Shown here: one piece after another, positions 1-64,000 of the stretch
How positions within the stretch are numbered: position 1 is the first letter of the stretch
Layout: each line of letters opens with the position of its first letter
DNA from: Achromobacter denitrificans NBRC 15125
Lineage (GTDB): Bacteria; Pseudomonadota; Gammaproteobacteria; Burkholderiales; Burkholderiaceae_B
Length of the DNA: 64,000 bases
Assembly: GCF_001571365.1 (NCBI RefSeq)
Contig: NZ_BCTQ01000009.1
Location: 62,001-126,000 of the forward strand
Reading direction: 5' to 3'
Position numbers and translations under genes: made by a program
Notes under the pieces: model-generated
Seen by the model: the letters and a program-made list of their open reading frames with translations, nothing else
The model's database searches: none
Told to the model about the DNA's origin: nothing

Positions 1-177
1 TTCGGGCATTCGGGCGTGGCCGGCGGGCTGGCGCACGTGGCCGAGGCCTGGATGCAGCTTGCGGGCCTGGCGGGCGAGCGCCAGATTGCGCCGCGCAGGC
101 GGGCGCTCGTGCACGCCGACGGCGGCGTGCTGTCCGCGCACGTCAGCCTGGTGTTGCAGGCGGAGGACGCGGCATGA
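1..177 (+). CDS. Thiolase-family (SCP-x/lipid-transfer type) protein, C-terminal fragment
   Basis: Only the last 58 codons lie in the window, read in frame from base 1 to a TGA at 175-177. They include a Gly-His-Ser-Gly-Val segment near the start and an Ala-Asp-Gly-Gly-Val-Leu-Ser-Ala-His segment near the end, which resemble the C-terminus of non-decarboxylating thiolases of the sterol-carrier-protein-x type. Such proteins usually work with a DUF35 partner, and that is exactly what follows: the next start codon overlaps this stop (ATGA). I infer a role in CoA-thioester carbon-carbon bond cleavage at the end of the catabolic operon's pathway. Family assignment is from a short piece, so the subtype is uncertain. 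Confidence 0.7.
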   Translation, partial: FGHSGVAGGLAHVAEAWMQLAGLAGERQIAPRRRALVHADGGVLSAHVSLVLQAEDAA

Positions 178-515
178 ACGAACGGCATCCCCTGGACTTG
201 CGGCGCTGCGCGGATTGCGGCGCGTGGTGGGCGCTGCGTCCGTATGCCTGCGCGGCCTGCGGCGGCACGAACCTGCAATGGGCGCGCGCGACCGGCGAAG
301 GCGAGGTGCTTGCGCACAGCACGGTGCACCGCGCGCCGGATGCGTCGTGGCGCGCGCTGGCGCCCTACGTGCTGGCGCTGGTGCGGCTGCGCGAGGGCGC
401 GGTGCTGATGGGCCATGCCGCGCCCGGCGTGGCGATCGGGCAGGCGGTATGCGCCCGCGATTTCGAGCATGGTGGCAACACCCTGCTTTGCTTCGAGGCG
501 CGCCGGCCGCCGTGA
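174..515 (+). CDS. DUF35 Zn-ribbon/OB-fold acyl-CoA-associated protein
   Basis: A 113-residue protein with an N-terminal rubredoxin-like zinc ribbon (Cys12-x2-Cys15 and Cys26-x2-Cys29) followed by a small beta-rich OB-fold region (about residues 40-110). This is the standard architecture of DUF35 proteins, which bind SCP-x-like thiolases or aldolases and help present the acyl-CoA. The start overlaps the stop of the upstream thiolase by four bases, so the two are translationally coupled and probably form one complex. No catalytic residues are expected in this family. The exact substrate is not visible. Confidence 0.88.
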   Translation: MNERHPLDLRRCADCGAWWALRPYACAACGGTNLQWARATGEGEVLAHSTVHRAPDASWRALAPYVLALVRLREGAVLMGHAAPGVAIGQAVCARDFEHGGNTLLCFEARRPP

Positions 516-590
516 CGCACAGCCGGCAAGCGTAGCTCCCTTTCCAACCCACTGAAAAAAAACGTCCCGCTGAGGACGGAGGAGACACTC

Positions 591-1574
591 ATGCCTGCAA
601 ATCCCGGATGGCGCGCGGCGCTGGCCGCCTTTACCCTGGCCGCCTGCGCGGCGCCGGGCCTGGCTGCGGCCGCGCCGGCCTGGCCGACGAAGCCCGTGAC
701 CCTGGTAGTGCCCTATCCGCCCGGCGGCCCGACAGACATCGTGGCGCGCGTGGTGGCGCAAGGCCTGGGCGATGCGCTGGGCCAGACCGTGATCGTCGAT
801 AACCGCTCGGGCGCGGGCGGCAATATCGGCGCCGACATGGTGGCCAAGAGCGCGCCAGACGGCTACACGCTGCTGCTGGCCACCACGGCGCACGCCATCA
901 ACATGTCGCTGTTCAAGAACCTCGGCTACGACACCCAGAAGAGTTTCGCGCCGGTGTCGCTGCTGACGAAGGGGCCGCTGGTCATCGTGACGCGGCCGGA
1001 CCTGCCGGCGCACAGCGTGAGCGAGCTCATCGCGCTGGCCAAGCAGCGCGCGGGGCAATTGACGTTTGCGTCATCGGGCAACGGGCAGTCCACCCATCTG
1101 TCGGCGGAGCTCTTCAATACGCTGGCGGGCACTCGCATGGTGCATGTGCCGTATCGGGGCAGCGCGCCCGCGCTGACCGATGTGATGGGCGGCCAGGCCG
1201 ACCTGATGTTCGACACCATGCTGTCGTCCATGCCGTATGTGAAGGCCGGCAAGCTCCAGGCGCTGGCGGTGACCGGCGCGCAGCGCTCGGCGGCCGCGCC
1301 GGACCTGCCCACCGTGGCGGAAGCGGGCCTGAAGAACTATGAGGCCACGGCCTGGAACGGCCTGTTGGCGCCGGTAGGCACGCCGCCGGCGGTGGTGCAG
1401 ACGCTGAGCGACGCCGTGCAGAAGGTGCTGGGCCGGCCGGACGTGCAGCAGAAGTTCGCGGCCCAGGGATTCGCGGCGGATTGGATGACGCCGGAGGACA
1501 CGCGCCGCTTCCTCGGCGACGAAGTACGGAAATGGGCCGACGTGGTTCGCGCCTCGGGCGCCACCATCAATTGA
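591..1574 (+). CDS. Bug-family tripartite tricarboxylate receptor (periplasmic binding protein)
   Basis: A 327-residue secreted binding protein. The N-terminus is a signal peptide ending near residue 29, followed by the Bug signature Trp-Pro-x-Lys-Pro and the VVPYPPGGPTD segment that builds the ligand carboxylate pocket. Length is typical for the family. A GGAGGAG ribosome site precedes the ATG. A Leu-Ala-Ala-Cys stretch (Cys19) inside the signal could be read as a lipobox, although most Bug proteins are soluble. No TctA/TctB membrane partners are nearby, so it is an orphan receptor. Its place between a thiolase pair and an acyl-CoA ligase suggests it binds the carboxylate that this operon degrades (inference). 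Confidence 0.93.
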   Translation: MPANPGWRAALAAFTLAACAAPGLAAAAPAWPTKPVTLVVPYPPGGPTDIVARVVAQGLGDALGQTVIVDNRSGAGGNIGADMVAKSAPDGYTLLLATTAHAINMSLFKNLGYDTQKSFAPVSLLTKGPLVIVTRPDLPAHSVSELIALAKQRAGQLTFASSGNGQSTHLSAELFNTLAGTRMVHVPYRGSAPALTDVMGGQADLMFDTMLSSMPYVKAGKLQALAVTGAQRSAAAPDLPTVAEAGLKNYEATAWNGLLAPVGTPPAVVQTLSDAVQKVLGRPDVQQKFAAQGFAADWMTPEDTRRFLGDEVRKWADVVRASGATIN

Positions 1575-1597
1575 AGGTCACACGGAAAGGAGCATTC

Positions 1598-3730
1598 ATG
1601 GTTTCCGACAACCGCGACGCGGCCGCGCTGGACCGGCTGCTGGCCCCGGCATCGATTGCGATCGTGGGCGCGTCCGACAACCCCGACAAGATCGGCGGGC
1701 GGCCCATTCATTACATGCGCCGCCACGGCTATGCGGGCACCTTGTATCCCATCAATCCGCAACGCGCCGAAGTGCAGGGAGAACGGGCATGGCCCGACCT
1801 GGACGCCTTGCCCGCGCCGCCGGACCTGGCCATCGTGGCGGTGGCGGGCGAGCAAGCCGTGCAGGCAGTGGACCGCTGCGCGGCGCTGGGGGTGTCGGCC
1901 GCCATCGTGATTTCGGCGGGGTTCTCGGAAACCGGCGAGGCGGGCCGCCGGACGCAAGACGCCATGACGGCGCGGGCGCGCGCGGCCGGCATGCGCATCG
2001 TGGGGCCCAATTCGCAGGGCCTGGCCAATTTCGGCAACGGCGCAATCGCAAGTTTCTCGACCATGTTCCTGGAGGTGGCGCCGCAGGACGGGCCGGTTGC
2101 CGTCATCAGCCAGAGCGGCGGCATGTGCGCGATGGTCTACGGCCTGTTGCGCCAGCGCGGCGTGGGCGTGAGGCATGTGCACGCCACGGGCAACGAGGCC
2201 GACGTCACGGTCGCCGAGCTGGCCTGCGCGGTGCTGCGCGACCCCGAGGTGCGCATCGTGCTGCTGTACCTGGAGTCGCTGCGCGATGCCGGCGCGCTGG
2301 CGGAGGCCGCGGCGCTGGCCCGCGCGCGCAACGTGCCGCTGATTGCGGTGAAGGCGGGCCGCTCCGAGGCGGGCGCCCGCGCGGCGGCGTCGCACACGGG
2401 CGCGCTGGCCAATGAAGACCGCACGGTGGATGCCTTCTTTGCGCACCACGCCATTCTGCGGGCCCGAGACCCGCAGGAACTGGTTCGCTACGCCGAACTG
2501 GCGCTGCGCGGCCCGCTGCCGCAAGGACCGCGCATGGTGGTGGTCAGCAATTCGGGCGCGAGCTGCGTGCTGGCGGTCGACGCGGCGGTGGAGCGCGGCC
2601 TGCAGATCGCGCCGCTGGGCCAGGCCACGCAGGAAATCCTGGGGCAGCGCCTGCCCGGCTTTGCCACCACCGGGAATCCGGTGGACATCACCGCCGCGCT
2701 GCTCTCGAACAACGGGCTGTTCGGCGAGGTGCTGCCCCCCATCGCGCAAGACCCCGCGGCCGATATGTTCCTGATCGACATCCCGGTGGCGGGCCGCGGC
2801 TACGACGTGGCGCGGTTTGCGGCCGACACCGCGCGCTTTGCGCAGGCAGCGGCCAAGCCGGTGGCCGTGGTGGCCTGGCAGGACCCGGTCGCCAGCGCGT
2901 TCCGGGCGCATGGCGTGCCGGTGTATGCGGACGAGCAGCAGGCGGTGGAGGCCCTGGCGGCGCTGTGGCGGCTGCACAGGCTGCGCGAACGCGCGCCCGT
3001 GGAAGCGTCGGTGGCGCCTGTGGAGGCGCCGGCCGATGCGCGGCCCGGGTTCCTGTCCGAAGCCGCCAGCCTGGCCTTGCTGGCCGCGCAGGGCATCGCC
3101 GTGGGCGAGCACGCGCTCTGTGCGAATGCCGATGCGGCCGTGGCAGCCTGGCACCGAATGGGCGCGCCGGTGGCGCTCAAGGCGTGCTCGGCGCGATTGC
3201 CGCACAAGTCGGAACACGGATTGGTGGCGCTGGGCATCAATGACGAGGCGGCGTTGCGCGAGGCCCTTGCGCGCCAGGCGCAGACACTGGCCAGGCTGGG
3301 CGTGGACGACGCGAGCTGGATCGTGGCGCGCATGCAGCGCGGCCTGCACGAGCTGGCGCTGGGCGTGCGCAACGACCCGGTGTTCGGTCCGGTGGTGATG
3401 GTGGGCGCGGGCGGCAAGTACGTGGAAGCGCTGGGCGACGTGGCGCTACTGATGCCGCCCTTCGCGGCCGAGGAAGCACTGGCGGCGCTGCGCAGCCTGC
3501 GCATCGGCAGGCTGCTGGCGGGTGTGCGCGGCGAGCCCGCGGCCGATATGCAGGCCGTGGCGGAGCAGGCGGCGCGCCTGGGCCGCTACGCGCTGGCGGC
3601 TGCGGGACACGTGGCCTCCATCGACATCAATCCGGTGCTGGTGGGCGCGCAGGGCGAAGGCGCCGTGGCGCTGGACGCGCTGGTGGAGTTGTCGGATGGA
3701 GTCAGCGAGGCGGCGCGGCGCGCGGCCTGA
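1598..3730 (+). CDS. NDP-forming acyl-CoA ligase (acetate-CoA ligase family)
   Basis: A 710-residue single-chain NDP-forming acyl-CoA synthetase. It has an N-terminal CoA-binding Rossmann domain (about 10-140), succinyl-CoA-ligase-like domains (about 160-460) and a C-terminal ATP-grasp domain (about 495-705). The Ser-His-Thr-Gly motif at His266 matches the phosphohistidine loop of ADP-forming acetyl-CoA synthetases. The ATG at 1598 follows an AAAGGAG site; a longer upstream reading would run into the preceding receptor gene. It would activate a carboxylic acid to its CoA thioester at the cost of ATP to ADP. The acid is unknown. Flanking by two Bug receptors suggests import and activation of a small organic acid. 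Confidence 0.9.
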   Translation: MVSDNRDAAALDRLLAPASIAIVGASDNPDKIGGRPIHYMRRHGYAGTLYPINPQRAEVQGERAWPDLDALPAPPDLAIVAVAGEQAVQAVDRCAALGVSAAIVISAGFSETGEAGRRTQDAMTARARAAGMRIVGPNSQGLANFGNGAIASFSTMFLEVAPQDGPVAVISQSGGMCAMVYGLLRQRGVGVRHVHATGNEADVTVAELACAVLRDPEVRIVLLYLESLRDAGALAEAAALARARNVPLIAVKAGRSEAGARAAASHTGALANEDRTVDAFFAHHAILRARDPQELVRYAELALRGPLPQGPRMVVVSNSGASCVLAVDAAVERGLQIAPLGQATQEILGQRLPGFATTGNPVDITAALLSNNGLFGEVLPPIAQDPAADMFLIDIPVAGRGYDVARFAADTARFAQAAAKPVAVVAWQDPVASAFRAHGVPVYADEQQAVEALAALWRLHRLRERAPVEASVAPVEAPADARPGFLSEAASLALLAAQGIAVGEHALCANADAAVAAWHRMGAPVALKACSARLPHKSEHGLVALGINDEAALREALARQAQTLARLGVDDASWIVARMQRGLHELALGVRNDPVFGPVVMVGAGGKYVEALGDVALLMPPFAAEEALAALRSLRIGRLLAGVRGEPAADMQAVAEQAARLGRYALAAAGHVASIDINPVLVGAQGEGAVALDALVELSDGVSEAARRAA

Positions 3731-3754
3731 ATGGCGGAACCAACGGAGACATTC

Positions 3755-4729
3755 ATGAAAAACCCTGGATACAAGACCCTGATACTGGGCGCCGCGCTGG
3801 CCCTGTCCGCCACTGCCCAAGCCGCATCGGCCTGGCCGGCGCGGCCCATCACGCTGGTGGTGCCGTTTCCACCGGGTGGCACGACGGACTTGCTGGCTCG
3901 GTTGGTGGCGCGCGAAGCCGGCGCGAGGCTGGGCCAGAGCCTGGTGGTGGAGAACCGGCCCGGCGCGGGCGGCGGCATCGGCGCGGCGGCAGTCGCCCGC
4001 GCGCAGCCCGACGGCTACACGCTACTGATGGGCACGCTGGGCACGCAGGCCACCAACCAGTTCATCTACGCGCAAATGCCCTATGACTCGGCCAGCGGCT
4101 TCGCGCCCGTGACGCTGGTGGCCAATTCGCCCAACGTGCTGCTGGTCAACCCCAAACTGGGCATTGCGTCGGTCGCGCAGCTCATCGAACAGGCGCGGCG
4201 CGCGCCGGGTTCGCTGAACTTCGCGTCCACCAGCCTGGGCGGCTCCCCGCATCTGTCTGGCGAGCTGTTCAACCGGCTGGCCAAGGTGGACATCCGCCAC
4301 GTTCCATACAAGGGCTCGGCGCCCGCCATGACGGATCTGCTGGGCGGGCAGGTGCAGCTTATGTACGACAACCTGCCGTCGGCCATGGGCCAGATCAAGG
4401 CCGGCGCGGTGCAGGCGCTGGCGGTGACGACCACGCAGCGCGTGCCCATGCTGCCGGACGTGCCCACGGTGGCCGAGGCCGGGCTGCCGGGCTATGAGGT
4501 GAATTCCTGGTTCGGCCTGCTGGCGCCGGCCGGCACGCCGTCCGAAGTCGTCGGCAAGCTGCGGGACGCGGTGGCCGCGGCGCTGGCCGAGCCGGGCACG
4601 CGCCGGCAGGTCGAGGAACTGGGCGCGATTCCGGTGGCGGGCACGCCGGCGCAATACGCCGAGACCATCCGCGCCGACACCGCCAAGTGGCGGCAAGTCA
4701 TCCAGGATGCGGGCATCCGGCCCCAATGA
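3755..4729 (+). CDS. Bug-family tripartite tricarboxylate receptor (second copy)
   Basis: A 324-residue periplasmic receptor with signal peptide (residues 1 to about 24, ending Ala-Gln-Ala-Ala) and the Bug signature around VVPFPPGGTTD. The ATG at 3755 follows CGGAGA at a good distance. An in-frame ATG at 3731, directly after the previous stop, would add eight residues before the signal and is less likely. It is clearly different in sequence from the first Bug protein in the same operon, so it is not a recent tandem duplicate and may bind a different ligand. No membrane permease is linked to it. Confidence 0.92.
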   Translation: MKNPGYKTLILGAALALSATAQAASAWPARPITLVVPFPPGGTTDLLARLVAREAGARLGQSLVVENRPGAGGGIGAAAVARAQPDGYTLLMGTLGTQATNQFIYAQMPYDSASGFAPVTLVANSPNVLLVNPKLGIASVAQLIEQARRAPGSLNFASTSLGGSPHLSGELFNRLAKVDIRHVPYKGSAPAMTDLLGGQVQLMYDNLPSAMGQIKAGAVQALAVTTTQRVPMLPDVPTVAEAGLPGYEVNSWFGLLAPAGTPSEVVGKLRDAVAAALAEPGTRRQVEELGAIPVAGTPAQYAETIRADTAKWRQVIQDAGIRPQ

Positions 4730-4758
4730 GGCGGCGCATCCCGAACAAGGAGGCAGAC

Positions 4759-6117
4759 ATGAACGACAAAGCAGGCAGGCTGCGCATCGGCTCGGGTTCG
4801 GGCTGGTGGGGCGACCGCATCGACCCGGCGCGTTGGAACGCGGAGCGTAGCGCGCTGGATTTTCTGTGTTTCGAGACCATGGCCGAGGCCACCGTGTCCG
4901 CCGCGCAGGTGCGCAAACGGCGCGATCCGGCCTTCCCGGGCTACGACACCTGGCTGGATGAGCGCATGCGCGCGGTGCTGCCGCATTGCAAGGCGAACGG
5001 CACCCGCATCGTGTCCAACCAGGGCTGGATCAACCCGCGGGCCGCCGCCCGCCGCGTGGCGGAGCTGTGCGCGCAGGCGGGCTGGGCCGACGCCCGCGTG
5101 GCCGCCGTGACGGCCACGGACCTGAGCGCGGAAATTGCCGCCAGCGATCTGCGCATCCTGGAGACCGGCGCGCCGGTGTCGACGGTGCGCGACACGTTGA
5201 TCTCGGCCGAGCCCTATGCGGGCGCGGCCGCCATCGTGCAGGCCCTGGAGCAGGGCGCGGACATCGTCATCACCGGACGCGTGGCCGATCCTTCGCTCTT
5301 CCTCGCGCCCATGATGCACCGCTACGGCTGGCGCGAAGACGACTGGACCCGGCTGGGGCAGGGCAGCGGCATCGGCCATTTGCTGGAATGCGGCGCGCAG
5401 GTCACGGGCGGCTACTTCGGCGACCCCGGCTACAAGGACGTGCCCGAGCCCTGGAACCTGGCGTTCCCCTATGCCGATGTGGACGCCGACGGCACGGCGG
5501 AAATCGGCAAGGTGGCGGGCACGGGCGGCAGCATCGACCTGCGCACTGTGAAAGAGCAGATGTTCTACGAAGTCCACGACCCGGCGCGCTACATCACGCC
5601 GGACGTGGTGGTGGACTTCACCACGGCGCGGCTGGAACAGGTCGCCCAGGACCGCGTGCGCGTGAGCGGCATTTCCGGGCATGCGCGCACCCCTACGCTC
5701 AAGGTGTCCATCGGCTGCACCGAAGGCCACATCGGCGAAGACATGTTTTTCTTCGCCGGCCCGGGCTGCCTGGAAAAGGCGCGGCTGGCCGAGACCATCC
5801 TGCGGGAGCGCCTGCGCACCGCAGGCCTGCAGGCCGAGGACCTGCGCATCGATTTCATCGGCGTGAACGCCGTGCACGGCGCGGCCTCGGCCGCCCTGCG
5901 CGAGGAGCCGGCCGAAGTGGCGGTGCGCATCGCGGCGCGCTGCGCCAGCCGCGCGCAGGCCGAGAAGATCGGCCGCGAGGTGGACGGCATGGCCGTCTGC
6001 GGGCTGGCGTCCACCGGCAAGCGCGTGCCGCACCAGGACCGCACGCGCGAAGTCATCGGCCTGTGGTCCACGCTGGTGCCGCGCGAGCGCGTGGCGTGCC
6101 GCGTGGAGTTCGTTTAA
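4759..6117 (+). CDS. AtuA-family (DUF1446) acyclic terpene utilization protein
   Basis: A 452-residue cytoplasmic protein of the AtuA/DUF1446 family, recognised from the N-terminal Ile-Gly-Ser-Gly-Ser-Gly-Trp-Trp-Gly-Asp segment, the FETMAEATVS region and the SNQGWINP and TGRVADPSL segments. AtuA is encoded in the citronellol/geraniol degradation cluster of Pseudomonas, but its reaction is not settled to my knowledge. The ATG at 4759 follows AAGGAGG. The C-terminal domain found in longer AtuA proteins is here a separate downstream gene. No geranyl-CoA carboxylase subunit is present, so a terpene substrate is not implied. Confidence 0.9.
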   Translation: MNDKAGRLRIGSGSGWWGDRIDPARWNAERSALDFLCFETMAEATVSAAQVRKRRDPAFPGYDTWLDERMRAVLPHCKANGTRIVSNQGWINPRAAARRVAELCAQAGWADARVAAVTATDLSAEIAASDLRILETGAPVSTVRDTLISAEPYAGAAAIVQALEQGADIVITGRVADPSLFLAPMMHRYGWREDDWTRLGQGSGIGHLLECGAQVTGGYFGDPGYKDVPEPWNLAFPYADVDADGTAEIGKVAGTGGSIDLRTVKEQMFYEVHDPARYITPDVVVDFTTARLEQVAQDRVRVSGISGHARTPTLKVSIGCTEGHIGEDMFFFAGPGCLEKARLAETILRERLRTAGLQAEDLRIDFIGVNAVHGAASAALREEPAEVAVRIAARCASRAQAEKIGREVDGMAVCGLASTGKRVPHQDRTREVIGLWSTLVPRERVACRVEFV

Positions 6118-6126
6118 GGAGACGTC

Positions 6127-6510
6127 ATGCGGGTTACGTTGCGTAGCGTGGCACACACGCGCAGCGGCGACAAAGGCAATACCTCGAATATCGCGGTCAT
6201 TGCCTACGAGCCGCAGTTCTATCCCCACATCAAGCGCGCGCTCACGGTAGAAGCCATGCGCGCCATCTACAACGAGCAGGCCGTGCGCGGCGACATCCGG
6301 CGCTACGAGGTGGATGGCCTGGGCGTGCTGAACTTCGTGCTCGACGGCGCGCTGGGCGGCGGCGTGTCGCGTAGTCTGGCTATCGACAATTACGGCAAGG
6401 CCCTGGCCAGCGCCGTGCTACGGTTGGAGCTGGAGGTGCCGGACGATCTGGCGCCTTTGCTGCGAGGTCCCCAACCCACCAAGGAGGGTAGCGGATGTTC
6501 GAAGACCTGA
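6127..6510 (+). CDS. AtuA-related C-terminal-domain protein
   Basis: A 127-residue protein corresponding to the C-terminal domain of long AtuA/DUF1446 proteins, with a conserved start region reading His-Thr-Arg-Ser-Gly-Asp-Lys-Gly-Asn-Thr-Ser-Asn. It starts nine bases after the AtuA stop and has its own AAGGAG site, so the split is a real gene boundary and not a frameshift. The last five codons overlap the next gene. It presumably associates with the preceding AtuA subunit. Biochemical role unknown. Confidence 0.88.
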   Translation: MRVTLRSVAHTRSGDKGNTSNIAVIAYEPQFYPHIKRALTVEAMRAIYNEQAVRGDIRRYEVDGLGVLNFVLDGALGGGVSRSLAIDNYGKALASAVLRLELEVPDDLAPLLRGPQPTKEGSGCSKT

Positions 6511-7256
6511 AATCCCGCACCGTGCTGGTCACCGGCGCGTACAGCGGGCTGGGGCGCCACTTTGCCGGGGTGCTGTCGGGCGCGGGCGCCCGAGTGGCGC
6601 TATGCGGACGCCGAACGGCGCTGGGCGAGGAAGCCGCGGCCGCCATCCGCGCGGCGGGCGGACAGGCCTGCGCGATCGGCATGGACGTCACGCAGCCGGC
6701 CAGCGTGCAGGCGGCGTTCGACGCCGCGGCCGAGGCGCTGGGGCCGGTGAGCGTGGTCATCAACAATGCCGGCATCGCGGTGTCGCGGCCGGCGCTGGAG
6801 CTTACCGAAGACGATTGGACCGGGCTGGTGGACGTGAATCTCAACGGCGCCTGGCGGGTGGCCCAGGCGGCCGCGCGGCATTTCATCGCGCACGGCACGT
6901 CGGGCGCCATCGTCAACATCGCGTCCATCCTGGGCCAGCGCGTGGCCTCGCACGTGGCGCCCTACGCGGCCGCCAAGGCCGGCCTGCTGCACCTGACCCG
7001 GGCGCTCGCCCTGGAATGGGCGCGCCACGGCATCCGCGTGAACGCGCTCGCCCCCGGCTACATCGCCACCGACCTCAACCGTGAATTCTTCGCCTCGCCC
7101 GCCGGCGAAGCGCTGATCAAGCGCGTGCCGCAACGCCGGCTCGGCCAGCCCCAGGACCTGGACGGCCCGCTGCTGTTGCTGGCGTCGGACGCCTCGGCGT
7201 TCATGACCGGTTCGGTCATCGACGTGGATGGCGGCCACCTGGCCAGTTCGCTATAA
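6495..7256 (+). CDS. SDR-family NAD(P)-dependent oxidoreductase
   Basis: A 253-residue classical short-chain dehydrogenase. The cofactor motif Thr13-Gly-x3-Gly18-x-Gly20, the NNAG motif at 90-93, and the catalytic triad Ser144, Tyr157 and Lys161 are all present, so it should be active. It overlaps the preceding gene by 16 bases. With the dehydrogenase, kinase and ligase that follow, it matches the place of LvaD in the Pseudomonas putida levulinate operon, where LvaD interconverts 4-keto and 4-hydroxyacyl-CoA. That assignment is by gene context only; general beta-hydroxyacyl dehydrogenase activity is the alternative. Confidence 0.92.
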   Translation: MFEDLKSRTVLVTGAYSGLGRHFAGVLSGAGARVALCGRRTALGEEAAAAIRAAGGQACAIGMDVTQPASVQAAFDAAAEALGPVSVVINNAGIAVSRPALELTEDDWTGLVDVNLNGAWRVAQAAARHFIAHGTSGAIVNIASILGQRVASHVAPYAAAKAGLLHLTRALALEWARHGIRVNALAPGYIATDLNREFFASPAGEALIKRVPQRRLGQPQDLDGPLLLLASDASAFMTGSVIDVDGGHLASSL

Positions 7257-7304
7257 CCCGCAACCCCGTATATCCGGGGCCGCGCCCCGGCAAGGAGACG
7301 CCGC

Positions 7305-8531
7305 ATGGATTTCTCGCTACCGCCCGAACTGGAAGACTACCGCCGCCGCGTGCGCGATTTCGTCGACCGCGAACTGATCCCGCTAGAAGCCGACCGGGCC
7401 AACTACGACGATCACGAGAACATCGCCGAAGCCGCGCTGGAACGCATGCGCGCGCGGGTGCGCGAAGCCGGCCTGTGGGCCTTGCAGATGCCGCGCGAAC
7501 TCGGCGGCCAGGGCCTGCCCATGGCGGGACTGGCCGCCTGCTACGAAGAAATGAACCGCTCCATTTTCGGGCCAGTGTGTTTCAACGCGGCCGCACCCGA
7601 CGACGGCAACATGCGCGTGCTGGCCCAAGTGGCCCGGCCGGACCAGAAGGCGCGCTGGCTGCAGCCCATCATCGACGGCAAGGTGCGTTCGGCATTCGTC
7701 ATGACCGAGCCGCACCCCGGCAGCGGCTCGGATCCCTCCATGATGCGCACCACCGCCACGCTCAAGAACGGCAAGTGGGTGGTGAACGGGCGCAAGTGGT
7801 TCATCACCGGCGCGGGCGTGGCGCGGCATTTCATACTCATCGCCCGCACCTCGGAGGACTCGCGCAAGGGCCTGAGCGCGTTCCTGTTCCACGCGGACCA
7901 GCCGGGCTGGCGCATCGAGCGCCGCATTCCCATCATGGGGCCCGAAGAGCATGGCGGGCACTGCGAACTGGTGTTCGACGGCCTGGAGATCCCCGAGGAG
8001 AACCGGCTGATGGAGGTGGGCGACGGCCTCAAGCTCACGCAGATCCGCCTGGGGCCCGCGCGGCTGACGCACTGCATGCGCTGGCTGGGGCTGTCGCGGC
8101 GCGCCATGGCGGTGGCGGTGGACTACGTGGGCCAGCGCAGCAGCTTCGGCCAGAAGCTGGCCGAGCGCGAAGGCGTGCAGTGGCTGCTGGGCGAGGCCGC
8201 CATGCAGATCGAGATCGGCCGCCTGCTGACCATGCGCGCCGCCGTCCGGCTGGACCAGGGCGACTACGCGCGCAAAGAGATCTCCATGGCCAAGATCGTG
8301 GTGTCCGAAACCCTGCAAAAGGTGGTCGATACGGCGCTTCAGTTGAACGGCGCGCGCGGCTACTCCAAGGACACCCCCCTGGAATGGATCTACCGCTATG
8401 CGCGGCAGGCGCGCTTGGTGGACGGCGCTTCCGAGGTGCACAAGATGGTGCTGGCGCGCTATCTGATGGACGAGGGCGACGGCTACTGGCGCTGGGATGA
8501 AGCGGACGCCCCGCGCAAGGCGCTGGTATGA
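7305..8531 (+). CDS. Acyl-CoA dehydrogenase (ACAD10/11- or LvaC-like)
   Basis: A 408-residue flavin acyl-CoA dehydrogenase with the expected N-terminal helical, middle beta and C-terminal helical domains. FAD and substrate segments include MTEPHPGSGSDP (about 130-140) and the C-terminal catalytic region Gly-Ala-Ser-Glu377-Val-His. That C-terminal form and the adjoining kinase gene resemble the ACAD10/ACAD11 and LvaC branch, where a 4-phosphorylated acyl-CoA is processed instead of a simple dehydrogenation. An AAGGAG site precedes the ATG. The stop overlaps the kinase start (ATGA). The subfamily should be confirmed by phylogeny. Confidence 0.9.
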   Translation: MDFSLPPELEDYRRRVRDFVDRELIPLEADRANYDDHENIAEAALERMRARVREAGLWALQMPRELGGQGLPMAGLAACYEEMNRSIFGPVCFNAAAPDDGNMRVLAQVARPDQKARWLQPIIDGKVRSAFVMTEPHPGSGSDPSMMRTTATLKNGKWVVNGRKWFITGAGVARHFILIARTSEDSRKGLSAFLFHADQPGWRIERRIPIMGPEEHGGHCELVFDGLEIPEENRLMEVGDGLKLTQIRLGPARLTHCMRWLGLSRRAMAVAVDYVGQRSSFGQKLAEREGVQWLLGEAAMQIEIGRLLTMRAAVRLDQGDYARKEISMAKIVVSETLQKVVDTALQLNGARGYSKDTPLEWIYRYARQARLVDGASEVHKMVLARYLMDEGDGYWRWDEADAPRKALV

Positions 8532-9598
8532 CTCGCGCCGCCCCCGTTACCCCGCCGCCGTGGTTGCCCGCGCTGGCGGCCTATCTGGGCGGCCTGGGCC
8601 TGGCGGACCCCGCCACGCTCACGCTGCGGCCCCTGTCCGGCGGGCAATCCAATCCCACTTACCTGCTTGAAGACGCCACGGGCCGGCGCGTGCTGCGCAA
8701 GCAGCCGCCGGGCGAATTGCTGCCCTCGGCCCACGCGGTGGATCGCGAATACCGCGTGATGTCCGCGCTGGCGCACAGCGCCGTGCCGGTGCCGCGCATG
8801 CTGCACTACTGCGCCGATCGCGCCATCGTGGGAACGCCGTTCTACCTGATGAGTTTTGCGGATGGGCGCGTCTTCATGGACCCGGCGCTGCCCGGCATGG
8901 AGGCGGCCGAGCGCGGCGCGCTCTACGCCGAAGCGGGCCGCGTGCTGGCGGCGCTGCACGCCGTGAACCCGGCCGAGGCGGGGCTGTCGGACTACGGCCG
9001 CAGCGGCGATTACTTCGCGCGGCAAGTGGGCCGTTGGACCCGCCAGTACCGCGACACGCAGACCGAGGCCATCGCCGCCATGGACGCGCTCATCGATTGG
9101 CTGCCGCGCCATCTTCCCGAAGACGACGGCCAGACCCGGCTGGTGCATGGCGATTACCGCATCGACAACCTGGTGTTCCACCCCTCCGAGCCGCGGGCGA
9201 TCGCGCTGCTGGATTGGGAATTGTCCACGCTGGGCCATCCGCTGGCGGACCTGGCCTATCACTGCATGTGCTGGCGCATTCCGCCCGCGCTGTGGCGCGG
9301 CATCGCGGGCCTGGACCTGGCCGCGCGGGGCATTCCCGACGAAGACGCGTTCGTGGCCGTCTACTGCCGCGAACGCGGCATCGCGCCGCCGCCCAACTGG
9401 GATTTCTATCTGGCCTACAGCTTTTTCCGCATCGCCGCGATTCTGCAAGGCGTGTACGCGCGTGCCCGGGCCGGCAACGCCGCCGCCGAGGACGCGCTGG
9501 AAATGGGCGCGCGAGTGGCGCCACTGGCGGAACTGGGCTGGCAGGCGGCAAGCCGGGAAACCCGCCGCAAGGCGGCCAACCAGGAGGAACCGCAATGA
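8528..9598 (+). CDS. APH-fold phosphotransferase (acyl-CoA kinase, LvaA-like)
   Basis: A 356-residue aminoglycoside-phosphotransferase-fold kinase. The catalytic loop His207-Gly-Asp209-x4-Asn214 and the metal-binding Leu-Asp229-Trp-Glu231 are intact. Kinases of this group next to an acyl-CoA dehydrogenase are the bacterial counterparts of the N-terminal domain of ACAD10/11 and of LvaA, which phosphorylates the 4-hydroxyl of 4-hydroxyacyl-CoA. It is coupled by overlapping stop and start to the genes on both sides (8528 and 9595), supporting a shared pathway. The small partner LvaB seen in Pseudomonas putida was not found here. Antibiotic resistance is unlikely given the context. Confidence 0.88.
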   Translation: MTRAAPVTPPPWLPALAAYLGGLGLADPATLTLRPLSGGQSNPTYLLEDATGRRVLRKQPPGELLPSAHAVDREYRVMSALAHSAVPVPRMLHYCADRAIVGTPFYLMSFADGRVFMDPALPGMEAAERGALYAEAGRVLAALHAVNPAEAGLSDYGRSGDYFARQVGRWTRQYRDTQTEAIAAMDALIDWLPRHLPEDDGQTRLVHGDYRIDNLVFHPSEPRAIALLDWELSTLGHPLADLAYHCMCWRIPPALWRGIAGLDLAARGIPDEDAFVAVYCRERGIAPPPNWDFYLAYSFFRIAAILQGVYARARAGNAAAEDALEMGARVAPLAELGWQAASRETRRKAANQEEPQ

Positions 9599-11217
9599 TC
9601 GCCGACACCGACGAACTGCCGCGCAACGCGGCCAACCACGTGCCGCTGTCGCCGCTGGGTTTCCTGGACTGGGCCGCCTGCGTGTTCCCGGCGCGCCCGG
9701 CGCTCGTGCATGGCGCCACGTTCAGCCAGAGTTGGAGCGCCACCCGGGATCGCTGCCGACGCATGGCGTCGGCGTTGCGGGCCTGGGGCGTCGGGCGCGG
9801 CGACGTGGTGGCGGTGCTGGCGCCGAATACGCCGGCGCTGTACGAGGCGCACTTCGGCGTGCCGATGGCGGGCGCGGTGCTCAATGCGCTCAACACGCGG
9901 CTGGATGCGGCCACGCTGGCCTTCATCCTGTCGCACGGCGGGGCGACGGTGCTGCTATTCGACAGCGAGTACAGCGAACAGGTTCGTGAAGTGCTGGCCC
10001 TGCTCGACGCGCCGCCGCGCGCGGTGCGCATCGAGGATCGAGAGTTCGCCGGCGAGCACGGCACGCTGGGCGAGGCCGAGTATGAGGGCTGGCTGGCGGC
10101 CCAGCCCGCCGATGCGGACTGGGAACCGCCCGCCGATGAATGGCAGGACATCTGCCTCAATTACACCTCGGGCACCACCGGCAACCCCAAGGGCGTGCTG
10201 TATCACCATCGCGGCGCGTATCTCAATGCCATGGGCAATGTGTTGTCCTGCGGCATGCCGCCGCATGCGGTGTATTTGTGGACGCTGCCCATGTTCCATT
10301 GCAATGGCTGGTGCTTTCCCTGGACGCTCGCGGCGCTGGCCGGCACCAGCGTGTGCCTGCGGCGGGTGGAGCCCGCCGCCGTCTTCGACGCCATCGAGCG
10401 TCACCGCGTGGGTTTTTTTTGCGCCGCGCCGGTGGTGCTGACGATGCTGGTCAACGCGCCGGTTGCCGTGCGCCGGCGCGCCGCGCATCCGGTGCAGGCC
10501 ATGACTGGCGGCGCCGCACCCCCCGCGGCCATCATCGAAGCCATGGAGGAGCTGGGCATCGGCGTCACGCATCTGTACGGACTCACCGAAACCTATGGGC
10601 CATCCATCAGCTGCGCCTGGCACGAAGAATGGGATGCCCTGCCGCTGGCGCAGCGCGCCGCCCGCAAGGCCCGGATCGGCGTGCGCAAGCTGAATGTGGA
10701 AGCCGTGCAGGTGCTGGACGCCGAGGGCCGCCCGGTGCCCGCCGACGGCGCCACCCTGGGCGAAATCGCGCTGCGGGGCAACACGCTCATGAAGGGCTAT
10801 CTGCACGACCCCGCCGCCACCGCCGAGGCGTTTGCCGGCGGCTGGTTCCATTCCGGCGACCTGGGCGTGGTGCACGCCGACGGCTATATCGAGATCAAGG
10901 ATCGCGCCAAGGACATCATCATTTCCGGCGGCGAGAACATCTCCACCGTCGAAATCGAAGGCGTGCTGTACCGGCATCCCGACGTGCTCGAAGCCGCGGT
11001 GGTCGCGCGCCCGGACGCGACCTGGGGCGAAACGCCCTGCGCCTTCGTGGCGCTGAAGGACGGCGCCCGCGCCGATACCGAGGGCATCCTGGCGCACTGC
11101 CGCCAACACCTGGCGCGGTTCAAGGTGCCGCGCACCATCGTGTTCGGACCGCTGCCCAAGACCGCCACCGGCAAGATCCAGAAGTTCCTGCTGCGCGAGC
11201 GGGCCAGGGGGTTGTAG
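9595..11217 (+). CDS. AMP-forming acyl-CoA synthetase
   Basis: A 540-residue ANL-superfamily ligase that adenylates a carboxylate and transfers it to CoA. Visible are the P-loop YTSGTTGNPKG (190-200), the YGLTE motif, the hinge region around Asp-Leu-Gly and the IISGGENI segment, and the C-terminal catalytic Lys527 (Thr-Gly-Lys). The start at 9595 overlaps the kinase stop. It is the last gene before a strong terminator, in the position and type of LvaE. It is a second CoA-ligase chemistry in one operon (the other is NDP-forming), which suggests two different acids are activated. Confidence 0.92.
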   Translation: MIADTDELPRNAANHVPLSPLGFLDWAACVFPARPALVHGATFSQSWSATRDRCRRMASALRAWGVGRGDVVAVLAPNTPALYEAHFGVPMAGAVLNALNTRLDAATLAFILSHGGATVLLFDSEYSEQVREVLALLDAPPRAVRIEDREFAGEHGTLGEAEYEGWLAAQPADADWEPPADEWQDICLNYTSGTTGNPKGVLYHHRGAYLNAMGNVLSCGMPPHAVYLWTLPMFHCNGWCFPWTLAALAGTSVCLRRVEPAAVFDAIERHRVGFFCAAPVVLTMLVNAPVAVRRRAAHPVQAMTGGAAPPAAIIEAMEELGIGVTHLYGLTETYGPSISCAWHEEWDALPLAQRAARKARIGVRKLNVEAVQVLDAEGRPVPADGATLGEIALRGNTLMKGYLHDPAATAEAFAGGWFHSGDLGVVHADGYIEIKDRAKDIIISGGENISTVEIEGVLYRHPDVLEAAVVARPDATWGETPCAFVALKDGARADTEGILAHCRQHLARFKVPRTIVFGPLPKTATGKIQKFLLRERARGL

Positions 11218-11267
11218 GACAGCTCGCAGCGTAACCGCCTCAACCCCATCTCCCCGCAAGACAACAT

Positions 11268-11289
11268 AAGGGCCGCATAAGCGGCCCTT
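11268..11289. terminator. Bidirectional hairpin terminator
   Basis: AAGGGCCGC, a four-base ATAA loop, and GCGGCCCTT form a perfect nine-base-pair stem between two converging genes (acyl-CoA synthetase ending at 11217 and the aminotransferase ending at 11315). The flanking A/T pairs let it serve both strands, although the U-tract is short. Confidence 0.75.
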
Positions 11290-11314
11290 GCTGTCTGCTA
11301 CCGCGAAACGCGGA

Positions 11315-12508
11315 TCAACCCTTGCGCGCCTGCGCAATCAACCCATCCAGCTGCGTCAGCATCGTGTCGATTTCTTCAGCCGTCACGTTCAAGGCCGGCA
11401 TGAAGCGCAGCAGGTTGCCGCGCGGCGCGTTCAGCAGCAGGCCGTTGGGCGCCAGGTTGCGCGCGGATTCGACGATGGCGGGGCCGTCGTCGCGGTCCAT
11501 GACCAGCGCGCGCAGCAGGCCCATGCCGCGCTCGCCCTTCATGCCGTACTTGGCCGACAGGGCCAGCAGGCCTTCGGACAGCTGCTTGGCGCGGGCGTTG
11601 ACCGACTCCATGAAGCCCGGCGCGGCCAGCGCGTCGAACACCGCCACGCCCACGGCGGCCATCAGCGGATTGCCGTTGTACGTGCCGCCCTGGTCGCCGT
11701 GCGAGAACACGCAGACTTCCTGGCGCGCCAGGAGCGCGGCCAGCGGCACGCCGCCGCCGATGCCCTTGGCCAGCGTCATGATGTCCGGCACCACGTCGGA
11801 TTGCTGGTAGGCGAACATGGTGCCCGTGCGGCCCATGCCGGTCTGGACTTCGTCGACGATGAAGAGCAGCTTGTGTTCGTCGGCCAGCTTGCGCAGGCCC
11901 TGCATGAACTCCTTGCTGGCCGGGATGACGCCGGCTTCGCCCTGGACGGGTTCGAGCATGATGGCGACGGTCTGGTCGTCGATCAGCTTGCGCACGGATT
12001 CCAGGTCGTTGATTTCGGCCTTGGGGAAGCCTTCGACCTGCGGGGCGAACATCTTGTCCCAGCCCGGCTTGCCCGACGCGGACATGGTCGCCAGCGTGCG
12101 GCCGTGGAAGCCGTGGTTCATGGTGATGATCTTGTGCGCGCCCTTCTTGTTGACCTGGCCCCATTTGCGCGCCAGCTTGATGGCCCCTTCGTTGGCTTCG
12201 CCGCCGCTATTGGCGAAGAAGACGCGGTCGAAGACCGAGGCGCCGGTCAGGCGCTGGGCGAGTTCGATGGACGGCAGGTTGTAGAACGCCGGCGAGGGGT
12301 TCATCAGCAGCTTGGACTGGTCCAGCAGTGCCTTCTGCATTTCCGGGGCGCAGTGGCCCAGGGTGTTGACGGCCCAGCCCTGGACGAAGTCCAGGTATCG
12401 CTTGCCCGCGTGATCCTCCAGCCAGGATCCCTGGCCTCGCACGAACACGAGGTCCGGGCGGGAGGTGATCTCCATGAGGGTGTTGACGTTGAACTGGCTG
12501 AATTCCAT
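11315..12508 (-). CDS. argD: Acetylornithine/class-III PLP aminotransferase
   Basis: A 397-residue class-III aminotransferase most like acetylornithine transaminase. The PLP lysine is Lys248 in Leu-Ala-Lys-Gly-Ile-Gly-Gly-Gly, and the pyridine-nitrogen partner is Asp219 in Val-Asp-Glu-Val-Gln-Thr-Gly. The phosphate-binding SGGEAN (101-106) and NHGFHGRT (131-138) segments are conserved. It would transfer an amino group between acetylornithine (or a related omega-amino acid) and 2-oxoglutarate. It stands alone, without other arginine genes, so it may be a second ArgD paralogue or a related omega-transaminase; the symbol reflects the family. Confidence 0.8.
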   Translation of the reverse strand: MEFSQFNVNTLMEITSRPDLVFVRGQGSWLEDHAGKRYLDFVQGWAVNTLGHCAPEMQKALLDQSKLLMNPSPAFYNLPSIELAQRLTGASVFDRVFFANSGGEANEGAIKLARKWGQVNKKGAHKIITMNHGFHGRTLATMSASGKPGWDKMFAPQVEGFPKAEINDLESVRKLIDDQTVAIMLEPVQGEAGVIPASKEFMQGLRKLADEHKLLFIVDEVQTGMGRTGTMFAYQQSDVVPDIMTLAKGIGGGVPLAALLARQEVCVFSHGDQGGTYNGNPLMAAVGVAVFDALAAPGFMESVNARAKQLSEGLLALSAKYGMKGERGMGLLRALVMDRDDGPAIVESARNLAPNGLLLNAPRGNLLRFMPALNVTAEEIDTMLTQLDGLIAQARKG

Positions 12509-12720
12509 GGCGGTTCCTGCGGAATGAGAGAACAGGGGTTGAAAAAGAGTGGGAAACGCTAAAAGGCGAATTTAGCATCGGCGGGGGAATGCTATCGTGA
12601 CGAACCCCTGCCGATCCGCCCCACGGCCGCCTCAAAAGGGCTGCCAGCGCGGGGCGCTCTATTTTATGCAACAGGCGCACCCCCCGCCCGCAGACCTTTG
12701 TCGCTTTTTACTGACCAATC
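12509..12720. other. Divergent intergenic region, promoters not resolved
   Basis: A 212-base divergent region between the aminotransferase (-) and a Bug receptor (+). It is less GC-rich in the middle (around 12545-12570). The receptor ATG at 12721 has no clear Shine-Dalgarno sequence in front of it. I see no convincing operator palindrome. Confidence 0.5.
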
Positions 12721-13686
12721 ATGAAACGTATTCTTTCCAGTCTGGCCGCCGGCCTGGCGCTGACGGCGGCGGCCGCTACCGCCCAGGCGGCGTACCCTGA
12801 GCGCCCCATCCGTTTGATCGTGCCTTTCCCGCCCGGGCAGGCCACCGACATCTTCGCGCGCGCCCTGGCGGAAAAGCTGGGCGCGGTCGTGAAACAGCCC
12901 ATCGTGGTGGAGAACCGCGCCGGCGCCGGCAGCAATATCGGCATGGAGCAGGCGATGCGCGCCGCGCCGGACGGCTACACGCTGGTGATCGCGGGCTCTG
13001 CCGCCGCGGTCAACCAGACGCTGTACAAGACCATCAACTACAGCCTGACCAAGGATTTCGCGCCGGTGTCGGGCGTGTTTTCGGTGCCGCTGATGTTCCT
13101 GGCCACGCCGGCCTCGGGCATTACGTCGCTGAAACAGCTGGTGGACCAGGCGCGCGCCAATCCGGGCGAACTGGCCTACGCCAGCGCGGGCATCGGCGGC
13201 ACGCAGCACTTGTCGGCCGAGATGTTCAAGGCCGCCGCCGACATCGACATCCGCCACATCCCGTACAAGGGCAGCGGCCCGGCGCAGGCGGATTTCCTGG
13301 GGCACCAGGTTCCGCTGATGGTGGATTCGGTGACGGCGGGCCTGCCGCACGTGCAGAGCAAGAAGGCGGTGGCGCTGGCGGTGACGACGGCCAAGCGCCT
13401 GCCGCAGTTGCCCGACGTGCCGACGGTGGCGGAGTCGGGTTATCCGGGGTTCGAGGCCATCGGCTGGGCCGCGGTGCTGGCGCCGCAGGGGACGCCGTCC
13501 GAGGTGACGGGCTACCTGAGCCAGCAGATCGGCCAGGTGCTGAATGCGCCGGAAATGCAGAAGTTCTTCCGCGACCGCGGCGCCGAGCCGATGCCGCTGA
13601 CGCCGCAGGCCACCGGCACGTTCATCGCCGGCGAAGTGGAAAAGTGGGGCAAGGCGGTGAAGCAGTCGGGCGCGCAGGTCGACTGA
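12721..13686 (+). CDS. Bug-family tripartite tricarboxylate receptor (third copy)
   Basis: A 321-residue periplasmic receptor. The signal peptide (1 to about 22, ending Ala-Gln-Ala-Ala) is followed by the Bug signature around [11 protein letters not shown]; the usual Gly-Gly of that loop is Gly-Gln here, a small change in the ligand-contact loop. Length is normal. It is a single-gene unit between a divergent aminotransferase and a convergent small gene, with a hairpin behind it. No permease is linked. The ligand is unknown; amino or organic acids are typical for this family. Confidence 0.92.
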
Positions 13687-13698
13687 CCGCCGCGCCGC

Positions 13699-13720
13699 GA
13701 TCCCGGCGCCCGCCGGGATC
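13699..13720. terminator. Hairpin between convergent genes (terminator-like)
   Basis: GATCCCGGCG, two bases, CGCCGGGATC: a perfect ten-base-pair inverted repeat 13 bases after the Bug stop codon. It lacks a U-tract, so it may be a Rho-assisted terminator or an mRNA-end stabiliser. Confidence 0.5.
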
Positions 13721-13744
13721 GCCCATCGGCCGCGGCTGCCGCGC

Positions 13745-14017
13745 TCAGTGCGGCTGGGTCAAGGCCGGATCGTCGGGCTCTCCCGGCCCGCCGGGTTGGC
13801 CTGGCCGGCCCGGCTGGTCCGGTTGGCCCGGCCGCCCGGGCACATCGGGCGGCCGGCGGCCGGGATCGGGATCGTCCTGGCCGGGTCGGGGCGTCGGCTG
13901 CTGGCCGGGCGCCTGCTTGTCCGGCGCGTCGCCGGGATGTTCGCCCGGCGGGCGAGAGGGATCGCCGATGGGCGGGGTCGAGGGATCGGGATCGGGGGGC
14001 TGCTGGTGCGCGTTCAT
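13745..14017 (-). CDS. Pro/Gly-rich low-complexity small protein
   Basis: A 90-residue protein dominated by Pro, Gly, Asp and Gln, with a run of PGQ/PGR-type triplets in the C-terminal half. It has no signal peptide or membrane segment and is expected to be intrinsically disordered. The ATG at 14017 is preceded by an AGGAG site on the minus strand at normal spacing, which is the main support for it being real. Such biased composition also creates open frames on the opposite strand. Function unknown. Its neighbours are small stress proteins. Confidence 0.6.
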   Translation of the reverse strand: MNAHQQPPDPDPSTPPIGDPSRPPGEHPGDAPDKQAPGQQPTPRPGQDDPDPGRRPPDVPGRPGQPDQPGRPGQPGGPGEPDDPALTQPH

Positions 14018-14295
14018 GGCGGTCTCCTGAAGAGTGCAAGCCCACGATAGGCCCGGCCCGCCTCCCTGCCCAGATCACGCAGGACGAGCCCATCTAGTGT
14101 TTTTTTCCTATCCGCCGGCCGCGCCGCCGGCGCGCGTGCCCATTTCAGGAAAATAGGTAAAAAGCACCCCCGGATCTGGTGCGCTCGCTTCTTACGCCCG
14201 CGCGGCGCCATTCCTATAGTGGATTCGTCCGCGGCCGGGGCCGCCGTCCTGGCGACCTGCCCGGCGCGCGGCCATGCAACGCAAGGAGCGACGAC

Positions 14296-14481
14296 ATGGA
14301 CAAGGACCGCATCAAAGGCGCCGCCAAGGAAGTCAAAGGCGCGATCAAGGAAACCGCCGGCAAGGTGACCGGCAACCGCGAAACGGAAGTGAAAGGCAAG
14401 GCGGAGAAGACGGTGGGCAAAGTGCAACGCAATGTGGGCGAGGCCAAGGACCAGGCACGGGACTTGCTGGACAAAAAATAA
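14296..14481 (+). CDS. CsbD-family stress-response protein
   Basis: A 61-residue, highly charged, Lys/Glu/Gly-rich protein whose N-terminus (Met-Asp-Lys-Asp-Arg-Ile-Lys-Gly-Ala) and repeated Lys-Gly-x2-Lys-Glu units identify the CsbD family. CsbD proteins are small, helical, strongly induced by general stress, and of unsettled function. The ATG follows AAGGAG. The next gene is an entericidin-like lipoprotein 57 bases on, and the pair is closed by a terminator, so they probably share a stress-responsive transcript. Confidence 0.9.
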   Translation: MDKDRIKGAAKEVKGAIKETAGKVTGNRETEVKGKAEKTVGKVQRNVGEAKDQARDLLDKK

Positions 14482-14538
14482 GCGCGGCTGCCGTCGGCAT
14501 GGCCCGCTATGTCCAATGAACGCCTAAAGGAGAAGAAC

Positions 14539-14667
14539 ATGACGCATCGAATCTGGCTTGCGCTGGTGCTGGCCGCCGCCGCCGTCACGGCGGGCTGCCA
14601 TACGATGGAAGGTGCCGGCAAGGACATTGAGCGTGGCGGGGAGAAGATCCAGGAAAAAGCCCAGTAA
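14539..14667 (+). CDS. Entericidin-family small lipoprotein
   Basis: A 42-residue lipoprotein. The signal sequence ends in a lipobox at Thr-Ala-Gly-Cys19, and the mature part carries the entericidin pattern Thr-x-Glu-Gly-x-Gly-Lys-Asp-Ile-Glu-x-Gly-Gly-Glu-Lys. Members are stress-induced membrane lipoproteins, and the Escherichia coli EcnA/EcnB pair acts as an antidote/toxin module. Only one copy is present here, so no such pair can be claimed. An AAAGGAGAAG ribosome site lies just upstream. Confidence 0.9.
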   Translation: MTHRIWLALVLAAAAVTAGCHTMEGAGKDIERGGEKIQEKAQ

Positions 14668-14690
14668 GCCCACTAAAGCCTGCGTGTGAA

Positions 14691-14722
14691 GCCGGCGCGC
14701 TGATCCCGCGCCGGCGCTTTTT
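14691..14722 (+). terminator. Rho-independent terminator after csbD-entericidin unit
   Basis: GCCGGCGCG, seven-base loop, CGCGCCGGC, followed after two bases by TTTTT. A nine-base-pair GC stem with a U-tract, 24 bases past the lipoprotein stop and 40 bases before the end of the convergent aldolase gene. Confidence 0.85.
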
Positions 14723-14761
14723 GCATTCTGGCGGCAGAAAACGGGAATGCCGCAGCGCGCT

Positions 14762-15901
14762 TCAACGCGAGAAGCCGCGCGCCGCGATTTCCCAGACGTC
14801 CTGCACCACGCCGTCCTTCACCACCACCAGGCCGTCGTGCAGGTTGAAGGTGGGGTCGACGTGCGAAGGCACCAGGCGCAGCACGGCGCCCAGGGCGGGC
14901 GCCTGCGCGCCGGGTTCCACGCGCACCACGCCGTGTTCATCGTTGATGGCCGCGTAGGTGAGCCCCGGCTCGCCGTAGACCGCGGGCGGGCCGCATTCGG
15001 CCGTGGTGGACTTCAGGCCCGCGTCCAGGATGACACGCCCAGGGGCGGGCGTGCTCATGACGGTGGACAGCACGAAGAGGCTGTTCTGGAACTTCAGCGG
15101 GCCGTTCCATTCGTTGGCGCCGTAGTCGCCGTCCATGAAGGCGTAGGAACCGGCCTGCAGCTCGGTGTAGACGCCGCTGGCCGCGTCGAATTCCACGCTG
15201 CCCGTGCCGCCGCCGGTGATGGTGTCGCAGGCGATGCCGCTCTCGCGCAGCAGCTGCGCATAGGACGCGGCGATGCGCGCGGCCTGCCGGCAGACGGCGG
15301 CGCGCTCTTCGCGCGTGCGGTAGTGCTGCACCGAGCCGTGGTAGGCCTGCAGCCCCGCGAAATTCAGGCCGGGCAGGGCGCGGGCCTGCTGCGCCAGCGC
15401 CAGCACGGTGGCGTCGTCGGACACGCCGCAGCGGCCCTGGCCCACGTCCACCTCGACCAGCACGTCGATCTCGGCGCCGGCCCGGGTCATGGCGGCCGAC
15501 AGCTGCGCCAGGTTTTCGGCGTTGTCCACGCACACGCTGATCTTGGCGGCGCGCGCCAGTTGGCCCAGCAGCGCCAGCTTGGCCGGGCCGACCACTTCGT
15601 TGCTGATGTGGATGTCGCGGATGCCGGCGGCCACGAAGGGCAGGGCTTCGCTGACCTTCTGGCAGCAGATGCCGCGCGCGCCCAGGGCCAGCTGGCGCAA
15701 GGCGATTTCCGGGCACTTGTGCGCCTTGGCGTGGGGCCGCAGGGCCACCTCGTGCCGGTCGGCCCAGGCCTGCATGGCGCGCAGATTCGCCTCGAAGGCC
15801 GGCAGGTCCAGCACCAGGCTGGGCGTGTCGATCCGGGACAAGGGATCGCCCGGCTGGGCCGCCGGGGGCAGCGCTATGCCGCGTATGACTTCCTGGGACA
15901 T
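14762..15901 (-). CDS. D-threonine aldolase (DSD1-like fold-type III PLP enzyme)
   Basis: A 379-residue enzyme with an alanine-racemase-like PLP barrel and a C-terminal D-serine-dehydratase-type domain. PLP lysine is Lys59 (Pro-His-Ala-Lys-Ala-His-Lys). The divalent-metal ligands His347 and Asp349 (His-Val-Asp-Pro) sit at the same numbers I remember for the Achromobacter xylosoxidans enzyme, and much of the sequence is familiar from it. It cleaves D-threonine and other D-beta-hydroxy-amino acids to glycine and an aldehyde. Asp instead of Cys at the second metal position fits the aldolase, not the dehydratase. It is divergent from a TRAP transporter that might import a substrate (inference). 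Confidence 0.93.
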   Translation of the reverse strand: MSQEVIRGIALPPAAQPGDPLSRIDTPSLVLDLPAFEANLRAMQAWADRHEVALRPHAKAHKCPEIALRQLALGARGICCQKVSEALPFVAAGIRDIHISNEVVGPAKLALLGQLARAAKISVCVDNAENLAQLSAAMTRAGAEIDVLVEVDVGQGRCGVSDDATVLALAQQARALPGLNFAGLQAYHGSVQHYRTREERAAVCRQAARIAASYAQLLRESGIACDTITGGGTGSVEFDAASGVYTELQAGSYAFMDGDYGANEWNGPLKFQNSLFVLSTVMSTPAPGRVILDAGLKSTTAECGPPAVYGEPGLTYAAINDEHGVVRVEPGAQAPALGAVLRLVPSHVDPTFNLHDGLVVVKDGVVQDVWEIAARGFSR

Positions 15902-16157
15902 CGGGGGACGCTCCGTCGTGATTGCACCGCGTGGGAGGTAACCGCGCCATAACCAAACATGGACCGGTCATAACCTAAAGGGATGCGACCCCCTGGTAAA
16001 CGATAGCCCGGTAAGCATTGGCTACAGGAAGTCGGCATGACAGAATTTCATCATAAAGAAAGCCCCCGAGGGGAGGCGCGTTTTTGCCGCCGGGCACAAG
16101 ACCCGGCGGCAAAAACCAATTACATCCAAAACGGCAGCAAGCAACGGAGAAGCCCGC
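15902..16157. promoter_or_regulatory. Divergent control region, D-threonine aldolase / TAXI receptor
   Basis: A 256-base divergent region. It is moderately AT-rich around 15950-16055 and contains a strong inverted repeat (16081-16115, listed separately). On the minus strand, 16080 down to about 16055 reads as a GC hairpin followed by CTTTCTTT, which could act as an attenuator for the aldolase. No operator can be named. Confidence 0.4.
16081..16115. repeat. Perfect 14-bp inverted repeat in divergent region
   Basis: TTTTTGCCGCCGGG, seven-base spacer, CCCGGCGGCAAAAA. The arms match perfectly. The T-tract is on the 5' side and the A-tract on the 3' side on either strand, so it is not a standard intrinsic terminator. 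It lies in the leader of the TAXI receptor, 43 bases before its ATG. Confidence 0.8.
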
Positions 16158-17120
16158 ATGAAACTGAAGCACTGGATCACCACCCTGACCTTGGCCGTCG
16201 CCGCGGTCGGCGCCGTCGGCTCCGCGCAAGCGCAGCAATTCTTCCGCATCGGCACGGGCGGAACCGCCGGCACCTACTATCCCATCGGCGGCATCATCGC
16301 CAACGCGGTATCGCAACCCGGCAAGCTGATCGCCACGGCGGTCGCCTCCAACGGGTCGGTGGCCAACATCAACGGTATCCTCGGCGGTTCGTTCGAGGCG
16401 GGATTCACGCAGTCGGACGTGGCCTACTGGGCCTATAGTGGCACCGGCACCTTCGAAGGCAAGCCCAAGGCGCAGGACCTGCGCCTGATCTCCACGCTGT
16501 ACCCGGAAAGCATCCACCTGGTGGCGCGCAAGGGGTCCGGCATCAAGAGCGTGGCCGACCTGAAGGGCAAGCGCGTGTCCATGGACGAGCCGGGCTCGGG
16601 CACGCTGGTCGACGTGCGCCTGATCCTGGGCGCCTACGGCATGACCGACAAGGACATCAAGGCCGAATACCTCAAGCCCAACCAGGCGGGCGACAAGCTC
16701 AAGGACGGCGGGCTGGACGCGTTCTTCTTCGTGGGTGGCGCCCCCGCCGGCGCCATCGCGGAACTGGCGTCCAGCGGCGCCGGCATCGAGATCGTGCCGC
16801 TGGTCGGCCCCGAGATCGACGCGCTGCGCGCCAAGCAGGAGTTCTTCACGCCCGACACCATCGCCGCGAACACCTACCAGAACGTGGGCGAAGTGAAGAC
16901 CATCTCGGTCAACGCGCAGATGGTCACGTCGGCCAAGCTGCCGGAACAGGTGGTGTACGACGTCACCAAGGCGCTGTACAGCGACGCCACGCGCAAGACG
17001 CTGGACAACGGCCACGCCAAGGGCAAGCTCATCACGCGCGACAACGCGATCAAGGGCGCGGGTATTCCGTTCCACCCGGGCGCCGAGAAGTTCTACAAGG
17101 AAATCGGCCTGCTGAAGTAG
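16158..17120 (+). CDS. TAXI-family TRAP transporter solute-binding protein
   Basis: A 320-residue periplasmic binding protein with a signal peptide (1 to about 25, ending Ala-Gln-Ala) and the family hallmark Ile-Gly-Thr-Gly-Gly-Thr-Ala-Gly-Thr-Tyr-Tyr-Pro directly after it. TAXI proteins bind small carboxylates such as glutamate-type acids and deliver them to a fused TRAP permease, which is the next gene. An AACGGAG site precedes the ATG. Between this gene and the permease lie 209 bases with a structured repeat, so the two subunits may be expressed at different levels. Confidence 0.94.
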   Translation: MKLKHWITTLTLAVAAVGAVGSAQAQQFFRIGTGGTAGTYYPIGGIIANAVSQPGKLIATAVASNGSVANINGILGGSFEAGFTQSDVAYWAYSGTGTFEGKPKAQDLRLISTLYPESIHLVARKGSGIKSVADLKGKRVSMDEPGSGTLVDVRLILGAYGMTDKDIKAEYLKPNQAGDKLKDGGLDAFFFVGGAPAGAIAELASSGAGIEIVPLVGPEIDALRAKQEFFTPDTIAANTYQNVGEVKTISVNAQMVTSAKLPEQVVYDVTKALYSDATRKTLDNGHAKGKLITRDNAIKGAGIPFHPGAEKFYKEIGLLK

Positions 17121-17211
17121 GCCCCCCCCGAGCGCCTTCGGCGCTTCCCCCCGGGGGGCGCCGCAGTGGGCCGGCGGAGCCGGACCCACGCGGCCCCGAT
17201 GGGGCGGCGGC
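17121..17211 (+). repeat. Structured intergenic repeat, copy R1
   Basis: Begins at the base after the TAXI stop codon. Three successive hairpins can be drawn: GCGCC/GGCGC, CCCCC/GGGGG, and TGGGCCGGC-GGA-GCCGG-A-CCCA, closed by GCCGC/GCGGC. It aligns over its whole length with copies at 29312-29402 and 47126-47218. The sequence differs, but several paired positions change together. It sits inside the TRAP operon between the binding protein and permease genes. Confidence 0.82.
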
Positions 17212-17329
17212 GTGCGGCGAGTTTGCTGCTTGGGAAACGAAGTTTGCCTATCTGCGGTGCGCTGCGCCGCGCTTGAGTGGGGCCGCCATGAGCGGCCCTG
17301 CTTGCTGAATCATCCTGAGAATCACGGCG
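17212..17329 (+). other. Leader between repeat R1 and TRAP permease
   Basis: About 118 bases without a gene. A TTTGC-containing stretch (17221-17247) and a GGCGATGG sequence just before the permease ATG are visible. No terminator with U-tract or operator was recognised, so read-through from the receptor gene is plausible. Confidence 0.4.
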
Positions 17330-19354
17330 ATGGAAATAGACCACGAAAAAACCCAGCAGCTGGCGGAAAAGTACGATTCGGAAATCCGCTTCCGGCCGCT
17401 GGACAAGACGGCCACCTGGATCGTCTCCGGCCTGCTGGTGACGCTCTCGATCTTCCACTACTACACGGCGGGTTTCGGCCTGCTGCGCGAAGCCACGCAC
17501 CGCGGCGTGCACCTGGCGTTCGTGCTTAGCCTCATCTTCCTGGTGTTCGGCTTTTCGAAGGCGCACTACACCCGCGAACCCAAGTCCACCTGGTACGCGC
17601 CGGGCGGCATCCCGCTGTACGACTGGATCATCGCCATCGCGCTGGCCCTGTCCGTGCTGTACATCCCCTACATTTTCGAGGACCTGGCGTTTCGCGTCGG
17701 CAATCCGCTGCCGATCGACGTGTTCATGGGTTCCATCCTGCTGATCGGCCTGCTGGAAGCCACCAGGCGCGCCATGGGTTGGCCGCTGCCGATCATCGCG
17801 CTGGTATTCATGGCCTACGCCATGTTCGGCCCGTATTTCCCGGGGCTGCTCCAGCACGCCGGCAACACCTGGTCCCAAGTCGTCAACCACATGTACCTGA
17901 CCAGCCAGGGCGTATACGGCGTGGCGGTGGGCGTGGTGGCCACTTACGTTTTCCACTTCGTGCTGTTCGGCGTGCTGGCCACGCGCATCGGGCTGGGCCA
18001 GTTGTTCCTGGACGTCGCCTCCACCGTGGCCGGGCGCTACGCCGGCGGCCCGGCCAAGGTGTCGGTGTTCGGCTCGGCCATGTTCGGCATGCTGTCGGGT
18101 TCCTCGGTGGCCAACGCGGTAACGGTGGGGTCGCTGACCATCCCGGCCATGATCCGCATCGGCTATCCCCGGCACTTCGCCGCGGGCGTGGAAGCCGCCA
18201 GCAGCACGGGCGGGCAGATCACGCCGCCCATCATGGGCGCGGCGGCCTTCCTGATGATCGAATTCCTGGGCATCCCGTACCAGCAGATCGCCATCGCGGG
18301 GATTTTCCCGGCCTTCCTGTACTTCTTCGGCATGTTCATGCAGGTGCACTTCGAGGCCAAGCGCGAAGGCCTGCGCGGCCTGACCGAAGAGGAAATGCCC
18401 AAGCTGAAGCAGTCGTTCAAGATGCGCTGGCCGACCCTGATCCCGCTGGTGCTGCTGATCGGCGTGCTGGCCAGCGGCCGTACGCCGTACCTGGCGGCCT
18501 TCGCCGGGATCTCGGGCTGCATCGTGGTGGGCCTGCTGAATCCCTTCCAGCGGCTGCGCTGGCGCGATCTGTACGAAGCCTTCGAAACCGGCGCCAAGTA
18601 CGCGCTGGCCGTGGGCGCGGCGGCGGGCACGGTGGGCATCGTGATCGGCGTGGTCACGCTGACCGGCGTGGGCTTCAAGATCTCGTACATCGTGATCTCG
18701 GCGGCGCAGGCAATCGCCGGCGGCGCGGCAACGGTCATTCCGGAGACGATTGCCAACATGCAGACGCTGACCCTGGTGGCGGCGCTGATCATGACCGGCA
18801 TCGTCTGCATCCTGATGGGCTGCGGCATTCCCACCACGGCGAACTACCTGATCATGGTGGCGGTGGCCGCGCCCACGCTGGTGCAGCTGGGGGTGCAGCC
18901 CATCGCGGCGCACTTCTTCGTCTTCTATTTCGGCATCCTGGCGGACATTACCCCACCCGTGGCGCTGGCGGCCTATGCCGCGGCGGGGATGGCGGGCAGC
19001 GATCCATTCAAAACGGGCAACACCGCGTTCAGGCTGGGCATCACCAAGCTCATCGTGCCATTCGTGTTCGTGTTCTCGCCGTCGCTGCTGATCTCGGTCC
19101 AGGGCTTTACCTGGTACGACTTCTTCGTGACGCTGTTCGGCTGCATGGTCGGCCTAGTGCTGCTGTCGGCCGCGTTCTCCCGTTACATGCTGGTGGGCAT
19201 GAAGAGCTGGGAGCGCTGGCTCTGCACCATCGGCGCGCTGCTCACGATCCTGCCCGGGCTGGCCAGCGGGTTGATCGGGCTGGCGATCTGCATCCCGGTG
19301 TTCATGCGCCAGCTGGCGCAGCTGAAGCTGGAGAACGCCCCCAAAACCGCCTGA
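17330..19354 (+). CDS. TRAP transporter fused permease (DctQ-DctM type)
   Basis: A 674-residue inner-membrane protein fusing the small (DctQ-like, about four helices) and large (DctM-like, about twelve helices) TRAP permease subunits, the form that pairs with TAXI receptors. Hydrophobic segments run through nearly the full length, with DctM landmarks such as the GSSVANAVTVGSLTIP and PPIMGAAAFLM regions in the middle. It performs sodium- or proton-coupled uptake of the ligand delivered by the upstream receptor. Start: ATG at 17330. A strong terminator follows 28 bases after the stop, so the operon has two genes. Confidence 0.94.
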   Translation: MEIDHEKTQQLAEKYDSEIRFRPLDKTATWIVSGLLVTLSIFHYYTAGFGLLREATHRGVHLAFVLSLIFLVFGFSKAHYTREPKSTWYAPGGIPLYDWIIAIALALSVLYIPYIFEDLAFRVGNPLPIDVFMGSILLIGLLEATRRAMGWPLPIIALVFMAYAMFGPYFPGLLQHAGNTWSQVVNHMYLTSQGVYGVAVGVVATYVFHFVLFGVLATRIGLGQLFLDVASTVAGRYAGGPAKVSVFGSAMFGMLSGSSVANAVTVGSLTIPAMIRIGYPRHFAAGVEAASSTGGQITPPIMGAAAFLMIEFLGIPYQQIAIAGIFPAFLYFFGMFMQVHFEAKREGLRGLTEEEMPKLKQSFKMRWPTLIPLVLLIGVLASGRTPYLAAFAGISGCIVVGLLNPFQRLRWRDLYEAFETGAKYALAVGAAAGTVGIVIGVVTLTGVGFKISYIVISAAQAIAGGAATVIPETIANMQTLTLVAALIMTGIVCILMGCGIPTTANYLIMVAVAAPTLVQLGVQPIAAHFFVFYFGILADITPPVALAAYAAAGMAGSDPFKTGNTAFRLGITKLIVPFVFVFSPSLLISVQGFTWYDFFVTLFGCMVGLVLLSAAFSRYMLVGMKSWERWLCTIGALLTILPGLASGLIGLAICIPVFMRQLAQLKLENAPKTA

Positions 19355-19382
19355 CGCGCGGGGCCGCAACGGCCGGCGCGAG

Positions 19383-19421
19383 AAAAAAAGGGGCGGATCC
19401 GCGAGGCCCGCCCCTTTTTTT
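19383..19421. terminator. Strong bidirectional terminator after TRAP operon
   Basis: A seven-A run plus GGGGCGG, an eleven-base loop, CCGCCCC plus a seven-T run: 14 complementary base pairs with a real U-tract. It follows the TRAP permease stop and isolates it from smg. Confidence 0.92.
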
Positions 19422-19608
19422 GCTTGAATCATGCATTTTGGCAGCATTTGGCGGAAGAAGGCGCCATTGTTGCCCCAGGGTGACGACATACAACATTCCC
19501 CCGTCCGGTCGGTTGCCCGCCCCTATAAATCAGCGTAAAGTAAAATTCATGTTTGCTGGTCTGCCGATATGCGGGCCGACTGTGCAAACAGGCACAACAC
19601 TGCGCCAT

Positions 19609-20067
19609 ATGTTCGATATCCTGGTTTATCTGTACGAGAATTACTACACGCCGCAAGCCTGTCCTGCGGCCGACGTGCTGGCCAAGCGGCTTGCCGCCGC
19701 CGGGTTCGAGCACGAAGACATCGACGATGCGCTCGGGTGGCTCTACGGCCTGGCCGAGACCACCGAACGGTGCGTCGATCTCGCCCAGGCGCCCACCACC
19801 GGCACCCGGATCTACACCGATAACGAGTACCAGCAACTCGGCACCGAATCCATCGGCTTCATCGCCTTCCTGGAATCGGCCGGCGTGCTGCCCGCGCCCC
19901 TGCGCGAAATCGTCATCGACCGGGGCCTGGCCGCAACGGAATCGCCCGTGCCGCTGTCCAAGATCAAGATCATCGCCCTCATGGTTCTCTGGAGCCAGGA
20001 AGCCGAGATCGACAATCTGGTCCTGGAAGAGCTGCTGGACGACGAAGGCGTGCGCCGCCTGCACTGA
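19609..20067 (+). CDS. smg: Smg family (DUF494) protein
   Basis: A 152-residue cytoplasmic protein beginning Met-Phe-Asp-Ile-Leu-Val-Tyr-Leu-Tyr-Glu-Asn-Tyr, the typical start of Smg proteins. They are usually encoded near dprA and topoisomerase genes in beta- and gamma-proteobacteria, and their function is not well established. I chose the ATG at 19609 by homology. An in-frame ATG at 19549 would add 20 unrelated residues, and neither start has a strong ribosome site. The next genes include gluQ and topB, a partly conserved neighbourhood. Confidence 0.9.
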   Translation: MFDILVYLYENYYTPQACPAADVLAKRLAAAGFEHEDIDDALGWLYGLAETTERCVDLAQAPTTGTRIYTDNEYQQLGTESIGFIAFLESAGVLPAPLREIVIDRGLAATESPVPLSKIKIIALMVLWSQEAEIDNLVLEELLDDEGVRRLH

Positions 20068-20103
20068 GCGCGGCGCCTCGCCCACCCATTCCCTTTTGCC
20101 CAT

Positions 20104-20128
20104 GCCCGCGCGTCACCGCGCGGGCTTT
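20104..20128 (+). terminator. Hairpin terminator between smg and gluQ
   Basis: GCCCGCGCG, TCAC loop, CGCGCGGGC, then TTT. A nine-base-pair stem. It ends only five bases before the GTG start of gluQ, so it occupies the place of that gene's ribosome site. Confidence 0.7.
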
Positions 20129-20133
20129 GCCCT

Positions 20134-21009
20134 GTGAACTACATAGGCCGTTTCGCTCCCAGCCCCAGCGGTCCGCTGCATGCGGGCTCGCTGGTCGCCG
20201 CCCTGGCGAGCTGGCTGGACGCTCGCGCCCATGACGGCCGCTGGCGCCTGCGCATCGAAGACGTGGACACCCCGCGCACCGTGCCCGGCGCGGCCGACCG
20301 CATCATGGCGCAGCTGGAGGCGCTCGGCCTGTCCTGGGACGGCGAGATCATGTGGCAGTCCCGGCGCGGCGACGCTTACCAGGCCGCCTTCGACGGCCTG
20401 GCCGCGCGCGGCCTGATCTATGGTTGCGGCTGCACCCGCCGTGAAATCGCCGACTCCGCGCTGCGCGGCCAGACCGCCCCGGGCGCCGACGGCGAGCGCC
20501 CCTATCCCGGAACTTGCCGCCACGGCCTGCCGGAGGGCCGCCAGGCGCGCGCCTGGCGCGTGCGCATGCCAGAAGGCGTGGAACACTTCGAAGACCGCTG
20601 GCTGGGCCCCCAGGAGCAGGATGTGGCGCAGGCCGTGGGCGACATAGCCCTGCGGCGCGCGGACGGCCTGTGGGCCTATCAATTGGCCGTGGTGGTGGAC
20701 GATGCGGCGCAGGGCGTCACGGACGTGGTGCGCGGCGCGGACCTGCTCAGTTCAACGGCGCGCCAGATCGTGCTGGGCCGCCTGCTGGGCCTGCCCCCGG
20801 TGCGCTACCTGCACGTGCCGCTGATCCTGGATGCGGGCAGTGGGCTCAAACTGTCCAAGCAGAACGGCGCCCCGCCCATCGATACCGGCGAGCCGCTCGC
20901 AGCGCTGCAGGCCGCCTGGCGGGCGCTCGGCTTCGCCCCCTTCGAGGCGCCGGACCGCGACGCCTTCCTGCGCGAAGCCACCGCGCGCTGGGCGCGGCGC
21001 TTCCCTTAG
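20134..21009 (+). CDS. gluQ: tRNA glutamyl-Q(34) synthetase (GluQRS)
   Basis: A 291-residue truncated glutamyl-tRNA synthetase-like enzyme lacking the anticodon-binding domain. It charges glutamate onto queuosine at position 34 of tRNA-Asp. Class-I motifs are His16-Ala-Gly-Ser19 (HIGH analogue) and Lys239-Leu-Ser-Lys242 (KMSK analogue). Zinc ligands Cys98, Cys100, Tyr124 and Cys128 follow the GluQRS pattern. The start is GTG at 20134, placing the conserved Gly-Arg-Phe-Ala-Pro-Ser-Pro right after it. There is no Shine-Dalgarno sequence, and a hairpin lies immediately upstream. Confidence 0.94.
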
Positions 21010-21037
21010 CGCTTTTTTGCCTGGTTCCAACGCACGC

Positions 21038-23662
21038 CTACAGCGGCTGCAGGTCTTCTCCCAGCATCCGCACCAGCAGCGCCTCGCCATCGTCGGCCAC
21101 GCGCAGCTCGCCGTACCGGGCGACCTGATAGCGCTCCGCCTGCCCTTCGGGGAAGAAATACGCATTGGTCACGATGCGCACCCCGTTGTTGCGCACGCGG
21201 TAGCGCAGCGGCACTTCCGCCTCGGTGTGGGGATGCACGTCGGGCTGGATGCGCAGCGGCTGCGCGACGCCGCGCGCGTCGCGCGCCAGCATGACGTAGC
21301 CGTCCGGCTCGTAGCCCAGGATGGAGTCGTCGTCGCGGCGGTTCTCGCCGCCCAGGCGCAGCCGCGTGACTTCGCGGCTGGCGGCGAAGTTCAGCGCCAT
21401 GTAGTCGCCCTGCATGAGGGAGCGGGGATCCACCGGCGCCAGTTCCAGGATGACCACCTTGCCCGAGGCCAGCAGCTTCTCGCGCTGCCAGATCCCGCCG
21501 TTGGCGACCGCCAGCACCAGCGCCAGGCCGCCCAGGATGGCCAGCGTGCGCCAGCGCAGCGGGCCCGACACCCGCGGCAGCGGCCCGCGCACGGACGGTG
21601 CCTGGGTGCGCATCAGCCGCGGCACCAGCCACACCAGGACGCGCAGGACGAAGAGCAGCACCGCGGCACCGCCCAGCCACAGCGCCTTCTGCAGCAGCGG
21701 CACGTCGAGCTGGTAGTAATAGACGCCCAGGTAGGCCAGCAGGCTGAGCACGCCGAAAATGACCAGGCGCGGCTGGTTGAGCCCGAAGCCCAGCAACAGC
21801 CACGCCAGGGAGAAGCCCACGCCCGGGCTGGGCAGCCAGAACAGGGCCAGGACCAGCAGCGCCAGGGGCACGCCCCAGGTCACGCCCGCGGTCAGCACGC
21901 GCCGCCGCGGCCAGAGCACGGCCAGGGCCGCGGCCGCCGGCAGCAGGGCGCCGGCCGTCACCAGCACCGCGGTGCGGGGATTGAGCTGCCACATCGCCGG
22001 CAATTGCTGGGCCGAGATGCCGCTGGCCAGCCACACCATGCCCTGGACCGACAGCAGGAAGGCCCAGGCCAACGGCTGCAGGGCGTGGGCCCGCTTGCCG
22101 CCCAGCCGCCGGCCGAGGGTGAGCAGGACTGCCGTGGCCCAGGCGCCCGTCACCGCGATGGGCAGCCAGACGAAGGTGGCCGCGGCCACGTCGAAGTCCA
22201 GCCAGGCGTCCAGCAGGTCGTCGCGCATCAGTTCCGGCGCCACGCCGCGCCAGATCAGGCCGGCGGCCGCCAGGGCGATGAGCAGGCCGCTCAGGAAGCG
22301 CAGGATCGCGTCCGGCCCCAGGGCATAGACGGCCGCGGCCATCAGCAGCACGAACAGGCAGGCGTTGGTGAACGAGGTGGAGCTGGACAGGCCGTAGATG
22401 ATCAGGATCTGGCCGGTGAAGGCCATGGCCGTGCCGCACTGGCGCCAGAAAGGGCCGGCGTCGCTGCGCAGGACCGCCACGCCCGCCGCGCACAGCACCA
22501 GGCCGGCCACCAGCGCGCCTTCCTCGGTGGTGATCAGCCCGGAGAACGCCACGAATACCAGCAGCAACAGGGTGGCCAGCCAGGCGCTCAGGCCCAGCAG
22601 GCATTGCACGTACCAGGGCGGATCCGTCTGCGTTGCGGCGGGCGCCAACTGCGCGACCGGCGCGCCGGCCTCGGCCGGATCGACCGAATTGCCCGCCGAC
22701 GCCGCGGCCGGCTCGGCATCGGCCGCGGCCAACGGCGCCGCGGGTTCCGCGCCCAGCCGGCGCAGCCAGCGGGCGGCCCAGACCGCTTCCGCCATCAGCA
22801 GCGCGGCCAGCGGCAGGGCGGCCCAGACGCCGGGTTCGAGCCGCAGCAGCCATTCGCCCACCACCCGCAGCGACACGCAGATCACGCCGCCGGCCAGCAT
22901 CGCCAGGATGACCAGGTCGCGGCGGCCCCGCTGATAATAGAAGCCCAGGCCCAGCGTGACGGCCAGCCAGGCGATGCCGTTGGCCGTGCCCAGGCCGCGC
23001 AGGATGTAGTCGCCGAACATGAGGGACACCACCAGCACGCTGATGGTCAGGGCGGCCAGGATGCGCGGCCCGAAGAGGGTGCTGGCCCGCCAGCGGCGCG
23101 CGGCCATTTCCCAGGCCAGCAGCAGCACGAGGTTCAGGGCCGCCACGATCAGGCTGGCGGCCCCGGGGCCGCCGAAGACCAGCCACCAGTCGAAAGCGCG
23201 TTCGCCCAGCCACAGGGCCATGGCCACGTTCAGCACCAGCACCCAGAGCAGCCAGACGGCCTGGCTGCCCGCCGCCAGCGCCCAGGGCAGCAGCAGCGCC
23301 GCCCACCAGGCGAACAGTTCCCAGGTATCGGCCCCGGTCTGGTAAGTTTGGCCCAATAGCGCGAGCAGGGCGCCAAGCAGGATGCCGGCCAGCGCCAGCA
23401 GGGCGCCGGGGATGCTGCGGCGCACGCCCGGCGTGGCGCGCAGGCGCAGCCCGGCCCAGGCGGCGGCCAGCACGCAGACCGCCAGAAGCGCCTGGATGCC
23501 GGCGAAGCGCTGTACCTTGGTCATGTCCTGCCAGTTCGCGGCGACCCAGCAAACCGCCGCGCTGCCGAGCAGCAAAACGCCCAGCCAGAGGGTGCTCCGC
23601 GCCAGGAATTGACGCCAAGCGTGCAGTTCGGATCCCGCCTGCCTTTCAGTGCCGACTTGCAT
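21038..23662 (-). CDS. Fused DUF2157/DUF4401 membrane protein with C-terminal GDYXXLXY domain
   Basis: An 874-residue inner-membrane protein. The N-terminal two thirds hold about 18 or more hydrophobic helices of the DUF2157 and DUF4401 types, broken by an Ala/Pro/Glu-rich soluble linker (about 308-350). After a final helix (about 690-710), a soluble C-terminal domain carries the Gly-Asp-Tyr-Met-Ala-Leu-Asn-Phe motif of the GDYXXLXY family. In many bacteria these parts are separate neighbouring genes. The role is unknown, probably at the cell envelope. It is divergent from topB (62 bases apart) and convergent with gluQ. Confidence 0.85.
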   Translation of the reverse strand: MQVGTERQAGSELHAWRQFLARSTLWLGVLLLGSAAVCWVAANWQDMTKVQRFAGIQALLAVCVLAAAWAGLRLRATPGVRRSIPGALLALAGILLGALLALLGQTYQTGADTWELFAWWAALLLPWALAAGSQAVWLLWVLVLNVAMALWLGERAFDWWLVFGGPGAASLIVAALNLVLLLAWEMAARRWRASTLFGPRILAALTISVLVVSLMFGDYILRGLGTANGIAWLAVTLGLGFYYQRGRRDLVILAMLAGGVICVSLRVVGEWLLRLEPGVWAALPLAALLMAEAVWAARWLRRLGAEPAAPLAAADAEPAAASAGNSVDPAEAGAPVAQLAPAATQTDPPWYVQCLLGLSAWLATLLLLVFVAFSGLITTEEGALVAGLVLCAAGVAVLRSDAGPFWRQCGTAMAFTGQILIIYGLSSSTSFTNACLFVLLMAAAVYALGPDAILRFLSGLLIALAAAGLIWRGVAPELMRDDLLDAWLDFDVAAATFVWLPIAVTGAWATAVLLTLGRRLGGKRAHALQPLAWAFLLSVQGMVWLASGISAQQLPAMWQLNPRTAVLVTAGALLPAAAALAVLWPRRRVLTAGVTWGVPLALLVLALFWLPSPGVGFSLAWLLLGFGLNQPRLVIFGVLSLLAYLGVYYYQLDVPLLQKALWLGGAAVLLFVLRVLVWLVPRLMRTQAPSVRGPLPRVSGPLRWRTLAILGGLALVLAVANGGIWQREKLLASGKVVILELAPVDPRSLMQGDYMALNFAASREVTRLRLGGENRRDDDSILGYEPDGYVMLARDARGVAQPLRIQPDVHPHTEAEVPLRYRVRNNGVRIVTNAYFFPEGQAERYQVARYGELRVADDGEALLVRMLGEDLQPL

Positions 23663-23724
23663 CTCGCGAATCTCCGATCTTATTATCCGCGCTACTAAGG
23701 CGGGTCTACCGCCACTGGATACAC

Positions 23725-26331
23725 ATGAATAAAACGCTGATTATTGCCGAGAAGCCCTCGGTGGCCCTTGATATATCACGCGCCTTGGGAGGCTTCGCGC
23801 GCGAGGGCGACTATTTTGAAAGCGAACGTTACGTCCTCGCATCGAGCATAGGCCACTTGCTCAGCTTGGTCGCGCCCAACGATCCGGTCAAGGGGAAATG
23901 GAGCTTCACGCACCTGCCCGTGATCCCGCCGGAGTTCGAGCTGGGCCCCACCGACAAGAAATCCGCGGAACGCCTGAAGCTGCTGGTCCGCCTGGCCAAG
24001 CGCAAGGACGTGGACGCCATCATCAACGCCTGTGACGCGGGACGCGAAGGCGAACTGATCTTCCGCTACATCATTCAGTACGCGGGCGTGAAGAAGCCGA
24101 TCCAGCGCCTGTGGCTGCAATCGATGACCCAGGCCGCCATCCGCGAAGCCTTCGCCAACCTGCGCGACGACGTCCAGTTGAAGCCGCTGGAGGCCGCCGC
24201 CCGCTCGCGCGCCGAGGCCGACTGGCTGGTGGGCATCAACGGCACCCGCGCAATGACGGCCTTCAACAGCAAGGATGGCGGCTTCTTCAAGACGCCGGTG
24301 GGCCGGGTGCAGACCCCCACGCTGGCCATCGTGGCCGAGCGCGAGGAGCGCATCCGGCGCTTCGTGCCGCGCGACTACTGGGAAGTGCGCGCGCAGTTCG
24401 TGGCCGCCGCCGGCCTGTACGAAGGCCGCTGGATCGACCCCGACTTCAAGAAAGACGAGCGCGACCCCGAAAAGCGCGAATCGCGCCTGTGGTCGCAAGC
24501 CGCCGCGCAGAGCGTGGTGGCCGCCTGCCGCGACCAGCCCGGCCACGTCACCGAGGAATCCAAGCCGTCGACCCAGATGTCGCCGGCCCTGTACGACCTG
24601 ACGTCGCTCCAGCGCGAGGCCAACGGCCGCTTCGGCTTTTCGGCCAAGACCACGCTGGCGCTGGCCCAGACCCTGTACGAACGCCACAAGGCGCTGACCT
24701 ACCCGCGTACCGACTCCCGCTACCTGCCCGAGGACTACATCGCCACCGTGCAGGAAACCATGCGGGCGCTGGCCAAGGGCGGCTCCAACGCCGTGGGCGG
24801 CCTGTCGCGCCACGCGGAAACCGTCGTCGGCAAGCAATGGGTGAAGCCGAACCGCCGCATCTTCGACAACAAGAAGGTGTCGGATCACTTTGCCATCATC
24901 CCGACGCTGCAGATCCCGCACGACCTCAGCGAGGCCGAGGGCAAGCTGTACGACCTGGTGCTCAAGCGCTTCCTGGCGGTGTTCTTCCCCGCCGCGGAAT
25001 ACCGCGTCACCACGCGCATGACCGAAGTGCAGGGCCACCGCTTCCGCACCGACGGCAAGGTGCTGGTCAATCCGGGCTGGCTCACCGTCTACGGCAAGGA
25101 AGCCCAGGGCGAGGACGCCAACCTGGTGCCGGTGGCCGACGGCGAGACCGTGCGCACCGAGGACGTGGAAGCCGTGGGCCTGACCACCAAGCCGCCCGCC
25201 CGCTTCAACGAAGGCACGCTGCTGTCGGCCATGGAAGGCGCGGGCAAGCTGGTCGACGACGAGGAACTGCGCGAGGCCATGTCCGAACGCGGCCTGGGCA
25301 CGCCGGCCACGCGCGCCGCCATCATCGAAGGCCTGCTCAACGAGAGCTATCTGCGCCGCGAGGGCCGCGACCTGGTGCCCACGGCCAAGGCGCGCCAGCT
25401 GATGACGCTGCTGTCCGGCCTGGACGTGACCGAACTGACCTCGCCCGAACTCACCGGCGAATGGGAGCACAAGCTCAAGCAGATCGAGCAGGGCGGACTG
25501 GGCCGCGAGGCCTTCATGCGCGAAATCGCGCAGATGACGCAGGTCATCGTCAAGCGCGCCAAGGAATACGAGCGCGACACGGTGCCCGGCGACTACGCCA
25601 CGCTGCAGACGCCGTGCCCCAAGTGCGGCAGCGTCGTGAAGGAAAACTACCGCCGCTACGCCTGCACCAGCTGCGACTTCTCCATCGGCAAGCACCCGGG
25701 CGGTCGCACTTTCGAGCTGCCCGAAGTGGAAGAGCTGCTGGCCAAGCGCGAGATCGGTCCGCTGCAGGGCTTCATCAGCAAGATGGGCCGCCCCTTCGCG
25801 GCCATCCTGCGCATCAGCGATGAGTACAAGCTGGAATTCGACTTCGGCCAGAACGACGAAGACGACGGCGAAGCGGTGGACTTCTCCGGCCACACGCCGG
25901 TGGGCCCCTGCCCCAAGTGCCAGTCGCGCGTCTTCGAGCATGGCATGAGCTATGTCTGCGAGAAGTCCGTCGGCCCCGAAAAGAGCTGCGACTTCCGTTC
26001 CGGCAAGGTCATCCTGCAGCAGGAGATCTCGCGTGAACAGATGGAGAAGCTGCTGACGAACGGCCGCACCGATCTGCTCGACGGCTTCGTCTCCAGCCGC
26101 ACGAACCGCAAGTTCAAGGCCTTCCTCGTCCGCCAGCCGGACGGCAAGGTCGGCTTCGAGTTCGAGCCGCGTCCCGAGAAGCCCGGCCGCGCCCCGGCCA
26201 AGACGGCCACGAAGACGGCGACGAAGACCGCCACCAAGACGGCCGCCAAGACCGCCGCGAAGAAGGCGCCGGCCAAGAAGGCCGCGGCAAAGAAAGCAGT
26301 CAAGAAGGCGGCGCCGAAAAAGACCGCGTAG
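23725..26331 (+). CDS. topB: DNA topoisomerase III with Ala/Lys-rich C-terminal tail
   Basis: An 868-residue type IA topoisomerase. The TOPRIM domain has Glu9 and Asp104-Ala-Gly-Arg-Glu-Gly-Glu110. The active-site tyrosine is Tyr326 in Tyr-Pro-Arg-Thr-Asp-Ser-Arg-Tyr. Two C-terminal Cys4-type zinc elements follow (about 630-655 and 729-755). The last ~45 residues are a Lys-Ala-Thr tail of repeated Lys-Thr-Ala-Thr and Ala-Ala-Lys-Lys units, like histone H1. It relaxes or decatenates DNA during replication and recombination. The TAG stop lies inside an intergenic palindrome. Confidence 0.95.
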   Translation: MNKTLIIAEKPSVALDISRALGGFAREGDYFESERYVLASSIGHLLSLVAPNDPVKGKWSFTHLPVIPPEFELGPTDKKSAERLKLLVRLAKRKDVDAIINACDAGREGELIFRYIIQYAGVKKPIQRLWLQSMTQAAIREAFANLRDDVQLKPLEAAARSRAEADWLVGINGTRAMTAFNSKDGGFFKTPVGRVQTPTLAIVAEREERIRRFVPRDYWEVRAQFVAAAGLYEGRWIDPDFKKDERDPEKRESRLWSQAAAQSVVAACRDQPGHVTEESKPSTQMSPALYDLTSLQREANGRFGFSAKTTLALAQTLYERHKALTYPRTDSRYLPEDYIATVQETMRALAKGGSNAVGGLSRHAETVVGKQWVKPNRRIFDNKKVSDHFAIIPTLQIPHDLSEAEGKLYDLVLKRFLAVFFPAAEYRVTTRMTEVQGHRFRTDGKVLVNPGWLTVYGKEAQGEDANLVPVADGETVRTEDVEAVGLTTKPPARFNEGTLLSAMEGAGKLVDDEELREAMSERGLGTPATRAAIIEGLLNESYLRREGRDLVPTAKARQLMTLLSGLDVTELTSPELTGEWEHKLKQIEQGGLGREAFMREIAQMTQVIVKRAKEYERDTVPGDYATLQTPCPKCGSVVKENYRRYACTSCDFSIGKHPGGRTFELPEVEELLAKREIGPLQGFISKMGRPFAAILRISDEYKLEFDFGQNDEDDGEAVDFSGHTPVGPCPKCQSRVFEHGMSYVCEKSVGPEKSCDFRSGKVILQQEISREQMEKLLTNGRTDLLDGFVSSRTNRKFKAFLVRQPDGKVGFEFEPRPEKPGRAPAKTATKTATKTATKTAAKTAAKKAPAKKAAAKKAVKKAAPKKTA

Positions 26332-26514
26332 GATGGGTGGAGCGCGAGAGTTCCTAGGCAAGAACCTCGGTGCTCAACGCGCGCAACCCATGCGGCCGTG
26401 GGCAGACTGGTTTTTTGGTCCATGCCGGGCATCGTCTGCCCATAGCCGCATGGGTTGCGCGCGATGGAGGGCGGTTTTCTGGCTTAAGAACTCTCGCGCT
26501 CCACCCATCCTACG
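26327..26514. repeat. Nested palindromic repeat, site 1 (A outside, B inside)
   Basis: A 188-base element. The outer arms, 26327-26353 and 26488-26514 (CGTAGGATGGGTGGAGC and ten more bases), are a perfect 27-base inverted repeat. Inner arms 26379-26396 and 26445-26462 (GCGCGCAACCCATGCGGC) are a perfect 18-base inverted repeat, and GGGCAGAC/GTCTGCCC (26400-26407, 26434-26441) extends inward. The same A and B modules occur at 30289-30429 in reversed nesting. The left end contains the topB stop codon. Confidence 0.9.
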
Positions 26515-26524
26515 AAACCGAAAC

Positions 26525-26548
26525 AACGCCCGGGCAACCGGGCGTTTT
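26525..26548 (+). terminator. Rho-independent terminator of topB
   Basis: AACGCCCGG, GCAA tetraloop, CCGGGCGTT followed by TT. A clear hairpin with U-tract. It lies beyond the palindromic repeat, so the repeat is transcribed as the 3' untranslated region of topB. Confidence 0.85.
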
Positions 26549-26621
26549 CCATTGTTGGACGCCGGAGGCTGGGGTATTGTCTACGCCAAACCGCAGCAAC
26601 CAGACCAAAATCGAGGATGAC

Positions 26622-27680
26622 ATGAGCGCTAGCCCTGATTTCACCAACCGCCGCCGCGTGCTGGCCGCAGCCGGAGCGCTGGCCGGCATCGGCCTCGTCA
26701 ATGGCCGCGTCGCGTTCGCGCAGCCCAAGCTCGGCCGCGTGGCCTACGGCCAGGGCAGCATCGATCCGTTCTTCGCCGCCGGCTACGTCGCGTTGAAAAA
26801 GGGCTATTTCGGCGAGGGCGGGCTGGACGTCGAATACCTGAATTCGCAGAGCGGCCCGCGCACCAACCAGTTGCTGGCCGCGGGCCAGATCGTGTTCGGC
26901 GCCACCGCCGCCACCGCCGCGCCCGCGCTGACCCTGGCCGGCAAGCCCGCCACCCTGGTGTTCGGCTTCGACCGCAAGCTCACCTACGCCAACGTCATCG
27001 TGCGCCGCGAGGATTTCGAGAGCGGCAAGATCAAGTCCCTGAAGGACCTGGCGGGCAAGCGCGTGGGCGCCACCCAGCCGCAGTCCAGCACCTGGCTGAT
27101 GGCGCTGTACCTGATGCAGAAGGCCGGCGTGGCCGACAAGGTCGACATCCGCCCCCTGGGCGATCTGGCCACCATGCTGGGCGCGCTCAAGACCGGTTCG
27201 GTGTCCGCCAGCATGGCCACCATGTCCATGATGGAGCAGGCCCGCCAGGAAGGCTGGGGCGTGCCCATCTTCGACGCCACGACCGAAAGCTCGTGGAACG
27301 AGTTCATGGGCGGCGACGTGCCGGGCATCGCGGCCCTGACCCTGCAGGACACCATCCAGAAACGTCCCGAGGTGGTGCAGGCCTTCGTCACCGGGCTGGT
27401 CCGCGCGCAGGACTTCATCAGCGCCAACAGCGCCGCGGCCGTCACCGACGCCATCTACGACGACTACCTGAACGCGTTCCCGCGCGAAGCGATCGAGAAG
27501 ACGCTGGGCGTGTACAAGGAAACCGTGTTCCTGAAGGACAACCTCATCACCCAGGAGGCCTACGACCGCATGACGGCCATCATGGGCGACGGCCGCCAGT
27601 TCTCCAACGACGAGATCAAGACGGTGCCCTACGACCGTTGCGTGAACATGAGCTTCGTGCGCCGCGCCCGGGGCCTCTGA
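26622..27680 (+). CDS. NitT/TauT-type ABC transporter substrate-binding protein
   Basis: A 352-residue periplasmic binding protein of the NMT1/ThiY or SsuA-like group (nitrate, sulfonate, taurine, pyrimidine-precursor class). The N-terminus has Asn-Arg-Arg-Arg-Val-Leu followed by a hydrophobic stretch to about residue 31 (Ala-Phe-Ala), which looks like a Tat signal. Domains typical of the family follow, with a GQGSIDPFFAAGYVALKKG segment near the start. The stop overlaps the ATPase start. The ligand cannot be told; no sulfonate or nitrate enzyme is linked. The gene starts soon after the topB terminator. Confidence 0.9.
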   Translation: MSASPDFTNRRRVLAAAGALAGIGLVNGRVAFAQPKLGRVAYGQGSIDPFFAAGYVALKKGYFGEGGLDVEYLNSQSGPRTNQLLAAGQIVFGATAATAAPALTLAGKPATLVFGFDRKLTYANVIVRREDFESGKIKSLKDLAGKRVGATQPQSSTWLMALYLMQKAGVADKVDIRPLGDLATMLGALKTGSVSASMATMSMMEQARQEGWGVPIFDATTESSWNEFMGGDVPGIAALTLQDTIQKRPEVVQAFVTGLVRAQDFISANSAAAVTDAIYDDYLNAFPREAIEKTLGVYKETVFLKDNLITQEAYDRMTAIMGDGRQFSNDEIKTVPYDRCVNMSFVRRARGL

Positions 27681-28450
27681 TGATCACGCTGGACAAAGTC
27701 GGCAAGGCGTACCAGACGCGCCAGGCCACCACCCACGCCGTGGGCGAAGTCAGCCTGACGATCCCGGAGGGCGAATTCGTTTCCATCGTGGGCCCATCGG
27801 GCTGCGGCAAGAGCACGCTGCTGAACATGATCGCGGGCTTCCTGCGCCCGACCACGGGCACCATCCGCGTGGATGGCCGCGTCGTGGACGGGCAGGTGCC
27901 GCCCGCGCTGGGCTACATCTTCCAGAAGGACACGCTGCTGCCCTGGTTCAGCGTGAGGAAGAACGTCGCCCTGGGGCTGAAATTCCAGGGCGTGTCGGCC
28001 GACAAGATCGAGCGCCGCGTGGCCGAGCTGCTGGAGCTGGGCCATCTCAGCGCCTTCGCCGACGCCTTTCCGCACCAGCTGTCCGGCGGCATGCGGCGGC
28101 GCGTGGCGCTGCTGATGAGCCTGGCGGTAGAGCCCCGCATCCTCTTGCTGGACGAGCCCTTCGGGGCCCTGGACACGCACACCAAGACGCACCTGCATCG
28201 CGAGCTGATCGAAATCTGGCGCAAGCTGGGCCAGACCATCGTCATGGTCACCCACGACCTGGACGAGGCCATCCTGCTGTCCGACCGCGTGGTCGTGCTG
28301 TCCGGCCCGCCCAGCCGCGTGCTGCTGGACGAGCGCATCGCCATCCCGCATCCGCGCGACGTCTTCACGCTGCGCGAAACCCCGCAGTTCGTGACCCACG
28401 TGCAAAGCCTCTGGAGCGTTTTGGGACAGCAGTTCCGCGCCGCCGCCTGA
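27680..28450 (+). CDS. ABC transporter ATP-binding protein (NitT/TauT type)
   Basis: A 256-residue nucleotide-binding subunit. Walker A is Gly38-Pro-Ser-Gly-Cys-Gly-Lys44-Ser, the signature is Leu-Ser-Gly-Gly-Met (one residue off the usual Gln), and Walker B is LLLDEPFGALD, followed by the switch histidine in MVTHDLDEA. It energises import through the permease encoded three bases downstream. ATG at 27680 overlaps the TGA of the binding-protein gene. Confidence 0.94.
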   Translation: MITLDKVGKAYQTRQATTHAVGEVSLTIPEGEFVSIVGPSGCGKSTLLNMIAGFLRPTTGTIRVDGRVVDGQVPPALGYIFQKDTLLPWFSVRKNVALGLKFQGVSADKIERRVAELLELGHLSAFADAFPHQLSGGMRRRVALLMSLAVEPRILLLDEPFGALDTHTKTHLHRELIEIWRKLGQTIVMVTHDLDEAILLSDRVVVLSGPPSRVLLDERIAIPHPRDVFTLRETPQFVTHVQSLWSVLGQQFRAAA

Positions 28451-28453
28451 ATC

Positions 28454-29311
28454 ATGATCCCGACCGATACCTCCGACTCCCTGCAGGACCAGCTGCGGCT
28501 GGACCGCCGCGCCGGCCTGGCGCGCCGGCTGCGCATCACGCTGTGGCAGGTGCTGATCCTCGCCTTCATCCTGGGCTCCTGGGAAATCCTGACGCGCATC
28601 CCGTGGTTCGCCCAGAACACGCTGTTCGACCCCTTCTTCATCAGCCAGCCCTCGCGCGTGGCGGTGCGCCTGTGGGAATGGCTGCAGCCCGGCCCCCGCT
28701 CGGTCTGGCCGCACCTGTGGCTGACCTTGCAGGCCACCATGGTCGGGCTGTTGGTCGGGGTGGGCAGCGGTTTCATCGTGGGCATGACGCTTAGCCGCAG
28801 CCGCTTCCTGGCCGACGTGTTCAACCCGTTCATCGTGGCGTTCAACTCGATGCCGCGCATCGCCTTCGTGCCGCTCATCACCATGTTCTTCGGCCTGGGG
28901 CTGGCATCCAAGGTGGTCACGTCCTGGTTCGTGGTGTTCTTCCTGGTGTTCTTCAACACCTACAAGGGCGGCCGCAGCGTGGAGCGCGAACTGGTGGACT
29001 TCTGCCGCACGCTGGGCGGCTCGCCGCGCCAGATCCTGTGGCGAGTGCGGATCCCGACCGCCGCCGCCTGGACCTTCGCGGCGCTGCCCAACGCCATCAG
29101 TTTCGCGCTGATCGGCGTGGTGCTGGCGGAATTCGTCGGCTCCACCACGGGCATGGGCTACCTGATGATCACGGCGCTGGCGACGCTGAACGCCACCGAC
29201 ATGTTCGCGGCGGTAACGCTGCTGTCGGTCGTGGGCATCGCGCTGGTCTATTGCGTGACCTGGCTGGAGCGCCGCTTGCTGCATTGGGCGCCGGAGTTCC
29301 GCGAAGGGTAG
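28454..29311 (+). CDS. ABC transporter permease (NitT/TauT type)
   Basis: A 285-residue inner-membrane permease with about six helices and the EAA-type cytoplasmic loop around residues 190-200 (Leu-Gly-Gly-Ser-Pro-Arg-Gln-Ile). It belongs to the SsuC/TauC group. A single permease gene is usual, so it would act as a homodimer. The start lies three bases past the ATPase stop. A structured repeat begins at the base after its stop codon. Confidence 0.93.
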   Translation: MIPTDTSDSLQDQLRLDRRAGLARRLRITLWQVLILAFILGSWEILTRIPWFAQNTLFDPFFISQPSRVAVRLWEWLQPGPRSVWPHLWLTLQATMVGLLVGVGSGFIVGMTLSRSRFLADVFNPFIVAFNSMPRIAFVPLITMFFGLGLASKVVTSWFVVFFLVFFNTYKGGRSVERELVDFCRTLGGSPRQILWRVRIPTAAAWTFAALPNAISFALIGVVLAEFVGSTTGMGYLMITALATLNATDMFAAVTLLSVVGIALVYCVTWLERRLLHWAPEFREG

Positions 29312-29402
29312 GCCCACCCCCGAAGCGCTGCGCGCTCCCCCCTCAAGGGGGCGCCGCCGCGGACCGGCGGAGCCGGATCCGCGCGGCCCTGGTCGGGGCG
29401 GG
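29312..29402 (+). repeat. Structured intergenic repeat, copy R2
   Basis: Immediately follows the ABC permease stop. It reads as hairpins AGCGC-TG-CGCGCT, CCCCC-TCAA-GGGGG and CGGACCGGC-GGA-GCCGG-A-TCCG. It is near-identical to R3 (47126-47218) in the first 40 bases and alignable to R1 (17121-17211). The outer closing stem is weaker in this copy. Confidence 0.82.
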
Positions 29403-29478
29403 TCTGCCGCAAGGCAACCACCTGGTTTCCTTTGCGGCTCAAGGAAACAATACTGCTTGCTGGCTATGGATGACTGAC

Positions 29479-30258
29479 ATGAACACGCTGCCGTATCTGC
29501 GCAATTTCGAACTGGGCGGGCAGGTCGCGCTGGTGACCGGGTCGGCGCGCGGGCTAGGTTTCTGCATCGCGCGGGCGCTGGCCGGCTGCGGGGCCCGGGT
29601 GCTGATCAACGGCCGCAACGCCGCCGCCGCGCAAGCCGCGGCCGACACGTTGAAGCACGACGGCCTGGACGCGCATGCGTTGCCTTTCGACGTCAGCGAC
29701 GACGCGGCCATGCAGGCCGCGTTCGGCCGAGTCGATGCCGAACACGGCCGGCTGGACATCCTGGTGAATAACGTGGGCGCGCGCAACCGCAAGACCTTGC
29801 GCGACACGAGCCCCGCCGAGATCCGCGAGTTGATCGACACCGACCTGGTCGCCGGCATGCTGCTGGCCAAATTCGCCGCCGAACGCATGGTGCGCCAGGG
29901 CGGCGGACGCCTGATCGCGATCACCTCGGTGGTGGGCGAGCTGGCGCGCTCGGGCGACGCGGTCTATCCCGCGGCCAAGCAGGGTTTGACGGGCATGGTG
30001 CGCGCATTGGCGGCGGAATTCGGCGGCCATGGCATCACCAGCAACGCGATCGCGCCCGGCACGTTCGCCACCGAAACCAATGCCGCCATGGTGGCGGACC
30101 CGGCGGTGGGTCCGCGCATCGCTGCGCGCAATCCCATGGGGCGCTGGGGCGAGCCGGAAGAAATCGCGGGCGCAGCCGTGTTTCTGGCTTCGCCGGCGGC
30201 GTCATATGTGAACGGTCACGTGCTGGTGGTGGATGGGGGGTTGTCGATTCAGTTTTGA
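29479..30258 (+). CDS. SDR-family oxidoreductase (gluconate 5-dehydrogenase-like)
   Basis: A 259-residue classical short-chain dehydrogenase with cofactor motif Thr20-Gly-x3-Gly-x-Gly27, an NNVGA segment in the NNAG position, a catalytic Tyr-Pro-Ala-Ala-Lys and a preceding Ser in ITSVVG. The C-terminal VVDGGLSIQF is typical of gluconate/3-ketoacyl-ACP-type reductases. I chose ATG 29479, preceded by GGATG; ATG 29470, three codons upstream, is also possible. It is separated from the ABC operon by repeat R2 and may be its distal gene. Substrate unknown. Confidence 0.88.
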   Translation: MNTLPYLRNFELGGQVALVTGSARGLGFCIARALAGCGARVLINGRNAAAAQAAADTLKHDGLDAHALPFDVSDDAAMQAAFGRVDAEHGRLDILVNNVGARNRKTLRDTSPAEIRELIDTDLVAGMLLAKFAAERMVRQGGGRLIAITSVVGELARSGDAVYPAAKQGLTGMVRALAAEFGGHGITSNAIAPGTFATETNAAMVADPAVGPRIAARNPMGRWGEPEEIAGAAVFLASPAASYVNGHVLVVDGGLSIQF

Positions 30259-30288
30259 GGGTGTTGGGGGGGCATGGGTTGTCCATGA

Positions 30289-30429
30289 CCGCATGGGTTG
30301 CGCGCGATCGCGGGTAGTTTGCGTGGTCGGCGCGTCTCGCGCTTCACCCATCCTACGCGTTGTAGGATGGGTGAAGCGCGAGAATATCCCCCCGAGAAAG
30401 CCGCCCGCGATCGCGCGCAACCCATGCGG
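30289..30429. repeat. Nested palindromic repeat, site 2 (B outside, A inside)
   Basis: Outer arms 30289-30314 and 30404-30429 (CCGCATGGGTTGCGCGCG plus eight bases) are a perfect 26-base inverted repeat. Inner arms 30335-30356 and 30362-30383 (GTAGGATGGGTGAAGCGC type) are a perfect 22-base inverted repeat around a five-base centre. The modules are those of site 1 (26327-26514), but A is now inside and B outside. It fills the gap between the SDR gene and the convergent synthase gene; no separate terminator was seen. Confidence 0.9.
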
Positions 30430-30441
30430 CCACCGCCCCCT

Positions 30442-32259
30442 TTAAGTCGTCTCATCCTGATACCACACTCCCTCCGCCAGCATCATCTTCTGATGCCCAT
30501 GCCCCGCGGGCATCATCGGGAAGCAGTTCTCCTGCGCGGCCACCGCCACGTCCAGGAAGTAAGGGCCGTCGTGCGCCAGGCACTCGGCCAGCGCCGCATC
30601 CAGCTTGGCGGGGTCGTCCACTCGGGCGGCGCCCCAGCCGAACGCTTTCGCCAACGCCACGAAGTCCGGCAGCGAGGCGTTGTAGCTGTGGCTGTAGCGG
30701 CCGCCGTGGATCAGTTCCTGCCACTGGCGCACCATGCCCATGTAGCCGTTGTTGCAGAGCACGACCTTCACGGGCGTCTGGTGCTGCATGGCGGTGGACA
30801 GTTCCTGGATGTTCATCAGCACCGAGGCGTCGCCGCTGACGCAGACCACCGTTTTGTCGGGATGGCCGACCTGCGCGCCGATGGCGGCGGGCACGCCGTA
30901 GCCCATGGTGCCGGCGCCGCCCGAGGTCAGCCAGCGATTGGGCTTGTCGAAGCGCAGGTATTGCGCGGCCCACATCTGGTGCTGGCCCACGTCGGTGGAG
31001 ACGATGGCGTCACGGTCCGCCAGGACCGCGTTCAGGCGCGACATCAGGTGCTGGGGCAGGATGGCGTCGGCCGCGGGCGTGTAGCCCAGGCAATCCTGGG
31101 CGCGCCAGGCGTCGATGCGCGCCCACCAAGGCGCCAGCCGGGCGGCCTCCAGGGGCTGGTCGCCCAGCTCCGCGCGCAGCGCGGTCACCAGCGGCAGGCA
31201 GTCGCCCACCAGCGCCACGTCCACTCGCACCACCTTGTTGATCGAGGCGGGGTCGATGTCGATATGGATCTTGCGGGCATGCGGGCAGAATTCCGACAGC
31301 TTGCCGGTGATGCGGTCGTCGAAGCGGGCGCCGATGCAGACCACCAGGTCGGCGTTGTGCATGGCCAGGTTGGCCTCGACCGTGCCGTGCATGCCCAGCA
31401 TGCCGACGAATTGCGGGCTGGAGGCCGGGAAGGCGCCCAGGCCCATCAGGGTCAGGGTGCAGGGCGCGCCGGCATGGCGCACCAGGTCCGTGAAGGCCGC
31501 GCAGGCTTCGGGGCCGGCGTTCACCAGCCCGCCGCCGCCATAGAAGATGGGCCGCTTGGCCTGGGCGATCAGCGCGGCGGCGCGGCGCACGGCCGACTGC
31601 GGCAGCTTGGGCGCCAGCTTGCTGGCCTGGCGCCGCGCGCGCAGCGCCGCCAGCTTCTGTTGCGAAGGCGCGGCCGGGATGCCGTCGTCCGCGTCCCGCA
31701 GGGTGGCCAGCTGCACGTCCTTGGGGAAGTCCACCAGCACCGGGCCCGGGCGGCCGTGACGGGTCAGTTCGAAGGCGCGGCCCACCACGCCGGCCACGTC
31801 GTCCACCGCGCGGATCTGCGTGTTCCACTTGGTCACCGAGCGCGAGATGCCGATGGCATCGCACTCCTGGAAGGCATCGGTGCCGATGGCGGCCGTGGCG
31901 ACCTGGCCGCTGATGCACAGCACCGGGATCGAATCGCACATGGCGTCCAGCAGGCCGGAGGTGGTGTTGGCCATGCCGGGGCCGGATGTAACGAAAACCA
32001 CGCCCGTGCGGCCGGTGCTGCGGGCATAGCCCTCGGCGGCGTGCACGGCCGCCTGTTCGTGGCGCACCAGCACATGGCGCAGGCGCGGCTCGGCGTAGAG
32101 CGCGTCGTACAGCGGCAACACCGCGCCCCCGGGATAGCCGAAGACGGTATCCACGCCGTGGGCAATCAGCGTATCGAGCAGAATTTTCGCCCCGTTGTGA
32201 GCGGGGCGATCAGTGGCGGCAAGCGCGGCGGCGGCGGTGGGGTGCAGGCGATCGTTCAT
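30442..32259 (-). CDS. Acetolactate synthase-like ThDP-dependent enzyme, large subunit
   Basis: A 605-residue thiamine-diphosphate enzyme of the acetohydroxyacid synthase catalytic family. Catalytic Glu68 lies in Arg-His-Glu-Gln-Ala-Ala, the ThDP-binding GDAS to NN motif is near residues 478-507, and the Val-Arg-Gln-Trp-Gln region near the active site is conserved. Three domains (ThDP-pyrimidine, central FAD-type, ThDP-diphosphate) are complete. It condenses pyruvate with a 2-oxo acid. No small regulatory subunit gene (ilvH) or ilvC is nearby, and the divergent neighbour is an Lrp regulator. It may be a secondary, amino-acid-responsive synthase. Confidence 0.88.
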
Positions 32260-32361
32260 GCTATCTATCTTATTCGTAGATCGGGAGAATATTTATCTTC
32301 TTTTCCACGGAAAACCGATAGACGGAGTAAATTTATCTTTGATATTAGGGAATCAAAGAAA
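32260..32361. promoter_or_regulatory. AT-rich divergent promoter region with Lrp-type sites
   Basis: A 102-base divergent region, far more AT-rich than its surroundings. GAATATTTATCTTC (32288-32301) and AAATTTATCTTTGATATT (32328-32345) share a TTTATCTT core, consistent with repeated degenerate AT-rich boxes for an Lrp/AsnC protein. I infer that the divergently encoded Lrp-like protein controls the synthase and itself from here. Confidence 0.5.
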
Positions 32362-32832
32362 ATGAACCTGGACAAGTTCGATCTCGCCATTTTGAAGGTG
32401 CTGCAAGACAACGCGCGCGCCAGCCTGAACGACATCGGCGCGGCCGTGGGCCTGTCGTCCACGCCGTGCTGGAACCGCATCAAGCGCATGGAAAGCGCCG
32501 GGGTGATCCGCGGCTATACCGTGGACATCGACCCGGCCAGCCTGGGTTTCATGGACACGGTGATCGTGCACGTCACGCTGGAGAGCCACAGCGAGGAAAC
32601 CCTGTACGAGTTCGGCCGGGCGCTGGCGCAGATTCCGGAGGTGCTGGAGGCCTTTCTGGTGTCGGGCGACTACGACTATTACATCCGCATCGCCGTGCGC
32701 GACACCCGCGACTACGAGCGGCTGCTGCGGGAACAGCTCTACCGCATCCCGGGCATCCGGCACAGCAAATCCTGCTTCGTGCTGCGCCGGCTGAAGGAAA
32801 CCAAATTGCCGCTGACGGGTCCGGCGGAATGA
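32362..32832 (+). CDS. Lrp/AsnC-family transcriptional regulator
   Basis: A 156-residue regulator. The N-terminal winged helix-turn-helix (about 4-60) begins Leu-Asp-Lys-Phe-Asp-Leu-Ala-Ile-Leu and includes VGLSSTPCWNRIKRME as recognition region. The C-terminal RAM (amino-acid-sensing) domain spans about 65-145 with the VSGDYDYYIRI segment. Such proteins form octamers and respond to amino acids. It is divergent from the acetolactate synthase-like gene, so branched-chain amino acids or alanine are plausible effectors (inference). Confidence 0.94.
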   Translation: MNLDKFDLAILKVLQDNARASLNDIGAAVGLSSTPCWNRIKRMESAGVIRGYTVDIDPASLGFMDTVIVHVTLESHSEETLYEFGRALAQIPEVLEAFLVSGDYDYYIRIAVRDTRDYERLLREQLYRIPGIRHSKSCFVLRRLKETKLPLTGPAE

Positions 32833-32839
32833 GCGCGCG

Positions 32840-33760
32840 TCAGCGCAGGACGAAATCCACCGGCACGGCTGGCTCCGGCAGCGGCCGCACGCCCAGGCCT
32901 TCCAGCAGGTCGATCTCGATCACGCGGGCCAGCGCCGACAGCGGCAGGTCGTTCTCGTCGGAGCCGAACGGGTCTTCCAGTTCGTCGCCCACCGCGTCCA
33001 GCCCGAAGAAGGTGTAGGCGACGATGGTGACGGCCGCCGGCATCATGTATTCCAGCGTGCCCACCAGGCCGAAGGGCAGCAGCAGGCAGAACAGCCAGGC
33101 CGTGCGATGCAGCAGCAACGAGTACGCGAAGGGCGAAGGCGTGAACTTGATCCGCTCGCAGGCCGCCTGGATGGCAGCGCAGGCGGCCACGCGCTGGGTC
33201 AGCGCCTGGTACAGGATGTCGGTCAGTTCGCCGCGCCGCAGGCAGGCGGCCAGGTCGCGGTTGATGGCCATGAGCAAGGCATCGGGCACGTTGCGGCAGC
33301 CGGCCAGCGTTTCGGCCTCGTCCTGCTGCACCCAGGGGCGCGCGGCGGCCGTCATGTCTTCCTGCCGCAGCCGGGCCGCCAGCGCATAACCGAAGCCGAT
33401 ACAGCGCCGCACGATGCGTTCCTGCACCGGGTTGGCGGTGCTGGCCGCCAGCAGCACCGCGCTTTCGCGCGCCAGGCTGCGCGCCTGCACGATCAGGTCG
33501 CCCCATTGCTTGCGCGCTTCCCACCAGCGGTCGTAGCAGACGTTGTTGCGAAAGCCCATGAACACGGACAAGGCCAGGCCGAACAGCGAGAACGGCACCG
33601 CCGACAGATGGGCGGGCGAGAACCATTCCTGGTGGTACATCCACACCACGAGGCAGGACAACGCCGTGATGACCAGAATGCGGCTGAGGATCCGGGGAAT
33701 GATGGAGCCGCGCAAGACAAAGAACAGAGCCAGCGCGGAAGGACGCGGACGGACGATCAT
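32840..33760 (-). CDS. Bestrophin-family (UPF0187) anion channel-like protein
   Basis: A 306-residue inner-membrane protein of the bestrophin/RFP-TM family, seen from the N-terminal Arg-Gly-Ser-Ile-Ile-Pro-Arg-Ile region, the SLFGLALSVFMGFRNNVCYDRWWEAR segment (in parts) and the C-terminal PFGSDENDLP box. Bacterial members form pentameric ion channels. ATG 33760 fits the usual start; a GTG at 33793 would add 11 residues, and neither has a strong ribosome site. It converges on the Lrp gene, with only seven bases between stops. Confidence 0.9.
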   Translation of the reverse strand: MIVRPRPSALALFFVLRGSIIPRILSRILVITALSCLVVWMYHQEWFSPAHLSAVPFSLFGLALSVFMGFRNNVCYDRWWEARKQWGDLIVQARSLARESAVLLAASTANPVQERIVRRCIGFGYALAARLRQEDMTAAARPWVQQDEAETLAGCRNVPDALLMAINRDLAACLRRGELTDILYQALTQRVAACAAIQAACERIKFTPSPFAYSLLLHRTAWLFCLLLPFGLVGTLEYMMPAAVTIVAYTFFGLDAVGDELEDPFGSDENDLPLSALARVIEIDLLEGLGVRPLPEPAVPVDFVLR

Positions 33761-33865
33761 GGTGCTAACCGGGAAGGGAAGGGCGGCGCACACTATACGC
33801 CTATCAAGCTGTCAAATAGGCGCCGATATAATTCTGTTTCGTCTCACCGCCACCGCCGCCCGCCA

Positions 33866-34384
33866 ATGACCACTGAAGCTACCCCGATCAAGCCCTGGCA
33901 CGTCGTCCGCCGCTCCAAGTTGCACGGCAATGGCGTCTTCGCCGCGCGCAAGATCCCCGCGGGCACGCGCATCATCGAATACGGTGGCAAGCGCATCAGC
34001 GCCAAGGAGGCGGACCGCCGCCACCCCACCAATCCCGACGATCCCTTCCACACCTTTTTCTTCTCGCTCAGCTCCGGCCGGGTGATCGACGGCGGCGACG
34101 AAGGCAATGACGCCCGCTGGATCAACCACTCCTGCCAGCCCAACTGCGAAGCCCAGGAAGGCAAGCACGGCAAGCGCGTCTACATCGTCGCGCTGCAGGA
34201 CATCCCGCGCGGCACCGAACTCTTCTACGACTACGGCCTGGTGCTGGACGGCCGCATCACCAAGAAGCTCAAGGAAGGCTACCGCTGCCTTTGCGGCACG
34301 CCGCCGTGCCGCGGCACGATGCTGGCCCTGCCCGAGAAAAAGAAGAAAGCCGCCCAGCCCGAAGCCGCCGACGCCGAGTCCTGA
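33866..34384 (+). CDS. SET-domain protein-lysine methyltransferase-like protein
   Basis: A 172-residue stand-alone SET protein. The SET core (about 11-125) has Gly-Asn-Gly-Val-Phe-Ala near the start, the SAM-binding Asn87-His-Ser-Cys90 and the catalytic Tyr-Asp-Tyr (121-123). A post-SET zinc motif Cys141-x-Cys143-x4-Cys148 follows, and Cys90 would complete the site. The tail is Lys/Ala-rich. All catalytic landmarks are intact, so transfer of methyl groups from SAM to protein lysine is expected. The target is unknown. It stands alone between bestrophin (divergent) and the FMN riboswitch. Confidence 0.92.
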   Translation: MTTEATPIKPWHVVRRSKLHGNGVFAARKIPAGTRIIEYGGKRISAKEADRRHPTNPDDPFHTFFFSLSSGRVIDGGDEGNDARWINHSCQPNCEAQEGKHGKRVYIVALQDIPRGTELFYDYGLVLDGRITKKLKEGYRCLCGTPPCRGTMLALPEKKKKAAQPEAADAES

Positions 34385-34503
34385 GCGCATGGGGGTCCGT
34401 CCCCCCGGGAAAGGCCAAGACCCCAGGCCCAGCGGGCGTATTCGGCCCCGGCCGCCGGACAGGCGTACAATCATCGAGTCGTTAACACGACATGCAGTAC
34501 GTC

Positions 34504-34646
34504 TTCAGGGCGGGGTGAAACTCCCCACCGGCGGTATGCCACGCAATGTGGCGAGCCCGCGAGCGCCCGGCGTCCTCTACGGATGCCGGGGTCAGCAGAT
34601 CTGGTGAGATGCCAGGGCCGACGGTCATAGTCCGGATGAGAGAAGA
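34504..34646 (+). ncRNA. FMN riboswitch (RFN element)
   Basis: A full RFN aptamer: the opening AGGGCGGGGTGAAACTCC, then CCACCGGCGGTA, AGCCCGCGAGC, GGTCAGCAGATCTGGTGAG, and the closing AGTCCGGATGAGAGAAGA. It binds flavin mononucleotide. It sits about 120 bases before ribB, which it should shut down when FMN is plentiful. A GTGCCGGCAC palindrome (34648-34657) and a T-run (34730-34734) lie between aptamer and gene and may belong to the switching platform. Confidence 0.96.
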
Positions 34647-34765
34647 TGTGCCGGCACAACCCCGCTCGTCCTGGCGCGCCCGCGTCCGGATGACGGCATT
34701 GCGCTCGGCTATCGTGTAGCCCTGGAACGTTTTTCGCCCCTTTTCAACTTGCGAGAGCGTTTCCA

Positions 34766-35485
34766 ATGTCCAACGTTGCCCTTACCCCGCAGTCCCCCAT
34801 CCCCAGCCTGGCTTCGCAGCCTTTCGCCGCCCGCCTGCAGCGCGCCCTGCATCATCTGCGCCTGGGCCGGCCCGTCATCCTCATGGACGACTTCGACCGC
34901 GAAAACGAGGCCGACCTGATCGTCGCCGCCGATAAGCTGACGGTGCCCGTCATGGCCCAGCTGATCCGCGACGGCAGCGGCATCGTCTGCCTGTGCCTGC
35001 CCGGCGAAACCCTGGACCGCCTCGGGCTGCCGCCCATGGTCCAGCGCAACCAGAGCCGCTACGCCACCGCCTTCACCGTCTCCATCGAGGCCCGCGAAGG
35101 CGTGAGCACCGGCGTGTCGGCCGTGGATCGCGTCACTACGATCCGCGCCGCCATCTCCCCGGCCGCGCAAAGCGAAGACATCGTCAGCCCGGGACACGTG
35201 TTCCCGCTGCGCGCCCAGCCAGGCGGCGTGCTGACGCGCCGCGGCCATACGGAAGGCTCCGTGGACCTGGCGGTGCTGGCGGGGCTGCGCCCGGCCGGCG
35301 TGCTGTGCGAACTGATGAATGCCGACGGCACGATGATGCGCGGCGCCGCGCTCGAACGCTACGCCGCCCAGCACGGGCTGGTGGCGCTCACCATCGCCGA
35401 ACTGGCCGACCACCTGCAGCAGCTGAAGGACGGCCGGGCGGAAGCCATCGACGACGAAGTCCTGGAAATGGCCGCGACGGCCTGA
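34766..35485 (+). CDS. ribB: 3,4-dihydroxy-2-butanone-4-phosphate synthase
   Basis: A 239-residue monofunctional DHBP synthase that converts ribulose 5-phosphate to the four-carbon riboflavin precursor. The acidic metal-binding loop [10 protein letters not shown] (41-50) and the Arg-Gly-His-Thr-Glu segment near residue 162 are conserved. There is no GTP cyclohydrolase II domain, unlike the RibBA fusion. It is placed directly behind the FMN riboswitch, apart from other rib genes. Start ATG 34766, with GAGAGCG upstream. Confidence 0.95.
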
Positions 35486-35493
35486 TCCCTCCG

Positions 35494-35520
35494 GCGGCGC
35501 CTCCGCCACGCAGGCGCCGC
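35494..35520. terminator. Hairpin between convergent ribB and MFS gene
   Basis: GCGGCGCCT, nine-base loop, AGGCGCCGC: a perfect nine-base-pair stem in the 43-base gap between two converging genes. No U-tract, so intrinsic termination is uncertain. Confidence 0.45.
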
Positions 35521-35528
35521 AAGCGTCG

Positions 35529-36728
35529 TCACGCGCGGTTTCTGAGCGCCATCGCGACGAGCATCGCCGCCAGGGCGCACCCCCCTCCCATCGCGTACAC
35601 CGCGCCGTAGCCGTGCGCGCCGGCCAGCCAGCCGGCCGCCGGGCTACTCAGGCCCAGGGCGATGTCCAGGAAGGCGACGTATGCCCCCATGGCCGCGCCG
35701 CGGCTCGCGGCCGGCACGCGGCGCACCGCCTCCACCCCGAAGGCCGGAAAGGCCAGCGAATACCCCGCGCCCGTCAGCAGGGCGCCGGCATAGGCCCATG
35801 CGGGCGACACGGCCGACCAGATCAGCCACTGGCCCACCGCCTCGATCATCACGCAGACCAGCGCCACGCGCGCGCCGCCCAGCCTGTCCGGCAGGCCGGC
35901 GAAAAACACCCGCGCCAGGATGAAGCCGCCGCCGAAGGCGGTGAACATCCAGGCCGCGCCGTCCCAGCCCCGCTGCGCGTACAGCAGGCTCACGAAGGCC
36001 GTGATCACGCCGAAACCGACGCTGCACAGCGCCAGGCCCAGGCCCGGCAGCAGCACCAGCCCCAGCACCTTGTAGAAGGGCGTGCGCGTTCCGCCCGCGG
36101 CGGGCACGCCGCGCAAGGGCGACACGAACCCCAGCGCCGCCAGCGGAATGAGCACCGTGGCCCAGGCTATGCCGGCAAAGCCGGCGGCGCCGTACAGCCG
36201 CATGCCCGCCGGCGCGCCCAGCGCGTAGGCGGCGTAGATGGCCACGCCCACCCAGGCCATCACGCGGCCCGCGTTCTGCGGCCCCGCGCGACCCACGCCC
36301 CAGCTCAACACGCCGGTGACGATGAGGCTCTCGGCGCATCCCATCACGGCACGGCCGGCCAGCAGCGCCATGAAGGCCGCCTGTGGACGTGCCGCCAGGC
36401 CGTCGGCCAGCAAATAGCACAGACCCGCCACCGAACCCAGCAGGAAGCCGGCCGCCACCGCCTGCTTGGCGCCGCGGCGATCCGCCAGCGAGCCCGCGTA
36501 AGGCCGCGACAACAGGGCGGCGGCGAATTGCAGCCCCGCCACCACGCCCACCGCGAGCGCGCCCAGCGCCAGCGCGCTGTCCACGTACAGCGGCAGCACC
36601 GGCATGGGCAGGCCCACCATGAAAAAGCCGACGAATACCGCCAGGGCCAGCGGCAGGATTTGCGCGAAAACGGAACGCGCGGGTCCGTGGGCCGCGGGCA
36701 GGGCCCCGGCCGCAGATGAATTCGACAT
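35529..36728 (-). CDS. MFS transporter (arabinose-efflux/YhhS-like)
   Basis: A 399-residue major-facilitator protein with twelve predicted helices, the loop 2-3 motif seen as Gly-Ser-Leu-Ala-Asp-Arg-Arg-Gly-Ala, and a second-half Gly-Leu-Pro-Asp-Arg-Leu-Gly-Gly-Ala. It resembles proton-coupled efflux carriers. ATG 36728 is preceded by AAGGAA on the minus strand; the upstream in-frame extension is unlikely. It is divergent from a TetR regulator, a common arrangement for a substrate-induced exporter. Substrate not predictable. Confidence 0.92.
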   Translation of the reverse strand: MSNSSAAGALPAAHGPARSVFAQILPLALAVFVGFFMVGLPMPVLPLYVDSALALGALAVGVVAGLQFAAALLSRPYAGSLADRRGAKQAVAAGFLLGSVAGLCYLLADGLAARPQAAFMALLAGRAVMGCAESLIVTGVLSWGVGRAGPQNAGRVMAWVGVAIYAAYALGAPAGMRLYGAAGFAGIAWATVLIPLAALGFVSPLRGVPAAGGTRTPFYKVLGLVLLPGLGLALCSVGFGVITAFVSLLYAQRGWDGAAWMFTAFGGGFILARVFFAGLPDRLGGARVALVCVMIEAVGQWLIWSAVSPAWAYAGALLTGAGYSLAFPAFGVEAVRRVPAASRGAAMGAYVAFLDIALGLSSPAAGWLAGAHGYGAVYAMGGGCALAAMLVAMALRNRA

Positions 36729-36837
36729 GGATATTCCTTGAACAGGTGATTGCGTCCCGCCGCCATCGCGCGAGAACCGGCGATGGCATAATCCGCCCAA
36801 GCAGGGCGGTCTTGCGGGATCGCCTGACGGAAATTTT

Positions 36838-36853
36838 ATGAGCCATTGCTCAT
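36838..36853. promoter_or_regulatory. Candidate TetR operator
   Basis: ATGAGC-CATT-GCTCAT, a perfect six-base inverted repeat with four-base spacer, in the 152-base divergent region between the MFS and TetR genes, 27 bases before the tetR-type ATG. Size and position fit a TetR-family operator. Function is inferred. Confidence 0.55.
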
Positions 36854-36880
36854 GTTCGATACTCGCCTTTCATCCAAGCC

Positions 36881-37552
36881 ATGACAGCCATCCCACAGCC
36901 CCGGAAATCGCCGCGCCAGCTCAGGTCCCAGCACACCGTCGAGACGATTCTGCAAGCCACGGCTCGCGTTTTGGCCACGCACGGCTATGCCGGCACCAAT
37001 ACCAACCTGATCGCGGAAACCGCCGGCGTCAGCGTCGGCTCGCTGTATCAGTACTTCCCCAACAAGAACGCGCTGATCGCGGCGCTGCACGACCGCCATG
37101 ACAACCAGATGCTGGACGTGATCGACCAGGTGCTGGACAGCAACCCCGCCGCCACGCTGCGCGAACGGGTCGCGGCCATCGTCCAGGCCATGCTGCATGC
37201 GCACCTGCTGGAGCCCGCGCTGCACCGCGTGCTGGAACGGGAATTCCCGCTCTTCGACCTGCCGCACGAGCACAGCCGCGCCGACCAGGACATCCATCGC
37301 CGCATGCGCCATCTGCTGGAATTCCATCGCGACGAGATCGCGCAGCAGAACCGCGACCTGGCAACCTACGTCGTGCTGCGCATCATGGAATCGCTGGTGC
37401 ACGCGGCCGCGCTGGAGCCGCCCGCGGGCTTTTCGCCGCAGCAGCTCGAACAGGCGGTGGTGGATGCCGTGATGGGATATCTGGGCACGCCCGCGGCGGC
37501 GGCCCGGCCCGCGCCGCGCAAGACGGCGGCGAAGAAGGCGGCGAGCCGCTAG
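36881..37552 (+). CDS. TetR/AcrR-family transcriptional regulator
   Basis: A 223-residue repressor. The N-terminal helix-turn-helix (about 18-65) contains the typical AGVSVGSLYQYFPNKNAL core. The C-terminal ligand domain (about 85-200) resembles the AefR/TetR_C group. The last residues, Ala-Pro-Arg-Lys-Thr-Ala-Ala-Lys-Lys-Ala-Ala-Ser-Arg, form a basic tail unusual for TetR proteins and similar to the topB tail. It likely represses the divergent MFS exporter. Its stop codon overlaps that of the convergent gene at a shared CTAG. Confidence 0.93.
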   Translation: MTAIPQPRKSPRQLRSQHTVETILQATARVLATHGYAGTNTNLIAETAGVSVGSLYQYFPNKNALIAALHDRHDNQMLDVIDQVLDSNPAATLRERVAAIVQAMLHAHLLEPALHRVLEREFPLFDLPHEHSRADQDIHRRMRHLLEFHRDEIAQQNRDLATYVVLRIMESLVHAAALEPPAGFSPQQLEQAVVDAVMGYLGTPAAAARPAPRKTAAKKAASR

Positions 37553-38091
37553 AGTTCGCGCGAGGCGTCTTCCGGCGTCGACGCGCCCGGGAGCGATTCG
37601 GCCATGCGGGCCAGGCAGTCGGCCGGGTCGCCCTGCACGATGCGGGCGCTGCACGCCAGCATCAGGTTCAGGCTCAGGCCGAAGTCTTCGACGGTGTAGC
37701 CCTCCGCATCCACCATGCGCGAGGCGCCGTCGTCGGCCGCGGCGCCCACGGCCACCTGGTCGATCAGCGACCCGGCCTGGCGGGTATGGCCCCACACCGG
37801 CTTGCCGCAAGCGATGGCATAGCCGACCTCGAAGGCCGTGCCGGAATCGGGTTCGGCGCCCCGGAAGGGGTTCAGGTTCGCCATCACCATGTCGGCGCGG
37901 CGGATCAGGGCGACGTTCTCGCGGTAGATCCATTGCGCCAGCGCCGCGCCGGACAGCTCGCGGGGCGCCCGGTTGTCCAGCGGGAACAGGCCCTCGAAAC
38001 CATGGGCGGCGCACAGCGCCTTCAGGCGCTCGCCCTGGGCCTCGGCGTCGGGCAGGAACACGTCGAAACCGGCAAGGTACACGCTGGGCAC
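37549..38091 (-). CDS. Nucleoside 2-deoxyribosyltransferase
   Basis: A 180-residue enzyme with the family's N-terminal Val-Tyr-Leu-Ala-Gly-Phe, the Asp67-x-Val-x-Ala-Asn-Leu-Asn-Pro segment and the Gly-Thr-Ala-Phe-Glu88-Val-Gly nucleophile region. It exchanges the base of 2'-deoxyribonucleosides, or hydrolyses damaged or modified nucleotides. It is the last gene of a tight three-gene unit with a flavin reductase and an NTF2-like protein (gaps of 4 and 3 bases). How the three work together is not obvious. Confidence 0.9.
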   Translation of the reverse strand: MPSVYLAGFDVFLPDAEAQGERLKALCAAHGFEGLFPLDNRAPRELSGAALAQWIYRENVALIRRADMVMANLNPFRGAEPDSGTAFEVGYAIACGKPVWGHTRQAGSLIDQVAVGAAADDGASRMVDAEGYTVEDFGLSLNLMLACSARIVQGDPADCLARMAESLPGASTPEDASREL

Positions 38092-38095
38092 GAGG

Positions 38096-38665
38096 CTACT
38101 CCGGTTCGGAAACGTTGAAGGCTTCGCCGGTGGCGAAGAAGGATCCGCCCGCCACGTAATGCACCGAGCGGCGCTCGTCGTCGGGGAAATGCCAGCGGTT
38201 GCCGGAAAACACTTCCGGCGCGGCCCACGCGGCCACCACTTCGCCGATGAAAAGGTCGTAGGCCTGCTGGTTGTGCGGCTCCGGCACGACGCGGCATTCC
38301 AGCCAGCCCAGGCAATCGCCGATCAGCGGCGCGCCGATCTTGCTGGCCGGGAACGTCGTCAGGCCGCTGGCCTGGAACTTGTCTTCGTCGCGCCCGGAAT
38401 GCGACCCCACCCGCAGCGTGGCGGCGGCTTGCGCGCGCGTAGGGACGCACAGCGCGAATTCGCCCGACGCTTCGATCAGTTCGCGCGTGTACGTATTCTT
38501 GTCCACCACGACCAGCATCTTGGGCGGGCTGAAATCCAGGGGCATGGCCCAGGCGGCCGCCATGACGTTGCGAGCCTCGCCGTGCGCGCTGGTCACCAGC
38601 ACGGTGGGGCCGTGGTTCAGCAGCAGATAGGCGCGCGGCAGGTCGACGGGCTCGATGCGGGACAT
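38096..38665 (-). CDS. Flavin reductase-like FMN-binding protein
   Basis: A 189-residue protein with the split-barrel flavin reductase fold, recognised from the N-terminal NHGPTVLVTSAHGEARNVM region and the Pro-Lys-Met-Leu-Val-Val-Val-Asp-Lys-Asn-Thr-Tyr-Thr segment. It likely binds FMN and uses NAD(P)H, either supplying reduced flavin to a partner or acting directly. It lies between an NTF2-like secreted protein and a deoxyribosyltransferase. No two-component monooxygenase is nearby. Confidence 0.88.
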   Translation of the reverse strand: MSRIEPVDLPRAYLLLNHGPTVLVTSAHGEARNVMAAAWAMPLDFSPPKMLVVVDKNTYTRELIEASGEFALCVPTRAQAAATLRVGSHSGRDEDKFQASGLTTFPASKIGAPLIGDCLGWLECRVVPEPHNQQAYDLFIGEVVAAWAAPEVFSGNRWHFPDDERRSVHYVAGGSFFATGEAFNVSEPE

Positions 38666-38668
38666 GGC

Positions 38669-39127
38669 CTAGAACATGCCGTTCTTGTTGGCGGGATTCT
38701 CCGGGATCTCCTGGCTCACGTCCCAGTGCTCGACGATCTTGCCGTTTTCCACCCGGAAGATGTCCACCACCGCCTGGCCGCGGTCTTCCGGCGAATCGCG
38801 CCACTGGTTGTGGATCATCACCAGGTCGCCCTCGGCGATCACCCGCTTGATCTCGACGATGGATTGCGGATGCTGTTCGAAATAAGCGGGGAAGAAGTCC
38901 ACCATGGGCTCGATCCCGTCCTGCATGTACGGATTGTGCTGCGTGTAGCCCGGGCCGACGTACCGGCGCACCGCCTCGTCGATGTTGCGCTCCTGGAACA
39001 TCATGCGGAAGAACGCCACCACGATGTCCTTGTTGGACTGGGGCCCGGCCGCGCGCGCCGGCGCGATCGCAACGGTGGCGGCGGCGACCAGCATACAGAG
39101 GGCCAACGATTTCAACTTCATACGCAT
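38669..39127 (-). CDS. Secreted NTF2-like/SnoaL-type protein
   Basis: A 152-residue protein with a clear signal peptide (cleavage near residue 27, Ala-Arg-Ala-Ala) and a SnoaL/NTF2-like alpha-beta barrel (about 33-145) with YVGPGYTQHNPYMQDG and MIHNQWRD segments typical of the ester-cyclase/polyketide-cyclase-like group. A periplasmic location is expected. I chose ATG 39127; ATG 39121 two codons later and a TTG three codons earlier are alternatives. First gene of the three-gene minus-strand unit. Activity unknown. Confidence 0.85.
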   Translation of the reverse strand: MRMKLKSLALCMLVAAATVAIAPARAAGPQSNKDIVVAFFRMMFQERNIDEAVRRYVGPGYTQHNPYMQDGIEPMVDFFPAYFEQHPQSIVEIKRVIAEGDLVMIHNQWRDSPEDRGQAVVDIFRVENGKIVEHWDVSQEIPENPANKNGMF

Positions 39128-39215
39128 ACAGGGCAACTCAGGTCGTGACGCCGGTTGGCGCGGTGTGCCAGTTTACAAATAAAAACGTGGATACCGCGGC
39201 CTTTCCCCCAATGGC

Positions 39216-39243
39216 AAAAGGGGCCCGACCGGGCCCCTTTTTT
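39216..39243. terminator. Strong bidirectional terminator
   Basis: AAAAGGGGCCC, GACC loop, GGGCCCCTTTT and two more T. An eleven-base-pair stem with a tract on each side. It ends the minus-strand NAD(P)-binding gene (stop at 39265) and isolates the downstream NTF2-like unit. Confidence 0.9.
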
Positions 39244-39264
39244 CCTCCCCCCCTTGCGGCGGGG

Positions 39265-39876
39265 TCAATATCCGACCGTGTAACGGCGGCGGGAATGCTT
39301 GGGCGTCTCCAGTTCGTCGACCAGGGCGATGGCGTAGTCTTCCATCGAGATCCAGCTCTTGCCTTCCTCGTCGGCCAGCAGGGTGTCGTCCCCCACTCGG
39401 AACTTGCCGGTGCGCTCGCCCGGCTCGAACAGCGCGGAAGGCGACAGGAAGGTCCAGTTCAGCACCTTTTCCTGGCGCAGCGCGTCCAGGAACACCACGC
39501 CCGCGCGGGCCTCGGGCTTGTAGGCGTCCGGGAACTCGGGCGTATCGATCAGCATCTTGCCAGGCGCGACCATCAGGCTGCCCGCGCCCCCCACCACCAG
39601 CAGGCGGGGCACGCCGGCGTCCTTGACGGCATGCAGCAGCGGCTTGGCGTCGGAGGAAACGAAGCGCGACGCGCTGATGACGGCATCATGGCCCGACAGG
39701 ATGGAGGTCAGGGCCTCCGGATCCGTGGCGTCGCCCTGCTTGATGGTCAGGCCGGGCTGGGGATTCACGTCGGACAGGTTGCGGGCGATACCCGTGACCT
39801 GGTGGCCGCGCTTGAGCAATTCGTCCGCCACGCGCGAACCGACGCGGCCGGTAATTCCGATCAATGCAACTTTCAT
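39265..39876 (-). CDS. NAD(P)H-binding atypical SDR (YwnB/YhfK-like)
   Basis: A 203-residue atypical short-chain reductase. The N-terminal Lys-Val-Ala-Leu-Ile-Gly-Ile-Thr-Gly-Arg-Val-Gly is the dinucleotide-binding loop, and the VVGGAGSL and Asp-Tyr-Ala segments are family features. There is no classical Tyr-x3-Lys, as expected for this group. It may be a flavin-reductase/quinone-type or redox-sensing protein. ATG 39876 is preceded by AAGGAG. Single-gene unit. Confidence 0.88.
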   Translation of the reverse strand: MKVALIGITGRVGSRVADELLKRGHQVTGIARNLSDVNPQPGLTIKQGDATDPEALTSILSGHDAVISASRFVSSDAKPLLHAVKDAGVPRLLVVGGAGSLMVAPGKMLIDTPEFPDAYKPEARAGVVFLDALRQEKVLNWTFLSPSALFEPGERTGKFRVGDDTLLADEEGKSWISMEDYAIALVDELETPKHSRRRYTVGY

Positions 39877-40132
39877 GGTCTTGCTCCTTGGAAGGGGAAG
39901 CCGGGTCGGGCGCCGCACCCGCGGCGCTGCGTGTCCAGCTCAGGCAAAGCCATACTATTCGGTCGAATCCGATCAAAAAACCCATAAAAGCGGATGAGTT
40001 TTTTGCAATTTATGCATCAATGCTGGGAAATCCGAACCGACCGGCCCCGGCTGGCGGCGCGGGTCGACCGGCCCGGACCGCTCTGCCAGTGTGCTCCCGG
40101 CGGCCCCGCTTGAACAGGGGCCGCAAGGCGCT
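39877..40132. other. Intergenic region
   Basis: A 256-base gap upstream of the NAD(P)-binding gene and downstream of the dehydropantoate reductase. It includes an AT-rich patch (39955-40020) with AAAAAACCCATAAAAG, probably the promoter of the NAD(P)-binding gene. No convincing terminator or operator seen. Confidence 0.4.
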
Positions 40133-41059
40133 TCAGCCGGCGGCGCGCTGCGCCTGGTAGACCTGCAGGTGGGTGTAGGCGGCGCGCAGGTACGTGGCAT
40201 CCACCCCCAGGCTGCGGGCCCGGTGCAGCATGTCGCCCACGATGTGGTCGGCCTCGACCGGCAGGCCTTGGCGCAGGTCGCGGAACATCGAGGCGGTCAT
40301 GGGTTGGGAAGGATCGGTGAGGATCTTGCGCGCCGATGCGTCGGCCTCCGGGCGGACCGCGTGGCCGGACGCGGCGGCCACCGCCTGCGATTCCTGCAGC
40401 AGCGTGCGCAGGATGTCCAGGCCGTCGTCGGTGGAGGCGATCTGCCCCACGGAGCCGCGCATCATGCAGGTCGCGGCCGCCAGCGTGGTCAGGAACACGT
40501 ATTTTTCCCAGATGTCCTGGTAGATCTCGCCGCTCAGGCGGCTGGAATACTCGCCCCCGGCCAGCGCCTGCTCCAGCGCCTCGCAGCGCGCGCTGCGGGC
40601 CGGGCCCGCGCGTTCGCCGAAGACGATGCTGGCATGCTTGCCGAGGTGCACGATCTCGCCGTCGGGGCCGAGCGTGGCGTTGATCTGGCACAGGCCGCCG
40701 AGCACGCGGTGGGGTTCGAACTCGCGGTCCAGCAGGTCGTACTGCAGCACGCCGTTCATGATGGGCAGCACGGCCGTGTCGGGCCCGACCGCGGGGCGGA
40801 TGGCCTCGATGGCGCTGGCCAGGTCATAGGCCTTGCAGCTGAGCACCACCACGTCGTAGCTGCCCTGCAGGGTCTGCTGCGTGACCAGCTTGGGATGCAG
40901 CGTGGCGTCGCCCAGCGGGCTCTGGATGCGCAGGCCGTGCTCGCGGATCCGCGCGGCGCGCGGCTCGCGCACCAGGAAGGTCACGTCCGCGCCCGCCTGG
41001 GCGGCGCGCCCGCCGAAATATCCGCCGGTGCCGCCGGCGCCCAAGAACAACAACCGCAT
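40133..41059 (-). CDS. panE: 2-dehydropantoate 2-reductase family (PanE/ApbA)
   Basis: A 308-residue ketopantoate reductase-family enzyme. The NADPH loop Gly7-Ala-Gly-Gly-Thr-Gly-Gly-Tyr-Phe-Gly is at the start, Lys76 is in Ser-Cys-Lys-Ala-Tyr-Asp, and the helical C-terminal domain has Trp-Glu-Lys-Tyr-Val. It reduces 2-dehydropantoate to pantoate for coenzyme A. Many beta-proteobacteria carry several ApbA paralogues, so this copy may act on another 2-oxo acid. ATG 41059 is preceded by AAGGAGAG. Confidence 0.85.
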   Translation of the reverse strand: MRLLFLGAGGTGGYFGGRAAQAGADVTFLVREPRAARIREHGLRIQSPLGDATLHPKLVTQQTLQGSYDVVVLSCKAYDLASAIEAIRPAVGPDTAVLPIMNGVLQYDLLDREFEPHRVLGGLCQINATLGPDGEIVHLGKHASIVFGERAGPARSARCEALEQALAGGEYSSRLSGEIYQDIWEKYVFLTTLAAATCMMRGSVGQIASTDDGLDILRTLLQESQAVAAASGHAVRPEADASARKILTDPSQPMTASMFRDLRQGLPVEADHIVGDMLHRARSLGVDATYLRAAYTHLQVYQAQRAAG

Positions 41060-41110
41060 GTCTCTCTCCTTGTCGTGGCCGCCCGCCAAGGTCGCGGGCC
41101 GATGCCGGAA

Positions 41111-42040
41111 TTATGCGCCTTGCCCGGGCGCGGGCGGCTTGCGCTCGGCCCAGGCCTCGTATCCGCCGCGCAGGGCCCAGGTATTGGGATAGCCGGCCGC
41201 CCGCAGCCGCGAGGCCAGCAGCGCGGCCGATACCTCGTTGGGGCAGGCGCAGTAGACGACGATGTCGGAATCCAGCGCCTTGGCGTCCAGCTCGGGCAGG
41301 GGGGCCTTCAGGTCCACGGCGATCGCGCCCGGGATGCGTTGTTCGTCGCGCAGCGCCTCGGGCCGCACGTCGAAGACCAGCGCGCTGCGGCCGTCCTGGC
41401 GCCATTGCATCAGCTCGTCCACCGACAGGCGGGGAATGACGCGCAGGCTGCGCAGCAGGATCCTGCGGCGCAGGAAGCGCGCCAGGATGTACAGCGCCAG
41501 CACCGCCGCCAGCACGCCCAGGCCCATCGCGCCGTACGTGCCGAGGATCTCCAGGACGTCGTTGACGACGTTGTGGAACAGGCCGCCCAGCAGCAGGGCC
41601 GAGCCGACCCAGATGAGGGAGCCCGCCAGGTCATACAGCAGGAAGCGACGGTAGGCGGTGCCCGTCAGCCCCGCCATGACGGTGGACAGGGCCCCCGCGC
41701 CCGGCAGGAACTTGCAGACCAGCAGCGCCCGCACGCCGATGCGCAGGTACAGGCGCTGCGTCTGCCGGATGCAGGAATCCTGCGACAGCGACATCTTGCA
41801 GATCACGCCCAGCAGGCGCGAGCCGTAGCGCCGCCCGGCCACGTACCAGAGGGTGTCGGCCAGCAGGCAGGCGGCCGTGGCCGCCAGCCAGGGCACGGCC
41901 CAGCCGCCCGCGCCGCCCAGGGCGCCGGCGGCGATCAGCATGGGGTAGGCGGGCACCGGCAAACCGGCCTGCTCGACCAGCACGTTGGCGAACACCAGCC
42001 ACCCGCCGTACTGTTCGAGCAGCAATTGAATATCTTGCAT
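41111..42040 (-). CDS. DedA-family membrane protein fused to rhodanese domain
   Basis: A 309-residue fusion. The N-terminal DedA/VTT domain (about 1-195, with re-entrant and transmembrane helices and the KFLPGAGAL motif) is followed by a rhodanese domain (about 203-300) whose loop has Cys264-Ala-Cys266-Pro-Asn-Glu. DedA proteins take part in membrane lipid recycling or ion homeostasis; the rhodanese part would face the cytoplasm. The acidic and arginine residues of active DedA proteins appear present, but I did not align them. ATG 42040. Confidence 0.9.
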   Translation of the reverse strand: MQDIQLLLEQYGGWLVFANVLVEQAGLPVPAYPMLIAAGALGGAGGWAVPWLAATAACLLADTLWYVAGRRYGSRLLGVICKMSLSQDSCIRQTQRLYLRIGVRALLVCKFLPGAGALSTVMAGLTGTAYRRFLLYDLAGSLIWVGSALLLGGLFHNVVNDVLEILGTYGAMGLGVLAAVLALYILARFLRRRILLRSLRVIPRLSVDELMQWRQDGRSALVFDVRPEALRDEQRIPGAIAVDLKAPLPELDAKALDSDIVVYCACPNEVSAALLASRLRAAGYPNTWALRGGYEAWAERKPPAPGQGA

Positions 42041-42486
42041 GGGGCATTCCAGCTTGCCGCGCCGCGCGCGGCTCATTCCCCGATTTTAGGCTCGTAGACG
42101 CGCGCCGCAGGCCCTTGCGCGCCGCAACGGCCCGTTCCAGGCGCGGGCCCCGTCCACCCCTTGAAACGGCGCGCACCATGCCGGTGCCGCGCTTCCCCGC
42201 CAGGGTGCCTATAATCCTGCCCGGCCATCAGGTTTCCCCGACTTGTCGCGGGAATGCCCCATGGCATACAACTTGCTTCGCTCGGACTGGCCGCGAACCC
42301 GCCCCTTCGGATGGGACGCGCCACCTGGCGCTCCCGTCCAATGACCGATCCCACGTCCTCGCCTCCGACCGCTCGCCCCGGCATGCCCGCCGGCGGCCGC
42401 CATTTCGCGCCGGACCGCATTGGCGCGCGCGCCCGCAACCCGCAACACCCCCGATCCCTTTCCCTCCCCGCGTAGGAGTCACCCGC
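42041..42486. promoter_or_regulatory. Long divergent region upstream of the BMP importer operon
   Basis: 446 bases without a supported gene. ATGCC-CCAT-GGCAT (42254-42267) is a five-base inverted repeat that could be an operator. TTGTCG (42244-42249) followed about 16 bases later by CATACA is a possible promoter. The stretch 42330-42470 is Pro/Arg/Ala-codon-like GC sequence that opens frames, but none has a ribosome site. The leader before 42487 has TAGGAG. A long untranslated leader is possible; no known riboswitch was recognised. Confidence 0.4.
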
Positions 42487-43515
42487 ATGAAAGCCCTGTT
42501 CCCCCTGTCCGGCGGCCTCGCCCGCCGCGGCCTGCTCAAGCTGGCCGCCGCCGCCGCCGGCGCGCTGCTGTTCTCCGGCGCCGCCCACGCCCAGGCGCCC
42601 GCCAAGACCAAGGTCGCCGCCATCTATACGGTGCCGGTCGAGCAGCAATGGGTATCCCGCATCCACAAGGCGCTGACGGCCGCCCGCGATCGCGGCGAGA
42701 TCGACTACACGTTCTCGGAAAACGTCACCAACGCCGACTACGAGCGCGTGATGCGCCAGTACGCGGAGCAGGGCAACAAGCTGGTGGTGGGCGAAGCCTT
42801 CGCGGTGGAAGCCGCCGCCCGCAAGGTGGCCAAGGACTATCCGCAGACCGCCTTCCTGATGGGATCTTCGGGCAAGCCCCAGCAGCCCAACTTCTCGGTG
42901 TTCGACAACTACATCCAGGAACCCGCCTACCTGACCGGCATGATCGCCGCCGGCGTCAGCAAGACCGGCAAGATCGGCCTGGTGGGCGGCTACCCCATCC
43001 CCGAAGTGAACCGCCTGATGCAGGCCTTCATCGACGGCGCCAAGGAAGTGAACCCGCAGGCCGAGTTCACCGTGACCTTCATCGGCTCCTGGTTCGATCC
43101 CCCGAAGGCCAAGGAAGCCGCCTTCGCCATGATCGACAAGGGCGCGGACGTGCTCTACGCCGAGCGCTTCGGCGTGTCGGACGCCGCCAAGGAACGCGGC
43201 AAGCTGGCCATCGGCAACGTGATCGACACGCAGCCCCAGTACCCCGAGACCGTGGTGGCCTCGGCCCTGTGGAGCATGGAGCCGACCATCGACGAGGCGC
43301 TCAAGCAGGTCAAGGCCGGCACCTTCAAGGCCGACAACTACGGCCAGTATTCGCTGATGAAGCACAAGGGTTCGTCGCTGGCGCCGCTGGGCACGTTCGC
43401 GACCAAGATCCCCGCCGACCTGATCGCCAAGGTGGAAGCCAGGCAGAAAGCCATCCTGGACGGCAGCTTCACCGTGAAGGTCAACGACAAAGAACCCAAG
43501 TCCTCGGCACGATGA
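42487..43515 (+). CDS. BMP/PnrA-family nucleoside-type ABC substrate-binding protein
   Basis: A 342-residue binding protein of the basic-membrane-protein/Med family, which bind purine and pyrimidine nucleosides or related ligands. The N-terminus has Arg-Arg-Gly-Leu-Leu-Lys before a hydrophobic stretch ending Ala-His-Ala-Gln (about residue 36), a Tat-like signal. Ligand-domain landmarks include SENVTNADYERVMR and the VGGYPIPEVNRL regions. The stop overlaps the ATPase start (ATGA). A downstream cytosine-deaminase-like gene supports a nucleobase or nucleoside ligand. Confidence 0.92.
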   Translation: MKALFPLSGGLARRGLLKLAAAAAGALLFSGAAHAQAPAKTKVAAIYTVPVEQQWVSRIHKALTAARDRGEIDYTFSENVTNADYERVMRQYAEQGNKLVVGEAFAVEAAARKVAKDYPQTAFLMGSSGKPQQPNFSVFDNYIQEPAYLTGMIAAGVSKTGKIGLVGGYPIPEVNRLMQAFIDGAKEVNPQAEFTVTFIGSWFDPPKAKEAAFAMIDKGADVLYAERFGVSDAAKERGKLAIGNVIDTQPQYPETVVASALWSMEPTIDEALKQVKAGTFKADNYGQYSLMKHKGSSLAPLGTFATKIPADLIAKVEARQKAILDGSFTVKVNDKEPKSSAR

Positions 43516-45041
43516 AACCAGCGCCTCTCGCCCTGCGACTGACGGGGATCACCAAACGCTTCGGCAGCCTCACGGCCAACGACGACATTTCGCTCACGCT
43601 CGCCCAGGGCGAAGTGTTGGCCTTGCTGGGCGAGAACGGCGCCGGCAAATCGACCCTGGTGTCCATCCTGTTCGGCCACTACGTGGCCGACGCCGGAGGC
43701 ATCGAGGTCTTCGGCAAGCCCCTGCCCGCCGGCCGGCCCGATGCCGCGCTGGCGGCCGGCGTGGGCATGGTGCACCAGCATTTCACGCTGGCGGACAACC
43801 TGACCGTGCTGGACAACATCATGGTCGGCACGGAGCCGCTGTGGAAACTGGCCTCCGGACGCGGCAAGGCGCGCAAGCGCCTGGTGGAGCTGGGGCAGCG
43901 CTTCGGCCTGGGCGTCGATCCGGACGCCCGGGTAGGCACGCTCTCCGTCGGCGAGAAACAGCGCGTCGAGATCCTGAAGGCGCTGTACCGCGGCGCCCGC
44001 GTGCTGATCCTGGACGAACCCACGGCCGTGCTCACCCCGCAAGAGGTGCAGGACCTGTTCGCCACGCTGCGCGGCTTCGTCGACGAAGGCCTGGCCGTGA
44101 TCTTCATTTCCCACAAGCTGGACGAAGTGATGGCCGTGTCGCGCCGCGTGGCCGTGCTGCGCCAGGGCAGGCTGGTGGCCGAGCGCGATACCGCCGGCAC
44201 CAGCCCCGCGGAGCTCGCGGAACTGATGGTGGGCCGCAAGGTGGTCATGCCGCACGCGGAAGCGGTGGCGGCGGCCGAGCAGGCCGCCCCCGTGGTGACG
44301 CTGTCGCAGGTCAGCGTGCGCGACGGCCGCGACGGCGCGCTGCGCCTGGACAGCCTGGACCTGGTGGTGCACAAGCATGAAATCGTCGCCATCGCGGGCG
44401 TGGCCGGCAACGGCCAGCAGGCGCTGGTCTCGGTGCTGACCGGGCTGCGCCAGCCGTCCGACGGCACGATCCGGCTGGGGCCCGAACACGCGGCGGCGCC
44501 CACCACGCCGGCCGGCTGGACGGCCGCCCGCGTCGGTCGCATCCCGGAAGACCGCCACGGCGAAGGCATGATCGGCGACAGCCCGCTATGGGAAAACGCC
44601 ATCGTCGAAGACCTGAAGGACAAGCGCTTCGCGCGCTACGGCCTGATCCGGGCGCGCGCGGGCAAGGCCTACGCCGCCGAGCTCGCCCGGCAGTTCGACG
44701 TGCGCGCCGCCTCGCTGGACGTGCGCACGCGCAGCCTGTCCGGCGGCAATATGCAGAAGCTGATCCTGGGCCGCACGCTGGCCCGCGAGCCGCGTTTCAT
44801 CGTGGCGGACCAGCCCACCTGGGGCCTGGATATCGGCGCGGTCGCCTATGTGCGCGAGCAGTTGCTGGTGGCCCGCAAGCGCGGTGCCGGCGTGCTGCTG
44901 GTGTCCGAAGACCTGGAAGAGATCTTCGCGCTGGCCGACCGCATCGCCGTGCTGTGCGGCGGCAAGCTGGTCGCCGTCAAACCGGTGGCCGACTGGACGC
45001 CCGCCACGGTGGGCCTGGCCATGACGGGCACTCGCGCCTGA
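43512..45041 (+). CDS. Tandem-domain ABC ATPase of BMP importer
   Basis: A 509-residue protein with two nucleotide-binding domains, as in sugar- and nucleoside-type importers. The first has a full Walker A (Gly40-Glu-Asn-Gly-Ala-Gly-Lys46-Ser-Thr) and LILDEPTAVLTP. The second (from about residue 255) has a degenerate Walker A (Gly-Val-Ala-Gly-Asn-Gly-Gln), Leu-Ser-Gly-Gly-Asn and a Walker B ending Ala-Asp-Gln-Pro where Glu is usual. One hydrolytic site is expected, normal for this family. Coupled by overlap to the binding protein. Confidence 0.93.
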   Translation: MKPAPLALRLTGITKRFGSLTANDDISLTLAQGEVLALLGENGAGKSTLVSILFGHYVADAGGIEVFGKPLPAGRPDAALAAGVGMVHQHFTLADNLTVLDNIMVGTEPLWKLASGRGKARKRLVELGQRFGLGVDPDARVGTLSVGEKQRVEILKALYRGARVLILDEPTAVLTPQEVQDLFATLRGFVDEGLAVIFISHKLDEVMAVSRRVAVLRQGRLVAERDTAGTSPAELAELMVGRKVVMPHAEAVAAAEQAAPVVTLSQVSVRDGRDGALRLDSLDLVVHKHEIVAIAGVAGNGQQALVSVLTGLRQPSDGTIRLGPEHAAAPTTPAGWTAARVGRIPEDRHGEGMIGDSPLWENAIVEDLKDKRFARYGLIRARAGKAYAAELARQFDVRAASLDVRTRSLSGGNMQKLILGRTLAREPRFIVADQPTWGLDIGAVAYVREQLLVARKRGAGVLLVSEDLEEIFALADRIAVLCGGKLVAVKPVADWTPATVGLAMTGTRA

Positions 45042-45079
45042 CGGTCCGTCAGCGTCTTCCTCTATTGAGCATCTTTCGC

Positions 45080-46153
45080 ATGAAACTGATCCTGGAACGC
45101 CGCCCCGAGCCCAGCCGCAAGGCGCTGGCCTTGGCCCCCATCGCGGCCATCCTCTTCACGCTGGCGGTCTGCGCCTTGCTGGTGGCCTGGGCCGGCGCGC
45201 CCGTGGGCCGCACCTACGCACTGCTGTTCGAAGGCGCGTTCGGCTCGCGCTTCGCCCTGTCCGAAACGCTCACGCGCGCCACGCCGCTGATGCTGACGGG
45301 CCTGGCCTGCGCCGTGGCGTTCCGCGCCCGCTTCTACAACATCGGGGCCGAAGGCCAGCTGTACCTGGGCGCGCTGGCCGCTGTCGCGGTGGGCGGGCTG
45401 CACGACGGCACGGGCTTCGACCTGCCGGTGCCCGCGCTGTTCGCCGGCATGATGCTCGCGGCCGCGCTCGCCGGCGCCTTGCTGCTGCTCATCCCCGCGC
45501 TGCTGAAGACGCGCCTGGGCGTGGACGAGGTGGTCACGACGCTGCTGGGCAACTTCATCGTGCTGCTGTTCGTCTCCATGATGCTGGACGGCCCGATGAA
45601 AGATCCCATGGCCATGGGCTGGCCGCAATCCGTGGCGCTCAACGGCGACCTGGAACTGGGCAAGCTGATCGAACGCACGCGCGCCCATACCGGACTGCTG
45701 TGGGCCGCCGGCCTGGCGCTGGGCCTGTGGCTGCTGAACCGCTACACGGTGTTCGGCTTCCAGATGCGCGCCGTGGGCGCCAACGCCCACGCCTCGCGCT
45801 TCCTGGGGCTCCCCGTGAACCGCGTCATGCTGGGCACCGCCATGCTTTCCGGCGCGCTGGCCGGCCTGGCGGGCGCGATCGAGGTGGCGGGCCGGACCGG
45901 CTACGTCACCCTGGACATGTCGCCGGGCTACGGCTACACGGGCGTGGTGGTGGCCATGCTGGCCGGGCTGCACCCGCTGGGCGTGATCCTGGCCAGCCTC
46001 TTCGTGGCCGGCATGCTGGTCGGCGCGGACAGCATGAGCCGCGCCATCGCCGTCCCGAACTACATCGCCGACGTCATCGTCGCCACTTCGTTGCTCGCCA
46101 TGCTGGTCGCGACGCTATTCGCGCAGTACCGCCTGCGCCGCAACCAGGCCTGA
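45080..46153 (+). CDS. ABC permease 1 of BMP importer (NupP/YufP-like)
   Basis: A 357-residue inner-membrane permease with about nine to ten hydrophobic helices and the GLACAVAFRARFYNIGAEGQ region (in parts) typical of BMP-type permeases. ATG 45080, 38 bases after the ATPase stop, with a weak ribosome site. It forms a heterodimer with the next gene product. Confidence 0.92.
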   Translation: MKLILERRPEPSRKALALAPIAAILFTLAVCALLVAWAGAPVGRTYALLFEGAFGSRFALSETLTRATPLMLTGLACAVAFRARFYNIGAEGQLYLGALAAVAVGGLHDGTGFDLPVPALFAGMMLAAALAGALLLLIPALLKTRLGVDEVVTTLLGNFIVLLFVSMMLDGPMKDPMAMGWPQSVALNGDLELGKLIERTRAHTGLLWAAGLALGLWLLNRYTVFGFQMRAVGANAHASRFLGLPVNRVMLGTAMLSGALAGLAGAIEVAGRTGYVTLDMSPGYGYTGVVVAMLAGLHPLGVILASLFVAGMLVGADSMSRAIAVPNYIADVIVATSLLAMLVATLFAQYRLRRNQA

Positions 46154-46163
46154 GGAGCGCGCC

Positions 46164-47114
46164 ATGGAATGGATGGATCTGATGAGTTCCTCGGCCTTCT
46201 GGGTCGCCGTGCTGCGCCTGGCCACGCCGCTGATACTGGGCACGGTCGGCGTGCTGCTGTGCGAGCGGGCCGGCGTGCTGAACCTGGGCATCGAGGGCAT
46301 CATGGTGGCCGGCGCCTTCACGGGCTGGCTGGTGGTGTACCTGGGCGCGCCGCTCTATGTGGGCGTGCTGGCCGCCGGCCTGGCGGGAGCCCTGTTCGGC
46401 CTGCTGCACGCGGTGCTGACCGTGCCGCTGGGGCTGTCGCAGCACGTGTCCGGCCTGGGCGTGACCCTGCTGGCCACCAGCCTCAGCTACTTCGCCTACC
46501 GCGTCACCTTCCCCAGCGTGAACACGCCGCCCACCATCGTGCCGTTCGCCGAAATGAAGTTCCTCGCCGGCATTCCGCTCATCGGGCCGGTGCTGGCGGG
46601 GCAGACGCCCATGACGCTGATTGCCCTGGCCGCCGTGCCGGTGCTTGCCTGGGTGCTGAACCGCACGCCGGTCGGGCTGGCGATCCGCATGGTGGGCGAG
46701 AACCCGGCCGCCGCCGAAGGCCAGGGCCTGTCGGTGACGCGCCTGCGCATGGGCGCCATCGTGGCCGGCTCGGCGCTGATGGGCGTGGCCGGCAGCTTCC
46801 TGACGCTGGCGGCGTTCAACGCCTTCTTCTTCAACATGGTCAACGGCCGCGGCTGGGTCTGCGTGGCGCTGGTGGTATTCGCGTCGTGGCGTCCCGGCAA
46901 GGCCCTGCTGGGCGCGCTGATCTTCGCCTTCTTCGACGCGCTGCAACTGCGCATGCAGCAGGGCGGCGCGGCCTTGCCCGGGCTGCCGGAACTGCCCTAC
47001 CAGGTCTACCTGATGCTGCCGTACATCCTTTCCATTCTCGCCCTGGTGGTGATGGCGCGCCGCGCCGCCTACCCGCAGGCTTTGATGAAGCCGTACCGCA
47101 AGGGTGAAAGGTAG
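46164..47114 (+). CDS. ABC permease 2 of BMP importer (NupQ/YufQ-like)
   Basis: A 316-residue permease with about eight to ten helices and the conserved ERAGVLNLGIEGIMVAGA region, the counterpart of YufQ/NupQ. It starts ten bases after the first permease with GAGGAG in front, so the four transporter genes form one operon. A structured repeat (R3) begins 11 bases after its stop and separates it from the cytosine-deaminase-like gene. Confidence 0.93.
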   Translation: MEWMDLMSSSAFWVAVLRLATPLILGTVGVLLCERAGVLNLGIEGIMVAGAFTGWLVVYLGAPLYVGVLAAGLAGALFGLLHAVLTVPLGLSQHVSGLGVTLLATSLSYFAYRVTFPSVNTPPTIVPFAEMKFLAGIPLIGPVLAGQTPMTLIALAAVPVLAWVLNRTPVGLAIRMVGENPAAAEGQGLSVTRLRMGAIVAGSALMGVAGSFLTLAAFNAFFFNMVNGRGWVCVALVVFASWRPGKALLGALIFAFFDALQLRMQQGGAALPGLPELPYQVYLMLPYILSILALVVMARRAAYPQALMKPYRKGER

Positions 47115-47125
47115 AGGGGGGGATG

Positions 47126-47218
47126 GCCCACCCCCGAAGCGCTGCGCGCTTCCCCCTCAAGGGGGCGTCGCTACGGACCGGCAAAGCCGGCTCCGTGCGA
47201 CCCGGATGGGGCGACGCC
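47126..47218 (+). repeat. Structured intergenic repeat, copy R3
   Basis: Hairpins GAAGCGC-TG-CGCGCTTC, CCCCC-TCAA-GGGGG and CGGACCGGC-AAA-GCCGG-C-TCCG, all enclosed by GGCGTCGC and GCGACGCC (perfect eight pairs). In R1 the closing stem reads GCCGC/GCGGC, so a C-to-T change on one side is matched by G-to-A on the other. It lies between the BMP permease and the deaminase gene, in the same orientation relative to transcription as R1 and R2. Confidence 0.85.
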
Positions 47219-47282
47219 GGCTTGAGGCGGCGAGGGAAGGGCGCAGTACGATGAACAACAGAAACTTCCAGCAAGGAATTCC

Positions 47283-48563
47283 ATGCTCGACCTGATCCTT
47301 AGAAACTGTTCGCTGCCGGACGGCCGCCAGAACATCGACATCGGCATCGCCAATGGCCGCATCGTGGCGTTGGAGCCGGCGCTGAAGGCCGAGGCCGCGC
47401 AGACGGTGGACGCGGGCGGCCAACTGGTGTCGCCGCCCTTCGTGGACGCGCACTTCCACATGGATTCCACGCTGTCCTTCGGCCTGCCCCGGGTGAACCA
47501 GTCGGGCACGCTGCTGGAAGGCATTGCGCTGTGGGGCGAGCTCAAGCCCTTGCTGACCCAGGAGGCGCTGGTCGAGCGCGCGCTGGCGTATTGCGACTGG
47601 GCGGTGGCCCGCGGCCTGCTGGCCATCCGCTCGCACGTCGACGTGTGCGATCCGCGCCTGCTGGCCGTGGAAGCGCTGCTGCACGTGCGCGAAAAGGTCA
47701 AACCCTATCTGGACCTGCAACTGGTGGCCTTCCCTCAGGATGGCGTGTTACGCGCGCCGGGCGCGCTGGACAACCTGAAGCGGGCGCTGGACATGGGCGT
47801 GGACGTGGTGGGCGGCATTCCCCATTTCGAACGCACCATGCAGGACGGGGCCGAATCCGTGCGCATCCTGTGCGAACTGGCCGCCGAACGCGGCCTGCGC
47901 GTGGATATGCACTGCGACGAAAGCGACGATCCGCTATCGCGCCACATCGAGACGCTGGCCTACCACACGCAACGCCTGGGCCTGCACGGACGCGTGACGG
48001 GGTCGCACCTGACGTCCATGCATTCCATGGACAACTACTACGTCTCCAAGCTGATCCCGCTGATGCGCGAAGCCGGCGTGGCGGCGATCGCCAACCCGCT
48101 GATCAACATCACGCTGCAGGGCCGCCACGATACGTATCCGAAGCGCCGCGGCATGACGCGCGTGCCGGAACTGCTGGCCGCCGGCGTGCCGGTGGCCTTC
48201 GGCCACGATTGCGTGATGGACCCGTGGTACAGCCTGGGTTCGGGCGACATGCTGGAAGTGGCGCACATGGGCCTGCACGTCGCCCAGATGACGGGCCAGG
48301 ACGCCATGCGCGCCTGTTTCGCGGCGGTGACCGCCACGCCCGCGCTGATCCTGGGCCTGGACGAAACCGGGCTGGCCGTCGGCAAGCGCGCCGACCTGGT
48401 GCTGCTGCAAGCGCGCGATCCCGTCGAGGCGCTGCGCCTGCGCGCCACCCGCCTGATGGTGATGCGCGGCGGCAACGTGATCGCGACCACGCCGCCCGCC
48501 ACCGCCACCCTGAACCTGCCCGGACGCCCCGGCCAGGTCAGCTTTCAGACACCGGCCCGCTGA
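47283..48563 (+). CDS. codA: Cytosine deaminase-like amidohydrolase
   Basis: A 426-residue TIM-barrel deaminase very close in layout to Escherichia coli CodA. Metal ligands His57 and His59 (Asp-Ala-His-Phe-His), substrate Gln152 (Phe-Pro-Gln-Asp-Gly), His210 and catalytic Glu213 (His-Cys-Asp-Glu), His242 and metal Asp309 are conserved. The residue after Asp309 is Cys310, where the E. coli enzyme has Asp314, a position that tunes substrate choice. It would deaminate cytosine or a related pyrimidine or purine. Its place behind the nucleoside-type importer suggests import and salvage. Its 3' end overlaps the convergent ridA-like gene by 26 bases. Confidence 0.85.
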   Translation: MLDLILRNCSLPDGRQNIDIGIANGRIVALEPALKAEAAQTVDAGGQLVSPPFVDAHFHMDSTLSFGLPRVNQSGTLLEGIALWGELKPLLTQEALVERALAYCDWAVARGLLAIRSHVDVCDPRLLAVEALLHVREKVKPYLDLQLVAFPQDGVLRAPGALDNLKRALDMGVDVVGGIPHFERTMQDGAESVRILCELAAERGLRVDMHCDESDDPLSRHIETLAYHTQRLGLHGRVTGSHLTSMHSMDNYYVSKLIPLMREAGVAAIANPLINITLQGRHDTYPKRRGMTRVPELLAAGVPVAFGHDCVMDPWYSLGSGDMLEVAHMGLHVAQMTGQDAMRACFAAVTATPALILGLDETGLAVGKRADLVLLQARDPVEALRLRATRLMVMRGGNVIATTPPATATLNLPGRPGQVSFQTPAR

Positions 48564-48924
48564 CGAACGCCGGCCGGCGCGCCGCCGTCACGATGATTTC
48601 CACCAGCAGCTCCGGCGCGGCCAGCTTGGCCTCGCAGGTGGCGCGGGTGGGCATCGCCTGGGGCAGCGCCCACTCGGCCCACACGGCATTCATGCCGGCG
48701 AAGTCGCGGTCGATGTCCTTGAGCCAGATCTGCACCGAAAGCAGGCGCGATTTGTCCGTGCCCGCCTGCGCCAGATAGCCGTCTATCTTGGCCAGCGCGT
48801 CGCGGGTCTGCGCGGCGATGCCTCCCTCCGCCGCCGAGGTCACGCCCGCCACGTACACCGTATCGCCGTGGATGACGATGCGGCTGAGGCGCTGGTTGGA
48901 ATCCTTGCGCACGATATCAGTCAT
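48538..48924 (-). CDS. RidA-family enamine/imine deaminase
   Basis: A 128-residue trimeric RidA/YjgF-type protein, seen from the Ile-Val-Arg-Lys-Asp-Ser-Asn-Gln-Arg-Leu-Ser start, the VYVAGVTS core and the C-terminal LAAPELLVEIIVTA strand. RidA proteins hydrolyse reactive imines and enamines released by amine oxidases or PLP enzymes. The usual catalytic Arg near residue 105 appears replaced in the Thr-Arg-Ala-Thr-Cys segment (Arg at about 97), so the subgroup is unclear. It is the last gene of the oxidase operon and overlaps the preceding flavoprotein by four bases, which fits cleanup of imine products. Confidence 0.9.
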   Translation of the reverse strand: MTDIVRKDSNQRLSRIVIHGDTVYVAGVTSAAEGGIAAQTRDALAKIDGYLAQAGTDKSRLLSVQIWLKDIDRDFAGMNAVWAEWALPQAMPTRATCEAKLAAPELLVEIIVTAARRPAFVSGPVSES

Positions 48925-50084
48925 TCTTTTTGCTCCTTCAGGGATGGATCGGACGCCGGCGCGGCGTCCGTGAAACGTTCAATCCGGAATGGCGCGATCG
49001 GCAGGTCCGTCGCGCCGGTGGTGATCAGGTCGGCCATGATGCGGCCGACGATGGGCCCCAGCTCGAAGCCGTGGGCCGAGAATCCAAAGGCATGGAAGGC
49101 GGTCTCGTGGCGGCTGCTGCGGCCGATCACGGGTATCTCGTCCGGCATGGCCGCCTCGATGCCCGCCCAGCCTCGGTTCACGACCGCGTCGCGCATGTGC
49201 GGGAACAGGTCGCAGACCGTGCGCGCGCCTTCGGCCAGCGAGCGGAAATCCAGTTCGGTCCATTCCGCGTCGCGGTCCACCCAGGCGCGCCGCCCGCCGC
49301 CGATCAGGACGGTTCCGTTGGCGCGCTGCTTGAACGACAGGGCGCGGCCCGTGCCCAGCACCACCGGATCGAGGAAATGGTCCATGCGCAGGGTCACCAG
49401 CATCATGGGGCTGATGGCGGTCAACGGCACCGGCTCGCCCCAGGCCGCGGCGATGCGGTCGGCCCAGGCGCCGGCGCAGTTCAGCACCCGCGGCGCGGTG
49501 TACACGCCCGCGTCCGTCTCCACGCGCCATTGGCCGTCGCGGCGCGCCACCGCATTCACGCGCACGCCTTCCAGGAAGCGGGCCCCCAGGCTGGCCGCCT
49601 TCATGCGGAAAGCCAGCGTCGTGCGGTAGGGATCCGCGGCGGCATCCTCGCGCGCGATCAGCCCGCCTTGCACCGTGGGCGCCAGCGCCGGAATCAGCGC
49701 CCGCAGATCCTCGGGACTTATCCACTGCTCGTGGGTATAGCCATGGTCCGTCATGGTTTGCAGGCGGGCGCGCAGCAGGGCCGCGTCCTCGGCGTTCTCC
49801 GCCACGCGCACCTGGCCGTGCTGCTCGAAGCCGCAATCATCGTCCACCAGCTCGCCGATGCGATACCAGAGCTCGCGCGAGGCCAGCGCCAGCGGCACCT
49901 CGGCCAGGTGCCTCGACAGGGTGCGCACGCCGCCCGCGTTCACGCCGGAGGCGTGCCGGCCCACGTAGTTCTTCTCGATCACCAGCGGCTGCATGCCCGC
50001 GCGCGCCAGATGCAGCGCCGCCGAGCTGCCGTGCAGCCCGCCGCCGATGATGATGACTTCCGCCGACCGCGTGGCACCGGTCAT
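48921..50084 (-). CDS. FAD-dependent amino-acid oxidoreductase (DadA/glycine-oxidase-like)
   Basis: A 387-residue flavoprotein of the DAO family. The N-terminal FAD loop is Val-Ile-Ile-Ile-Gly-Gly-Gly-Leu-His-Gly-Ser, followed by Glu at the end of the second strand, with LNCAGAWAD in the middle and a C-terminal HAFGFSAHGFELGP segment. It oxidises a secondary or D-amine to an imine. It comes 15 bases after the FAD/NAD oxidoreductase and is distinct from the second DAO-type gene at 51831, so the operon has two such oxidases. Confidence 0.9.
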   Translation of the reverse strand: MTGATRSAEVIIIGGGLHGSSAALHLARAGMQPLVIEKNYVGRHASGVNAGGVRTLSRHLAEVPLALASRELWYRIGELVDDDCGFEQHGQVRVAENAEDAALLRARLQTMTDHGYTHEQWISPEDLRALIPALAPTVQGGLIAREDAAADPYRTTLAFRMKAASLGARFLEGVRVNAVARRDGQWRVETDAGVYTAPRVLNCAGAWADRIAAAWGEPVPLTAISPMMLVTLRMDHFLDPVVLGTGRALSFKQRANGTVLIGGGRRAWVDRDAEWTELDFRSLAEGARTVCDLFPHMRDAVVNRGWAGIEAAMPDEIPVIGRSSRHETAFHAFGFSAHGFELGPIVGRIMADLITTGATDLPIAPFRIERFTDAAPASDPSLKEQKE

Positions 50085-50099
50085 GTCTACTCCTTCGGT

Positions 50100-51542
50100 T
50101 TACTTTTTCAGCCGGACGACGGCCTGCCTCGAATCGTCCGTCTGCGGCAGCGAGGCGAGTTCGCCCAGCGTCAGCGGCTTGGTCGGGAACCGCAGGCGGT
50201 AATAGCCCACCTCCTGCGTCGGCACGCCGCGCTCCTCGGCGATGATCTCCGACACGGTCAGCCCGCAGAACCGGCCCTGGCAGGGTCCCATGCCGCAGCG
50301 CAGGAACGCCTTCATCTGGTTGGGTCCGCTGCATCCCAGCTTGACGGTGTCGCGCACCTGCGCCGCGGTGACTTCCTCGCAACGACAGACGATAGTGTCG
50401 CCGGTGGGGCGCCGGAACGCGTCGGGCGTCTTGTAGAGCGCGTCGAAAAACTCGCGGCCGCGAACGGCCCGCGCCAACGCCGCGCGCGGCGCAGCAGCCT
50501 CGCCATCGCGCTTGGCGGCATCGATGCGGCCCAGCAGGTGGGCGGCCTGCAAGGCGGCCAGCCGGCCGCGATGCTCTGCCGCCAGCGCGCCGGCGATGCC
50601 CGCGCCGTCGCCCGCCATGCCGATGCCCTCGACCGAGGTCAGGCCCCACTCGTCGACCTGCGGCTCCCAACAGTCCAGCGCGTCGTTCCAGCGGTGCTCC
50701 GCGCCCACGGCGCGCGACAGGTTCACGTTGGGCACCACGCCCTGGTGCAGCATCAGCTGGTCCGCGGGCAACGTTTTGCTGACGCCATCCGCCGTATAGC
50801 GCACGCTTTGCAGTTTGCCGTCGCCCAATGCCTCCAGCGCCGTCACGCCGCGCGTGATGGGCACCGCAGCCTTGACCGCGCGCAGCAGCTTCAGGCCCTT
50901 GCCCAGGTACGGCGAACGCAGGAAGCCCCAGACCTTGGGCAGCGCCTGGCTCATGCGTCCCGGCGGCGTGGTTTCGAGCAGGGCGTCGATCTTCACCCCA
51001 GCGTTCAGGTACTGCCAGGCCACCAGGTACAGCAGCGGGCCGCTGCCCGCCAGCACCGTGCGGTCGGCGGGCACCACGCCCGCCGACTTCAGCAGAATCT
51101 GCGCGGCGCCGGCCGTGATGACGCCGGGCAGCGTCCAGCCGGGAATGGGAAAGGGGCGTTCCTGTGCGCCCGTGGCCAGCAGCAGCCGGCGCGCATGCAC
51201 GATGCGCGCCTCGCCCGCCACCGAGTAGGCCACCTCGAAGCCGTTTTCCGGTTGGGGCGCGGTGCGCTCGGCCACCGCCCACACCGTGGCGCCCGGCACG
51301 TAGCGCGCGCCGGACTGCTGGAAGGGCCCCACCAGCGAGGCGCCATGCCAGTAATCTTCGCCCAGGATGGCGCGGTCGGTCACGGGCGTGGTCGTGATGG
51401 CCCGATAGATCTGGCCGCCCGGCGCCGGCTGTTCGTCCAGCAGCACGGTATCCACGCCCAGCTTCGCGGCCAGCGTCGCTGCCGCCAATCCTGCCGGGCC
51501 CGCGCCCACCACCAGCAAATCGCATTGCGTCGTATCGATCAT
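50100..51542 (-). CDS. FAD/NAD(P)-binding oxidoreductase with BFD [2Fe-2S] domain (HcnB/OoxA/LhpE-like)
   Basis: A 480-residue subunit. Two dinucleotide-binding folds (Val-Gly-Ala-Gly-Pro-Ala-Gly near residue 12; LAGSGPLLYL near 170) are followed by a C-terminal BFD-like [2Fe-2S] domain with Cys-Arg-Cys-Glu-Glu and Cys-Gly-Met-Gly-Pro-Cys-x3-Phe-Cys. This is the beta subunit type of hydrogen-cyanide synthase, octopine/nopaline oxidase and D-hydroxyproline dehydrogenase complexes. The start overlaps the stop of the small [2Fe-2S] gene. It would pass electrons from the flavin oxidase to the respiratory chain. Confidence 0.92.
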   Translation of the reverse strand: MIDTTQCDLLVVGAGPAGLAAATLAAKLGVDTVLLDEQPAPGGQIYRAITTTPVTDRAILGEDYWHGASLVGPFQQSGARYVPGATVWAVAERTAPQPENGFEVAYSVAGEARIVHARRLLLATGAQERPFPIPGWTLPGVITAGAAQILLKSAGVVPADRTVLAGSGPLLYLVAWQYLNAGVKIDALLETTPPGRMSQALPKVWGFLRSPYLGKGLKLLRAVKAAVPITRGVTALEALGDGKLQSVRYTADGVSKTLPADQLMLHQGVVPNVNLSRAVGAEHRWNDALDCWEPQVDEWGLTSVEGIGMAGDGAGIAGALAAEHRGRLAALQAAHLLGRIDAAKRDGEAAAPRAALARAVRGREFFDALYKTPDAFRRPTGDTIVCRCEEVTAAQVRDTVKLGCSGPNQMKAFLRCGMGPCQGRFCGLTVSEIIAEERGVPTQEVGYYRLRFPTKPLTLGELASLPQTDDSRQAVVRLKK

Positions 51543-51847
51543 GCCTGCACCTTGCGCGCGCCCAGCTGGCGCTCGATCTTCATGCCTTCGCGCACGGCCG
51601 TCATGCAGCCCTGCTGGTTCGCCTGGCCGTCGATGGTGACCAGGCAGTCGTAGCACACGCCCATCATGCAATAGGGCCCCCGCGGCACTTCGTTGACCGC
51701 CGTGTCGCGGCACGCCTGCACGCCGCCGGCGAACAGCGCCGCGGCCACGCTGTCGCCCTGGCGGCACAACAGCTCGGCCCCGTTGACCGTTACGCGCACC
51801 GGCGCGCCCTGCGCCTGGCGTTGCGCCTCGTCAAGCCTCTTGAACAT
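51539..51847 (-). CDS. Small [2Fe-2S] ferredoxin-like subunit (HcnA/LhpF-like)
   Basis: A 102-residue subunit with Cys60-x4-Cys65-x2-Cys68-x12-Cys81, the plant-type [2Fe-2S] arrangement used by the small subunit of HcnABC-like amine dehydrogenases. It overlaps the upstream flavoprotein gene by 17 bases and the downstream one by four, so the three subunits are translationally linked and likely form a heterotrimer. Confidence 0.92.
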   Translation of the reverse strand: MFKRLDEAQRQAQGAPVRVTVNGAELLCRQGDSVAAALFAGGVQACRDTAVNEVPRGPYCMMGVCYDCLVTIDGQANQQGCMTAVREGMKIERQLGARKVQA

Positions 51848-52988
51848 GGAACCTCCGGGTCGAGAAGGGCGCCATGTCGTCGGCCAGCGAGCCGGCGGCG
51901 ATCATGGGCGCCAGATTGAGCGCGTGCGCGGCGGCCAGCGTCACGCCGCTATGACAGGTGGCGACGAAGGCCCCCGGGCACGTTTCGGATTGCTGATAGA
52001 TGGGAAAGCCGTCCTTGGACATCACGCGCAGCGCCGCCCAGCTGCGCACCACCCGCACCTCGCGCAGCGCGGGCAGGGTGCGCACGGCGCGGTCGGCCAG
52101 CGTGCCCAGGATGGGCAGGCCCACCTGGTTGTCCGCGTAGCCCGCCTCTTCCTGCGAATCGCCGATCAGCCAGGTGCCTTCGTCGGTCTGGCGCAGCGTG
52201 GACAACGGCGTTTCGAGCATGCGGCGCGTGCGTTCCAGCACCACGATCTGGCCGCGCTGCGGGCGCACCGGCACGTCCAGGCCCACCTGCGCGCCCAGCT
52301 CCTTGTTCGACAGCCCCGAGGCCAGCACGATCTTGCGCGCGCGCACCGTGCCGGCCGGCGTGTCGATCTCGAACACGCCGTCGCGTTGGCGGACGCGCTG
52401 CGCCGGACGGCGCGGCAGGTAATCCACAACCCGCTGTGCAAAACTCGTGTGCAGCGCGCGCAGCAGCTTGAGTGGATTGGCGATGCCGTCCACCGGCGTC
52501 CAGGTCGCGCCGCGCACGTCGGGGCCGATGCCCGGCACCAGGTCGGCGACCTCCGCCCGGTCGAGCAGCTTCCATTCGTATTGCGACATGCCCGGCTGCG
52601 CCAGCAGGGTCTGCATGAATTTGACCCGGGCCTCCACTTCGGCCTCGCTCAACAGCGCATGCAGACCGCCGCGCTGCTCCAGGTGCACGTCCACGCCGGT
52701 CTCGTCGAGCAGCGCCGCGGCCAGGCGCGACCACCCCGTGGCCGAGATCATGGTCCAGACGCCGTAGCGCGGCAACCCCATGCCTTTGCTCTGCACCCAG
52801 ACCAGCCCGAAGTTGCCGCGCGAGGCCCGGTAGGCCACGTCGCCTTCGTCCAGCACGGCCACGTGGTCCAGCTCGCGCCGCAAGCCATAGGCGATGGCCG
52901 ACCCGACCAGTCCGCCGCCGATCACCGCCGCGTCGTAGATCCCGCGATGCGCGGGCGCGCGCGGCGCCAGTTGTTTCTCGTCCGTCAT
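51831..52988 (-). CDS. FAD-dependent oxidase subunit (HcnC/OoxB/LhpB-like)
   Basis: A 385-residue DAO-family flavoprotein with FAD loop Ala-Val-Ile-Gly-Gly-Gly-Leu-Val-Gly-Ser near residue 25, a substrate-side Tyr/Arg-rich region, and a C-terminal CHSGVTLAAAHAL segment. It is the catalytic subunit type of octopine/nopaline oxidase and D-hydroxyproline dehydrogenase. Its start overlaps the upstream permease stop at 52988. With the two following genes it forms the oxidase core. Substrate: an opine-, N-alkyl- or imino-acid-like amine is likely, not provable here. Confidence 0.9.
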   Translation of the reverse strand: MTDEKQLAPRAPAHRGIYDAAVIGGGLVGSAIAYGLRRELDHVAVLDEGDVAYRASRGNFGLVWVQSKGMGLPRYGVWTMISATGWSRLAAALLDETGVDVHLEQRGGLHALLSEAEVEARVKFMQTLLAQPGMSQYEWKLLDRAEVADLVPGIGPDVRGATWTPVDGIANPLKLLRALHTSFAQRVVDYLPRRPAQRVRQRDGVFEIDTPAGTVRARKIVLASGLSNKELGAQVGLDVPVRPQRGQIVVLERTRRMLETPLSTLRQTDEGTWLIGDSQEEAGYADNQVGLPILGTLADRAVRTLPALREVRVVRSWAALRVMSKDGFPIYQQSETCPGAFVATCHSGVTLAAAHALNLAPMIAAGSLADDMAPFSTRRFHVQEA

Positions 52989-53788
52989 TAGCGTCCCTTT
53001 CCTACAAACAGCTTTTCCAGGCCGACCACGCGGTCCAGGATGAATATGGCGATGATCGTCACGTAGATCAGCACGGCCGACACAGCAGTCACCAGCGGAT
53101 CGATCGTGTCTTCGATATGCAGGAAGATCCGCACCGGCAGCGTGGTCGTGGACGGCGATGCGATGAAGATGGACATGGTGAGCTCATCGAAGCTGGTGAT
53201 GAACGCGATCACCCAGCCGCTGACCACGCCGGGCAACAACAACGGCAGCACCACTCGACGGAACGCGGTCCAGTTGGACGCGCCCAGCGATTGCGCGGCG
53301 CGCTCCAGCGCCGGATCGATGCCCGTGGCCGATGCCAGCACCAGGCGCAGCGCGTAGGGCATGATCAGGATCACGTGCGCCACCACCAGGCCCACGTATG
53401 TGCCCGCCAGATCCACCGTCGTGAAGAACTTCAGGAAGGCCAGGCCCAGCACCACGTGCGGAATCATCAGCGGCGAAAGGAAGAAGGCCACCAGCGCCTC
53501 GCGGCCGCGGAAGCGGTTGCGGGCCAGCGCCAGCGCGCTGGGCACGGCCAGCACAATCGCCAGGCTGGCCGACAGCGTGCCCAGGCCCAGGCTGAACCAG
53601 AAGGCCTCGACGAAGCGCGGGTTGTCCAGGATGGCGCGGAACCAGCGCAGCGACAGGCCGCCCGAAGGCAGGGAGATGAATCCTTCCGAGGTGAACGCCA
53701 CCGCGCAGACCATGACGATGGGCGCGAGGATGAAGAGAATGAACAGCGTGTGGAACAGCAGGCCGATCGGACCGTTCTTGAATGGCAT
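52988..53788 (-). CDS. ABC permease (PotC-like)
   Basis: A 266-residue inner-membrane permease with six helices and the EAA loop Glu-Arg-Ala-Ala-Gln-Ser-Leu-Gly-Ala-Ser (about 158-167), in the spermidine/putrescine/opine importer family. It overlaps the following oxidase gene by one base and follows the other permease by one base. Confidence 0.94.
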   Translation of the reverse strand: MPFKNGPIGLLFHTLFILFILAPIVMVCAVAFTSEGFISLPSGGLSLRWFRAILDNPRFVEAFWFSLGLGTLSASLAIVLAVPSALALARNRFRGREALVAFFLSPLMIPHVVLGLAFLKFFTTVDLAGTYVGLVVAHVILIMPYALRLVLASATGIDPALERAAQSLGASNWTAFRRVVLPLLLPGVVSGWVIAFITSFDELTMSIFIASPSTTTLPVRIFLHIEDTIDPLVTAVSAVLIYVTIIAIFILDRVVGLEKLFVGKGR

Positions 53789-53789
53789 G

Positions 53790-54656
53790 TCAGCCTCCCG
53801 CCTGGTTGAAGACCGCGCCGTACTTGCGCTCGATGATCCGGTTGGCCGACAGCAGCACCACGACCGTCGCCAGCAGCAGCACCACCGCCAGCGCCGCGCC
53901 CAGCGGCCAGTTCAGGGTGTTCAGGAACTCGTCGTAGGCGGCGGTGGCCACGTTCTTCAGGCGGCGCCCGCCGATGATGGCCGGCGTGGCGAAGGAGCTG
54001 GCCGCCATCGCGAACACCATGATCGCGCCCGACAGGATGCCGGGCATGACTTGGGGGATGACGACGCGGCGGATCACCGTGAACTGCGTGGCGCCCAAGG
54101 ACAGCGCGGCCGCTTCCGTGGACGGGTTGATCCGCTGCAGCGAGGCCCACACCGATATCACCATGAAGGGCACCAGCACGTGCGTGAGCGCGATGGCCAC
54201 GCCCAGGTTGCTGTACATCAGGTCCACCGGCGCCGAGATGAGCCCGATGCCCATCAGCGCCTTGTTGATCAGCCCGGTGGAGCCGAACAACAGCGCCCAG
54301 CCCAGCGTGCGCACCACGACCGAGATCAGCAGCGGCCCCAGCACCACCATCAGGAACAGCCCCTTCCACGGATTGGCCATGCGCGACAGCACGTAGGCCT
54401 CCGCCGTGCCCAGCACCAGACAGGCCACCGTCACGACGGCCGCGACGCCGAAGGTGCGGGCGTAGATCTCGTAGTAGTAGCCGTCGGAGAAGATTTCGAT
54501 GTAGTTCTTCCACGTGAACGTGGCTTGCATGCCGCCGTAGAACTGGAAGTCGAAGAAGCTGATCAGGAACACCAGCGCCATCGGCACCACCAGGAAGGTG
54601 GCATACACCGCCAGCGCCGGCGTGCTCAGCACCCAGGGATTGACGCGCGCGCTCAT
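53790..54656 (-). CDS. ABC permease (PotB-like)
   Basis: A 288-residue permease with six helices and EAA loop Glu-Ala-Ala-Ala-Leu-Ser-Leu-Gly-Ala-Thr. ATG 54656 overlaps the stop of the ATPase gene (TGA/ATG overlap); the longer upstream reading would run over the ATPase gene and is rejected. It pairs with the PotC-like permease. Confidence 0.93.
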   Translation of the reverse strand: MSARVNPWVLSTPALAVYATFLVVPMALVFLISFFDFQFYGGMQATFTWKNYIEIFSDGYYYEIYARTFGVAAVVTVACLVLGTAEAYVLSRMANPWKGLFLMVVLGPLLISVVVRTLGWALLFGSTGLINKALMGIGLISAPVDLMYSNLGVAIALTHVLVPFMVISVWASLQRINPSTEAAALSLGATQFTVIRRVVIPQVMPGILSGAIMVFAMAASSFATPAIIGGRRLKNVATAAYDEFLNTLNWPLGAALAVVLLLATVVVLLSANRIIERKYGAVFNQAGG

Positions 54657-55705
54657 GACGGCCGCCCCGGCGCCACCACGCACATGTCCTGGGCGCGCCA
54701 GCGCAGGTGCACCGTCTCGCCTTCGGCGGGCACGGGCACGCCGTCGTTCTGGCGGATCACCATTACTTCGCCCACCGAGGTCTCGACCTGGCACAGCCAG
54801 TGATTACCCTGGAACACGCGGGTTTTCATGCGGCCGGGCAGGGCACAGGCGGCCGGCTCGGAGAACAGGATCTTCTCGGGGCGCACGATCACCGCGCCCT
54901 GGGGCACGGGCGCGCCGTCCATCGAGACGTGCGCCTCGCCGATGCGCGCGCGCGTTTCGCCGGCGTACTGCTCGGCCTGCGGCGTGAACACGTTGGCCTT
55001 GCCCAGGAAGCCGCCCACGAACTGGCTGGCCGGCCCTTCATAGGCCTGGAAGGGCTCCGCCACCTGCTCCACGCGCCCCTGGTTCATCACCACGATGCGG
55101 TCCGACAGCGCCAGCGCTTCGGACTGGTCGTGCGTCACCAGGATGGTGGTGGTGCCCACCGTGCGCTGGATGCTGCGCAATTCCAACTGCATTTCCTCGC
55201 GCAGCTTGGCGTCCAGGTTGGACAGCGGTTCGTCCAGCAGCAGCACGCTGGGCCGGATGACCAACGCCCGCGCCAGCGCCACGCGCTGCTGCTGTCCGCC
55301 GGACATGCGCGCGGGATGGCGGTCGGCCAGGTGCGCCAGGCCCACCAGCTTGAGGGCGTCGGCCACCCGCGCCACGCGTTCGTCCTTCCTGACCCGCTGC
55401 ATTTCCAGCCCGAAAGACACGTTCTCGGCCGCGGTCATGTGCGGGAACAGGGCATAGTTCTGGAACACCATGCCCAGGCCGCGCTTGTTGGCCGGCACCT
55501 TGCTGACGTCCCTGCCGTCCAGCACGATGCTGCCGCCCGAAGGCTCCACGAAACCGGCGATCATCTGCAGCGTGGTCGTCTTGCCGCAGCCGGACGGCCC
55601 CAGCAGCGAAATGAATTCGCCGCGGTTCACGGACAGGCTCAGGTCCTGCACGGCGGCCGTGTCGCCATAGCGCTTGCTCAGGCGATTCAAAACTAGGTAG
55701 GTCAT
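54653..55705 (-). CDS. ABC ATP-binding protein (PotA-like)
   Basis: A 350-residue ATPase. Walker A Gly36-Pro-Ser-Gly-Cys-Gly-Lys42-Thr-Thr, signature Met-Ser-Gly-Gly-Gln-Gln-Gln-Arg, Walker B LLLDEPLSNLD, and a C-terminal TOBE-type regulatory domain (about 280-345). It drives uptake of a polyamine- or opine-like ligand. Forty-eight bases separate it from the binding-protein stop. Confidence 0.94.
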   Translation of the reverse strand: MTYLVLNRLSKRYGDTAAVQDLSLSVNRGEFISLLGPSGCGKTTTLQMIAGFVEPSGGSIVLDGRDVSKVPANKRGLGMVFQNYALFPHMTAAENVSFGLEMQRVRKDERVARVADALKLVGLAHLADRHPARMSGGQQQRVALARALVIRPSVLLLDEPLSNLDAKLREEMQLELRSIQRTVGTTTILVTHDQSEALALSDRIVVMNQGRVEQVAEPFQAYEGPASQFVGGFLGKANVFTPQAEQYAGETRARIGEAHVSMDGAPVPQGAVIVRPEKILFSEPAACALPGRMKTRVFQGNHWLCQVETSVGEVMVIRQNDGVPVPAEGETVHLRWRAQDMCVVAPGRPS

Positions 55706-55753
55706 GGATGCTCCCCTGGGCGGCGCGCCGCGCCGCCCGTTTCCGTCCTGGCG

Positions 55754-56782
55754 TCAGCGCTCGATTTCCCGCGTCCAGCGCTTGTTCCAGTCATCCCGGT
55801 TCTGGTTGACCGTGTCCCAATCGATCACGATCAGGTCGGCGGCGCGCTTGCCGATAGGCAGCGGCACGCGGGGATCGTCCGTGACCTTGGCCTTCTTGTT
55901 CACCGGCCCGTAGCCATAGGCCGACGCCAGCTTCTCCTGCACCTCGGGAGAGACCAGGTATTGCACGAAGGCCTGGGCGGCCGGGTTGGCATTGGGCTTG
56001 GCGACCGGACACACCGACGACAACAGGGCGTAGGCGCCTTCCTGGGGATACACGAAGCCCACCGGGAATCCGGTATCGGCGAATGCCTTGGCGCGGCCGC
56101 TGCCCCAGACCGAGATCACCGCCTGGCCGCTGGAGAAGAGCTCGGTCATCTTGCCCGGAGAAGGCTCATAGACCAGCACGTTGGGGCCGACCTCGTTCTT
56201 GAAGGTGACGAAGCCGGGATCGATCTTCTTCTCGCCGCCGCCGCCTTCGCGCGCATACTCCACCAGCGCGTGCAGCCCGTAGGTGTTGTTCAGCGGCGGC
56301 ACCACCAGCTGCTTCTTGTACTTGGGATCCTTCAGGTCCTTCCAGGACGCGGGCGGCGCCCACTTCTTCTCGTCGAAGACCTTCTTGTTGTACATGATGC
56401 CGGTGGCCACGATGCCGATGGCGACCGCCTTGTCGTCCTTGTAGCGGGCCGTGCCGTAGATATCGTCGGCCGGCAGCCCCTTGATGGGTTCGCAGAAGCC
56501 CAGCGCGATGGCCTGGTACATGGGGCCGTCGTCGATGATGGCCACGTCGATCTGCTGATTGCTTTTCTGCGCCTGCAGGCGCGCCACCGTGTTGGTGGAA
56601 TTGCCAGCCACGTAATCCAGCTCGACGCCATGTTGCTTGGCGAAGGGCGGGAAGATGTCCTTGCGCATGATGTCTTCGAACGAACCGCCATATCCCGCGA
56701 CCACCAGCTTCTGCGCCGCCGCGTTGCCGCCGAGTCCGACGGCCACCGTTGCCGCCGCGAGCACTGCAAGTACCTTGCCCAT
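55754..56782 (-). CDS. ABC substrate-binding protein (PotD/opine type)
   Basis: A 342-residue periplasmic protein with signal peptide (1 to about 24, Asn-Ala-Ala-Ala-Gln) and the family start Leu-Val-Val-Ala-Gly-Tyr-Gly-Gly-Ser-Phe. It is in the extracellular solute-binding family of polyamines, opines and related cations. ATG 56782 is supported by the signal peptide and a GGGGG site upstream on the minus strand. First gene of the nine-gene operon, facing the GntR regulator. Confidence 0.93.
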   Translation of the reverse strand: MGKVLAVLAAATVAVGLGGNAAAQKLVVAGYGGSFEDIMRKDIFPPFAKQHGVELDYVAGNSTNTVARLQAQKSNQQIDVAIIDDGPMYQAIALGFCEPIKGLPADDIYGTARYKDDKAVAIGIVATGIMYNKKVFDEKKWAPPASWKDLKDPKYKKQLVVPPLNNTYGLHALVEYAREGGGGEKKIDPGFVTFKNEVGPNVLVYEPSPGKMTELFSSGQAVISVWGSGRAKAFADTGFPVGFVYPQEGAYALLSSVCPVAKPNANPAAQAFVQYLVSPEVQEKLASAYGYGPVNKKAKVTDDPRVPLPIGKRAADLIVIDWDTVNQNRDDWNKRWTREIER

Positions 56783-56917
56783 GAGAACCCCCGAATATAG
56801 GAAGAAAACTGCAAGAACTGCCGGATGCCGCCAGGAACGCGGGAGGGCCGCAAGGCCGCGAGGCATGCAAAAAAATTGCGCTTCCCGTGTTCCTGGACTT
56901 CATGTCCGCCGTACAAT

Positions 56918-56943
56918 TTGTCCGTACATGAATGTCCGGACAA
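56918..56943. promoter_or_regulatory. GntR-type operator palindrome
   Basis: A 26-base palindrome centred between 56930 and 56931. The left arm is TTGTCCGTACAT, the centre GA, and the right arm ATGTCCGGACAA, with only one mismatch (56925/56936). A half-site (TTGTCCGGAGAA) recurs at 56977-56988 and a partial one (ATGTCCGCC) at 56902-56910. It lies in the divergent region between the binding-protein and gntR-type genes, so it should control both. Confidence 0.75.
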
Positions 56944-57022
56944 ATAATGAATCCGAGAGAATGGCCTTGTCAATCGGTTATTGTCCGGAGAAACCCCTAA
57001 GACCATCCAAGGAGCCTTCCCC

Positions 57023-57826
57023 ATGACCCGATCCTCCGAGCGCGCAGCCGCTCCCGGCGGAGCGCGGCAAGCCCGCGGCAAGCCGGAATCCCCGGCGCCC
57101 GGCGGCGACTCCGACGGCCCCCGCTACAAGAGCATTTTTCAGACGCTTTCGCAGGACATCCGCTCGGGCCGCTATCCCGTGATGACGCTGCTGCCCACCG
57201 AGCACGAACTCTGCGACCTCTTCGACGCCAGCCGCCACACCATCCGCGAAGCCATCCGCATGCTGACGGTGGCCGGCATGGTGTCGCGCCGTCCCGGCGT
57301 GGGAACGCGGGTGGAAGCCGCGAGCGCCCGCACGCGCTTCACGCAGCGCATCTCGCAGTTCCCCGACCTGCTGCAGTACGCGCGCAACGCCGCGCTGCTG
57401 GTGCAGGACGTGCGCACCATCAGGCTCGGCAAACGGCTGGCCGAAACGCTGGGCTGCGAAGCCGGTCTGTCCTGGTTGCATATCAACTCCATCAAGACGC
57501 TGGACGACCGGGACACGCCCGCCGCCTGCACGCTGATCTACACCGATCCCGCGCGCTCCGACGTGCGCGTCGAGGTCAAATCGCGCATTTCCCTGCTGCG
57601 CCTGATCGAAGACCATTTCGGCGAACGCATCACCGAGGTCAACCAGGAGTTCTCGGCCACGCCCATCGGCGCGACGATGGCGAAGCAACTCCGGGTCGAA
57701 CCCAGGACGCCGGGGTTCGTCATCACGCGCCGCTATTACGGCGATGGCGGCGTGCTGCTGCTGGCCACCATCACCACGTTTCCCCACGACAAGATGAAGT
57801 ACTCCATGACGCTCAACGTGGGGTGA
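57023..57826 (+). CDS. GntR-family (HutC-type) transcriptional regulator
   Basis: A 267-residue regulator. After a disordered Ala/Gly/Pro-rich N-terminus (1 to about 33) comes a winged helix-turn-helix (about 36-100) with LPTEHELCDLFDASRHTIREAI (in parts), then a UTRA effector-binding domain (about 120-260). ATG 57023 follows AAGGAG. An in-frame start at 56981 would overlap the second half-site and is less likely. It likely senses the substrate of the divergent importer/oxidase operon. The 3' end overlaps the convergent hyuB-type gene by 14 bases. Confidence 0.93.
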   Translation: MTRSSERAAAPGGARQARGKPESPAPGGDSDGPRYKSIFQTLSQDIRSGRYPVMTLLPTEHELCDLFDASRHTIREAIRMLTVAGMVSRRPGVGTRVEAASARTRFTQRISQFPDLLQYARNAALLVQDVRTIRLGKRLAETLGCEAGLSWLHINSIKTLDDRDTPAACTLIYTDPARSDVRVEVKSRISLLRLIEDHFGERITEVNQEFSATPIGATMAKQLRVEPRTPGFVITRRYYGDGGVLLLATITTFPHDKMKYSMTLNVG

Positions 57827-59549
57827 GGGGCTCCGCCGGGCCGGCGCGATCCCCGTAGGCGGCGCGCGCCGCCTGCGCGCTGATCTTGCCGTCCGCCAGG
57901 TCCTGCTCGATGCGCGCCTGCGGTCGCGCCGCGGGCGCGCCGTAGCCGCCGCCGCCCGGGGTTTCGATGCGGACGCTATCGCCCGGCTCCAGCGCGATAT
58001 TCGCGGTCTTGGAAAACAGCTCTTCTTCACGCGGCGTGCCGAAATTGCGGATCAGCCGCGCGCGCCGTCCATCGCCGCCGCCGTCCACGCCCGCCGCCAC
58101 GCCCACCGTGTGGCTGTCCGAACGCGCCGAGAACACGATGCCCGGCCCCACCGCGCGGATCTGCTTGGCGATCGCCATGCCGCCGCGCGTGCGGCCCACG
58201 CCGCCCGAATCCTGGATCAGCGCGTACTCGTCCATCAGCAGCGGGTATTCGTTTTCCAGCGCCTCCACCGGCAGGTTCGACGTATTGGTCATGTGCACGT
58301 GCACCGCGTCCATGCCGTCGGTGTCCAGCCGCGCCCCCGCGCCGCCGCCCAGCGTTTCCAGGTACACGAAATGGCCGGCGCGTTCGCGCCAGCGGCCCGA
58401 GAATACGATTGCCGGGCAGCAATCGTTGCTGGACGCCATGATCTTCTCCGGCGGCAGCAGGCCGCGGAAGGCGCCGAAGATCGCGCCGGCGACTTTCTGC
58501 GCCGTGATCGAGCGCGCGCCCACCGCCGCCGGATGCTCGGGATTGGTAATGGTGCCCACCGGCGCCGACAGCGAAATGGGATCGAACAGGCCCGCGTTAG
58601 GCGCGAGGTCCGGATCCAGCAGGGCCTTCACGGCGTAGTACACGCAGGCTCGCAAGGCGTTGAACGGCAGGTTCATCGCGCCGCGCGCCTGCTTGCCCGA
58701 CCCTTCGAAATCGAAGTGCAGCGTATCCGGGCCGACCGTCAGCGTTACCTGGATGGGCACGGGATCTCCGCCCATGCCGTCGTCGTCCAGGTCGCTGCGG
58801 AAGGTGTAGCTGCCCTGCTGCAGCTCCGCGATCCGGTTGAGCAGGCGGCGGCGCGTATAGGCGATCACGTCGTCCACCGAACGCAGCACCGCGTCCAGCC
58901 CCATCTGGCGGATCAGGCCCTGCACGGCGGCGGCGCCGCGGCGGTTGGTGGCCATCTGCACGCGCAGGTCCAGCACGCGCTCTTCCGGATCGCGGGTATT
59001 GGCGCAGATCAGGCGCAGCATGTCCTCGTCCGTGTCGCCGTGCTTCGCGATACGGCAGGCCGGTATGCGGATGCCTTCCTCGAAAATGGACTTCAGGCCG
59101 CCGGCGATGGATCCCGGCACCGCGCCGCCCACGTCGGAATGGTGCGCGATATTGGCCGCGAAAAAGCGCAGCACGCCATCCCAGAAGACCGGCGTGACGA
59201 TGTTGATATCGGGCAGGTGGCTGCCGTCGGCCAGGTAGGGATCGTTGCAGATGAATACGTCGCCCTCGCGGATCTGGTCCAGCGGATAGGCGCGCAGGAT
59301 CGCGCCCATGGCGCCATCCAGCGAACCCAGGTGCAAGGGGATCTGCGTGCCCTGCGCGACCAGCCTGCCTTGCGCGTCGAACAGCGCGACCGAGCAGTCC
59401 TTGCGTTCCTTGATGTTGGTCGAGAACGATGCGCGCACCAGCGTGTTGTTCATGTCCTCGGTGATCGACAGGAGGCGGTTGCAGAACACCTCCATGCCGA
59501 TGGGATCCGCCAGCGCCACCGCGGCGCCGGGATTGTTGGATTCATTCAT
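57813..59549 (-). CDS. Hydantoinase/oxoprolinase B-family subunit (HyuB-like)
   Basis: A 578-residue protein of the HyuB/5-oxoprolinase beta family, recognised from the Asp-Pro-Ile-Gly-Met-Glu-Val-Phe start, FICNDPYLADGSHLPDI and the C-terminal Pro-Gly-Gly-Gly-Gly-Tyr-Gly segment. With HyuA it opens cyclic amide or imide rings in an ATP-dependent way (N-methylhydantoin, 5-oxoproline) or acts in related carboxylases. It overlaps the hyuA-type gene by eight bases. The family cannot tell hydantoin from other lactams. Confidence 0.92.
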   Translation of the reverse strand: MNESNNPGAAVALADPIGMEVFCNRLLSITEDMNNTLVRASFSTNIKERKDCSVALFDAQGRLVAQGTQIPLHLGSLDGAMGAILRAYPLDQIREGDVFICNDPYLADGSHLPDINIVTPVFWDGVLRFFAANIAHHSDVGGAVPGSIAGGLKSIFEEGIRIPACRIAKHGDTDEDMLRLICANTRDPEERVLDLRVQMATNRRGAAAVQGLIRQMGLDAVLRSVDDVIAYTRRRLLNRIAELQQGSYTFRSDLDDDGMGGDPVPIQVTLTVGPDTLHFDFEGSGKQARGAMNLPFNALRACVYYAVKALLDPDLAPNAGLFDPISLSAPVGTITNPEHPAAVGARSITAQKVAGAIFGAFRGLLPPEKIMASSNDCCPAIVFSGRWRERAGHFVYLETLGGGAGARLDTDGMDAVHVHMTNTSNLPVEALENEYPLLMDEYALIQDSGGVGRTRGGMAIAKQIRAVGPGIVFSARSDSHTVGVAAGVDGGGDGRRARLIRNFGTPREEELFSKTANIALEPGDSVRIETPGGGGYGAPAARPQARIEQDLADGKISAQAARAAYGDRAGPAEPLTPR

Positions 59550-61599
59550 GCGTGCCTCCCTGCAGGCGGATGATCAGGTTGCCGTATTCGTCCACGCTCG
59601 CGTCGTGCCCCACGCCCACGACGGTGGTGGAGCTCATTTCCTCCAGCAGCGCGGGGCCGGTGAAGCGCGCGCCCGTGGGCACGCGGTCGCGGTCGTACAC
59701 CGGCGTATCCAGCCAGCCGTGGCCGGCGCCGAAATAGGTCTTGCGCTCGCCCAGCCTGGCGTCCTCCAGCGCGCCGCCCACGTGGCGCGGCGCCAGCGGC
59801 GCCTTCACCACCTGGCCCACCGCCTGCATGCGGCAATTGATGATCTGTACCTTGCGGTCGTCCACGACGTAGCCGTACTCGCGCTCGTGCGCCTCGGCGA
59901 AGCGCCGCGCGAACTCGGCATAGCCGCCGGGCCCGGTATCGTCCAGCGCGACCCGCACTTCGAAGTTCTGGCCTTCGTAGCGCGCGTCGATCGCGCTGTG
60001 GCAGACGCGCAGGGCCGGGTCCACCCGCTCTTCGGCCAGCCAGGCCTGCGCCTGCGCGCGCAGTTCCTCGAAGAGGGCGGAGATCGCGCCCCAGGCCTCG
60101 CTGCTGGCAAGCGAGATTTCGCTGCGCACGAAGTCGAAGGAGATATCGCTGAGCAGGATGCCGCGCGCGCACATGGTTCCGGGTTCCTGCGGCACGATGA
60201 CGATGGGAATGCCGCATTCCTCGGCCACCTCCACCGCGTGCAGCGGCCCCGCGCCGCCGTAGGCGTACAAGGCGAAGCGCGAGAGGTCGTAGCCGCGTTC
60301 GGTCGATACGGCGCGGATGGCCCGGCTCATGTTGGCCGCCGCGATGCGCAGGATGCCTTCGGCCGCCGCCTCCATGCCCAGCCCGAGCGGCTCGGCCACG
60401 CGCTGCTCGATGACCTGGCGAGCCGCCTCGGCATGCACCGGCATGCGGCCGTTCAGCAGGGCCACCGGATTGAGCCGTTGCAGCGCGATCTCGGCATCGG
60501 TGATGGTTGGCTCCTGGCCGCCGCGCCCGTAGCCCACCGGGCCCGGCACCGCGCCCGCGCTGTGCGGCCCCACCTTCAGGCCGCCGGCATCGTCCAACCA
60601 CGCGATGCTGCCGCCCCCCGCGCCGATCACGTGGATATCCACCATCGGCGTCTTGACGGGATAGCCCGCGACGTGACGATGCGAGGTGAATAACGGACGT
60701 CCGTCGCACACCAGCGATACGTCCGTGCTGGTGCCGCCCACGTCGAAGGTCACGAGGTCCGGGCTGCCGATGGCGCGCCCCACCGCCGCGGCGCCCACCA
60801 CGCCGGCGGCCGGGCCGGACAGGCAGGTGCGCACGGGATACTGGCGCACCGTGGCGATCGACATCAGGCCGCCGTTGGAATGGATGGTGTGCGGCTCGTG
60901 GCGAATATCCAGGTCGCGCACGCGCTGCAGGAACCGCTCCAGGTAGCGCGCCATCTTCGGTCCGACCGCCGCGTTCAGCACCGTGGTGGACAGGCGCTCG
61001 TACTCGCGGAACTCGGGCAGCACGTCGGACGACATGCTGATGTAGGCATCCGGCATGACCTCGGCCACGATCTGCGCCGCGCGGCGTTCGTGCGCCGGAT
61101 TGCGGTAGGCATGCAGGAAGCAGATGGTCACCGCCTCGATGCCGGCCTGCGCGTACCGGACCGCCGCCTGCCGCACCTGGTCTTCGGCAAGCGGCGTCAG
61201 CACCTCGCCCGCCGCATTCACGCGTTCATCGACTTCGGCGCGGAACTCGCGCGGCACGGCCACCGGCGGCTTGCCCACGCCGTAGTCGTACAGGTGCGGG
61301 CGCGTCTGGCGGCCGATTTCCAGCACGTCGCGAAACCCCCGCGTGGTGATCAGCCCGACCCGCGCGCCCTTGCGCTCGATGATGAGATTGGTGGCCACCG
61401 TCGTGCCATGGCCCACGTGCGACACCTGGGCGGGCGAGATGCCGCGCTCCGCGAGCATCTGGCCGATGCCGGTGGCGATGGCCTCCGAAGGATCGTGCGG
61501 CGTGGAGGGCACCTTGTGGAAGTGCACCGCGCCGGCGTCCTCGTCGATCATCGTGAAGTCGGTAAACGTGCCGCCGACGTCTATCCCTATGCGATACAT
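59542..61599 (-). CDS. Hydantoinase/oxoprolinase A-family subunit (HyuA-like)
   Basis: A 685-residue ATP-binding subunit. The N-terminal Gly-Ile-Asp-Val-Gly-Gly-Thr-Phe-Thr-Asp phosphate loop of the acetate-kinase/Hsp70-like fold, the GHGTTVATN segment and the central TFDVGGTSTDVSL motif are present. It phosphorylates or activates the cyclic substrate for ring opening together with HyuB. Eighty-two bases separate it from the upstream Bug receptor gene, the likely binding protein for the substrate. Confidence 0.93.
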   Translation of the reverse strand: MYRIGIDVGGTFTDFTMIDEDAGAVHFHKVPSTPHDPSEAIATGIGQMLAERGISPAQVSHVGHGTTVATNLIIERKGARVGLITTRGFRDVLEIGRQTRPHLYDYGVGKPPVAVPREFRAEVDERVNAAGEVLTPLAEDQVRQAAVRYAQAGIEAVTICFLHAYRNPAHERRAAQIVAEVMPDAYISMSSDVLPEFREYERLSTTVLNAAVGPKMARYLERFLQRVRDLDIRHEPHTIHSNGGLMSIATVRQYPVRTCLSGPAAGVVGAAAVGRAIGSPDLVTFDVGGTSTDVSLVCDGRPLFTSHRHVAGYPVKTPMVDIHVIGAGGGSIAWLDDAGGLKVGPHSAGAVPGPVGYGRGGQEPTITDAEIALQRLNPVALLNGRMPVHAEAARQVIEQRVAEPLGLGMEAAAEGILRIAAANMSRAIRAVSTERGYDLSRFALYAYGGAGPLHAVEVAEECGIPIVIVPQEPGTMCARGILLSDISFDFVRSEISLASSEAWGAISALFEELRAQAQAWLAEERVDPALRVCHSAIDARYEGQNFEVRVALDDTGPGGYAEFARRFAEAHEREYGYVVDDRKVQIINCRMQAVGQVVKAPLAPRHVGGALEDARLGERKTYFGAGHGWLDTPVYDRDRVPTGARFTGPALLEEMSSTTVVGVGHDASVDEYGNLIIRLQGGTHE

Positions 61600-61681
61600 G
61601 TTCTCGTTCCAGATAAAGTCTTGCCGGGCCGCCAGGCCCGGCCTCGCGGAAAAAAATGCGCGAAAGAGGGAAAAGAGGGGA

Positions 61682-62662
61682 TCAGTCCAGCTGGATGCCG
61701 GCCTGCTTGACCACCTTGCACCACTTGCTGATTTCGTCCTTGATCATGGTGCCGAACGCCGGCCCCGATACATCGGACACCTGCGCGCCCTGCTGCTCCA
61801 GGTAAGTCTTCATGGCGGGCGCGTGCAAGGTCTGCACCAGGCCGTCGGTGAGCTTCTGCCGCAGCGGCTCGGGCATGTTGGCGGGCGCCAGCATGCCGAA
61901 CCACACCATGGCCTCGTAGCCGGGATAGCCGGCTTCCGCCACGGTGGGCACGTCCGGCAGCATCGCCGAGCGTTGCGGCGAGGTCACCGCCAGCGCCTTG
62001 ATCTTGCCGTCCTTGATGTAGGGGTAGGACGTCATCACCACATCCATCATCATGTTGATCTGCCCGCCCACCAGGTCGATCAGGGCCGGGCCGGATCCGC
62101 GGTAGGGCACGTGCACGATGGACACGCCCGCCGTGGTCTTGAACAGCTCCGCGGCAAGGTGGTTGGACGTGCCCTGGCCATTGGAGGCGAAGGAGTATTT
62201 CTCCGGCTCCTTTTTCAAGAGGGCCACGAAGTCCTTCAGGTTGTCGGCGGGCACCGACTTGTTCACCGACATCACGTTGGGAATCGTGGCCACGACGGTC
62301 AGCGGCGTGAAGTCCTTGACGGCGTCGTAGGGCAGCTTGGAATAGACGCAGGGCGCGCTGCCGTGCGTGCTGACCGATCCCATCAGGATGGTGTAGCCGT
62401 CGGCCGGCTGGCGCGCCACGTATTCCGTGCCCACGGTGCCGCCGGCGCCCGGCCGGTTCTCCACGATAACGTTGGCGGACAGGCGCTGGCCCAGTCCTTC
62501 CGCCACCTTGCGCGCGATCAGGTCGGTAGACCCGCCCGCGGCGAACGGCACCACGATGCGGATCACTTTGTCCGGCCAGGCGGCGCTGGCCGAGCCGGCC
62601 GCCGCGAATAGCGCGGCCCCGGCGGCAATACGACAGCAACTGCGTAATAGCCCTTCGTTCAT
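61682..62662 (-). CDS. Bug-family tripartite tricarboxylate receptor (fourth copy)
   Basis: A 326-residue periplasmic receptor with signal peptide (1 to about 27, Ser-Ala-Ser-Ala-Ala) and Bug signature around IVPFAAGGSTD, where Ala-Ala replaces the usual Pro-Pro of the ligand loop. It is first in the Bug-hyuA-hyuB operon and divergent from a LysR regulator. No TctAB partner is present. A cyclic amide or its acid is a plausible ligand (inference). Confidence 0.93.
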   Translation of the reverse strand: MNEGLLRSCCRIAAGAALFAAAGSASAAWPDKVIRIVVPFAAGGSTDLIARKVAEGLGQRLSANVIVENRPGAGGTVGTEYVARQPADGYTILMGSVSTHGSAPCVYSKLPYDAVKDFTPLTVVATIPNVMSVNKSVPADNLKDFVALLKKEPEKYSFASNGQGTSNHLAAELFKTTAGVSIVHVPYRGSGPALIDLVGGQINMMMDVVMTSYPYIKDGKIKALAVTSPQRSAMLPDVPTVAEAGYPGYEAMVWFGMLAPANMPEPLRQKLTDGLVQTLHAPAMKTYLEQQGAQVSDVSGPAFGTMIKDEISKWCKVVKQAGIQLD

Positions 62663-62857
62663 GGCTTGGTTTCCCCTTGTTGATAGAACTTCCTCAAGGC
62701 CGGATCATGCGTGTCCGGCGTTGGGCACGGCGTCTGGGGCAATGCCCCGCCCGGCCCTCGTTCGCTGCAACAACAAGGCCATGCTAGGCCTGCGGATTCG
62801 ATGGCAGCAGTCCTGCAGGTTTATATTTGTATAAATGCCATTTATAAGGGCGTGCCC
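62663..62857. promoter_or_regulatory. Divergent Bug-hyu / LysR control region
   Basis: A 195-base divergent region. TTTATA-TTTG-TATAAA (62820-62835) is a perfect inverted repeat with the T-N-A shape of LysR boxes, within an AT-rich stretch (62819-62850), and TTTATAA recurs at 62841. I infer that the LysR protein binds here to control the Bug-hyuAB operon and itself. Confidence 0.55.
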
Positions 62858-63754
62858 GTGAAGAATCCGGACCTGAACCTGCTTCAGCATTTCGATGCGC
62901 TGATGGCCTGCCGCAACGTGTCGCGCGCGGCGGAACTGCTCGACATCAGCCAGCCCGCGATGAGCGCGGCCATGAACCGGCTGCGCCAATTGTTCGGCGA
63001 CCCCTTGCTGGTGCGCGAGGGCGGCGCCTGGCAACCCACCCTGCGGGCGCTGGAACTGCACCAGAACTTCAAGCCCCTGCTGGAGAGCTGGCACCGCGCC
63101 ACGCGCACGCGCGAAGCGTTCGATCCGGCGCACTCATCGCGCACGCTGTCGTTCTACGCCACCGACTACGTGCAGTACACCCTGCTGCCCAAGCTGATTC
63201 CCCGGCTGGCCGTGGACGCGCCGCATTTCCAGTTGCAGATCGTGCCCGCGCGGCCGCAGCACGGCCTGAGCATGCTGGATACGAACCACGTGGAATTGAT
63301 CGCGGGCTACTTTCCCGATCCCGCGCCGGACTTGCGCACGCGCTTCCTGTACCAGGAGCCCGCGGTATGCATCGTGCGCGAAGGACATCCCTGTCTGCGC
63401 AAGCGCTGGAACCTGGACGCCTACCTGAGCTACGGGCACCTGGACCTGGCCGCGCACACGCGCTACTTCAGCACCGCGATCGACCGCATCCTCATGGGCC
63501 ACAACCGCAGCCGCAAGATCGTGGCCACGCTGTCCAGCTACCTGGTGTGCCCGTTCATCGTGGAGGGGTCGGACCTGATCGCGACCATGCCCGTCAGTAT
63601 CGCCCGCGCCATGGCCGGCAGCGCCCGCATCGTCACGCAGAAGGTGCCGCTGACGCTGCCGCCCATCGCCGTGTCGCTCTACTGGCACGAGCGCTACCAG
63701 GACGATCCCGCGCACGCCTGGCTGCGGCAGTACCTGGCCGGCGTGCTCGGCTAG
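62858..63754 (+). CDS. LysR-family transcriptional regulator
   Basis: A 298-residue NodD/PcaQ-type LysR regulator. The N-terminal winged helix-turn-helix (about 4-62) has RNVSRAAELLDISQPAMS followed by Leu-Val-Arg-Glu-Gly; the effector-binding domain covers about 85-295. I chose GTG 62858, preceded by AAGGG at seven bases; an upstream ATG would place the conserved Asn-Leu-Leu start too far in. It is divergent from the Bug-hyuAB operon. Confidence 0.9.
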   Translation: MKNPDLNLLQHFDALMACRNVSRAAELLDISQPAMSAAMNRLRQLFGDPLLVREGGAWQPTLRALELHQNFKPLLESWHRATRTREAFDPAHSSRTLSFYATDYVQYTLLPKLIPRLAVDAPHFQLQIVPARPQHGLSMLDTNHVELIAGYFPDPAPDLRTRFLYQEPAVCIVREGHPCLRKRWNLDAYLSYGHLDLAAHTRYFSTAIDRILMGHNRSRKIVATLSSYLVCPFIVEGSDLIATMPVSIARAMAGSARIVTQKVPLTLPPIAVSLYWHERYQDDPAHAWLRQYLAGVLG

Positions 63755-63762
63755 ATGCGCGC

Positions 63763-64000
63763 CTACTTCAGCGGCAGATGGATGCGGGTCAGCAGCTGCG
63801 CGGGCGGCGTGCTGCGCGGATCGTTCATGTATTGCTCGAACATCGGGAAGTCGGCAGGCACCATGCCGCTGCCCGGCAGCCATTCCGAGAACATCCAGTT
63901 GTAGGCCTTGCCCATTTCGCTGTACGGGCCCGTATAGGCCAGCACGGCGCAGCGGCCCTCGGGGATCTCGAAGCGCTCCAGCCCGTCGCCCGGCACCGCG
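63763..64000 (-). CDS. GyrI-like/AraC effector-binding domain protein, incomplete
   Basis: The C-terminal 78 codons of a gene that continues beyond the window's right edge. The segment Gly-Gly-like Arg-Cys-Ala-Val-Leu-Ala-Tyr-Thr-Gly-Pro-Tyr and the final Arg-Ile-His-Leu-Pro-Leu-Lys match GyrI-like small-molecule-binding domains found alone or at the C-terminus of AraC regulators. Which form this is cannot be told. It converges on the LysR gene with eight bases between stops. Confidence 0.75.
   Translation of the reverse strand, partial: AVPGDGLERFEIPEGRCAVLAYTGPYSEMGKAYNWMFSEWLPGSGMVPADFPMFEQYMNDPRSTPPAQLLTRIHLPLK

Follow-up and report, generated by a model that had tools for sequence, protein, structure and literature searches.

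Repeated pairing of an AtuA module with an SDR-dehydrogenase-kinase module in Achromobacter and related bacteria points to an undescribed catabolism of branched hydroxy acids

Genes of the operon

Eleven tightly packed genes, all on the + strand with gaps of -16 to 75 bases, span positions 1-11217 of the window, by which we mean the whole 64,000-nucleotide stretch of DNA that was analysed. Each gene product named below has a Pfam match over the curated cut-off. The close same-strand arrangement and all the families described in the initial annotation are confirmed. At the upstream edge the window opens within the thiolase gene, which in full runs from -995 to 177. Its start is overlapped by a gene for an IclR regulator (Pfam match) that lies upstream of the window; thus the unit comprises 12 genes. 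The downstream boundary is a convergent acetylornithine-transaminase gene (11315-12508, - strand). Consensus scans found one promoter against 1.0 expected, which is chance level, and nine terminator-like sites against 6.4 expected.

Within the window, the C-terminus of the thiolase-like protein (1-177; Thiolase_C_1/Thiolase_N) is followed by its DUF35/OB-fold partner (174-515; ChsH2_C, PF01796, 3.4e-11), a first Bug/TctC solute receptor (591-1574; PF03401), an NDP-forming acyl-CoA ligase (1598-3730; CoA_binding_2, Succ_CoA_lig and ATP-grasp_5), which also matches six NCBIfam models with a score under the cut-off in all six, and a second Bug/TctC receptor (3755-4729; Pfam). The two receptors and this second, NDP-forming ligase went unnamed in the text of the initial annotation. 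Then come AtuA (4759-6117; PF07287), predicted to be the large subunit of a retro-aldol lyase, and its ferredoxin-like small subunit (6127-6510; PF23544), which has a conserved HxR(S/C)GDKG region. An SDR (6495-7256; Pfam), a candidate LvaD counterpart or 3-hydroxyacyl-CoA dehydrogenase that adjoins the next two genes in relatives, an ACAD10/11-LvaC-like acyl-CoA dehydrogenase (ACAD; 7305-8531), an APH-type kinase predicted to act on 4-hydroxyacyl-CoA (8528-9598) and an AMP-forming acyl-CoA ligase, the LvaE counterpart (9595-11217; NF006020 PRK08162, 847 bits against a cut-off of 677), complete the unit.

Predicted chemistry of the encoded proteins

The ACAD contains every active-site residue that serves 4-phosphoacyl-CoA in ACAD11 and LvaC, namely R248, R253, H256-C-M-R259 and the catalytic D373 (HCMR type). 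Substitution of R626, H634 and R637 in ACAD11 is reported to leave the phospho-intermediate unprocessed. The lva scheme used here is drawn from PMC6692424, PMC11342911 and PMC12440821. The kinase is ACAD11-like in sequence: its leading relatives among solved structures are 3dxp (386 bits) and ACAD11 (307 bits, 1.6e-90), and its HGD....N motif is complete in the alignment (HGDYRIDN, with D209 and N214). Kinase and ACAD are predicted to form, and then to eliminate, a 4-phosphoacyl-CoA, in agreement with the phosphorylation chemistry first proposed for them, and the SDR, ACAD, kinase and AMP-forming ligase do match lvaD/C/A/E as set out in PMC6692424. By sequence, however, the window ACAD is in a subfamily distinct from ACAD10/11 proper: its scores to ACAD11 chains are 216-223 bits, where L077, a protein from another member of the genus that stood in for Pseudomonas putida LvaC in this comparison, reaches 386-398. 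In the ACAD tree, the 40 HCMR rows among 47 form one side of a branch with support 98/96, and the window ACAD sits on that side despite its separate subfamily; the placement of L077 is weakly supported (82/35). L097 was suggested as a further HCMR case by clustering and ruled out by its residues. Clustering with unrelated subfamilies had been named at the outset as evidence against the initial annotation, and this came about by half: the ACAD subfamily lies apart from ACAD10/11 proper, but its active site is identical and it belongs to the HCMR side of the tree.

For AtuA, the initial annotation had no role in its scheme; fold and literature now point to a retro-aldol lyase. A fold search with the predicted AtuA model (pLDDT 89.4) gave subunit A of citramalate lyase, 9evf, as the sole PDB match at E < 0.001 (E 3.1e-20, TM 0.68), and a profile search by sequence also finds this entry (whole-sequence E 1.2e-07, best stretch 6.5e-04), whose PDB title is 'AtuA family protein / citramalate lyase, subunit A'. 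Judged from the model, AtuA and its small partner look like a retro-aldol lyase; the identity to 9evf of ~15% and the rmsd of 6.2 count against this, and so does the ADP that the 9evf structure carries without explanation. The small subunit finds no relative in the PDB, which also counts against this; it adjoins AtuA in all 61 loci. A review (PMC12016498) describes, citing it as unpublished, an 'AtuA-like lyase', ThnQS, that splits a tertiary 3-hydroxyacyl-CoA to a 3-oxoacyl-CoA. Neither a crotonase-type hydratase nor an HCDH-family dehydrogenase is among the operon genes by Pfam, which we count in favour of a retro-aldol route; against it, 3-hydroxyacyl-CoA dehydrogenases too are found within the fold of the SDR, and such a role would need no tertiary alcohol. 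Some AtuA orthologues have ring-opening hydrolases nearby, which we also count in favour of the proposed route: a PF04199 cyclase lies near 9 of the 61, and an SMP-30/gluconolactonase gene lies immediately 3' of the AtuA pair at two loci (L043, L085).

The thiolase-like protein has Gly at the position of the nucleophilic Cys in all 19 aligned sequences, where the reference thiolases 7yvy and 7pxp have Cys. The missing nucleophile rules out ordinary thiolysis as the default reading and leaves the proposed cleavage by the thiolase unsupported. The protein has a DUF35 partner and retains the catalytic Tyr of the YD motif, here YDSF with Ser as third residue; the second catalytic residue of Sal corresponds to Ser, and the region of Ltp2's Tyr344 carries His. 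On these residues, a function of the Cys-less pair as an aldolase is not established.

Linkage of the two modules across genomes

An HCMR-type ACAD was found near 22 of 61 AtuA orthologues; these cases fall in three lineages and involve two ACAD subfamilies. Of the 41 orthologues for which both flanks exceed 8 kb, 18 have one nearby. The remaining 39 of the 61 have none in the flank covered, which is 8 kb or less on one or both sides in 20 of the 61. As a control, none of 24 AtuA paralogue loci had such an ACAD nearby; four of these came from the window's own genome, and 20 were drawn from 22 paralogues under 50%. Sampling took in 20 of 25 AtuA genomes from outside the genus and four of five plasmid records at 60-80%; L048 stands outside the 61 loci, its AtuA alignment being in two pieces. 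The order of the genes is conserved beyond chance, recurring in other Achromobacter and in Bordetella, and this order together with the paralogue control rules out a chance neighbourhood. The gene-neighbourhood search that the initial annotation had called for thus finds conservation in related genomes. Linkage with two ACAD subfamilies and with none of the paralogue loci suggests a tighter tie between the modules.

Several loci speak against a single obligatory pathway, since AtuA or the SDR-ACAD-kinase triad is missing from some sister operons. This AtuA occurs in 7 of 43 Achromobacter genomes and is adjoined by the operon-type ACAD in all seven, and it is absent from 5 of 12 Achromobacter operons (that of G022 visible only as a 4-kb piece), with no copy at 60% or above elsewhere in those genomes. 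In the AtuA-less operons seen whole, the second Bug/TctC receptor is missing as well. In Bordetella genomosp. 4 it is the triad that is absent, the rest being intact. A search of 14 genomes found 3 that do have a window-type ACAD (65-68%), but at a different place in the genome. Most Cupriavidus loci have an ACAD near AtuA without the kinase, which is close by in 2 of 11. One Cupriavidus strain with an HCMR-type ACAD close to AtuA is C. metallidurans CH34 (L086). These losses of either module alone agree with a rather unlikely but serious alternative, that receptor 2 with the AtuA pair and the triad, controlled by a single IclR regulator, each serve a different acid, the two acids occurring together, and that the products alone meet at a core of thiolase-DUF35 pair, NDP-forming ligase and AMP-forming ligase. 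The two Bug receptors, one for each half, suggest two substrates, which we count against a single pathway, and on a Methylobacterium plasmid the two halves are divergent, each again with a receptor of its own. Moreover, those AtuA-less operons whose ACAD is in the tree branch from within the clade that has AtuA, which makes a tolerated loss the simplest reading. Two separate substrates fit poorly, however, with the recurrent linkage to two ACAD subfamilies, absent at the paralogue loci, and with the constant company of AtuA and ACAD in Achromobacter.

It is improbable that the operon serves levulinate or another straight-chain 4-hydroxy acid in the manner of lva and that AtuA is just a passenger or provides a side activity. 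The SDR, ACAD, kinase and ligase would fit, and the triad occurs without AtuA in seven Achromobacter genomes (L063-L069) and, elsewhere, whole at L080 and L082, with the ligase at L081 and L108, and in part at L081, without an adjoining SDR, and L079, without an adjoining kinase. But the ACAD lies outside the ACAD10/11 subfamily proper, the operon genes include no LvaB small protein, sigma-54 LvaR or LvaF/G transport counterpart (the regulator is an IclR), and AtuA is retained beside the set in seven Achromobacter genomes and Bordetella; the ACAD subfamily and these accessory genes rule out a plain lva operon. An acyclic-terpene pathway with incidental kinase and ACAD is very improbable, despite the presence of AtuA and an acyl-CoA carboxylase pair directly upstream of the triad-less Bordetella operon, as the window AtuA is in two pieces and the operon contains neither geranyl-CoA carboxylase (AtuC/F) nor the hydratase AtuE, which rules out a plain atu operon, nor the TetR-type AtuR.

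The proposed route and known systems

We favour, with a little less than even confidence, the reading that the two modules share a single substrate, a gamma-oxygenated acid catabolised by joint phosphate removal and retro-aldol cleavage. The substrate would be a 4-oxo, 4-hydroxy or gamma-lactone derived acid, probably beta-branched and dicarboxylic. In the order of steps that we infer, the AMP-forming ligase would make the CoA ester, the SDR would make or keep the 4-hydroxyl, the kinase would phosphorylate it with ATP as donor, and the HCMR-type ACAD would eliminate the phosphate to give a 2-enoyl- or 3-hydroxyacyl-CoA. If C3 carries a branch, the hydroxyl there would be tertiary and not oxidisable, so that the C-C bond would be split by retro-aldol chemistry. 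AtuA and its small subunit would split the free-carboxylate side to a 3-oxoacyl-CoA and a free acid, and/or the Cys-less thiolase-DUF35 pair would split the CoA side; the NDP-forming ligase would then re-activate the released acid.

In a broader form, possible but doubtful, this would be a modular route in which the kinase and HCMR-type ACAD strip a gamma-hydroxyl at the expense of ATP to leave a tertiary beta-hydroxy acid for a split of the AtuA/citramalate-lyase type, opening branched lactone- or terpenoid-like acids to catabolism without carboxylation, and which Burkholderiales would have assembled two or more times, drawing on different ACAD subfamilies. If true, the AtuA family, widespread under a 'terpene' name, would gain a general chemistry in retro-aldol cleavage at a tertiary beta-hydroxy acid. 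The cleavage of branched acids would then also be fed by the phosphorylation step known from the metabolism of levulinate and, in mammals, of 4-hydroxy acids. Specific and cheap enzyme assays would become possible, and in Achromobacter, Bordetella, Cupriavidus and Comamonas the usual labels 'acyclic terpene utilisation' and 'thiolase' would be put right.

What is new here is the combination, both modules being already known singly. An open-access literature search, narrow for this combination, found no pathway with both sets, which weakly supports the earlier remark that none is known, and the repeated pairing in related bacteria points to an undescribed catabolism of branched hydroxy acids. 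With the lva operon of P. putida and with ACAD10-ACAD11, the window shares the kinase and ACAD active-site residues, and an SDR and an AMP-forming ligase stand alongside; the window ACAD, compared with ACAD11 chains and L077 rather than LvaC, falls in a separate subfamily, and the operon adds AtuA, the thiolase-DUF35 pair, the NDP-forming ligase and the Bug receptors. SDR-ACAD-APH sets of other Proteobacteria consist of the same genes, for example in Paroceanicella (L080, with a DUF6285 gene) and an alphaproteobacterial locus (L108, with a ligase), but have no adjoining AtuA or thiolase-DUF35 genes. The steroid aldolases Sal-ShyDUF35 and Ltp2-ChsH2 have in common with the window pair the thiolase fold without the usual nucleophilic Cys, the DUF35 partner and the YD Tyr, whereas the window protein has YDSF in place of YDCY or YDHF and retains a thiolase-like GH(S/C)G His. 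Finally, citramalate lyase subunit A (9erq, 9evf) and ThnQS share with the window AtuA the PF07287 family, the fold and the GRxxDP region, and ThnQS, like the window AtuA with its PF23544 subunit, is an AtuA in two parts, whereas PMC4847356 lists AtuA as one protein of 615 aa; the window protein differs in its low identity to the solved lyase and in its 4-phosphoacyl-CoA setting, for which the literature searched gave no precedent.

Operon layout and candidate cleavage enzymes

The window (bases 62001-126000 of contig 9, genome size 6.7 Mb) has its closest named relatives in Achromobacter, its AtuA being 95% identical to those of A. agilis, Achromobacter sp. RTa and Root83. Every gene listed in the initial annotation was recovered at its position and on a single strand. 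Reading upstream of the window completed the thiolase-like gene (window -995 to 177), whose start is overlapped by an IclR regulator gene; the unit therefore runs iclR, thiolase-like gene, DUF35, Bug1, NDP-forming ligase, Bug2, AtuA (4759..6117, +), AtuA small subunit (6127..6510, +), SDR (6495..7256, +), acyl-CoA dehydrogenase (ACAD; 7305..8531, +), APH kinase (8528..9598, +) and AMP ligase (9595..11217, +), with intergenic gaps of -16 to 75 bases. About 5 kb downstream of the operon, window 16158-19354 encodes an NMT1_3/TAXI-type solute receptor and a DctM-type TRAP permease, which may be the operon's real importer, since Pfam places the same two families within the AtuA-thiolase-NDP ligase cluster of an alphaproteobacterium (L045). 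A relative of the 3-hydroxy-D-aspartate aldolase BhcC is encoded at 14762-15901 (-), its 388 bits falling below the cut-off of 690; judged by eye, the operon of Bordetella genomosp. 4 (L046) is likewise followed by a gene of similar appearance.

The solved structures nearest to the thiolase-like protein include Sal (9myr) and Ltp2 (6ok1), as well as true thiolases. Sal and Ltp2 are steroid aldolases with DUF35 partners, and the window protein likewise adjoins DUF35. At the nucleophilic-Cys position of 7yvy and 7pxp, it and 18 other aligned sequences carry Gly, which rules out an ordinary thiolase and leaves the thiolytic role first proposed unsupported. Compared with the YD motif described for Sal and Ltp2 (PMC12329534), the window protein (YDSF) retains the catalytic Tyr but has Ser in place of the Cys of Sal and the His of Ltp2. 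The protein is a likely candidate for an aldolase.

The small ORF 3' of AtuA is the PF23544 part of AtuA (Pfam) and adjoins it in all 61 unique orthologous loci. The window AtuA structure, predicted from 41 aligned sequences (pLDDT 89.4, pTM 0.88), matched a single PDB chain under E 0.001, namely 9evf, 'Citramalate lyase - ADP - pyruvate complex' (E 3.1e-20, TM 0.68, rmsd 6.2, 15% identity). A sequence profile search reached the same protein (1.2e-07 whole, best stretch 6.5e-04), deposited as 'Acyclic terpene utilization AtuA family protein / Citramalate lyase, subunit A (cmlA)'. According to PMC4682846, a DUF1446 gene without assigned function adjoins the methylaspartate ammonia-lyase gene in mesaconase clusters. 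Among the matches listed, 4 of 40 AtuA homologues bear the DUF1446 label. Reactions of the AtuA/citramalate-lyase type are retro-aldol splits in which a hydroxy acid breaks at its tertiary carbinol, releasing a free acid or opening a ring, and we infer that the window AtuA may be such a lyase. The R(S/C)GDKG motif of its small subunit (window 6127-6510) is nearly invariant and looks nucleotide- or phosphate-binding; ADP is present in the citramalate lyase structure.

Kinase and acyl-CoA dehydrogenase

According to PMC12440821, ACAD11 residues R626, H634 and R637 (motif HCMR) and D753 lie beside the 4-phosphate and the base, are common to LvaC and are missing from conventional ACADs, while R631 is a general residue beyond this set. 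At the matching alignment positions the window ACAD has R248, R253, H256-C-M-R259 and D373, that is, the same phosphate-side residues and catalytic-base Asp as ACAD11 and LvaC. Its top solved relative is ACAD11, narrowly ahead of 4hr3, and those of the kinase are 3dxp, then ACAD11. In a 47-row ACAD tree, one side of a single branch (support 98/96) comprised exactly the 40 HCMR-bearing rows. Against ACAD11 chains, however, the window ACAD scored 216-223 bits versus 386-398 for L077, from another genus member, placing it by this yardstick outside the ACAD10/11 subfamily proper. Hence, of the levulinate (lva)-type assignment made initially, the predicted 4-phosphoacyl-CoA chemistry is well supported by the retained residues and the kinase's nearness to ACAD11, but ACAD10/11 orthology is not supported.

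Linkage of AtuA with the dehydrogenase across genomes

Co-occurrence of AtuA with the ACAD was surveyed in 61 unique loci with AtuA at >= 60% identity, leaving out L048 (AtuA alignment in two pieces) and five duplicates, loci in genus genomes that are the same as those of A. agilis, Root83 and Marseille-Q4962. An HCMR ACAD lay within 11 kb of AtuA in 22/61, a count repeated by an independent six-frame motif scan, versus 0/24 loci around paralogous AtuA genes (< 50% identity; one without detectable full AtuA); where both flanks exceeded 8 kb, it was linked in 18 of 41. Ten of the 22 are Achromobacter/Bordetella loci with the window-type ACAD and eleven are Cupriavidus loci, with an ACAD of another subfamily (about 40% identical) and a kinase nearby in two. 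The last, a Comamonas plasmid (L084), carries ACAD-SDR-kinase (the ACAD cut off at the locus end), NDP ligase, Bug, OB, thiolase, IclR and the AtuA pair in a different order. The Achromobacter/Bordetella and Cupriavidus genes share a clade of the AtuA tree (97/91), with Comamonas outside. As these two groups have ACADs of different subfamilies, AtuA and the ACAD were brought together, or rejoined, on at least two occasions.

Near AtuA there is also a thiolase-DUF35 pair in 22/61 loci and an NDP ligase in 19/61, including loci of Methylobacterium and of a second alphaproteobacterium (L043, L045, L085). Cyclic or lactone substrates are hinted at by a PF04199 cyclase near 9/61 loci and by SMP-30/gluconolactonase genes that, in L043 and L085, come directly after the AtuA pair. 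One further match, at the L047 edge, is weak (31%). Two Alphaproteobacteria (L043:12678-13724, L045:4851-5945) also have PRISE-like Rossmann reductase genes near AtuA; this family takes its name from progesterone 5-beta-reductase and iridoid synthase.

One pathway or two

We tentatively favour one pathway through both modules, although its probability stays somewhat short of even. The gamma-oxygen would be removed through phosphate, retro-aldol cleavage would follow at a tertiary beta-carbon, and the NDP ligase would re-activate the acid set free. A tertiary alcohol intermediate fits, because a domain search found no crotonase-type hydratase or HCDH-family dehydrogenase among the operon genes, which include two candidate retro-aldol lyases. 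The SDR, however, could serve as a 3-hydroxyacyl-CoA dehydrogenase.

Alternatively, and with lower probability, the AtuA and SDR-ACAD-kinase modules would treat different acids, and the two Bug receptors may represent two substrates. This reading draws on the finding of the modules apart. The operon-type ACAD (>= 88%) occurs in 12 of 43 genus genomes, and AtuA in seven of these 12 only. In five genomes (G008, G010, G011, G018, G040; the first two operons covered by 4-kb pieces only) the NDP ligase directly precedes the SDR, and no AtuA at >= 60% occurs elsewhere; as the three of these five that the ACAD tree includes nest within AtuA-bearing ones, loss of AtuA is the simplest reading. Conversely, in L046 only SDR-ACAD-kinase is missing from the operon, and the rest of that genome has neither a window-type ACAD nor such a kinase. 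Directly upstream (L046:1-3316) lies an acyl-CoA carboxylase (carboxyltransferase and biotin carboxylase with MCC-type domain), as if carboxylation took the place of the phosphate shift. Window-type ACADs (65-68%) lie away from AtuA in 3/14 genomes with AtuA orthologues, and seven further genus genomes have an SDR-ACAD-kinase triad in another setting (ACAD 77-79%). Since each module thus occurs without the other, they can work apart. In the four of these seven settings examined, the neighbours of the triad are an ABC transporter of the branched-chain type, a ferritin-like protein (sub-threshold DUF455/AurF matches only) and an alpha/beta hydrolase, which is probably another 4-hydroxy acid route; the Pfam matches are those of L063:11393-17542.

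Of the papers that our searches of an open-access library listed, none describes AtuA combined with the kinase and ACAD; this library includes few subscription papers. The operon parts are of known kinds, and the novelty lies in their combination.
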